Virus record (IMG/VR): IMGVR_UViG_3300029922_000250
Span: 1-28,746 of that record
Source: a virus
Length of the DNA stretch: 28,746 nt
Reading direction: 5' to 3' (one strand)
Shown here piece by piece: positions 1 to 28,746 of the stretch (the stretch's first letter is position 1; the number at the start of each line of letters is the position of its first letter). The notes beneath the pieces are model-generated. The model was given only the letters and a program-made list of their open reading frames with translations. It was not told the origin of the DNA and ran no database searches. A program made the position numbers and the translations under genes.

Positions 1-246
1 ACGATCTTCTTTATCTGACAACTCATCGTATATCTTGCTATATTTTTTTGCTACCTGCTCGATGGGCGTTACCGGCGTGAGCTGCTGAAGCTTAAATACT
101 TCAATTGCTTTTGAAACGTTGCTTACCTGGTCCTTAACTGTTTCCTCGAATCCATCATCACCACACCTGATGGTATAGTTGATATCTTCCACCAGTGCTT
201 TGACTTGATCCAAGAACTCAATTACAGTTTGCGCTTGTACCTTCAT
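1..246 (-). CDS. Hypothetical protein, N-terminal 82 residues (runs off left edge)
   Basis: An open frame starts at the ATG at 246 (MKVQAQTVIEFLDQV) and stays open through the left edge, so only the N-terminal part is seen. The visible part is mostly helical and charged, with no motif I recognise. Its start overlaps the last 29 bases of the upstream gene ending at 218, in a different frame, as is common in this tightly packed early operon. The amino-acid pattern (alternating hydrophobic and charged residues, no low-complexity stretch) looks like real coding sequence. Function unknown. Confidence 0.6.
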   Translation of the reverse strand, partial: MKVQAQTVIEFLDQVKALVEDINYTIRCGDDGFEETVKDQVSNVSKAIEVFKLQQLTPVTPIEQVAKKYSKIYDELSDKEDR

Positions 247-475
247 TTTTCTCTTTTTCACATCCATTACCAATATGCAGTAGTATTGAATGAGGATTCA
301 TCAATAATTTATTACAATTTTTACATTTAGCCGCAGCATAGGGGATATCTTCGTATTGGCCTAAAGCCCAAACAAATTTTTGCATTATCCAAAAGCGTTT
401 ACTATTCCACTTCGGGCGGCTCTTAGGAACGATAACTGTTCCCACTTTCGGATGATTTATGAATAATCTCACCAT
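218..475 (-). CDS. Small hypothetical protein with a possible Zn-binding Cys/His cluster
   Basis: This is an 85-residue protein of the early operon. The N-terminal half is basic and aromatic. The C-terminal half has CKNC (residues 50-53), then a His and a Cys about 15-20 residues later (HIGNGC), a spacing that could bind one zinc, as in small phage zinc-finger proteins. The start codon at 475 directly follows the TAA stop of the upstream gene, so translation is probably coupled. It could be a small nucleic-acid-binding accessory protein, but that is inference and I do not recognise a family. Confidence 0.55.
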   Translation of the reverse strand: MVRLFINHPKVGTVIVPKSRPKWNSKRFWIMQKFVWALGQYEDIPYAAAKCKNCNKLLMNPHSILLHIGNGCEKEKNEGTSANCN

Positions 476-718
476 TTAGAACCTTAGTAGTTTAAATGTC
501 ATTTTATTTGAATAATGGTTATAGTTTTCAATCAAGTCGTTTGTTACCTCATTAAATAGATCCTGATTCAGGTAATTTTCGCCTAGGTCGATGGACTGCA
601 TTAATATTAGCGGCTTGCCTTCAACAAGTGCTATTTTAGCATTGTTATACATTTCTTCTAAATGCTTTAATGCTTCTATTGTCTTGGGATCATTTACTGA
701 TTTCTCTTCCGTGTTCAT
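476..718 (-). CDS. Small hypothetical acidic protein
   Basis: This is an 80-residue, mainly helical protein (MNTEEKSVNDPKTIEALKHL...), acidic in its middle, with no recognised domain. It lies between the VRR-NUC-like nuclease gene (5-nt gap) and the small Cys/His protein (0-nt gap). A TTAACCA element lies 12 nt before the start codon (731-737 on this strand), as at four other genes here. Function unknown. Confidence 0.55.
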   Translation of the reverse strand: MNTEEKSVNDPKTIEALKHLEEMYNNAKIALVEGKPLILMQSIDLGENYLNQDLFNEVTNDLIENYNHYSNKMTFKLLRF

Positions 719-723
719 AACTG

Positions 724-1146
724 TTATTGTTGGTTAATAATTGCTTTTAAGTCACTTTCAAAATCTTTATAGTTTTTAGCCGTGTACCGGTATACCTTCC
801 AACCTTTGGCAGCAGCCAAGTTATATTTTGTTACATCCCGGGTATAGCCCGTAACTGATGTGTGCCGGCTCTTCCCTGCGAATATTCCCTCATACTCAAA
901 CGCTGTCTTCAACGGCACCAGGGCAATATCAAACCGGAACATCCGAGGCTTTGCGAAATAGTGCTCGGTAGTGTAAGGCATATTGCTTTCGGCGAGCTTT
1001 TGTTTAATGAACTTCAGGCCTGTAGCATCTTTCTTCGGCATCTTTACTAACTTTTTACCAACGGCCAACCCGTTACCGTGAACTTTCACCTTTCCTGACG
1101 CTATCAGAATATCTAATTGCTGCCGGCTCATGCGGATTGCTGCCAT
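724..1146 (-). CDS. VRR-NUC/DUF559-like PD-(D/E)XK endonuclease
   Basis: This 140-residue protein has a C-terminal nuclease-like core. RFDIAL (catalytic-type Asp about residue 73) is followed by AFEYEG (acidic residues about 84 and 86), an H at about 95, and the pattern YTRDVTKYNLAAAKGWKVYRYT. The latter matches the phage nuclease signature (...D..K.N.A...GW.V.R.T) of small VRR-NUC or DUF559-like enzymes. Such enzymes cut branched or nicked DNA; a Holliday-junction resolvase-like role in phage replication is plausible but inferred. The start codon overlaps the stop of the HD gene as TAATG (one shared base), so the two are translationally coupled. Confidence 0.72.
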   Translation of the reverse strand: MAAIRMSRQQLDILIASGKVKVHGNGLAVGKKLVKMPKKDATGLKFIKQKLAESNMPYTTEHYFAKPRMFRFDIALVPLKTAFEYEGIFAGKSRHTSVTGYTRDVTKYNLAAAKGWKVYRYTAKNYKDFESDLKAIINQQ

Positions 1147-1697
1147 TAGTACCTATACTTTAAATATTGTGCATTGAATATTTCCTCTGCTTTCTTAGGC
1201 ATCCAAGTATAGTTGGCCGGAGTGGTCTGCTTCCAAAACTTTACCCAATTGGCGCTATTACCCTTTTGCAAGTAATCATGCTCCATATCAAGCGCTATCT
1301 TATCAAAAAGCTTGATGGAAGCTAACTTATCAGGGCACAGCTTATATTTTTTACTGATCACGGCCATGTATCGGCTTTCAATATCAGTGTAAGAAGATCC
1401 CAGCATAACCTTTAAAGGTTTAATGACATCGCCTAGGTAAGCTTCAGCCGCATCATGCATGAGCGCCTCAAATTTCAGATCATCAGGCGCTAACATGCAT
1501 ACCAAGACGCTATGTTGAGCAACACTGTAAAAATCTTTAATCTGCCCACCGAACCGACATACCTTACTTAAACCGCATGCGATATCTCCGATGGTGATTG
1601 TCTCAAGTAATGGCTCTATAAGGCTTATTGTGCCTCCGGATGCAGTATTAAAAAGGCCATCATATACTGCATGTACATTGTGATGTGTTTGTTTCAT
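1146..1697 (-). CDS. HD-domain phosphohydrolase (YfbR-like nucleotidase)
   Basis: This 183-residue protein carries the HD metal-binding pattern: YSVAQHS (His about 62), ALMHDAAEAYLGDV (His-Asp about 81-82, second Asp about 90). The FGG...YSVAQHS lead-in and HDAAEAYLGD are typical of the YfbR-like 5'-deoxynucleotidase group, which removes phosphate from dNMPs. Phage copies are thought to act in nucleotide-pool metabolism during replication. It sits directly downstream of the helicase and a small gene, and its stop overlaps the start of the nuclease gene (TAATG). The exact substrate cannot be read from the sequence. Confidence 0.82.
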   Translation of the reverse strand: MKQTHHNVHAVYDGLFNTASGGTISLIEPLLETITIGDIACGLSKVCRFGGQIKDFYSVAQHSVLVCMLAPDDLKFEALMHDAAEAYLGDVIKPLKVMLGSSYTDIESRYMAVISKKYKLCPDKLASIKLFDKIALDMEHDYLQKGNSANWVKFWKQTTPANYTWMPKKAEEIFNAQYLKYRY

Positions 1698-1706
1698 TTT
1701 TAAAAT

Positions 1707-1886
1707 TTAGAAGGTTATCTCATTAATCATTTTTTCCGCTTCAGATTTAAAATCAGGAAGAAGCAATATTTCCTTTTCCGGTATTTCCAACCTGTCGGCA
1801 AGCTTCTGTATTGAAATGCTGCTCAACATTTTCAATCTGTTAAGCAGGTATTCATTATCCGATATGGGGTTAAAATGGCAGATCAT
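1707..1886 (-). CDS. Small hypothetical protein, possible helix-turn-helix
   Basis: This is a 59-residue protein if the start is the Met at 1886 (MICHFNPISDNEYL); an upstream Met at 1907 would add seven hydrophobic residues and overlap the helicase gene by 38 rather than 17 bases. The segment ISIQKLADRLEIPEKEI resembles a helix-turn-helix (Q-KLA--L-I---I), so DNA binding is possible. It sits between dnaB and the HD phosphohydrolase gene and is probably translated by coupling to the helicase. The start choice is uncertain. Confidence 0.5.
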   Translation of the reverse strand: MICHFNPISDNEYLLNRLKMLSSISIQKLADRLEIPEKEILLLPDFKSEAEKMINEITF

Positions 1887-3369
1887 CTTTAGAGTCAGAA
1901 GGAACATTTACATTAAATGAAATAGTCGGGGCTTGGTAGTTCTGAACAGGTTTTTTAGGTTTCTGGTTAGGGAACGGGTCGTAATTGGCCCAGGTCTGCG
2001 TGCTCATATCGATCGAGTATATAATCTTCCCCTTTTTACCACCCCTATGCTTCACAATGTCGAGTTTGCCGATGCCCTTAAGATCTGGCTGCTTCTTTAT
2101 TTCATCTTCAGTGGGGCGCCAAAGGAAGCCGACAATATCTGCATCCTGTTCTATCGCTCCACTTTCACGTAGATCTGACAACCGGAATTCATTGTTTGTA
2201 CGTTTTTCAATATCTCTATTCAACTGGCATAATGCAATAACAGCGATTTTCAAGGACTTGGCCAACGCCTTTAGCTCGCGGCTGATCTTTGCAATTTCCG
2301 CCTCACGGTTCCTGCTGTCTCCGCTATCCCCTTGCATTAGCTGGAGATAATCGACAATGATCATCCCGATATTGTGCTTGGACTTCATCCTCCGGGCCTT
2401 GGCTCTTAATTCACCAGTGGTTAAAGCGGGTGTATCGTCGAAGAATAAAGGGATTGGTGCAAGGCGCTGGTAACTCTTATCAATCATTATTTGCTCTTCC
2501 CCGGTTCTGGTCTTGGGATAATCCACTAAATAAGTGTCGAGCTTCGTATCAATGGAAATAAGGCGGCGAAGCAGTTCATCATTTTCCATCTCGAGAGAGA
2601 AAAACCCGACCGGCTTCTTATTATTCAATGCAGCATTGTAAGCGATATTCAATGCATGCGCTGTTTTACCTACCGATGGGCGGGCAGCAATGATAATTAA
2701 CTTGCCAGGCTTGAAACCTCCGGTTAAGGAATCGAGATCACCATTACCGGTAGGAATGCCAACAAGGCCTTCAGGCATTAGTAACATTTCCTGGTCCTGC
2801 TCCATTACCTTGTGCACGACCTTATTGATCGGTGAAAAGTCCTTTTTTACGTTTCGGAGTGAAACCTGATAGAGTTCGCTTTCCGCCTTATCGAGCAACT
2901 CAAAAACATCTGTAGTATCTTCATAAGCATCCCCGATAACCTGTCCACTTACACGAATGAGTTCCCGCTGGATGAACTTTTCCATTATTATTCTAGCATG
3001 AGCTTCTACGTGGGCGCCAGTTAGTACAGCCGAACTCAAGTTAGTGAGATAGTGAGCGCCACCGATGAGCTCAAGCTCGTTTGATTTCCTTAATTCCTCA
3101 GTTAGTGTGAGTAGATCTATCGGCATCCCTTTCGTGGAAAGCCTGCCCAATGCTGCATATATTTTTTGATGGGCATCGACATAAAAGCAGCTTTCAGAAG
3201 GTATGATCTCGGTTACCTGTAGAAAGGTATCTCTTTCAATCATGCATGCCGCCAGTACTGCTTCCTCCATATCCGGAGCTTGCGGAGGCACTTTACCAAA
3301 AACAAGTGTAGTAAGATCTGGTTTACGGTTTCGGGTTGAACCCTGTTCCTTTTTTATGTTTACAGCCAT
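1870..3369 (-). CDS. dnaB: Replicative DNA helicase, DnaB family
   Basis: This 499-residue hexameric helicase unwinds DNA at the phage replication fork. The DnaB N-terminal domain (about 30-170) has PPQAPDMEEAVLAACMIE. The RecA-like domain has Walker A ARPSVGKT (229-236), GFFSLEM (255-261), Walker B IIVDYLQLM (337-345), a CQLNR sensor and the DLRESGAIEQDAD box. Length is normal for DnaB. A Pro/Gln/Asn-rich tail ends in SKDDLPF, which resembles the acidic C-terminal tip of single-stranded DNA-binding proteins. The gene starts three bases after the Lin1244-type initiator gene, the usual initiator-helicase pairing in phages. Confidence 0.95.
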   Translation of the reverse strand: MAVNIKKEQGSTRNRKPDLTTLVFGKVPPQAPDMEEAVLAACMIERDTFLQVTEIIPSESCFYVDAHQKIYAALGRLSTKGMPIDLLTLTEELRKSNELELIGGAHYLTNLSSAVLTGAHVEAHARIIMEKFIQRELIRVSGQVIGDAYEDTTDVFELLDKAESELYQVSLRNVKKDFSPINKVVHKVMEQDQEMLLMPEGLVGIPTGNGDLDSLTGGFKPGKLIIIAARPSVGKTAHALNIAYNAALNNKKPVGFFSLEMENDELLRRLISIDTKLDTYLVDYPKTRTGEEQIMIDKSYQRLAPIPLFFDDTPALTTGELRAKARRMKSKHNIGMIIVDYLQLMQGDSGDSRNREAEIAKISRELKALAKSLKIAVIALCQLNRDIEKRTNNEFRLSDLRESGAIEQDADIVGFLWRPTEDEIKKQPDLKGIGKLDIVKHRGGKKGKIIYSIDMSTQTWANYDPFPNQKPKKPVQNYQAPTISFNVNVPSDSKDDLPF

Positions 3370-3372
3370 TAT

Positions 3373-4314
3373 TTATTTTTTTGCTTCTTTGAGCTTAAGT
3401 AGTTCCTCTGCTTGTTTGTTGACGTGTTCCGGCACTTCTGGTGCCGGTTCATTGTCGTAGTTTCCTTCCATCAGCTTGATATAGTTGTCTTTATTCTTAA
3501 TGATGAAGTCAAAACAGAACCATTTTTTCATCAGGCAGACGTTTGATTTGGTAGCCTTGGCTAGGATATCTAAAAAGTTGAATTCCTTTTCTCTTATCCT
3601 GGCATTGAAGTGAGTGCGGCGCTTTTCCGTCATTACCTCAATTTTTTGTTTACCATATTCCCCGGCCCATATATTCCACATATCGGCGTATGGGTCATGG
3701 AACTGTGGCCGGTTATTATTTATAAAATGGTAGATAGAAGCCTTGTCTTTTTTCAGATCATGGTAGGCCTTCTTTAGCTGTGCAAGCTTATTCTCTTCCT
3801 CAGTCGGTGCTATCGTGTTGTTATTATTGTTCCGCGGAACAACTGGAATACTCTCCGGAACAATCGAATTATTATAAGGAACTATTGTTAAATTCCGGGT
3901 ATCTACCGAGATATTGATAAGGAGAAATTCTTTTATCATTTCAATCTGCGTTCCCTTGCGCCTGCGCTCCGATGTAGCATATAAGTATGTTTCCTGCATG
4001 TGGTCACTGGAGAGGATTTTGTATTGATCTGCAAGTGCATCATCGAATAAGCCGCGCTTAATGGCCGCTTCAATCACATCAGTAACAAGTTTTACATCTT
4101 TTTTACAATAGTCAGTTGCAAATAGTAGAAGCTCGTCAGAATCTTTTAAGTCGAAGTAGTACCCTTTCGTACTGTAGGAATAAGCCAATATGCATTGCCA
4201 TATCCAATAGCCGTCCGAGTCATAGTCATTAAATAAAAGCTTTACCTTTTTATTGCCAATGTGTGCACAGTTCATCTGATAGTATAAAATCCCAGGTTCG
4301 GCTTTACGTCCCAT
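3373..4314 (-). CDS. Replication initiator/helicase-loader-like protein (Lin1244/DUF4373 N-terminal domain)
   Basis: This 313-residue protein has an N-terminal domain (about 1-120) with the pattern of the Lin1244/Lin1753-like (DUF4373) family: GILYYQMNCAH, then GYWIWQCILAYSYSTKGYYF, a region found in phage and Bacteroidota replication proteins. A Thr/Asn/Ile-rich linker (about 140-170, including five consecutive Asn) leads to a helical basic C-terminal part. Placement immediately upstream of dnaB supports a role in origin recognition or helicase loading; that role is inferred from family and context. Start at 4314 (MGRKAEPG). The gene contains a TTCCGCGGAA palindrome near 3830 that also occurs upstream of the second XRE gene. 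Confidence 0.75.
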   Translation of the reverse strand: MGRKAEPGILYYQMNCAHIGNKKVKLLFNDYDSDGYWIWQCILAYSYSTKGYYFDLKDSDELLLFATDYCKKDVKLVTDVIEAAIKRGLFDDALADQYKILSSDHMQETYLYATSERRRKGTQIEMIKEFLLINISVDTRNLTIVPYNNSIVPESIPVVPRNNNNNTIAPTEEENKLAQLKKAYHDLKKDKASIYHFINNNRPQFHDPYADMWNIWAGEYGKQKIEVMTEKRRTHFNARIREKEFNFLDILAKATKSNVCLMKKWFCFDFIIKNKDNYIKLMEGNYDNEPAPEVPEHVNKQAEELLKLKEAKK

Positions 4315-4337
4315 ATATGATTAAAGTATTGTAGCGT

Positions 4338-4580
4338 TTATGTAAATAATTGAGCCTGTAAGGCGATTTTGGCCGGTGTTCTACCAGCAAGTAGCTCATC
4401 CAGCTCCGATTCCATCGCCTTGCATTTACGTAGCACCAGTTGATCTTGGTGTTTAAAATATTCGACCTGTGCTTCCCTGAGCTTCTTTGTCTTATCTATA
4501 ATATCCCGGGCATTGCGCATCCACTCGTATACAGGTTCATCGACCTGGTATTGAACATCTGCAATAGTTAAACTGACCAT
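4338..4580 (-). CDS. Small hypothetical coiled-coil protein
   Basis: This 80-residue protein begins with a short beta-like segment (MVSLTIADVQYQVDEPVYEW) and continues with a long charged helix (IDKTKKLREAQVEYFKHQDQLVLRKCKAMESELDELL) that could form a coiled coil. It lies 9 bases downstream of the 140-residue gene and 23 bases upstream of the replication initiator gene. No family is recognised; its place next to the initiator makes a replication accessory role possible but unproven. Confidence 0.55.
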   Translation of the reverse strand: MVSLTIADVQYQVDEPVYEWMRNARDIIDKTKKLREAQVEYFKHQDQLVLRKCKAMESELDELLAGRTPAKIALQAQLFT

Positions 4581-4589
4581 AACAAAGGT

Positions 4590-5012
4590 TTAATGCTTGA
4601 ACTTTTCAGCCATTTTCATGGCATCCATTTGAAGTTTACTTAAATTGATAATTGAATTAACATTGTTGTTAATGGCTGTCGCTTGCGGGATATATTCCTT
4701 ATCGGCTTTTACCAATTCTATATTCTCAAGCAAAACACTCCGGAGGTTTTCCACGATATTGCTGGTGTTGCTTACGGCTATGTCAATTTGTGTATCCTTA
4801 ACTGATGCACCATCACCAGGTACGAACTCTTTTAAAAGAGCGCTTACTGAGTCCAATGGCCTTTCCCAATGGTTGTCTTTCTCATTACTGTGGATATAAG
4901 CTTTGTTTTTCTCTTCATCAATATTATAGCCGGTGATAGTGACTATCTTCATGCCATACTTAAATGGCTTATTGAGCATGCTCAGGAGCTTTTTTTCTAT
5001 TTGCTGCTTCAT
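4590..5012 (-). CDS. Hypothetical early protein
   Basis: This 140-residue protein has an N-terminal beta-rich part (KPFKYGMKIVTITGYNIDEEKNKAYIHS) and a C-terminal helical part. From the first ATG (5012) it overlaps the HNH gene by 44 bases; a second Met at 4979 would reduce the overlap to 11. No catalytic motif is visible. The N-terminal pattern resembles short phage DNA-metabolism accessory proteins, but I cannot name a family. Confidence 0.55.
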   Translation of the reverse strand: MKQQIEKKLLSMLNKPFKYGMKIVTITGYNIDEEKNKAYIHSNEKDNHWERPLDSVSALLKEFVPGDGASVKDTQIDIAVSNTSNIVENLRSVLLENIELVKADKEYIPQATAINNNVNSIINLSKLQMDAMKMAEKFKH

Positions 5013-5733
5013 TGATAACTGATGTTAATTTGTTAGATAATATTTTTAATTCCCTCAACTCTTTAGGCATTCTGTTTTTGCTATTCCTGGCAGCGTGCTC
5101 AGCGCGGGTGATGAGATCAAGGTTTCCCGGCTTCACGTTTAATGGATTGTCATCTTTGGTCCGCACAACAAAGCCTTCAGGAACTGGTCCGTAGATCTGC
5201 TCATATAGCCATGGCGCATAATGAACGAAACCGGTTTTTAACTTGATTACCACAAACTGGCGCCCGTCCTGACCATTCCATATTTTCCGATTGCCTATAG
5301 GTGTCGCTCCCGTGGTTTCCCATCTATGGACAGGACAGAGAGCCCAGCGGCCCATTTTTTTGTTGCGTTCATATATTGTGAACTTTTCTTTTGCTGTTCT
5401 CTTAAAATCCAGGTATCGACGTTTCTTTTCAATGTGTTTTTTAGACCAACCTTTATCTTTATGCCATTTCACATCATAGATTTCAGCAAGTTCGCTATCA
5501 CCGTAATCCTTATAGTTATCACGTAAAAACAATATTTGCTCATCAGTCCAATATTCCATTTCCATACGCTTCAACCCCATATCATAACACTTGGTCCTTA
5601 CTAATGTTTTTCTGTGACCAAGCATAAAAGAAAGTTTCTCATTGGTGAGCTTCATATAATTGGCACGCATAAACAATAGCTCAAATTGAGTCCATTGGTA
5701 TTTATGCGATCCGTTGAGTGTTCTTACTTTCAT
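4969..5733 (-). CDS. HNH endonuclease with N-terminal SANT/Myb-like repeats
   Basis: This 254-residue protein has an HNH_3-type nuclease core at about 170-220. HYAPWLYEQIYGPVPEGFVV is followed by RTKDDNPLNVKPGNLDLITRAEHA, matching the H..W...G.IP.G..V.H.DGN..N....NL pattern, although the usual His of V.H.D is Thr here. The N-terminal 100 residues hold two similar units, each W T-E-- -F(L/M)--NY ... -L----L, which look like SANT/Myb-type helix-turn-helix repeats that would bind DNA. It may be a mobile homing-type nuclease or a host-DNA-cutting enzyme. A hairpin (5749-5778) separates it from the ParB-like gene upstream. Confidence 0.78.
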   Translation of the reverse strand: MKVRTLNGSHKYQWTQFELLFMRANYMKLTNEKLSFMLGHRKTLVRTKCYDMGLKRMEMEYWTDEQILFLRDNYKDYGDSELAEIYDVKWHKDKGWSKKHIEKKRRYLDFKRTAKEKFTIYERNKKMGRWALCPVHRWETTGATPIGNRKIWNGQDGRQFVVIKLKTGFVHYAPWLYEQIYGPVPEGFVVRTKDDNPLNVKPGNLDLITRAEHAARNSKNRMPKELRELKILSNKLTSVINEAANRKKAPEHAQ

Positions 5734-5748
5734 ATTTTGGAAAATAGC

Positions 5749-5778
5749 TGGCCGCTCCAGTATTAAGTAGAGCGGCCA
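5749..5778 (-). terminator. Hairpin between parB-like and HNH genes, likely terminator or attenuator
   Basis: Perfect 8-bp arms TGGCCGCT (5749-5756) and AGCGGCCA (5771-5778) flank a 14-nt loop. In the leftward direction the hairpin is followed by GCTATTTTCC, a short T-tract. It lies in the 53-nt gap between the ParB-like stop and the HNH start, so it may end or attenuate the upstream transcript. On the other strand it is followed by seven Ts some 15 bases further on, a weaker fit. Confidence 0.5.
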
Positions 5779-5786
5779 GGTAATGG

Positions 5787-7574
5787 TTATTTTTTTGCAG
5801 CTTTCTTGGGAGCGGCTTTTGCTGGTGCCTTTGGTTTTGGAGCTGGCTTAGGCTTCAACTCTTTCTTTTGTTCCTGAAGCTCTGCTATACGTTTGTCGAC
5901 GTTCCTTTGTCGCTTTTCGGCCCTAACCTTTTGGTCCGCTTCATAATCTGTTATAGGCACAGTGCCAATCAGTTCAGCAAGCTTGCGGACCATATAACCT
6001 CCATTACCGGTTGGTAAGTTGCCATTGTACTTTTGGAATATGATAGTGCGGATCACGAATGCCAATTGCTCATCTGTAAGCCCTTCAAGTTGCTTATAGT
6101 ACTTTTCTCCTCTTTCATTTCCCCAATTGCTGCTAATATTGAACCCGATTACCTTTTTAACTATATCGCGGCAACCAAAATTGGAATCTACATACTCAGC
6201 AATCAAAAAGCACATAAATACTCGGTCAACCGGCGTAAATGCTGCAGGGAGGGCTTTCAATAGCTTATCTTGCTTCATTGCTTCAACGATAAGCTTTTGA
6301 ACCTTTTCCCCATCCAGTTCCTTTGAACGTTTTTCGCGCTCACGGATCTTGCCAATTTCGGAATCGATATCTGCGGCGGTTGGTTTGCTATCAGAATTGA
6401 CGTTTTTGGAAGCGCCTTTGGAATGAACCTTACGCAGCTGGATATAGGTATATTTACCTTTCTCCTTGCCGTCTACGAAAAACGCTTTGATGCATTTGCC
6501 AGTAGATATCATTTTTTCAATTTCAGCCTGTTCCTTTTTATAGTCTTCAACATCTTTGTCAAAGGCCTTTCGCATATCCTGCTCACTATCGAACTCATCT
6601 TCGCGATCTTCCTTGAATTCCTCCCAATCTGGCTCGTCATAATCCGGTTTCATTTCCTCATATTGCTGAGACGTCAATACATCTGTTCCACCTTTTTTAT
6701 ACTTAAGCAGAAATGACCTATCAATTGAATAATTACCGCTGATAAAAGTGATGGTAGGATCTTCGATCGCCTTTTTGCATTCAATATCAAAATTGACATC
6801 ACATTTACGAGTGAAGCAAGTGAGATTATTGCACAGTGGGTTTTCGGTAGCTTCAGGGAACAAATTTGCAAAAGCTGAATTGAAAGTACATAGAGTGCAA
6901 GCGCCAGCCTTTTTGTCTATGGTTGTGCTAGCAGTATCAAATGGAGCGTCTTTAAGCTTACCTATTGACCTCCTAAACTGATAGTCATTTATTGTAATCG
7001 GCCTGTTATAGTGATCTATATTTGTTTTATCAATATCCTCATCATCCAGAATTGCTTTTTGCGACGGTATTGGAAGCATCGATATCTTTAAAGCATCGCT
7101 AATAGATATCAGATTCTTATAAAACAGCTTTTGCCACTCCGGAGTAAGATCGTTTAATTTCATGCGCTGACGTATGAAATAATCCTTTTTGCCGACTTTA
7201 GCTGCTACCTCTTCAAGTTTGTATTTTTCAAGAAGCTGCTTAAAGGCGTATGCCTCATCCATTGGGTGAACATCTTTTCTCTGCAGATTCTCAGTGATTT
7301 GCGCCTCGAGAGCTTCATCATCGGTTAATGTCCGGACGTATGCGGGAATTTCCGTAAGGCCTGCGATCATGCTTGCACGATACCGGCGCTCACCGCATAC
7401 CAGCTCCAGACTGTCGCCAACTGGCCGGAGTAGAATTGGCTGAATAACGCCCTTCTGTTTAATCGATTGTGCCAGTTCATTTATGGCATCTTCATCAAAT
7501 ACTTTACGGGGATTTGTTTTCCCGATAATGATGGCAGATAATAGCACCATCGGCATTGTTGTGTTTTGTTTCAT
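5787..7574 (-). CDS. ParB/RepB/Spo0J-family protein
   Basis: This is a 595-residue protein from the ATG at 7574 (MKQNTTMP); longer frames to 7688 would invade the upstream gene. The N-terminal ParB domain is clear: NPRKVFDEDAINELAQSI, then GVIQPILLRP, the CTPase-type box CGERRYRAS, and ITENLQRKDVHPMDEA. A middle Cys cluster (CTLC ... CNNLTCFTRKC) matches the Cys motif of plasmid-type ParB proteins. The C-terminus is a Lys/Pro/Ala-rich histone-H1-like tail. ParB proteins bind centromere-like DNA and use CTP, but no ParA is in the window. It could act in partition, in DNA organisation or as a nuclease-like variant. TTAACCA lies 14 nt before the start. Confidence 0.85.
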   Translation of the reverse strand: MKQNTTMPMVLLSAIIIGKTNPRKVFDEDAINELAQSIKQKGVIQPILLRPVGDSLELVCGERRYRASMIAGLTEIPAYVRTLTDDEALEAQITENLQRKDVHPMDEAYAFKQLLEKYKLEEVAAKVGKKDYFIRQRMKLNDLTPEWQKLFYKNLISISDALKISMLPIPSQKAILDDEDIDKTNIDHYNRPITINDYQFRRSIGKLKDAPFDTASTTIDKKAGACTLCTFNSAFANLFPEATENPLCNNLTCFTRKCDVNFDIECKKAIEDPTITFISGNYSIDRSFLLKYKKGGTDVLTSQQYEEMKPDYDEPDWEEFKEDREDEFDSEQDMRKAFDKDVEDYKKEQAEIEKMISTGKCIKAFFVDGKEKGKYTYIQLRKVHSKGASKNVNSDSKPTAADIDSEIGKIREREKRSKELDGEKVQKLIVEAMKQDKLLKALPAAFTPVDRVFMCFLIAEYVDSNFGCRDIVKKVIGFNISSNWGNERGEKYYKQLEGLTDEQLAFVIRTIIFQKYNGNLPTGNGGYMVRKLAELIGTVPITDYEADQKVRAEKRQRNVDKRIAELQEQKKELKPKPAPKPKAPAKAAPKKAAKK

Positions 7575-7599
7575 TGCTAATTTATGTTTGGTTAAGAAA

Positions 7600-8286
7600 T
7601 CACTTTTTGTTATTGTTTTTCTCCGCATTGCGGCGCTGCATTTCTTCCTGGGCAGCAGGTGTGCCCAGCTTCTTAAGCGCCTTATCACTCATGTGGCTAA
7701 CGTGCGTAGGATATTCTTCATCCATTTTTCTCTGTTCGGATTTATATAAATGGGTTACATCAACTTCTTTCCCGTCAAAAGCCTCCTCAGTAAGCTCGGT
7801 GCCCGTTTTACTTTTCAGGATAACGTTTTCGGGTTTTACAAACGCCAGTTTACCTTGTATTTCTTCCTGAGACTTATTATTGTCCATGAATACGCCGATC
7901 TCGTCACGGCATTTTTCAAGGCATTGGATGAGATGCGCATGCTTATGGTAGCTATCATCTTCCTCTGTGCTAAGAGATGGACTTTTAGGAATGGTTAGCG
8001 TTCTGCCATTTGACAGCATCCGAAGGCCGGTAAGACTGAAGCTTTCCTTTTCACCATCACCTTTAAAAGAATATCCTCGGCAAACGACGTTATCATAGTC
8101 GAGCCGGCCTGTCTTATCAAATTGCTCTGTGAGCTCACAAAGCGGATGATTGAGCGCTTGGAAAGCTTTTAGAAGCTTGGGAGGCGCTTCTGTGTTCGGG
8201 TAGCTCTTATTTACATCGGCGTTCCCGTCATGGAATGATACCTCCAGATAGGTACCTTTTACTAATTTGGCTTTTGTTATTTTCAT
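7600..8286 (-). CDS. Hypothetical conserved-type phage early protein
   Basis: This 228-residue protein opens with a beta-rich segment (MKITKAKLVKGTYLEVSFHDGNADVNKSYPN). It has a middle region (GRTLTIPKSPSLS) and a charged helical C-terminus ending in Asn/Lys. No motif or family is recognised. It lies between the tRNA gene (8308-8380) and the ParB-like gene. The pattern of 'modify expression and set total' beta strands resembles phage proteins found beside recombination genes, but this is not enough to assign a function. Confidence 0.6.
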   Translation of the reverse strand: MKITKAKLVKGTYLEVSFHDGNADVNKSYPNTEAPPKLLKAFQALNHPLCELTEQFDKTGRLDYDNVVCRGYSFKGDGEKESFSLTGLRMLSNGRTLTIPKSPSLSTEEDDSYHKHAHLIQCLEKCRDEIGVFMDNNKSQEEIQGKLAFVKPENVILKSKTGTELTEEAFDGKEVDVTHLYKSEQRKMDEEYPTHVSHMSDKALKKLGTPAAQEEMQRRNAEKNNNKK

Positions 8287-8307
8287 CTGTTTTTGTTTTA
8301 AAATGTG

Positions 8308-8380
8308 TAGCGCGGAGCGGATTTGAACCGCCGTTCTCCTGGTGCATGAATCAGGTGAGTTACCACTTCTCCACCGCGCC
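8308..8380 (-). tRNA. Atypical tRNA, anticodon CAT (Met/Ile2-like or decayed)
   Basis: Read on the minus strand, it has a 7-bp acceptor stem (GGCGCGG with CCGCGCT, one G-U), D-arm GAG...CTC with GTGGT in the loop, a T-arm GGCGG-TTCAAAT-CCGCT and discriminator A; no CCA is encoded. Total length is 73 nt. The anticodon arm is odd: CCTG/CAGG pair, the next pair is A-C, and this leaves an 8-nt loop TTCATGCA instead of 7. CAT follows U33 and is followed by G37, where Met tRNAs normally have A. It sits inside the early operon between two genes, as phage tRNAs often do. Confidence 0.72.
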
Positions 8381-8433
8381 GCAGGCTCCCTAAGTTTGCT
8401 TTTATATAAGGAAAGGCCTGTGTGATGTCCTTA

Positions 8434-9750
8434 CTATTCAACCTCAGTTATTTCCCCGTTTCTTATTGAATAAAAAACGTCTTCTTTTACTTTTTCACCG
8501 TCGACCAGCACTGATATTACATTCGTACGATGCCAGTAGTATTGTTCATCCTCTTTCCAATCAGCCAGGACAATGAAGCAACCAATTTTCGCTTTGGCCT
8601 TTCCTTCAATCCCTATACTGATAGCCACACTTTCTTTTCCTTCCACGGTCGCTGCTGAGTAATCGCCCGTGTTGGTCGCTGCTGATTGAGAGCCCGTGTT
8701 GGTCGCTGCTGAGTAATCGCCCGTGTTGGTCGCTGCTGATTGAGAGCCCGTGTTGGTCGCTGCTGAGTAATCGCCCGTGTTGGTCGCTGCTGAGTAATCG
8801 CCCGTGTTGGTCGCTGCTGATTGAGAGCCCGTGTTGGTCGCTGCTGATTGAGAGCCCGTGTTGGTCGCTGCTGAGTAATCGCCCGTGTTGGTCGCTGCTG
8901 AGTAATCGCCCGTGTTGGTCGCTGCTGATTTATAGCCCGTGTTGGTCGCTGCTGAGTAATCGCCCGTGTTGGTCGCTGGCGCATCCTTGAAATTCACCTT
9001 ACTCAATATAAACTTTGCGGCAGCGCCGCAAAGTGCAGAAAGGCTTATTTCCGCATGAATGAATAATTTGGAAACGGCAACCTTACTATCCCCACCCTTA
9101 TTTTTTAACGCCTCGCCACGACCCTGAACAGTAGCATATTTCGACATACCCTTTTCAGTGCTTGGAGGATAATATTCAAATACATCAAGTGGATGCTCAC
9201 AAAAATGCAAGCCGCCTTCTGTTTGTGGATTGTCAGGGCATACCTTAAGCTTCTTGCCAGCTTCCATTTCATGCAATTCCCCGATTGCATATTGCATATC
9301 GCGGCACTTAAAGCCAGGTAAGAAACCTTTGTACCCCTCAATGATCAGTGATTCGTTGATAATGGACCAAAACCTTTCGGGAAGATGTACATTTTCAGAT
9401 TCCACCGCGCTCATGAAAAGCGGTGCAATATCTTTCGGATCATAACCAGCAATACCGCAACCTATTTCAGTTACCAGGAACTGGTACTGAGGGAAATCGT
9501 TAGCAAACGAAATGAACTGTTCAACATGCAGCTTGATCTCATCAAGTGTTAATGTACGTTCAGCATGTTCGCTTTTTGTGGGTATTGCATAGGAATTACC
9601 ATGTATGCCAATCCCCTGGCCTTCAATTGCTCCGAATTTTTCAGCTGCGAGTAAAGCTGCTCCCCCTGCATGCGTCCCGGAGAGATTTGAACCGAATACG
9701 AAAATTTCGTTCGGCTTTAATGACTTGATGTTGTTTGAAGTTGTCCTCAT
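8434..9750 (-). CDS. A1S_2505-type phage protein fused to a DUF7666-like repeat protein
   Basis: This is a 438-residue protein in two parts. Residues about 1-135 match the A1S_2505-type phage non-structural family: FVFGSNLSGTHAGGAA, GIGIHGNSYAIPTK, FLVTEIGCGIAGYDPKDIAP, a macrodomain-like nucleotide-binding fold by pattern. Residues about 135-438 match the DUF7666-like pattern (KGFLPGFKCRDMQY, LHFCEHPLDVFEYYPP). That part contains twelve 9-residue repeats of ATNTGxxSA, then GIEGKAKAKIGCFIVLADW and a conserved end. The function of either part is not established; ADP-ribose or nucleotide binding is an inference. A tRNA gene lies just downstream. The repeats probably form a beta-solenoid. Confidence 0.78.
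   Translation of the reverse strand: MRTTSNNIKSLKPNEIFVFGSNLSGTHAGGAALLAAEKFGAIEGQGIGIHGNSYAIPTKSEHAERTLTLDEIKLHVEQFISFANDFPQYQFLVTEIGCGIAGYDPKDIAPLFMSAVESENVHLPERFWSIINESLIIEGYKGFLPGFKCRDMQYAIGELHEMEAGKKLKVCPDNPQTEGGLHFCEHPLDVFEYYPPSTEKGMSKYATVQGRGEALKNKGGDSKVAVSKLFIHAEISLSALCGAAAKFILSKVNFKDAPATNTGDYSAATNTGYKSAATNTGDYSAATNTGDYSAATNTGSQSAATNTGSQSAATNTGDYSAATNTGDYSAATNTGSQSAATNTGDYSAATNTGSQSAATNTGDYSAATVEGKESVAISIGIEGKAKAKIGCFIVLADWKEDEQYYWHRTNVISVLVDGEKVKEDVFYSIRNGEITEVE
8651..8974 (-). repeat. Twelve tandem 27-bp repeats (9-residue coding units)
   Basis: Twelve back-to-back 27-bp units, nearly identical in DNA, occur in three versions that differ only in a 6-bp patch encoding DY, SQ or YK before Ser. 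In protein order the units read DY, YK, DY, DY, SQ, SQ, DY, DY, SQ, DY, SQ, DY. All stay in frame. There are no unique spacers, so this is not a CRISPR array. Near-identity suggests recent expansion by slippage or recombination. Confidence 0.95.
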
Positions 9751-9784
9751 AAAATAATTTGAATGTTGAGCGATTAAAAAATAT

Positions 9785-10363
9785 TTACTTGATAATTCCT
9801 TTTTCCTTTAAGGCAAAGAAGCAACGGGCGCAAGCTTTCACGTCCGCAAGGGCATCATGCGCATTTTCAAAGTCTTCATTGAAAAGCTTCATGTGTAGCT
9901 CGCTAAGCTTTGGCCATTTGAATTTGTTGAAATTGCCGGGTAGCTGGCAGAAATCGGTACTGGCGTCTTTAGTGCAGAGCATCTTTGGTTTACTCCCCCA
10001 ATTGACGCCTGCACGGATCATTTCAGCGCCAATGACATTGTAGTCATAGCTCATATTGTGTGATACAAGCGTATGGCATGTATTACAGGCTGAAAGAAAC
10101 AATTCTAATGATGTCAGGATTGGACGCCCTTCCTTTTCGTTCTTTTCGGTATTGTAACCGTTGTCGATCCAAAACTTTTCTACCGGTATGGTCCAGCCAT
10201 CAGGCTTAATCAAATCACAAATAGAAAATTTAAAATTTCCAGCATCGTCATATACTGCAAAGGCAAGCTGAATAATCCGCGGCCAGTTGCTCAGGTCAGA
10301 CATAGGTGCTCTCCAGTTCTTAGGGAGGCCGGTTGTTTCCGTGTCAAAAAATAAGATATCCAT
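9785..10363 (-). CDS. DnaQ-like DEDDh 3'-5' exonuclease
   Basis: This 192-residue protein has the three exonuclease motifs. Exo I is FFDTETTG (Asp7, Glu9), Exo II is SHNMSYD (Asp107) and Exo III is NAHDALADV (His169, Asp174). Together these form the DEDDh two-metal site of DnaQ and RNase T-type enzymes. It lacks a polymerase domain, so it acts alone or with a host polymerase, probably in proofreading or end-trimming during phage replication or recombination. It starts 2 bases after the preceding 94-residue gene. Confidence 0.9.
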   Translation of the reverse strand: MDILFFDTETTGLPKNWRAPMSDLSNWPRIIQLAFAVYDDAGNFKFSICDLIKPDGWTIPVEKFWIDNGYNTEKNEKEGRPILTSLELFLSACNTCHTLVSHNMSYDYNVIGAEMIRAGVNWGSKPKMLCTKDASTDFCQLPGNFNKFKWPKLSELHMKLFNEDFENAHDALADVKACARCFFALKEKGIIK

Positions 10364-10365
10364 AA

Positions 10366-10650
10366 TTAAGCGTTTACGGGTTTAAGAATAGATACCAGTT
10401 TTTCAGCGTTAGCATTGATGGCCAGAGCAGCTACCAAAGGATTTTCGGGATTGATAATATGGATGGCATTCCATAAAGCCGGTAGTGCTTTATGCTGTAA
10501 TGCCAATTGTGCATAAAGCAATTGTTGAGTCAGTAAAGCTTGCTCAACTGCTTCGTGGCGGCCGTTGTCTTCATCGGATATATGAGATATTTTATCCCAC
10601 ATCTCCGTTACTTGACGGTCAACATTGGTTTTATTTAAAAGTTTGTGCAT
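10366..10650 (-). CDS. Small hypothetical helical protein
   Basis: This 94-residue, largely helical protein is rich in Ala, Leu and Gln (EAVEQALLTQQLLYAQLALQHKALPALWNAI). No motif is recognised. It overlaps the preceding gene by 20 bases and the exonuclease gene follows after 2 bases, so it belongs to the recombination/replication operon. Function unknown. Confidence 0.55.
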   Translation of the reverse strand: MHKLLNKTNVDRQVTEMWDKISHISDEDNGRHEAVEQALLTQQLLYAQLALQHKALPALWNAIHIINPENPLVAALAINANAEKLVSILKPVNA

Positions 10651-10813
10651 CAGTCGTTAGTTTTTGATTGTGAACTATTTTGTTTTTAAGTTCTTTCAGA
10701 TTTTTAAGTGACATTGGACCATTAGGGAATAACTGTTTTCTTTCTTCATCAGACAGCGGCTTCAAATTGTCATTACCAACCCGCTTGGTCTGTTTAGGCT
10801 TTGACACTTTCAT
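10631..10813 (-). CDS. Small basic hypothetical protein
   Basis: This 60-residue Lys-rich protein (MKVSKPKQTKRVGNDNLKPLSDEERKQLFP...) overlaps the RecB-like nuclease gene upstream by 20 bases and the next gene by 20 bases, both in different frames. The basic composition fits a small nucleic-acid-associated protein, but no family is recognised. Its reality rests on the coding pattern and the packed operon arrangement. Confidence 0.45.
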   Translation of the reverse strand: MKVSKPKQTKRVGNDNLKPLSDEERKQLFPNGPMSLKNLKELKNKIVHNQKLTTDAQTFK

Positions 10814-11501
10814 TTTCAGCCAATTTGAGTAAATGAAACAGGTTCCGGAACTCGATATAGATCATGAATTGCTCTACCAGATAATGCAGGTATTCATTCA
10901 TGGTCAGGTATGCAAGGCAGGTAATCGGATCATGGTAAACGATATCGATCCCCTCCAGATAGCAAATGCCATCTTCTGCAGCCTTGAGTTCTTTAAAGCG
11001 TTTCACCTCGAAAATGTCAAAATGAAAAACCTTTAAGCCAATAATATCGAGGTAGAACATCCACTGGCAACTGTCGGTATAGTCCGTAAGATCACTCGGG
11101 GCGCGGTACTTTGTTTTTGCATCCCGGATGTGCTTGCCTTCAATGCTATCGATGCGGCCGGTTACCTTCACCTCATATTTTTTAGTACGATAGATCTTGC
11201 CTACGGGTATTTCATATACCAACAGTGGGTGTTGATTGCGGAATGACAGTGCTTTTTCGGCACAGGCAGAGGGAAAGGCTATATTTTCACTCACCAACCA
11301 CAATTTGTTATCCTTCTTAACCGGTGTTGCACTGGAAGGATCTTCTATGATTTTATGGAAGGCGCTCCCAGTCTTGGTTTTATCGTTACCCTCAAAGGTT
11401 CCTGAGAGGGTTTCGATCAGTGCCGCTTCGGTATCGTATGAAGAAGTATCCGCCATATAGCGGCGGAACTTCTCCAACGTTGTTACAGATATCCTATACA
11501 T
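10794..11501 (-). CDS. RecB-like PD-(D/E)XK exonuclease
   Basis: This 235-residue protein has RecB/Cas4-like nuclease motifs: GSAFHKIIE (His49), VTGRIDSI (Asp118), IRDAKTK (Asp127, Lys129 as D-x-K) and a QWMFYLDI motif (Gln146, Tyr150). This is the standard arrangement of phage exonucleases that resect double-strand ends for recombination. The start overlaps the end of the Sak4-like ATPase gene by 8 bases. A nuclease plus an annealing ATPase is the usual two-component phage recombination set, so joint action is likely. Confidence 0.83.
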   Translation of the reverse strand: MYRISVTTLEKFRRYMADTSSYDTEAALIETLSGTFEGNDKTKTGSAFHKIIEDPSSATPVKKDNKLWLVSENIAFPSACAEKALSFRNQHPLLVYEIPVGKIYRTKKYEVKVTGRIDSIEGKHIRDAKTKYRAPSDLTDYTDSCQWMFYLDIIGLKVFHFDIFEVKRFKELKAAEDGICYLEGIDIVYHDPITCLAYLTMNEYLHYLVEQFMIYIEFRNLFHLLKLAENESVKA

Positions 11502-12579
11502 GAGCTGATTCCTCTTTTACTTTTGATTTAGAATCTTTTTTCTCGTCTTTTTTCGCATTCTTATTATCGGCAGGCTCCGCAGGGGCTTCAAATTGCTTGG
11601 TGCTTTCGTTCGGTGTCCACTTGTTTGCCTTTGCTGTTTCAGAGACAAGCTTGCGAAGAGGAGTTTTGAGGTAATCAGGCAGTTCATTCACCTCGCCAAA
11701 TACGGTATTAAATACGGCCACCTCTTTACACTCTTTTATTTCATTGGTAAAGCGATCACCAAGCAATTGAACCAAAGGCAGGCGTAAGTAATCCGGAAGT
11801 TCATTAATAACAGTAAGCAGATCGTTTAACTCTACAGTCGGGCATTCAGCTATTTGATGCTGGTACTGTTCTGATTTTTCCAGGGCTTCCCGCTGCTCTT
11901 CGCTCATGGCTGCAATTGCTTCCCGCACATCGTTCACAAGCTTTGCTCCGAACGTCCTGAATTCTGCAGAAGCTTTGTCAGGAATGGTTATTTCAGAAAG
12001 GCAGGCAACGTTTTTACCAACTGTTGTATCGGAAGGCTCAAAGGATATAACCCTTTTGCCGCCCTTTATAGAAACATATCCCACCTGGTCAGCGATACGG
12101 AGCAGGAGTTGGTAGCTCTGGCCGGTAACATCGGGGATATTCTTTTTAGTGTCTTCGTCTTTTTTCGCGTGTGCAATGATTACGATCGCAGCATTTTCAC
12201 TACGGCGGTTATTGATGAACATTTTGAAATTGTCACCGATGGCGCCGTACATGCCCAACTTATTTGTCTTGAGCTTGTAATCTTGCTGCACCACCCAGGA
12301 CATCAGGTAATCATCGAGCGCGGCCTTGGCGGTATCAATACCGATCGTTGCGTAATTTCTGAACGTGCCGGCGGCTTCTTCGGCAAGCACTTCATCCCAA
12401 TTGTTGATTGGCAATGTGTCCTTTCTCAAGATGGAACGATCCACGCCGCGATCGAAATCCATAAGCAATGGATTTTCGCAAGTGTTGAATAATGACGTTT
12501 TACAAACGCCTGGTTCGCCGTAAATAACTATTACTGGCTGTCTTTTTGGTAGCGGCTCATGCGCTTTGATAACTGGCAT
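11494..12579 (-). CDS. Sak4-like RecA-fold recombination ATPase
   Basis: This 361-residue P-loop protein has Walker A GEPGVCKTS (21-29), an early strand LLMDFDRGVDR typical of Sak4/AAA_24 proteins, Walker B-like ATIGIDTA (77-84) and VIIAHAKK as the sensor strand. Sak4-type proteins are phage RecA-fold ATPases that help single-strand annealing recombination. The C-terminal part contains two copies of NELPDYL--PL--L- (about 253-273 and 292-312), then a Lys/Ala/Glu-rich tail. The gene precedes the RecB-like exonuclease gene, which supports the assignment. TTAACCA lies 16 nt before the start. Confidence 0.8.
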   Translation of the reverse strand: MPVIKAHEPLPKRQPVIVIYGEPGVCKTSLFNTCENPLLMDFDRGVDRSILRKDTLPINNWDEVLAEEAAGTFRNYATIGIDTAKAALDDYLMSWVVQQDYKLKTNKLGMYGAIGDNFKMFINNRRSENAAIVIIAHAKKDEDTKKNIPDVTGQSYQLLLRIADQVGYVSIKGGKRVISFEPSDTTVGKNVACLSEITIPDKASAEFRTFGAKLVNDVREAIAAMSEEQREALEKSEQYQHQIAECPTVELNDLLTVINELPDYLRLPLVQLLGDRFTNEIKECKEVAVFNTVFGEVNELPDYLKTPLRKLVSETAKANKWTPNESTKQFEAPAEPADNKNAKKDEKKDSKSKVKEESAHV

Positions 12580-12612
12580 AAAATTTAATTTTTACTGGTT
12601 AAGAGATTTGAT

Positions 12613-12900
12613 TTATTTTTTGTTTTTGAAAACGGTTTTGATTCCTGGTGCTTTCACAAGGCGAAGAGTTAAGCGATAGACCTTATGCTTACTTACAACT
12701 TCATCATAGTTCTCTAAGGCCCTTTCCAGTTCGCATTTTGTGTCCCATACACCAGCTGCTTGGGAGTTGTATGCAAGTTTCAGGTCCGGGTCTTTCATTT
12801 GACACTCTGATAGCTGCAGGCGTGCGTGGGCATGTTTGAGATCCTTTATTCTCGATAAGAGATATTCCTTGTGCGGATCCTGTTTTTTTTGTTGTGCCAT
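12613..12900 (-). CDS. Small hypothetical helical protein
   Basis: This 95-residue basic protein (MAQQKKQDPHKEYLLSRIKDLKHAHARLQLSE...) has a probable long helix in the first half and a basic C-terminus (KTVFKNKK). It is the last gene before the Sak4-like ATPase, with a 33-nt gap. An alternative frame (12704-12967) overlaps it almost entirely but is less protein-like. Function unknown. Confidence 0.6.
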   Translation of the reverse strand: MAQQKKQDPHKEYLLSRIKDLKHAHARLQLSECQMKDPDLKLAYNSQAAGVWDTKCELERALENYDEVVSKHKVYRLTLRLVKAPGIKTVFKNKK

Positions 12901-12959
12901 TTTGCAGGTTGTTTAGATTTATTAAAAATTTGAAAAACTCTTTTTGTTTGGTCTGTCGC

Positions 12960-13061
12960 TTATTCATATCTGCTCTCTTTTATTACCCCGATGAATATGG
13001 TTAGTAAAAGCACAGCCAATAAGATGTAACCCATCGGCTGGTGATGATATAGCCAACTCAT
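12960..13061 (-). CDS. Membrane micro-protein, 33 aa
   Basis: A short frame from ATG at 13061 to TAA at 12960-12962 encodes 33 residues: a short polar N-terminus (MSWLYHHQPMG), one hydrophobic segment of about 16-18 residues (YILLAVLLLTIFIGVI) and a charged tail (KESRYE). The start overlaps the stop of the 117-residue gene by 4 bases (ATGA), the classic coupling signal, which argues it is translated. It is a single-span membrane peptide. Function unknown; superinfection exclusion or membrane modulation is possible by analogy only. Confidence 0.55.
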   Translation of the reverse strand: MSWLYHHQPMGYILLAVLLLTIFIGVIKESRYE

Positions 13062-13411
13062 AAGTAAGCGGCTTCTGTTTGGTGATTAAAAGGGTGAGAG
13101 CGGTTCTCACGCTTGTTGATGATCTGCGTGAGATACCTTTCGATATGGCTGCTACTGAGACCGGCGAGATAGACTTCAAATGTTATTTCGGCAGATTCAT
13201 CCAGGCTCAGACAAATTGTTACATTGCCATTACTGTCGGAAAGTTGTTCTTTGAGTTCAGAATAACTAACTGTTTTGATGAGGTATTCCGATTCTATATC
13301 GGTGGGAGCGCCCGGGGTGTAACATGAACAAACGAATTCGCTGTTCTTTTTCTCGTGATAGAAATCTACTATCACTTTTGAAGTTTCGTAATTGTTGACT
13401 AAATTTGCCAT
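13058..13411 (-). CDS. Hypothetical early protein
   Basis: This 117-residue protein (MANLVNNYETSKVIVDFYHEKK...) has mixed alpha/beta character and no recognised motif. It is preceded by a distinctive leader: the palindrome CAGTATTTATACTG (13418-13431), the TTAACCA element (13430-13436) and a GC hairpin (13444-13465), so it may be the first gene of a separately regulated unit. It overlaps the next micro-ORF by ATGA. Function unknown. Confidence 0.6.
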   Translation of the reverse strand: MANLVNNYETSKVIVDFYHEKKNSEFVCSCYTPGAPTDIESEYLIKTVSYSELKEQLSDSNGNVTICLSLDESAEITFEVYLAGLSSSHIERYLTQIINKRENRSHPFNHQTEAAYL

Positions 13412-13417
13412 CGGTTT

Positions 13418-13431
13418 CAGTATTTATACTG
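13418..13431. promoter_or_regulatory. 14-bp palindrome upstream of 117-aa gene
   Basis: The sequence CAGTATTTATACTG is an inverted repeat with 6-bp arms and a 2-bp centre, ending 7 nt before the start codon at 13411. Its right end overlaps the TTAACCA element. It could be an operator half-site pair or an RNA structure that affects translation. No protein partner can be named. Confidence 0.35.
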
Positions 13432-13443
13432 GTTAAGAAAATC

Positions 13444-13465
13444 AGCCCTCACGCCAGCGGGGGCT
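13444..13465. terminator. GC hairpin after the 67-aa gene, terminator-like
   Basis: Arms AGCCCTC (13444-13450) and GGGGGCT (13459-13465) pair over 7 bp with one G-U and an 8-nt loop. Rightward it is followed by six Ts, an excellent terminator form. Leftward, the direction of the genes, it starts 3 nt after the 67-residue stop and is followed by GATTTTCTT, a weaker T-tract. In the gene direction it would act as a partial terminator or attenuator of the early operon. Confidence 0.55.
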
Positions 13466-13468
13466 TTT

Positions 13469-13672
13469 TTATTTTTTATTCTTTTTTATAATTGTGCTCA
13501 ACCGCTTTGTATGAAGGTTGGCCCGCTGCTCAGGAGAAAGCCCCCGACGGGGAGGAACTGGAGTGGTTAAGTTCTCCAGTTCCTTTCTCAAACCTGTAGC
13601 ACGTTGAAGCCCGGCTTTGAAATAAGCCTCCAGGCTAATGACCTCATTTAATATCTTGCTCTGATGTTGCAT
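13469..13672 (-). CDS. Small basic hypothetical protein
   Basis: This 67-residue, basic, mostly helical protein (MQHQSKILNEVISLEAYFKAGLQRATGLRKELENL...) has the sequence TTPVPPRRGLSPEQRANLHTKRL and a Lys-rich end. It starts 3 bases after the stop of the 40-residue membrane micro-ORF and is followed by a terminator-like hairpin. No family is recognised; it could be an early regulator or a decoy of host factors. Confidence 0.5.
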   Translation of the reverse strand: MQHQSKILNEVISLEAYFKAGLQRATGLRKELENLTTPVPPRRGLSPEQRANLHTKRLSTIIKKNKK

Positions 13673-13675
13673 TTG

Positions 13676-13798
13676 TTAAAATGTCCGCATTGTTGATATA
13701 GCAAAGAAGGGTACCGCATAAGCGCCCGCAAAACCTATCACGAGTACTATTTCGATTATTAATTTGCAAGTCCGACTTCTGTTAAAATTGTTTTTCAT
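13676..13798 (-). CDS. Membrane micro-protein, 40 aa
   Basis: From ATG at 13798 to TAA at 13676-13678, 40 residues: a basic N-terminus (MKNNFNRSRTCK), a hydrophobic segment (LIIEIVLVIGFAGAYAVPFFAI) with one Glu near its start, and a short STMRTF end. The basic-then-hydrophobic order fits an N-in single-span membrane protein. The next gene starts 3 bases after its stop. It lies directly downstream of the Cro-like gene, the position of early lysis/lysogeny or exclusion genes in other phages, but a function is not shown. Confidence 0.5.
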   Translation of the reverse strand: MKNNFNRSRTCKLIIEIVLVIGFAGAYAVPFFAISTMRTF

Positions 13799-13834
13799 GA
13801 CTATGTGTTTTGGTGATTTGGCACGATTGATGGT

Positions 13835-14050
13835 TTAGGCAACAGGAATGTTTAATAACTCCTTCATATCGTTTAAAAGCCTTTCTGCGACAATGGTCAT
13901 TTTTGCCTGTCCGTTGAGATATCTGTCGACTGTAGCGAGAGACGTGTTGTTATCAACAGCCCACTGCATGCGCATAGCTTTTGTGATTTGCGGAGCTAAT
14001 TCCCTCAGATCCTTATTTAGCTTGGTAAGCTTTTCTGCTATTGTTTCCAT
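13835..14050 (-). CDS. Cro-like small DNA-binding regulator (candidate)
   Basis: This 71-residue protein diverges from the S24 repressor gene, with the 130-bp intergenic region between them holding a perfect inverted repeat. That is the classic position of a cro gene. Its middle has a helix-turn-helix-like segment (MRMQWAVDNNTSLATVDRYLNGQAKM). Role inferred: it would turn down repressor synthesis and favour early gene expression. The family assignment rests on position and this one motif, so it is moderate. Confidence 0.6.
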   Translation of the reverse strand: METIAEKLTKLNKDLRELAPQITKAMRMQWAVDNNTSLATVDRYLNGQAKMTIVAERLLNDMKELLNIPVA

Positions 14051-14108
14051 TTTAAAAATGTTTTATCTTCGTTTGTATTACTTAGTGTTTTACAAATTGC
14101 AGTACAAA

Positions 14109-14138
14109 TATTTGGAGAATTCTACAATTCTCCAAATA
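14109..14138. promoter_or_regulatory. Perfect 13-bp inverted repeat, likely operator of the lysogeny switch
   Basis: Arms TATTTGGAGAATT (14109-14121) and AATTCTCCAAATA (14126-14138) are exact reverse complements around a 4-nt centre (CTAC). The site lies between the divergent Cro-like and S24 repressor genes, 42 nt before the repressor start. Binding there by the repressor or the Cro-like protein would control both promoters. An RNA hairpin is also possible, but no T-run follows directly. Confidence 0.65.
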
Positions 14139-14180
14139 AAAATGTATTTTTTTACAAAATTATTATTTAATAACGCGTAA

Positions 14181-14873
14181 ATGTCTAAAAAAGATTACAC
14201 TGGAGACGGTCTTGTTTTTTATGAACTTGTAAAAAAGAGCCGTAAAACTATTGGTCAGGTGCAGAAAGAGTTGGAGATTTCCAACGGCACTTTATACAAT
14301 TATTACGAATCGGAGGTGCTTTCTGAGGATATTAAAAAGCAAATTAGAGCCTGGGCAATAGAAAATATTGAATCTTCGATTGGAGAAATATTTTTGCCGA
14401 ATGGAGAAAAATCCAAATTAAAAAGGAAAGTACCGGTGATCGGCGAAGGTGCTGCGGGCGATATGCAGATTTATACCAACGAGAATCAGGACCTCGAATA
14501 CATTGATGTAGGTGATCTATTACGTGACTCTGAGGCGGCATTTACCGTATACGGCAATTCAATGACACCCAACTACCCCAGCGGATGCATACTAGGTATA
14601 AAGCGCAACTATGATGGTTTTATACAGCCAGGCGAAACGTATTTGCTTGTAACAAAAAGTAGTAGACTTTTTAAAAGATTATACTACCTAGACGATAAAA
14701 CGGGCTACGAATGTGTTTCCGATAACATGATGATCTACGAATCCGGGCAAAAGAAGGGACAATACATTTATCCTATTTTCCCTGTGAAGTTTGAAGATGT
14801 GATCAGTATATATGATGTTACTGGCATGATTAGGCGAAATAGAAACAGCGATATTATACAAAGACAGAAATAA
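14181..14873 (+). CDS. S24/LexA-type phage repressor (CI-like)
   Basis: This 230-residue protein has an N-terminal helix-turn-helix-like region (about 15-45: SRKTIGQVQKELEISNGTLYNYYES) and a C-terminal S24 peptidase domain. VYGNSMTPNYPSGCIL carries the catalytic Ser127 and LFKRLYY carries Lys165. The self-cleavage site is GEGAAGD (Ala92-Gly93). Such repressors keep the prophage silent and cut themselves when RecA is activated by DNA damage. It is transcribed away from the Cro-like gene across the inverted repeat at 14109-14138. Start at 14181 (MSKKDYTG). Confidence 0.9.
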   Translation: MSKKDYTGDGLVFYELVKKSRKTIGQVQKELEISNGTLYNYYESEVLSEDIKKQIRAWAIENIESSIGEIFLPNGEKSKLKRKVPVIGEGAAGDMQIYTNENQDLEYIDVGDLLRDSEAAFTVYGNSMTPNYPSGCILGIKRNYDGFIQPGETYLLVTKSSRLFKRLYYLDDKTGYECVSDNMMIYESGQKKGQYIYPIFPVKFEDVISIYDVTGMIRRNRNSDIIQRQK

Positions 14874-14884
14874 GCTTAAACTGC

Positions 14885-14905
14885 GTCAAAATTGAAAATT
14901 TTGAC
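14885..14905. promoter_or_regulatory. 9-bp inverted repeat between the two regulator genes
   Basis: Arms GTCAAAATT (14885-14893) and AATTTTGAC (14897-14905) are perfect reverse complements around GAA. It starts 12 nt after the S24 repressor stop and lies about 100 nt upstream of the second XRE gene, so it is a plausible operator for that gene. No T-run follows, so a terminator is unlikely. Tandem ACTCTCTTNT units (about 14920-14940) follow. Confidence 0.45.
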
Positions 14906-15000
14906 AAAGAGACTTGTTTACTCTCTTATACTCTCTTTTATATCTATTATGCGGATTGTTCCGCGGAAATTAATGATTTATACACGGAAAAATTCTCGCG

Positions 15001-15336
15001 ATGGAAAAAAAAGAACATACCGAAGATGTCAGAAAAAGGTTTGTAAAAGCCCTTAAAAAGCTAAATGTCGACATAGATGATTCAACATTTGCGAAGCGAG
15101 TGGGTATCTACCAACAAAATGTTTCTAAAATAAAAAATGGCCAGCGCTATCCTACAGTAGAAACCTTAGTGAATTTGTGTGTGGAGTTCGGGGTGAATCC
15201 GGCGTGGATACTGCTAGGGCGTGGAGATATGTTTGTAAAAGACAGTTCTTTAGAGAAAAGCGCCTTAGACCGATTGAACCGTTTGGAAAAAACTGTAAAA
15301 GAGATGAACGCCGGAAAGCTTAAAAAGAGCGCTTAG
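15001..15336 (+). CDS. XRE-family helix-turn-helix regulator
   Basis: This 111-residue protein has an HTH_3 domain at about 15-75: DDSTFAKRVGIYQQNVSKIKNGQRYPTVETLVNLCVEFGVNPAWILLGRGDMF. The IYQQNVSKIKNG recognition helix and the AWILLGRGDMF end are typical of Bacteroidota XRE proteins. The C-terminus has a Leu-spaced coiled coil (LDRLNRLEKTVKEM) that would make it a dimer. It is encoded after the S24 repressor on the same strand, before the att site, so it probably tunes the lysogeny switch or integrase expression. Confidence 0.85.
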   Translation: MEKKEHTEDVRKRFVKALKKLNVDIDDSTFAKRVGIYQQNVSKIKNGQRYPTVETLVNLCVEFGVNPAWILLGRGDMFVKDSSLEKSALDRLNRLEKTVKEMNAGKLKKSA

Positions 15337-15350
15337 ACAGCTTTTTTGAA

Positions 15351-15372
15351 TCGTTAACAGAAAAGCTAACAT
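15351..15372 (+). repeat. Candidate integrase arm-type sites, left pair (TAACA at 15355 and 15367)
   Basis: TCGTTAACAG (15351-15360) and AGCTAACAT (15364-15372) share TAACA, spaced 12 bp. The same core and the same 12-bp spacing occur in a second pair right of the att core (15581-15603). Paired direct repeats flanking a tRNA-derived core are the usual form of integrase arm sites; function is inferred. Confidence 0.45.
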
Positions 15373-15463
15373 TTTTATCTTTCTGAAGGCCAATACCAAA
15401 TAATTAAAATCATTATAACTGCTACAGAATTGAGATCCGGAATTTGCGATCGATGCTGCCAAC

Positions 15464-15507
15464 GATTGTGGTTCTGAGGGTCGCGGGTTCGACCCCCGTC
15501 ATCCTCC
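15464..15507 (+). other. attP: attP core: 3' half of tRNA-His(GTG)
   Basis: The 44 bases read as the 3' part of tRNA-His: anticodon loop TTGTGGT with GTG, stem strand TCTGA, a 5-nt variable loop, T-arm GCGGG-TTCGACC-CCCGT with one G-U, acceptor strand CATCCTC and C73, the His-specific discriminator. The 5' half of the tRNA is missing; the bases before it (GCTGCCAAC) do not pair. Phage integrases commonly recombine at such tRNA 3' ends, so on insertion the phage copy restores the host gene. It lies 96 bp upstream of the integrase gene. Confidence 0.82.
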
Positions 15508-15509
15508 CT

Positions 15510-15550
15510 ACACCGGAAAGCATTGTAGCAAAGGCTTTCCGGTGTTTTTT
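15510..15550 (+). terminator. Strong intrinsic terminator just after attP core
   Basis: A 12-bp stem (ACACCGGAAAGC with G-CTTTCCGGTGT) and 12-nt loop are followed by six Ts. It starts 3 bases after the tRNA-His end. After integration it would end transcription of the restored tRNA before it reaches the integrase gene. It is among the strongest terminator forms seen in the window. Confidence 0.85.
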
Positions 15551-15580
15551 AAAATTCTCAAACCTGTAGCGATTAGTTAA

Positions 15581-15603
15581 AACACTAACAAAATCGCTAA
15601 CAG
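15581..15603 (+). repeat. Candidate integrase arm-type sites, right pair (TAACA at 15586 and 15598)
   Basis: ACACTAACAA (15581-15590) and TCGCTAACAG (15594-15603) share TAACA at 12-bp spacing, matching the left pair. The last repeat ends one base before the integrase start codon, so integrase binding here could also repress its own gene. A reversed-orientation related word (GCGATTAGTT, 15570-15579) precedes them. Confidence 0.45.
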
Positions 15604-16869
15604 ATGAAGATCAGGTTATTAAACGGCTGCAGTTGCAGCGAACCCGGGGTATATCCTAAAACCTGGGAAAGAAGTAATGCGTCCATTAAAAAAAACTGGT
15701 ATATCCATTACCGGTTTTATGATCCGCTCTTTGCCGAAAGCTATCCAAATGGCTACCAGGTACAGGTAAAGGGCATGAATATTTATAAATCTTTAGCCGA
15801 ACGGCAGGATGCCACAAAGGAATTATTGGCCGGTGAACTCAAACTGCTGAAAGAACAGGCTTATAATCCAATTCCTGGCCAAGCTTCCGAACACTCCGAT
15901 ATAGAAGAGCTTTCGGGCGATTACCCCATTCCTCCTGACACGGGATTGACAAAAGCACTTGAAAGAGGACTGGAACGCCTTGATATAGTAAAATCCTTTA
16001 AGGATGATTTGCTATCTAACCTGAAGTTTATAAAACCTGCCATTGAGCAACTCCGGATGCAGGATCTACCTGTAAAAGATGTACGGCGCCGGCATATAGT
16101 CATGATTCTGGACCGGTGCGGTAAAAACAAAGATATTTGGACAGCAGCCACTTATAACCGGTATCGTAGGAATTTAAGTTGCATATTCCGGGAACTTGTC
16201 AAAATTGAAGCAATTGAGCACAATCCGATAGATGAATACCTCGAGCAGAAAAAACGAACAGAAACCATAAAGGAAATCCTTACAGCCGATGAAATTGAGT
16301 TAATTAACACAAAGCTCCGGGAACTGAACTTTCCCTTTTGGCGGTTCATACATATTTTTTGCAATTCAGGCGCTAGGACTACCGAGATCATGAAGGTAAA
16401 ATTGTCTGAGATAGATCTTAACCGGCAAATGGTACGGTACACTATCAAAAAAGGTAAAAAAATAAGAATCGTTGAGCGCCCGATAAAAGATGAGGTTTTT
16501 TACCTGTGGGAGCAGTTGGCAGTTGAAGCAAAGAAAATCGGAGACAACTGCTATCTTTTTTCTGAGGGATTACGCCCCGGAGAGAATCTTATCCGGACAG
16601 ACCAGATCAAACGGCGCTGGCGTACATGGGTGCAACTTGGATTAAAAATAAAAAAGACCTGGTATTCCCTTAAACACCTCAACACTGATAAAATGGATGA
16701 GCTGTACGGTAATGATATTGCGGCTCATTTGAACCAGCATGATAAAAAAATGGTAGAAGATCACTATGCGGTAGGAAATAAAGCACGAAAGAACGAAGTA
16801 CTTAAGCGGGCCCCGAATCCTCTGGACATTAAGAAAATAGAAAAGGATGCCATTGTCGGCATCCAGTAA
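15604..16869 (+). CDS. int: Tyrosine recombinase, phage integrase
   Basis: This 421-residue site-specific integrase has an N-terminal arm-binding region (about 1-110), a SAM-like core-binding domain (about 125-215) and a catalytic domain (about 220-395). It shows Arg258 (NSGARTTEI), a Lys-rich beta hairpin (IKKGKKIRIVERP), His358 (YSLKHLN), His379 (NQHD) and the nucleophile Tyr388 (DHYAV). The usual box II Arg (H-x-x-R) is Thr361, a feature I associate with Bacteroidota KHT-type integrases. Start at 15604 directly abuts the right arm repeat. It inserts the phage at the tRNA-His gene via the adjacent attP. Confidence 0.93.
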   Translation: MKIRLLNGCSCSEPGVYPKTWERSNASIKKNWYIHYRFYDPLFAESYPNGYQVQVKGMNIYKSLAERQDATKELLAGELKLLKEQAYNPIPGQASEHSDIEELSGDYPIPPDTGLTKALERGLERLDIVKSFKDDLLSNLKFIKPAIEQLRMQDLPVKDVRRRHIVMILDRCGKNKDIWTAATYNRYRRNLSCIFRELVKIEAIEHNPIDEYLEQKKRTETIKEILTADEIELINTKLRELNFPFWRFIHIFCNSGARTTEIMKVKLSEIDLNRQMVRYTIKKGKKIRIVERPIKDEVFYLWEQLAVEAKKIGDNCYLFSEGLRPGENLIRTDQIKRRWRTWVQLGLKIKKTWYSLKHLNTDKMDELYGNDIAAHLNQHDKKMVEDHYAVGNKARKNEVLKRAPNPLDIKKIEKDAIVGIQ

Positions 16870-16935
16870 GTTTCTTCTCCCACAATGTCAAAGAGCTTTC
16901 CCACCCCCCCACGGTTGGGAACAGAGGTTATATCA

Positions 16936-17238
16936 TCAGTGAGACTTCTTAGGCACTGTCTTTTTCTTATGAACGAGCACGGGCCTATTTACCTTATTGA
17001 CAGTATAAAAATGATTGAGATCATCCTGTATGCGGCTTAGCCAGCTTAAAGTGTAAACTGCATTCTTCGGCCGGCCTTGTATCTTATTCAAACAGTCTTG
17101 TATGTTGAATAGGGCTATTTTTGCCTGTATATAGCGAGTGGCCGCACTGTCGTACTTCGCTTTCCAGTAAGAGGTACTATCTTGGCCGCGGGCTGCAAAT
17201 GATACCAGGATCAATGAAAGTAAAAATGATTTTCTCAT
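16936..17238 (-). CDS. Small secreted protein, lysis-cluster end (spanin-like candidate)
   Basis: This 100-residue protein has an N-terminal Sec signal peptide (MRKSFLLSLILVSFAARGQ, cleavage likely before or after Q) and a helical, basic mature part ending in a Lys-rich tail (HKKKTVPKKSH). The start overlaps the endolysin stop by ATGA, so it is co-translated with it. In Gram-negative phages the gene after endolysin often encodes a spanin subunit. There is no lipobox Cys, so an outer-membrane lipoprotein is not supported. Role inferred from position. Confidence 0.6.
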   Translation of the reverse strand: MRKSFLLSLILVSFAARGQDSTSYWKAKYDSAATRYIQAKIALFNIQDCLNKIQGRPKNAVYTLSWLSRIQDDLNHFYTVNKVNRPVLVHKKKTVPKKSH

Positions 17239-17648
17239 ATAGTTGGATTGTTTAAGGCCTCAATAGTTGCGTCGTCCATTACCCCCGTTTGAGGTACACC
17301 GGCGGCGGCTTGTGTTAGCTGTATTGCAGTGGGCACACCTTTTAATACTGCCATATCGAATGTTTCAGCTGCTTCGGTAACATCGTTAATTTCATCCCCA
17401 CGAATAGGATTCCAAAAATCTGCCCGGTAGAAATCAATCATGTCCTGTGTTAGCTCAGGGAATATTTTACCATAAACATAGGTTTGTGTTGTCAGAAATG
17501 CCCAAATAGGTAGTTTAGGGAAATTCTTTTGAGTAGCGCCGCAATATGTCCCTAATGGAGCACCCTCATTACCGGCATCGTTTGGATCTTGTTGCCAGCC
17601 GCCCTCGTGTGTTTTTGTTAATGGGAATACGACTTGTAAATCGGCCAT
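17235..17648 (-). CDS. GH108-type endolysin (lysozyme-like muramidase)
   Basis: This is a 137-residue protein from ATG at 17648 (MADLQVVFPL). It has the family signature THEGGWQQDPNDAGNEGAPLG, where Glu15 of HEGG is the catalytic acid of GH108 lysozymes, then TYCGATQKNF and a C-terminal peptidoglycan-binding-like part. It cuts peptidoglycan to release phage. It has no signal peptide, so it needs a holin. An ATG at 17675 in the same frame would lie in the loop of a hairpin (17662-17691); I chose 17648 because this start puts the catalytic Glu at the usual position. It is coupled to the next gene by ATGA. Confidence 0.8.
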   Translation of the reverse strand: MADLQVVFPLTKTHEGGWQQDPNDAGNEGAPLGTYCGATQKNFPKLPIWAFLTTQTYVYGKIFPELTQDMIDFYRADFWNPIRGDEINDVTEAAETFDMAVLKGVPTAIQLTQAAAGVPQTGVMDDATIEALNNPTI

Positions 17649-17661
17649 TGTAAAATTTTGA

Positions 17662-17691
17662 AATCTCACCGGCATTGCTACCGGTGAGATT
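17662..17691 (-). promoter_or_regulatory. Strong hairpin just before the endolysin gene
   Basis: Perfect 11-bp arms AATCTCACCGG (17662-17672) and CCGGTGAGATT (17681-17691) flank an 8-nt loop. In the gene direction it is followed by TCAAAATTTT, and the endolysin start codon comes 13 nt after it. It could be a weak terminator, an mRNA-end stabiliser or a control of endolysin translation. Confidence 0.6.
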
Positions 17692-17702
17692 GTGATTTAA
17701 TT

Positions 17703-17720
17703 AACCCAAAGCGTTGGGTT
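17703..17720 (-). promoter_or_regulatory. Second hairpin in the same leader
   Basis: Perfect 7-bp arms AACCCAA (17703-17709) and TTGGGTT (17714-17720) flank a 4-nt loop, with AATTAAATC following in the gene direction. It starts 4 nt after the stop of the 151-residue gene. Together with the hairpin at 17662-17691 it forms a two-hairpin leader before the endolysin. Confidence 0.5.
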
Positions 17721-17724
17721 ATCA

Positions 17725-18180
17725 TTATGCTGCATTCAGCCATTCTTTGATACCCAAATAGATTTGGTATTCAACAGCGGTGAGTTTGCTGTTGTTGAGA
17801 TCTGAGAGCACCAGGAGACAGATGTCACGAACAATACCTTTATTCAGCCCGCTCTGGCTCTGAATATCGGTCGCCAACACCTCAAGTTTTCCTTGTAAAG
17901 TTGTCTGAGCATTCACATCGTTGAGGATCTTAGTCCCAACTAATGTATCGGCGATGGCCTTTGTCAGAAAATTTTCTATTTGAGGTATTTCTGAAATCAC
18001 CTCTGCAGGTAGGATTGTCGACAATACCAAGGGCGTGCCTGGACTCTCCAGTACCTTTAAAAATCCCTGTTCGAAGGCGAGTATCGCCCCGGCGTGTGCA
18101 TCAAGGTATAACATACCTGCACCTATTTTTATTTCAATTTTTCCGAGGACTGCGTTAACCTCGTTTTTGAACTTTGACAT
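17725..18180 (-). CDS. Hypothetical late protein in the lysis cluster
   Basis: This 151-residue, mostly helical protein (MSKFKNEVNAVLGKIEIKIGAGML...) has several hydrophobic stretches but no clear transmembrane span or signal peptide. It is rich in Leu/Ile/Ala with many predicted amphipathic helices (FLTKAIADTLVGTKILNDV). It lies between the 30-residue membrane micro-ORF and the endolysin. TTAACCA lies 12 nt before the start. I do not recognise the family. Confidence 0.55.
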   Translation of the reverse strand: MSKFKNEVNAVLGKIEIKIGAGMLYLDAHAGAILAFEQGFLKVLESPGTPLVLSTILPAEVISEIPQIENFLTKAIADTLVGTKILNDVNAQTTLQGKLEVLATDIQSQSGLNKGIVRDICLLVLSDLNNSKLTAVEYQIYLGIKEWLNAA

Positions 18181-18205
18181 AATTTATGTTTTTGGTTAAT
18201 GAATA

Positions 18206-18298
18206 CTATTTGTTCCTTCTTTTGTGATCGAGGTAATGCAGATAGCAACAAAGGGCTACGGCTAATAAGATCACGGCTGTTACGATATATGGATTCAT
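18206..18298 (-). CDS. Membrane micro-protein, 30 aa (lysis cluster)
   Basis: From ATG at 18298 to TAG at 18206-18208, 30 residues: MNPYIVTAVILLAVALCCYL followed by HYLDHKRRNK. One hydrophobic span is followed by a basic tail, so N-out/C-in by the positive-inside rule. The start overlaps the stop of the 119-residue holin candidate as TAATG, indicating coupled translation. Position and form fit a small holin, pinholin or antiholin-type lysis protein; that is inference from context. Confidence 0.6.
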   Translation of the reverse strand: MNPYIVTAVILLAVALCCYLHYLDHKRRNK

Positions 18299-18657
18299 TA
18301 TAAAACAGATTGAGCGATCGGCGCATGAGTGCCATTCTGTACCGCCTGGTTAAGGATAGCTGCCTTGACTTCATCCGGTACAAGGTTTGGATCCGTTGAA
18401 GGCAACTTTGCAACTATACCGCTGCCGGTAAGAAGTGCACTAATAGCTGTAGTAATCACTACAAACTTTGCATGTTGCGGAGCTGTCATAAATGAGAAAA
18501 ACCCACTTTGGTCTAAAGCGATTGCAGTGGCCCATAAAGAAGCAGCAACACCTCCTATCCATTGTATTTTTATAGCCCATTTCGGCGATTTGCTCGTAAA
18601 CCGCTTTAGCCAATATCTGATGCCGGTATAACAAATTTTTTGTTCGATCTGATTCAT
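18298..18657 (-). CDS. Holin candidate, two membrane spans
   Basis: This 119-residue protein has two hydrophobic spans, at about 32-50 (WIGGVAASLWATAIALDQSGFF) and about 64-85 (KFVVITTAISALLTGSGIVA). The basic N-terminus (RYWLKRFTSKSPKWAIK) and small size fit a class II-type holin that makes the membrane hole for the endolysin. It is followed without a gap by a 30-residue membrane peptide. Holin sequence families vary greatly, so this rests on topology and on proximity to the endolysin. Confidence 0.6.
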   Translation of the reverse strand: MNQIEQKICYTGIRYWLKRFTSKSPKWAIKIQWIGGVAASLWATAIALDQSGFFSFMTAPQHAKFVVITTAISALLTGSGIVAKLPSTDPNLVPDEVKAAILNQAVQNGTHAPIAQSVL

Positions 18658-18658
18658 A

Positions 18659-18871
18659 TTAAGCTGCTTTATTTAGTTTGTAAACTTTATCGTAAATGTC
18701 TTTTATCTGCTCGGAGTGTTGCTCGATCTGTATCTTGTGTTCCATGTTTAGGCCGTACATCTCTCTGAGGGTGTGGTTTAGGTTCTTAATGTAACCAATA
18801 CCTACGCCAAGCAGTACGAGAAATATACCACCCATGAAAGTGAGAATGGATCCGACTATTATATTGAACAT
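18659..18871 (-). CDS. Membrane-anchored coiled-coil protein (inner spanin-like candidate)
   Basis: This 70-residue protein has one N-terminal membrane span (MFNIIVGSILTFMGGIFLVLLGVGIGYI) and then a helical coiled-coil region (HKIQIEQHSEQIKDIYDKVYKL). This layout resembles inner-membrane spanins (Rz-like) or hemolysin XhlA-type phage proteins. It ends 1 base before the start of the holin candidate. If it is a spanin, it would bridge to an outer-membrane partner; none with a lipobox is seen here. Function inferred from shape and context. Confidence 0.55.
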   Translation of the reverse strand: MFNIIVGSILTFMGGIFLVLLGVGIGYIKNLNHTLREMYGLNMEHKIQIEQHSEQIKDIYDKVYKLNKAA

Positions 18872-18891
18872 GGCTGTTTTCGTTTGGGTGA

Positions 18892-19344
18892 TTACTGTTT
18901 GTTTAAAAGAAAGTAGTTGGCGCCATCATAAAAGATCGCGGCGCTCTTATATGGAGTGCCGGTAAAGTGGTAAACAGAAGCGCCGTTAATACTCCCTGCA
19001 TCCGGAATGAAGTTTACAGTATCAGTTGTCGATGCATCCTGCGATGTAAACAACATGATCTGCCCAGCGCTATAATTCGCGTGGTGCAGTACTATAGTAT
19101 CATGTGAGTCTGCTACCGTTAACACTCCCAGGTAATGGCCATTGAAAGTGTAATTTCTTGCGGAGACATGTTCAGTGTCTGCCAGGCGCGGTACAAACGT
19201 TGCATAAGCCGCATGTTGTGTTTCCAATGTGTGGATCGTATCAGTGCTGGTCTGCTGCCGGTGTAGTGATATAGGATCTGTCTGTGCGGATGCTGAGGCG
19301 GCAAACATCGTTGCGGCAATCAGTAAAAAGAGTAGTTTTTTCAT
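18892..19344 (-). CDS. Secreted hypothetical protein
   Basis: This 150-residue protein has a clear Sec signal peptide (MKKLLFLLIAATMFAASASAQ). The mature part is Thr/Ser/His-rich and beta-like, ending with SAAIFYDGANYFLLNKQ. The FYDGAN motif resembles the (F/Y)YYDGA(H/A)W motif in the two larger secreted proteins upstream, so the three may share a fold. It is encoded between the fibre-like genes and the lysis cluster. No catalytic motif is seen. Confidence 0.6.
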   Translation of the reverse strand: MKKLLFLLIAATMFAASASAQTDPISLHRQQTSTDTIHTLETQHAAYATFVPRLADTEHVSARNYTFNGHYLGVLTVADSHDTIVLHHANYSAGQIMLFTSQDASTTDTVNFIPDAGSINGASVYHFTGTPYKSAAIFYDGANYFLLNKQ

Positions 19345-19405
19345 TTTGCTTTTGTTGATTTTATGATTATTAAAAAGGTTACTGATTTGGTGAAAACGTT
19401 TGTTG

Positions 19406-20707
19406 TTAATTTAATTGAACTAAAAGTCCTGAATTATAAGTGACAGTACCCGTAATGGTATATGTGATTGTCATTAGCGTGGATGCTGGTATATACAAAC
19501 TCATAGGCGCATATGGAACCGGTTTCTGTGCTGAAAAAGCCGCGGTCGTTTGCCCCTGAGGGTAAAACGTCAATGTTTGAGAATTAGATGTTTCATCTAT
19601 GTAGGTAATAGTAACAGTTAAGGTGCCACCGGTGACAGCTGTTAGATTAGCAACCGGTGCTATTAAATATTCACCAGCGATTGTAGAGTTAATTGAATAG
19701 GTGGAATTTCCAGTGACTCCTGATTCCCTGCCGGAATAAATCGTCTGAGCACATTTATTTATTGCTGCCTTTAACGAATTTGCTGTGTCTATTACCTGAA
19801 TACTATCAGCAAGAACACCACCTATAGAGGGGAATTTTGTTGTAGAGGTAATGCCATTCCCACCACTCCAGGTTACAGTATGATATGTTCCTCCGAACAG
19901 GACTTGAAAAAAGGGAGTGCGTTGATTGTAACATTGAAATACAAAACTTTGATTCCCGTATGGGTCTTGTATACCCATCAGAGTACCGGTATCGGCATTA
20001 TTGTCTGCGAAGAAATCAGGCCATTGGGCAGACACTATATAAGGAATATCAGCCCGGATCGCTAAATCAGAATCAACCACGGCCAAACTATCTGCCAGTA
20101 TGTAGGAATAAGCTTGTGGACGCCAATTATAATTACCCATTACATACGGAGGTAAAAACGAACACATATTATTTGACATGTCTTGGAAGAAAAACCCTTC
20201 ACCTTTTGCGCCGATACCTATAATGTCACCGGTAGATGTATTTCTAAAAAAAATATTGTGGTCATCACCGTAAAGTGTGTTGCTGCCGTTGACAAAAAAC
20301 AATCCGCCACCGTCACCCGATAGATTAGCCTGGTATGCGGTATTTCCTGAGCCTATTGACAAAATAATAGGCGTAGTCGAAGTGTTGCCATTGAAAAGTG
20401 TTTGGTCTAAAGTCTGAGAGCCGCCGCCTATATTAGGAGATATCCAGTGAGCACCATCATAGTAAAACAGATAGCCATCCTGAACTACGATCGTACCGGT
20501 GTCAAGTAACTCCGGGCTTGGAAACAGATTCCACAATGCTGCTGCACGGGTTGTGTCGGTACCTGTCTTAATTGAAATAACGGCCTGCACCATGCCGTTA
20601 AACTTATTGTTTGAACTTGCATTGCCTGCACCATTGGGAGGAAACGTCTGCTGTCCGTAAGCAATGAGCCCGGAGATTAGTAAAAGTGTTGTTAGTAGTG
20701 TTTTCAT
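19406..20707 (-). CDS. Signal-peptide-bearing fibre-like protein (paralogue of 20977-22701)
   Basis: This 433-residue protein has a Sec signal peptide (MKTLLTTLLLISGLIAYGQ). Residues about 25-90 (FNGMVQAVISIKTGTDTT...DTGTIVVQDGYLFYYDGAHW) closely match the start of the 574-residue protein. The rest is Thr/Ser/Gly-rich and beta-like, with NGSNTLYGDDHNIFFRNTSTGD suggesting a tail-fibre or surface-adhesin type. A virion protein would not normally carry a signal peptide. It may be exported to the cell surface, or the signal may mark an ancestral host adhesin. Start at 20707. Confidence 0.65.
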   Translation of the reverse strand: MKTLLTTLLLISGLIAYGQQTFPPNGAGNASSNNKFNGMVQAVISIKTGTDTTRAAALWNLFPSPELLDTGTIVVQDGYLFYYDGAHWISPNIGGGSQTLDQTLFNGNTSTTPIILSIGSGNTAYQANLSGDGGGLFFVNGSNTLYGDDHNIFFRNTSTGDIIGIGAKGEGFFFQDMSNNMCSFLPPYVMGNYNWRPQAYSYILADSLAVVDSDLAIRADIPYIVSAQWPDFFADNNADTGTLMGIQDPYGNQSFVFQCYNQRTPFFQVLFGGTYHTVTWSGGNGITSTTKFPSIGGVLADSIQVIDTANSLKAAINKCAQTIYSGRESGVTGNSTYSINSTIAGEYLIAPVANLTAVTGGTLTVTITYIDETSNSQTLTFYPQGQTTAAFSAQKPVPYAPMSLYIPASTLMTITYTITGTVTYNSGLLVQLN

Positions 20708-20711
20708 TATT

Positions 20712-20966
20712 TTAGTTGTTTGATATTAAAGTCAATCCCTTTGCATTTGCAACAAAAGTGTATGGATATTGTAAGCTTGGTAATAATGGTGTATAAGTGT
20801 CTCCGGCTTCCTGCTCAGTGCCAGAGTCCACCACGTGCCCGTCAGCTGTGAATAATACCCAGTTATAAGTTCTGGTAGTATTCCAGTCATCAAAAACACA
20901 GGTAACATTTAGCTGAGCTGCAATGAGTCCTGTATTCGTCCATGGTGTAGGTTGAATGCTTTTCAT
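20712..20966 (-). CDS. Small hypothetical protein between the two fibre-like genes
   Basis: This 84-residue, beta-rich protein (MKSIQPTPWTNTGLIAAQLNVTCVFDDWNTTRTYNWVLFTADGHVVDSG...) has no signal peptide, unlike its neighbours. It may be an Ig-like or chaperone-type partner of the fibre-like proteins. It starts 10 bases after the 574-residue gene and the next gene starts 4 bases after its stop. Family not recognised. Confidence 0.55.
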   Translation of the reverse strand: MKSIQPTPWTNTGLIAAQLNVTCVFDDWNTTRTYNWVLFTADGHVVDSGTEQEAGDTYTPLLPSLQYPYTFVANAKGLTLISNN

Positions 20967-20976
20967 ATTTTTCAGT

Positions 20977-22701
20977 TTAGTATTCTTCCAAATAAAATTT
21001 TATCAGACCTATAGCGATAGCACTGGCCACGCTACCGGTATTCACCCATAAGTATGGTTGCATTGCTGTTCCCGCCGCCGGTGCTTTTGCACTGTTGAAA
21101 GTTGTGTAACTGGTTATACTGGTTTTGGTGATCACCTCGAGGCATACATAAGTTGTAGTGGTATTCGGTGGTAAATAAGCCCCAACCCTATAAACATTAT
21201 TAGCGTTTGGTTTTACACCTGTAAACACTTTTGTTGCAGTTCCTGATGAACCATTGAAGTAAATAGAAAGTGCCGTGTCTCCGGCATCCTTACCTACACC
21301 TACAGTATTTGTTAGTGCACTTGGATCGGCGCTTGCTGTAGGCACACCGCCGCTACCGGCCCAAAACCCAACAAAAACCCGCTGCGTGCTCAAGTAGGTG
21401 GGGAACCCGAAAGTAATTACCAGATCTCCACCGGCACAATAGGCGGCATTGCCGGTTAAAACACTTTCGGTAAAAGTATTTTCATACCAGGCTGCAGATA
21501 TATTCGCTGTTGATGCGGTAGTTTGCTTCAGATAGTTGTAATTCGGTAACGCGTTTACAGCGTCATAGGCCTTTTGCACACTGGCAGTAGTAGTGATATT
21601 TGTAAAGTTGCTACTGAAAACACCATCTTCATAAAGGCCTGAGTGATACATTTCCACCCTACTAATTTGTTTTTCGGCAAATGACGGCTGCAAACGGTAT
21701 TCATTGCCTACGCTTGGCACTATGTGAATTTCATCACGGCCGCCCATATTGTTTGCATACATCACTAAGTGGCCAGCGCTTGGCATACTTGGGCTCGTTG
21801 ATGTGCTGATCATTAGGATGGAACTATCGGTAGGATTTCCGCTACCGGTAACTGTGTATATACCGGACACGCCATAAGACCATATATTGGTTCCGGCAAC
21901 AATATTTGTTACAGCTGAGGTGATGTAGCCTTTATTATACATGAAAGACCGCGTCACGATATCGAAACCTGTATCAATAAATGGTATGAGCTTTGTAGTA
22001 TCTGCAGTTACTGTTACTGTACTTGTGCCAGAAACGCTCATACCATATCCTGGCTTGACAGATACAACGGCAGCTATCAGGTAATTTTGTGCCAACATTC
22101 TACTCCATATAGCTGCTGCAGTGTCGGCGATATTCACGTTTAAATTGTACCTGGTAGCAGCTGCCGTATCACCGACAGCGTAACTAAATGCATAGTTGAG
22201 TAGCAACGTATTCACCCATCCCTGAAGCGTCACGGCGGTATCGTGCACAGCTACTGTAGTTGCGTAACCTTGGCTATTCAAGTAAGCATAAGTGACAAGG
22301 AAGGTAGATGTATCCCCGAATGTTAGAAACTTGAGTAAGCTCCAGTTTTTTATACTGTCTGCAGTATCTGCCAGTTGAGAAAGCGAAACATTATATTGAG
22401 CCAACGCAACCTGTTGCCACGCGGCACCATCATAATAAAAGAAATAACCGCCTTGAACTATCATTGTACCGGTATCAATAGGACTCTCCGTTGAATCAAG
22501 ATAGTCAGGATATAAAAATAGGCTCCAAACTGTTTTCGCTGCTGTGGTATCGGTACCGGTCTTTATAGCAACACTAGCCTGCACCAATCCATTAAAAAGA
22601 CTTCTTGAGGTAGCGGTGCCCTGTCCCAGCGTTGGAATTGTATTTTGCCCGAATGATACTGAGCATGTAAGGAATAACAATATCGTTAAAAAATACCTCA
22701 T
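20977..22701 (-). CDS. Signal-peptide-bearing fibre-like protein, long paralogue
   Basis: This 574-residue protein has a Sec signal peptide (MRYFLTILLFLTCSVSFGQ). Its N-terminal module (FNGLVQASVAIKTGTDTT...DTGTMIVQGGYFFYYDGAAW) is shared with the 433-residue paralogue. The middle is Ala/Thr/Asp-rich and coiled or beta-like (LSQLADTADSIKNW). The C-terminal part, about 390-574, contains strands typical of phage receptor-binding tips (VFVGFWAGSGGVP, GDTALSIYFNGSSG). It overlaps the connector gene upstream by ATGA. It is probably a host-surface-binding protein; whether it is in the virion or exported is not shown. Confidence 0.65.
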   Translation of the reverse strand: MRYFLTILLFLTCSVSFGQNTIPTLGQGTATSRSLFNGLVQASVAIKTGTDTTAAKTVWSLFLYPDYLDSTESPIDTGTMIVQGGYFFYYDGAAWQQVALAQYNVSLSQLADTADSIKNWSLLKFLTFGDTSTFLVTYAYLNSQGYATTVAVHDTAVTLQGWVNTLLLNYAFSYAVGDTAAATRYNLNVNIADTAAAIWSRMLAQNYLIAAVVSVKPGYGMSVSGTSTVTVTADTTKLIPFIDTGFDIVTRSFMYNKGYITSAVTNIVAGTNIWSYGVSGIYTVTGSGNPTDSSILMISTSTSPSMPSAGHLVMYANNMGGRDEIHIVPSVGNEYRLQPSFAEKQISRVEMYHSGLYEDGVFSSNFTNITTTASVQKAYDAVNALPNYNYLKQTTASTANISAAWYENTFTESVLTGNAAYCAGGDLVITFGFPTYLSTQRVFVGFWAGSGGVPTASADPSALTNTVGVGKDAGDTALSIYFNGSSGTATKVFTGVKPNANNVYRVGAYLPPNTTTTYVCLEVITKTSITSYTTFNSAKAPAAGTAMQPYLWVNTGSVASAIAIGLIKFYLEEY

Positions 22702-23759
22702 ACTATTTCGTTATAGTTTATTACGACGGTGTTGCCATCTACGAAACCACCGCCAGCTGTATTGTCAAAAGTTCCGGCTGAGCTGTCGTAGGAGCAGATG
22801 AAAGGGTCGCTATTGTCAATTTGGATAGTTTGATTCACAATAAGGCCTATCAAGTGCGGAATTGTTAGCGTCATACCGGTTGGATACTGAAGCGGGATCT
22901 GCATGCCATTGCACATGGTATATTTCTGTGACGGATCAGGTGTTTCAACAATTTCCAGTATCAGCTGACAAACTGCAGTCTGTGGAGCTTGTGAAGCGTA
23001 GCCCGGACCATCACCGCAACATCCACGACGTTCATTGCCGTATCCATATCCCCGGCCGTCAAACTGCCAAAGGTTGGGCCCGTTGGGACTTCTATCATCG
23101 TATAATCCTAAAATGATACCGCCTTTGCCCTCTTTATTTATCCCATCGTTCTTTTCTCTCGAGGGAAACAAATTATAAGAGCCCTGTTCACCAATCCATT
23201 TCTTCATGCGGGCGATGAGCGGGTACAAACGTTGCTGGCACATTGTATCGATCTTGTATTCGATATCTTTACGGTCTGCAGTAGCGCTTCCCTGTCCATC
23301 ACTGCTTAATGTCTTGGGATTATTCTGCATCTGGCCTTGCGCTGTTGAACGTGTCCAGGATGGAATGATCGCGCATATGTCTACTGCCTCAGCAATTATT
23401 TTCCACAAAAACCGGTTCCAAAGGTTCTGATAATTGCCAGGGCACATTTCAATGGCATTTACCATCATTCCTATTTGAAGATCTCCAGAGCCGATAGGGT
23501 TTTTCCCTGCGGCAGCTAAAGAAGTATTGATGCTTGCTAGAAGAGCTGTCTGGTTACCCGAGTTAACAACGACGTTCTTTTTATTGATGAAATCCTCATA
23601 AAAAGCATCACTGATTGCCGGCACGATGTAACGCTCTTCAGCTACTTCAATACTGTTCATCAGATATCTTATATCTGCGTTTTCATCTACTACTGCCTTT
23701 GCTAAAACCTCGTCGATGGTGATGAGTACCGGACGGGTCAACCTGTTAATCCTGTACAT
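22698..23759 (-). CDS. Head-tail connector candidate
   Basis: This is a 353-residue protein from ATG at 23759 (MYRINRLTRPVLITIDEVLAKAVVDENAD); an earlier ATG at 23873 would add 38 residues that overlap the portal frame. The N-terminal helical region (LMNSIEVAEERYIVPAISDAFYEDFI) resembles Bacteroidota phage proteins next to portals (DUF6712-like pattern). The C-terminal part has a Gly/Tyr/Cys-rich stretch (GRGYGYGNERRGCCGDGPG) and a beta end. It lies directly downstream of the portal gene (14-bp overlap), the usual position of connector or neck genes. The role is inferred. Confidence 0.55.
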   Translation of the reverse strand: MYRINRLTRPVLITIDEVLAKAVVDENADIRYLMNSIEVAEERYIVPAISDAFYEDFINKKNVVVNSGNQTALLASINTSLAAAGKNPIGSGDLQIGMMVNAIEMCPGNYQNLWNRFLWKIIAEAVDICAIIPSWTRSTAQGQMQNNPKTLSSDGQGSATADRKDIEYKIDTMCQQRLYPLIARMKKWIGEQGSYNLFPSREKNDGINKEGKGGIILGLYDDRSPNGPNLWQFDGRGYGYGNERRGCCGDGPGYASQAPQTAVCQLILEIVETPDPSQKYTMCNGMQIPLQYPTGMTLTIPHLIGLIVNQTIQIDNSDPFICSYDSSAGTFDNTAGGGFVDGNTVVINYNEIV

Positions 23760-25161
23760 CGTCGTTTGATTTTGGCGTATTAGATGGCGCTGGCGCTCCG
23801 CCGGTGCCGATAAATGCACTTCCTTTTTCCCCGCCGATTGGCTTTTGATCGATGATCTCACGACCTTCGTCAACGGTAAGAATATTATTTACATTGATGT
23901 CCCCTAGGAACGACACCGGCTGTATAGCCTTAAGGCCTATTTCCATCCCGCTCCAGCTCGTACCCATCCACTCGTCACATATCATCATCAACTGTTTCAA
24001 AAACTTGTCAATCATTGATTGCTGCTCGGGCATTATCACAGTATTGTTTGCTATATCAAACACCGAACGAATGTATGCGCTGTTACCCTGGCCAAGGCTT
24101 TTCTGTTCACTACCACCTATCAGCAGTTTATTCCATTGATTGGACATGAAGATCTTCTCTGCGTTATGCTTATCTCCTTCTATGAAGCTGCTATCTTGCT
24201 GTTTTGTGAATTCCTTTACTTCCACGCCATCAGCGAGACCGCTTTCACTGGAGAGAATCACCCAGCGGCCACGCTTACCATCACCAGAGTGCTGGTAGAT
24301 AATATCTCGGCCTACCTTCTGAGCCTCTTCAGGTGTCATGGCACCTTTTACAACAATCACCCCACCAATGACAAGATTGTTATCGAAGTTGTCAATGTTA
24401 TAACGGGTGTTTTTATACTCCAGAACTTGCTGTGCCAGGCTACCGATATTGGATGGCATGCCGTAATATTCGTACCCGGGCATTTTGTTCTTTAAATGGA
24501 AAATGGTATGTTCATTGCCATTATCATCTATAGCCCAAGTATTATCAAGGGAATTGGGAGACCAAATAGGAATTTCTTCAGTTTTATTGAGATTCAAACC
24601 CCACATGCCCAGTTTACGGAAATATTTAGAGATATAAACTGTATTGCAGATATCGTCATCATCCGGACAGGATAATCGGCAGTCCATATAGTCACGTAAG
24701 TAAACCCGAACCGTCTTTTTACCGCCAACTTTCACCCGTACAACTTGTATATAACTATTGCCTGAGGTGAACTTGTGGCCGAAAGCGCCATGAATTATAT
24801 CGTTGAGCGTATCCTGCTTCCTGTTGATGCATGCGGACCAGTCTGTAAACTGTTTATCTTCTTTATTATCCTTAAAGAAAACACCTTTACCCAGGCAATA
24901 CCGGGCTTTACTTGATACACATGAATTGGTAGTAGGAGAAAGTAAGCTGGCTTCTGTGAGTAATTGGGAGAAATTGTCTGCAGGGTTTAAAAACGGAACG
25001 TAGCGCTTACCTTTTAAAGAAACAAAAATATTAGAGTTGAACTCGATGGGAATCGGGTTCTTTGGATCTAAGGTAATAGAATTGTTAATGGCTCCTGTGG
25101 TAGCCTTAGCTTTAGGTGCATCGCCTTCTTGAGGCTTTTTTTTGCTATTGGGTTGTGCCAT
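23746..25161 (-). CDS. Portal protein
   Basis: This 471-residue protein has the pattern of PBSX/HK97-type portals: KARYCLGKGVFF near residue 90, HTIFHLKNKMPGYEYYGMPSNIGSLAQ (the HLKN...YYG(I/M)P box) near 220-245, IGGVIVVKGAMTPEEAQ and a helical clip/stem-like region after residue 370. Portals form the 12-subunit ring through which DNA is packaged. It begins 4 bases after a 95-residue gene. In most phages the portal precedes the protease and capsid genes; here it follows the capsid gene. Confidence 0.82.
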   Translation of the reverse strand: MAQPNSKKKPQEGDAPKAKATTGAINNSITLDPKNPIPIEFNSNIFVSLKGKRYVPFLNPADNFSQLLTEASLLSPTTNSCVSSKARYCLGKGVFFKDNKEDKQFTDWSACINRKQDTLNDIIHGAFGHKFTSGNSYIQVVRVKVGGKKTVRVYLRDYMDCRLSCPDDDDICNTVYISKYFRKLGMWGLNLNKTEEIPIWSPNSLDNTWAIDDNGNEHTIFHLKNKMPGYEYYGMPSNIGSLAQQVLEYKNTRYNIDNFDNNLVIGGVIVVKGAMTPEEAQKVGRDIIYQHSGDGKRGRWVILSSESGLADGVEVKEFTKQQDSSFIEGDKHNAEKIFMSNQWNKLLIGGSEQKSLGQGNSAYIRSVFDIANNTVIMPEQQSMIDKFLKQLMMICDEWMGTSWSGMEIGLKAIQPVSFLGDINVNNILTVDEGREIIDQKPIGGEKGSAFIGTGGAPAPSNTPKSNDDVQD

Positions 25162-25165
25162 TTCA

Positions 25166-25453
25166 TTATTGCTCTTCTACGTTTTGATTAGTCTCTTCAG
25201 CCAATATCACAGGTTCAGATTTGCTTTCTACTTCAGACACAGGATGGTTTTGTAGAAACAATTCTTCCTTATAAGCCTTGATCTGGTCTGGAGTTGGAAG
25301 CTCTTCGAAAACTCGTGCAAGGTTCTTATCATACTGCGCCATTTCTGCAAGCAAATGAAGATCTTTCCTGTCCCCAAGGGGAAGTCCACTACCGTTAAAA
25401 CCGACGATAGTGGACTTGAATTCTTCTTTTATATTAAGGTTTATCACCTCCAT
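25166..25453 (-). CDS. Small hypothetical late protein
   Basis: This 95-residue acidic protein (MEVINLNIKEEFKSTIVGFNGSGLPLGDRKDLHLLAE...) has an acidic, Glu/Val-rich C-terminus (SEVESKSEPVILAEETNQNVEEQ). It lies between the 198-residue gene and the portal gene with short gaps. An acidic small protein here could be a tail-assembly or portal-associated factor, but no motif supports a name. Confidence 0.5.
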   Translation of the reverse strand: MEVINLNIKEEFKSTIVGFNGSGLPLGDRKDLHLLAEMAQYDKNLARVFEELPTPDQIKAYKEELFLQNHPVSEVESKSEPVILAEETNQNVEEQ

Positions 25454-25462
25454 AATAGCTCA

Positions 25463-26059
25463 TTAAACTGTTTCAACCAGTGCAAGTATCGCAGAGAGCC
25501 CACCGGTAAACTGGATAGCTTTACGATTGTAATCACCCTTTATTACAAGGTTCACGCCGTTCTCATCATCGAGGGCTTTGCCAGTTTCTTCTGACGAACC
25601 ATCCATGAGCATTCTCCATACACCTGGTATCGGGTTAGCATTGATAACACCTTCTCCCACTATGGTAATAGTGCCGTTGAAATCTTCGATCACCAAACCA
25701 ACAGAGGCGCATGTGCTCGTTGCTTGTATGTTGGCTATATACCCTGTAAGATCACTGCTTATCTGTGGTAGGAAACATGAAAACTCATGAGTCCATTTAT
25801 TGGCCGAATTCTTCATTGAATGCGTAGCCTTATAGCTTGCCGACAGGTAATAAAAATTGATCGGATAAAAACCGGAGCCGCCGACCAACGTCGCACCGGT
25901 TGAAAGAGCCACAGCGGTATAAGGTGGCAACGGATCAGCAGCCGTAGCTGAAGCCTGTGTCCAGGTGAAATCCGCTGGATCGAATAACCACGCCCTGGAG
26001 ACACCACCGGAATTGGCGTTACATGAGGCATTATGTTTGGCGAGTGTTATACTTAGCAT
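25463..26059 (-). CDS. Hypothetical virion protein, tail-tube- or decoration-like
   Basis: This 198-residue, beta-rich protein with no signal peptide lies just downstream of the major capsid gene. The stretch KWTHEFSCFLPQIS, then GLVIEDFNGTITIVGEGVINANPIPGVWRMLMDGSSEETGKALDD and NLVIKGDYNRKAIQFTGGLS, resembles the Ig-like fold pattern of phage tail-tube or head-decoration proteins. The role is inferred; the family is not recognised with certainty. Confidence 0.5.
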   Translation of the reverse strand: MLSITLAKHNASCNANSGGVSRAWLFDPADFTWTQASATAADPLPPYTAVALSTGATLVGGSGFYPINFYYLSASYKATHSMKNSANKWTHEFSCFLPQISSDLTGYIANIQATSTCASVGLVIEDFNGTITIVGEGVINANPIPGVWRMLMDGSSEETGKALDDENGVNLVIKGDYNRKAIQFTGGLSAILALVETV

Positions 26060-26090
26060 AGTAGAAAGCTTTTATCTATTAAAAAATGGG

Positions 26091-27173
26091 TTATTCGCCG
26101 TAAGTAGGCAGGTTAGTCATACTTAATACCACGTGCTGAGGTGCGATGATCTCAGTACCTGCTACCAGGTCCATTCTTACTTTCCACTTGCGATCATAGT
26201 AGTCGTAGTAAACCTCAAATGCCTGATCCAACAGCGGACCACCGCCGTAGCTCTTATCTGTACCGAAACAGAAGTTCTTGCGGATTGTAAGCACACCTGC
26301 ATGCGCTTCAGTTGGCGTACCGGAAATTTTATTCAGCTTACGCAGGATTGGGTTCCATGCGCGGTTAACGAATATTGGTATGCCTTCAAAACTTAACACA
26401 GGAACACCGTTCTGTATATAGTCTATGGCTTTTACTGTTTCAACACCAGCTGCTGTCAGGTAACGAGCATAGGCATGTGCCCATTTATAATCGATATAAT
26501 ATGCGAGGTCGAGATCTTCCATACCAAGCATTATATCGTTCTGAGCGTCAAACATCGCCTTCAGAGAATTGTAGGCCGTTGTAGGATCCATTTCACCTGA
26601 TGGCAGAGCAGCCAGAGCTGTTGACTGTGTAGCCGGGATAGTGCCTAGGTTGATATAGTTCGCCATCTTTTTGAACACACCATCGTACTTATTCCAGCTC
26701 ACAGGGCCTATGATAGGATCTGCGACATCATCATCCTGACGGTTAACATCACCGAAATAGGAGTTCGTCATGATATCTTTCCAGATGATCTTTTTGAACC
26801 TGTTTACGATGAATTCCAGGAACTCAGGCGCTGTGCTGCGGAAATCCCTGAAGTCACCGGCGTAGAATTCCTCAAAGCACTGAGAAGTAGCGCCGTACAG
26901 TTCTGCAACAGTCAAAAGACGGTTATCTGAGGTGCCTATCTGTGTCCAGTTTGTTTTACACGAGCGATCCTTACGCTGGAGGACAGAAGTATTGGTGAAT
27001 ACATCTATCATACGCTGACCGCGCGCGAGGCTGACCTCGGGGAATATTGTGAAGTCCTCAAACATGCCGGTGTATGCCCCGTTGTAGTCGGGTGTCAGAT
27101 CGGCAAATGCCGGTTGCATAATGAGCTTGTAGAATGCGCCCGGGTTAAGTACTAAATTCTCCATTTTTACCAT
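26091..27173 (-). CDS. Major capsid protein (HK97-fold candidate)
   Basis: This is a 360-residue protein; an alternative start at 27164 (MENLVLNPGAF) would remove three residues. The order protease, small beta-rich protein, this gene and then further head genes is that of HK97-type heads. The sequence has the helical spine pattern (TAYNSLKAMFDAQNDIMLG), a beta-rich P/A domain ending (GVPVLSFEGIPIFVNRAWNP) and LTIRKNFCFGTDKSY, typical of phage capsids of this group. About 360 residues is within the normal range. Confidence rests on gene order plus this pattern. Confidence 0.75.
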   Translation of the reverse strand: MVKMENLVLNPGAFYKLIMQPAFADLTPDYNGAYTGMFEDFTIFPEVSLARGQRMIDVFTNTSVLQRKDRSCKTNWTQIGTSDNRLLTVAELYGATSQCFEEFYAGDFRDFRSTAPEFLEFIVNRFKKIIWKDIMTNSYFGDVNRQDDDVADPIIGPVSWNKYDGVFKKMANYINLGTIPATQSTALAALPSGEMDPTTAYNSLKAMFDAQNDIMLGMEDLDLAYYIDYKWAHAYARYLTAAGVETVKAIDYIQNGVPVLSFEGIPIFVNRAWNPILRKLNKISGTPTEAHAGVLTIRKNFCFGTDKSYGGGPLLDQAFEVYYDYYDRKWKVRMDLVAGTEIIAPQHVVLSMTNLPTYGE

Positions 27174-27212
27174 TGCTGTGTATTTAAAGAGTTGTAAATG
27201 ATTTTTAGGTGA

Positions 27213-27605
27213 TTATCCGTTTTGCTGGTTTACGTAATACAAATTGCCAGTGGCAGGCGATGTAGAGCCTACGCTGTAAGCGCTCAGGTCACCGAGTAAG
27301 CCGTTTGTTGATACGACCGTAGTAGTGATTGTATAACCTTCAATTGGATTCAGGCTTGATGTATCAAATGTGATAGCGCCGCCGGAGCCAGTAGTTGTAA
27401 TAGCCTGGTAAAGCTGACCGCCTTGCGAGTCAGTAATATGCACATGCACCAAGCGCAAGCCATCCCCGCCAGGATATGTCGTATTGTCTGTTACGACAAT
27501 CGTCTTAGCGGAAGGATTGTAAACATATCCTACTGATGGGGTGAAACCACTTGCTGATGTTATTGCGAAGAGGTTTAAAAAGCCCGTATTTTTTATCGCA
27601 TTCAT
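27213..27605 (-). CDS. Ig-like small late protein, decoration candidate
   Basis: This 130-residue, Thr/Ser/Gly-rich, beta-strand protein (FTPSVGYVYNPSAKTIVVTDNTTYPGGDGLRLVHVHITDSQGG...) resembles an Ig-like domain. It sits between the protease and major capsid genes, the usual place of head-decoration proteins in lambda-like phages. No signal peptide. Role inferred from position and fold-like pattern. Confidence 0.6.
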   Translation of the reverse strand: MNAIKNTGFLNLFAITSASGFTPSVGYVYNPSAKTIVVTDNTTYPGGDGLRLVHVHITDSQGGQLYQAITTTGSGGAITFDTSSLNPIEGYTITTTVVSTNGLLGDLSAYSVGSTSPATGNLYYVNQQNG

Positions 27606-27636
27606 GATTTTGCGTTTTTATTTTGAGTAAAAAATA

Positions 27637-28746
27637 TTAGTCTTGGTGAATGTTCCAGGTGATGCCTTCTGTGTCTGCGATGTCTTCCTTATCAGCTTCA
27701 TTTTTACCGGCGCCGTTTTTAGTTTTGCGTATACTAGACGTACCAAGCTTGTCAGCAACATCGTTTTTCAACTTCTCCAGATCTGTTTTATTAACCAGAT
27801 CCTTTGTCGAATTAGTAATAGCTTCTGTGATATTGGTGGGAACGGTCTTCATCGCTTCCTTAACCGCATTGTTTACTGCAGTTGTGAAAGCATCTCCTTT
27901 GAGGCCTTCTGCAATACCGTTGGTAATGCCCGTAGTGATCTCACTTTCCAATTCCTCAATCGAGGTATTGATGCCATTTGTGAGGGCGGTTTCAAAATCA
28001 GCAAGGTTTATGGTCCCTACTTTGTCGTCCTTTATAAGGCCTGCGTTCTTTAACGCTTCTTTTACGGAGTTGGCAACTGTTTCGCCAATTTTTTTCAGCT
28101 TCATATCTGATTTATTTTTAGGAGACTTGATTGAATTGTTGATTGTGTTGAGGATGGCTTTATTTTGAAAAAACCATTTATCGGCACGAATAGCATTCTT
28201 AATAGCGTTATCCGGCCCGCCGATACAGTCCTCGGGAATGATACCGAGCTTAGCCATATCGGAAGGCTGCCACCAAGTTTCGGCGTTCATCCATGTTGAA
28301 ATTGTTTCCTTAGGCTTACTAAAACAGTTCGCGTATAGGTCACGTGCAGCATTATTGAACTTGCGAATAGAGTTGGCATAAGACTCAATCTCCTCAACTG
28401 ATCCATAAACACCACCCGATGCATTATGGATCATTACAAAACAGTTTTCGCTGAGATGCATATTTTCCGGCTTGCCGGCACGCAAAGGAGAAATAAGCGG
28501 ATAAGTAGCAGCACTGGCAACGATTCCCGTCCCGTATGTATGCCAGTTTTTACCATTGGATATTCCATCGGTAATGAAATCATGCATGGCAAACGCATCT
28601 GCCATCATACCACCGCCTGCGTTAATGTAAATGTTAATGCGTTTAGCATCGGTAGAATTCATTGACTCACGAAGCGACTTGAAAGAAACGCTGGTATCAT
28701 CGCCGAACCAATCCCTGTAAATCTCCTGTGTTGCGGCATCTACAAT
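27637..28746 (-). CDS. ClpP-like head maturation protease with scaffold-like C-terminus (partial, runs off right edge)
   Basis: The frame is open through the right edge, so the N-terminus is missing (visible codons read IVDAATQEIYRDWFGDD...). The Met at 28662 is internal. The ClpP/S14 motifs are clear: INIYINAGGGMMADAFAMHDFI, VASAATY (catalytic Ser) and NCFVMIHNASGGVYG (catalytic His). The C-terminal about 155 residues are helical and Lys/Glu/Asn-rich (KKIGETVANSVKEALKNAG...), like a scaffold. An internal ATG at 28104 (MKLKKIG) could start a separate scaffold form. It processes the capsid during head assembly. Confidence 0.88.
   Translation of the reverse strand: MVDAATQEIYRDWFGDDTSVSFKSLRESMNSTDAKRINIYINAGGGMMADAFAMHDFITDGISNGKNWHTYGTGIVASAATYPLISPLRAGKPENMHLSENCFVMIHNASGGVYGSVEEIESYANSIRKFNNAARDLYANCFSKPKETISTWMNAETWWQPSDMAKLGIIPEDCIGGPDNAIKNAIRADKWFFQNKAILNTINNSIKSPKNKSDMKLKKIGETVANSVKEALKNAGLIKDDKVGTINLADFETALTNGINTSIEELESEITTGITNGIAEGLKGDAFTTAVNNAVKEAMKTVPTNITEAITNSTKDLVNKTDLEKLKNDVADKLGTSSIRKTKNGAGKNEADKEDIADTEGITWNIHQD

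What the first reader, a model, noticed from the sequence alone, without database searches (positions are those of the whole stretch)
15464..15507. An attP with phage genes on both sides: a free or circular phage form
The site holds the 3' half of tRNA-His(GTG) with correct T-arm, acceptor strand and C73, but the preceding bases do not form the tRNA 5' half. In a prophage such a site lies at one end, with host DNA beyond it. Here replication genes lie left and integrase plus head genes lie right, so it reads as unintegrated attP (free phage, episome or circularised assembly). A tandem prophage junction is the alternative.
Basis: partly seen in the sequence, partly recalled or inferred. Interest (0 to 1): 0.55.

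Follow-up and report, generated by a model that had tools for sequence, protein, structure and literature searches.

The report
Phage integration site in uninserted form
The window is a piece of a temperate virus of Bacteroidota bacteria (probably of the family Chitinophagaceae) that carries the second half of a host histidine-tRNA gene as its docking site, and the site is in its uninserted form with virus genes on both sides; this is an ordinary phage feature, though the integrase that would use it belongs to a group with an unusual active site.

Summary
Bases 15464-15507 are an exact 44-base copy of the 3' part (end of the 5' anticodon strand through C73) of tRNA-His(GTG), found intact in five Bacteroidetes MAGs, two titled Chitinophagaceae. 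No 5' half lies to the left. Three comparisons make the site an attP. (1) Pairs of 12-bp-spaced direct repeats flank the core on both sides (15353-15371, 15584-15602); in five related prophages such pairs are split between attR and attL at similar distances. (2) 22 of 28 integrase relatives in host genomes follow an intact tRNA, whereas 37 of 49 in viral contigs follow a T-arm without one. (3) A syntenic integrated relative (G066) has integrase/head genes at one end and DnaB near the other; the window joins those ends at the core. A second record is identical over 19,877 bp across the site. Free circular or concatemeric phage DNA is the likeliest state; a tandem-prophage junction has the same sequence and is not excluded. 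The attP is an ordinary member of a known kind. The integrase clade has Tyr-x-x-Lys where tyrosine recombinases usually have His-x-x-Arg, and a stereotyped attP geometry for which my searches found no description.

The parts
15464..15507 (+). attP core: 44-bp copy of host tRNA-His(GTG), anticodon arm through discriminator C73
   Evidence: exact match to the 3' part of intact tRNA-His in 5 MAGs
15466..15472 (+). anticodon loop TTGTGGT; proposed 7-bp overlap/crossover segment
   Evidence: inference: identity with the host begins 2 bp before it, and the duplicated cores of 5 related prophages also begin in or near the anticodon arm
15353..15371 (+). P-arm pair of direct repeats GTTAACA / GCTAACA, 12 bp apart (candidate integrase arm sites)
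   Evidence: resembles the P' motif more than any of 100 shuffles; pairs at similar distance from the core in attR of 5 related prophages
15584..15602 (+). P'-arm pair of direct repeats ACTAACA / GCTAACA, 12 bp apart, directly before the integrase start codon
   Evidence: 12-bp pairs in 26 of 30 homologous sites
15510..15551 (+). hairpin plus T-run just after the tRNA 3' half; likely terminator carried by the phage for the rebuilt tRNA gene
   Evidence: hosts carry a different hairpin there
15416..15435 (+). left arm of an imperfect inverted repeat (CTGCTACAG) around the core; accessory-protein site possible
   Evidence: 80% complementary to 15556-15575
15556..15575 (+). right arm of the imperfect inverted repeat (CTGTAGCG)
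15604..16869 (+). tyrosine integrase, 421 aa, lambda-Int-like three-domain fold; R258, K283, Y354-x-x-K357, H379, Y388
15001..15336 (+). HTH (Cro/CI-type) regulator, left neighbour of attP
14181..14873 (+). S24-peptidase CI-like repressor
1870..3369 (-). DnaB-like replicative helicase (left, replication side of attP)
   Evidence: its relative lies 11.8 kb from attR in the integrated G066 prophage
23746..25161 (-). portal protein (right, structural side of attP)
27637..28662 (-). head maturation protease (right side)

Best explanation
15464-15507 is the core of attP (POP') of a temperate tailed phage whose attB is the 3' half of tRNA-His(GTG) in a Chitinophagaceae or closely related Bacteroidota host. 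The adjacent integrase (15604-16869) would bind the paired arm repeats on both sides and recombine core with core, most likely within the 7-bp anticodon loop. Integration would put the host 5' half next to the phage's 3' half, terminator and integrase (attL), keeping tRNA-His whole and giving it the phage's terminator; it would leave a 44-bp duplicate at the far, replication-gene end (attR). In this record the two ends are still joined, so the DNA sequenced was most likely free circular or concatemeric phage DNA. Shown by sequence: core identity, repeat pairs on both sides, joined ends, agreement of two records. Inferred: crossover position, integrase binding, physical state of the DNA, host.
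For: Exact 42-base match to intact tRNA-His in 5 MAGs. Repeat pairs on both sides with 12-bp spacing. Five related prophages have a 43-49-bp tRNA duplicate at attR; their repeat pairs start (first matching 7-mer) at -113 to -109 from the core on the attR side and +65 to +81 on the attL side, against -111 and +75 here. A >=7/8 repeat pair at spacing 12 in 26 of 30 sites, about 1.4 expected from shuffles, and in 48 of 54 viral loci. Intact tRNA in 22 of 28 host-genome loci versus a T-arm without ARAGORN tRNA in 37 of 49 viral loci; of those 37, 36 lack a D-arm motif and none has both that and a pairing acceptor strand, while 19 of 23 host loci with a T-arm have both. The integrated, syntenic 48-kb prophage in G066 has integrase and head genes at the attL end and DnaB 11.8 kb from attR; in the window DnaB is 12.1 kb left of the core. 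phi46:1, deposited as complete and circular, has a tRNA 3' half, both repeat pairs and the same layout. Second record G001 is identical over 19,877 bp across the site. Relatives G399 and G404 are permuted.
Against: The record is classed linear and neither it nor G001 closes; an estimated 10-15 kb, probably with the terminase, is missing. No read data, and it is not known whether the two records come from independent samples. None of the 5 tRNA-matching MAGs carries a relative of this integrase at E 1e-5, so no lysogen of this phage was seen. 13 of 33 sites tested (32 half-tRNA viral loci and the window) show no matching P-side pair at p 0.05 in the stretch I scanned; 6 of 28 host loci lack an ARAGORN tRNA; 2 of 7 extended regions gave no attR. 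Integrase binding and activity are untested.
Confidence: 0.88

Rival explanations
1. Junction of two tandem copies of the prophage in a host chromosome. Insertion of a second copy at attL or attR leaves an intact POP' between the copies, so the local sequence equals free attP.
For: Sequence cannot tell the two apart; no circular closure.
Against: No family match to a bacterial housekeeping gene among the 34 window ORFs and 2 ORFs of G001's extension that I scanned, each in at least one library; many had no match at all. Both records show only the joined form. Relatives in viral contigs mostly show the joined form and two examined whole are permuted. Tandem lysogens need an extra event.
Confidence: 0.1
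2. Assembly artefact: the assembler joined two prophage ends through the 44-bp repeat shared by attL and attR.
For: A 44-bp direct repeat can make such a join in short-read assembly graphs (general knowledge); the two records may not be independent.
Against: Two IMG/VR records give the identical 19.9-kb path through the site; phi46:1 has the same junction in a deposited complete circular genome.
Confidence: 0.03
3. A decayed attachment site or remnant that no longer recombines.
For: Activity is untested; no integrase relative in the 5 hosts with the matching tRNA.
Against: Core identical over 44 bp to five hosts, both repeat pairs present, integrase open over 421 aa with the clade's conserved residues.
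Confidence: 0.04
4. The phage is maintained as an episome/plasmid-prophage and the tRNA half is vestigial; the ParB-like protein at 5787-7688 would serve partition.
For: ParB-like protein present; both records show the unintegrated form.
Against: Integrase and attP look intact; relatives with the same integrase type are found integrated; no ParA family was matched by the ORFs scanned.
Confidence: 0.05

Closest known systems
Cellulophaga phage phi46:1 (KC821611, deposited as complete and circular, 34,844 bp)
   Same: Homologous integrase (34% identity), leftward replication genes | HTH gene | tRNA 3' half | integrase | leftward structural genes, paired GTTAACA repeats 12 bp apart on both sides
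   Different: Other tRNA half (anticodon GAA by my reading); its head and tail genes stand in another order by their annotation; no att site among the 54 annotated features
Integrated prophages of genomes of the same family as G002 (G066 tRNA-Met, G168 and G233 tRNA-His, G177 tRNA-Arg, G210 tRNA-Asn)
   Same: Same integrase type, similar repeat-pair geometry, 43-49-bp tRNA duplication; G066 is syntenic with the window
   Different: Integrated (repeat pairs split between attL and attR); other tRNA sequences; window or G001 genes other than the integrase matched at E 1e-4: 11 in G066, 4 in G177, 1 in G168, 0 in G233 and G210
Lambda Int / Tn1549 Int (arm-binding tyrosine recombinases)
   Same: Three-domain fold; lambda Int aligned over model residues 13-402, Z 17.9 (rmsd 8.8, 327 aligned); Tn1549 Int Z 18.1 (rmsd 4.0, 276 aligned)
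   Different: 12-17% identity; His-x-x-Arg replaced by Tyr-x-x-Lys; repeat-pair geometry as described here
tRNA-targeting islands and prophages in general (Islander, PMC4383910, abstract and outline read)
   Same: Element carries the 3' part of the tRNA gene and restores it on integration
   Different: Nothing in principle; different integrase clade and host

Membership tests
Phage attP in a tRNA gene (tyrosine-integrase class) | Core identical to the 3' part of a host tRNA gene | tested here: met
   42-base exact query match; tRNA-His in 5 MAGs
Phage attP in a tRNA gene (tyrosine-integrase class) | No tRNA 5' half at the site (distinguishes attP from attL) | tested here: met
Phage attP in a tRNA gene (tyrosine-integrase class) | Arm-type repeats on both sides of the core | tested here: met
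   repeats present; integrase binding itself not tested
Phage attP in a tRNA gene (tyrosine-integrase class) | Integrase gene next to the site | tested here: met
   15604-16869
Phage attP in a tRNA gene (tyrosine-integrase class) | Recombines with attB in the host | not testable with these tools
   needs an integration assay or lysogen sequencing
Free / circular phage DNA | Ends of the molecule join or are permuted | tested here: inconclusive
   window record linear; relatives permuted and G404 ends join in frame with 1 bp overlap; the window itself does not close
Tyrosine recombinase (RKHRH + Y) | Arg-I, Lys, second His/Trp, Tyr nucleophile | tested here: met
   R258, K283, Y388 in 54 of 54 and H379 in 51 of 54 rows of A2
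Tyrosine recombinase (RKHRH + Y) | His-x-x-Arg (first His and Arg-II) | tested here: not met
   Y354-x-x-K357 in 54 of 54 rows of A2 and 20 of 20 of A1; register from HMMER alignment to 4a8e and lambda Int. Fold and remaining residues place it in the superfamily; it departs at these two positions
IntCTnDOT subgroup | Arg-I weakly conserved or displaced, the rest of the RKHRH pentad preserved (PMC8138268, passages read) | tested here: not met
   Arg-I kept, first His and Arg-II replaced; no tree against CTnDOT integrases was made

The most novel reading that the evidence does not exclude
The integrase represents a widespread, functional clade of Bacteroidota phage integrases that naturally use Tyr-x-x-Lys in place of His-x-x-Arg and read a stereotyped attP: a tRNA 3' half, with pairs of 12-bp-spaced arm sites at about -110 and about +65 to +80 whose sequence changes from phage to phage but mostly agrees between the two arms. 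Such a clade would be a natural experiment on the role of Arg-II and on how an integrase and its arm sites change together while the target moves among tRNA genes.
Probability: 0.6. Interest if true: 0.5.

Novelty: new member of a known kind. Interest (0 to 1): 0.33.

Why it matters
The site points to a host group (Bacteroidota with this tRNA-His; five MAGs in the collection, two titled Chitinophagaceae) for an otherwise hostless metagenomic phage, and shows how attP can be told from attL/attR in one contig by counting arms. The comparison also gives a compact rule (tRNA 3' half, 12-bp paired repeats on both sides, integrase about 100 bp downstream) for mapping att sites of this integrase clade in metagenomes. 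The clade-wide Lys at the Arg-II position bears on a question that the paper I read passages of addresses with Cre and Flp mutants (PMC4499138: Cre R292K is reasonably active; [quoted passage not shown]

Tried and rejected
Tried without result. (a) An integrase relative in the 5 MAGs with the matching tRNA: 0 of 5 at E 1e-5. (b) attR for G180 (60 kb fetched) and G012 (40 kb): no duplicate found. (c) Relatives of the phage-borne tRNA at 8308-8380 in viral contigs: one search used a mistyped pattern and its empty answer means nothing; with a corrected, looser pattern found 0. (d) A single-protein search of viral contigs found only the second record of the same phage. (e) The motif count missed repeat pairs whose letters differ from GTTAACA; replaced by the spacing test. 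One search was wrong (minus-strand loci not turned) and is superseded. (f) Does the arm motif follow the integrase N-terminal domain? Spearman 0.15, Mantel p 0.008, versus 0.07, p 0.12 for the catalytic domain, 56 integrases with a 12-bp pair after dropping those over 85% identical: weak, not relied on. (g) Papers: natural Lys at Arg-II, attP in tRNA genes with arm sites, tRNA-His/Chitinophagaceae prophages, Cellulophaga att sites. Nothing in those listings told of this clade or geometry; this is a statement about those searches only, and most listed papers were not opened.

Rejected: integrated prophage end (attL/attR), because repeat pairs and phage genes lie on both sides; chance similarity; a tRNA gene of the phage's own at this place.

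Limits of the counts. Viral loci include near-duplicates, L064 (the same phage) and L089 (34,844 bp, same length and tRNA half as phi46:1, so probably that phage). In one search five of the 54 (query start at residue 115: L106, L112, L114, L115, L123) have an extrapolated start. 'Half tRNA' means a T-arm 55-260 bp upstream and no ARAGORN tRNA; shuffled sequence shows a T-arm at rate 0.03. Of the 37, L079 has a D-arm motif and 3 others an acceptor-like match (5 expected from shuffles). For L130 and L134 the Arg-II column was not covered, so Lys at Arg-II is 72 of 72 covered out of 74 (the Tyr printed for rows without cover is a leftover of the script). For A2, 64 of the 74 loci were considered; 6 with internal stops were left out and 5 clean ones (L116, L119, L127, L133, L136) were not put in (58 clean, 53 used plus the window). 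In one search, 2 of 30 host loci (L037, L042) were dropped for lack of the integrase N-terminus. In one search, 4 of 37 sites were dropped (no P' pair: L068, L097, L133; no room: L118). Shuffles are single-base shuffles.

Full report
What was checked. The window is a whole IMG/VR virus record of 28,746 bases classed as linear. A 42-base exact query from that stretch has 5 matches in genome contigs; each is the 3' end of an intact tRNA-His(gtg) in a MAG titled Chitinophagaceae (2) or uncultured Bacteroidetes (3). Lined up, host and window agree from the last two bases of the 5' anticodon strand through C73 and part company immediately to the left. ARAGORN, and Rfam at E up to 1, see no tRNA there, and there is no pairing acceptor strand or D-arm motif. 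Downstream the hosts have their own hairpin; the window has a different hairpin plus T-run.

The two sides. Left of the core lie an HTH regulator, an S24 repressor and a leftward replication block (Sak4-like, ParB-like, replication initiation, DnaB). Right of it lie the integrase and a leftward structural block (endolysin, portal, head protease). All 34 window ORFs that I took as genes were scanned in at least one of PHROGs and Pfam; many have no match, and none matches a bacterial housekeeping family. A second IMG/VR record, IMGVR_UViG_3300029908_000131 (G001), equals window 8870-28746 base for base and continues 6.25 kb further into a 1,230-aa protein, read here as the tape measure, and a further large ORF read as a tail protein. 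Those two names, and 'capsid' for 26091-27173, rest on length, position and synteny; PHROGs gave them no functional name. So 15.4 kb to the left and 19.5 kb to the right of the site read as phage DNA.

Why this is attP and not one prophage end. The core is flanked by two pairs of direct repeats, each pair 12 bp apart: GTTAACA/GCTAACA at 15353-15371 and ACTAACA/GCTAACA at 15584-15602. To see what such repeats mean I collected relatives of the integrase. Of 394 genomes of the family of G002 (the MAG of L008), 29 have one at E 1e-20 or better. In the 28 of 30 loci with the integrase N-terminus, 22 have an intact tRNA (His, Arg, Asn, Lys, Met, Val, Phe) ending 91-143 bp upstream on the same strand. 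Of 7 regions that I extended, 5 show a second copy of the tRNA 3' part, 43-49 bp, at 30-54 kb distance (attR), and 2 do not. In those five the phage-side flank of attR carries a 12-bp-spaced repeat pair starting at -113 to -109 from the core, and the phage-side flank of attL one starting at +65 to +81. The letters differ from phage to phage; within one phage the two arms share a motif of five or more letters in four of the five, and agree less in G177. The window's pairs start at -111 and +75. A lone prophage end would have one pair; the window has both.

The spacing is a property of the clade. In the 115 bp before the integrase, 26 of 30 sites (28 host loci, the window, phi46:1) have a pair matching at 7 or 8 of 8 positions at spacing 12; every other spacing from 9 to 19 gives 0 to 2, and shuffles give about 1. 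In viral contigs it is 48 of 54, other spacings at most 4. In 33 sites that could be tested (32 half-tRNA viral loci and the window), 20 have a P-side pair resembling the P' pair at shuffle p 0.05 or less, 18 at 0.01 or less, the window among them; 13 do not.

State of the DNA. Viral contigs with about 230 bp or more before the integrase show a T-arm without ARAGORN tRNA in 37 of 49, an intact tRNA in 5, nothing recognised in 7, the reverse of host genomes. None of the 37 has both a pairing acceptor strand and a D-arm motif, against 19 of 23 host loci with a T-arm and 4 of 4 viral loci with an ARAGORN tRNA and a T-arm. The relative in G066 is integrated and syntenic: tRNA-Met, integrase, portal, putative capsid, protease, tail-like protein, then DnaB 11.8 kb before attR. 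The window has DnaB 12.1 kb left of the core and the structural genes right of it, so it joins the two ends that integration separates. Two relatives in viral contigs, fetched whole, are cut elsewhere: G399 runs from ParB through attP, structural genes and on to DnaB, and G404 is cut in ParB; joining G404's ends with a 1-bp overlap extends the ParB-like match in frame, whereas G399's ends do not join cleanly. A 1-bp overlap alone proves little; the in-frame homology is the evidence. Cellulophaga phage phi46:1, deposited as a complete circular genome, has a tRNA 3' half between the same kind of repeat pairs upstream of a 34%-identical integrase. Free circular or concatemeric DNA is therefore the simplest reading. 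A junction between tandem prophages would have the same sequence, and I cannot exclude it.

Mechanism proposed. Integrase binds arm and core sites, exchanges strands across what is probably the anticodon loop (15466-15472), and the phage enters tRNA-His with the gene rebuilt from a host 5' half and phage 3' half plus phage terminator. Because the P' pair abuts the integrase start codon (15584-15602 against 15604), integrase bound there could limit its own expression; negative autoregulation of tRNA-associated integrase genes is reported in PMC2951348 (abstract and outline read). The crossover position, binding and autoregulation are inference.

The integrase. AlphaFold2 with 54 rows gives mean pLDDT 93. 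Foldseek and VIA-align put lambda Int (aligned over model residues 13-402, Z 17.9, rmsd 8.8) and Tn1549 Int (Z 18.1, rmsd 4.0) at the top. R258, K283 and Y388 are invariant and H379 is in 51 of 54 rows, but the His-x-x-Arg box is Tyr354-x-x-Lys357 in 54 of 54 rows of A2 and 20 of 20 of A1 (the two share the window, and probably phi46:1 as L089), and Lys is there in 72 of 72 viral loci covered. HMMER alignments to 4a8e and lambda Int fix the register. The more distant Riemerella phage RAP44 integrase also reads YSLKH there. PMC8138268 (passages and one section read) treats RKHRH as the pentad and reports departures at Arg-I and the first His; PMC8371274 (passages read) lists Y-x-x-R and K-x-x-R types in archaea; [quoted passage not shown] I did not find this clade told of in the listings.

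Verdict. Observation confirmed; attP interpretation supported; free/circular state likely, not proved. As an attP it is ordinary. The clade behind it is the more interesting part.

Noticed in passing
window 8307-8380 (-): A complete phage-borne tRNA (Rfam tRNA 52.3 bits) to which ARAGORN gives a four-letter anticodon (catg) and no amino acid; the anticodon loop looks one base too long. Could be a degenerate or a frameshift-reading tRNA. The related contig G399 has another unnameable tRNA with a two-letter anticodon (tc) at L139:15282-15354.
   Followed up: partly
window 8434-9750 (-): Protein with a DUF7666 domain followed by many 9-residue repeats (AATNTGDYS / AATNTGSQS) in 27-nt DNA repeats; the second record G001 begins inside this array, probably an assembly break.
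   Followed up: no
window 17235-28662 and L007: Structural genes run, in transcription order, tail-like protein, putative tape measure, protease, putative capsid, portal, others, endolysin: unlike the portal-protease-capsid-tail order that I recall as usual. G399 and G066 keep the order for the genes matched.
   Followed up: no
window 15416-15435 and 15556-15575: GCTACAG/CTGTAGC motifs around the core; a similar TGTAGC lies in the hairpin after the tRNA half, and GCTACAGG..GGGTTTCAG-like stretches recur on the P side of several relatives. Possible accessory-factor site; unexplained.
   Followed up: partly
G177 region (L053-L055 joined), 45960-46418: After attR, tRNA-Arg 3' and 5' fragments repeat about every 138 bp, as if pieces of the tRNA gene had been amplified in tandem.
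   Followed up: no
L012 near its start (- strand): Just downstream of tRNA-His a second, degenerate tRNA 3' end follows the hairpin, a possible scar of another element at the same attB.
   Followed up: no
window 4969-5733 (-) and 1146-1697 (-): HNH_3 endonuclease-domain protein and a phage-type deoxyribonucleoside 5'-monophosphate phosphatase in the replication block.
   Followed up: no
L032 and L034: In two host-genome contigs the integrase has only a tRNA 3' half upstream, so some MAG contigs may be unintegrated phage binned with a host, or attR-like sites.
   Followed up: no
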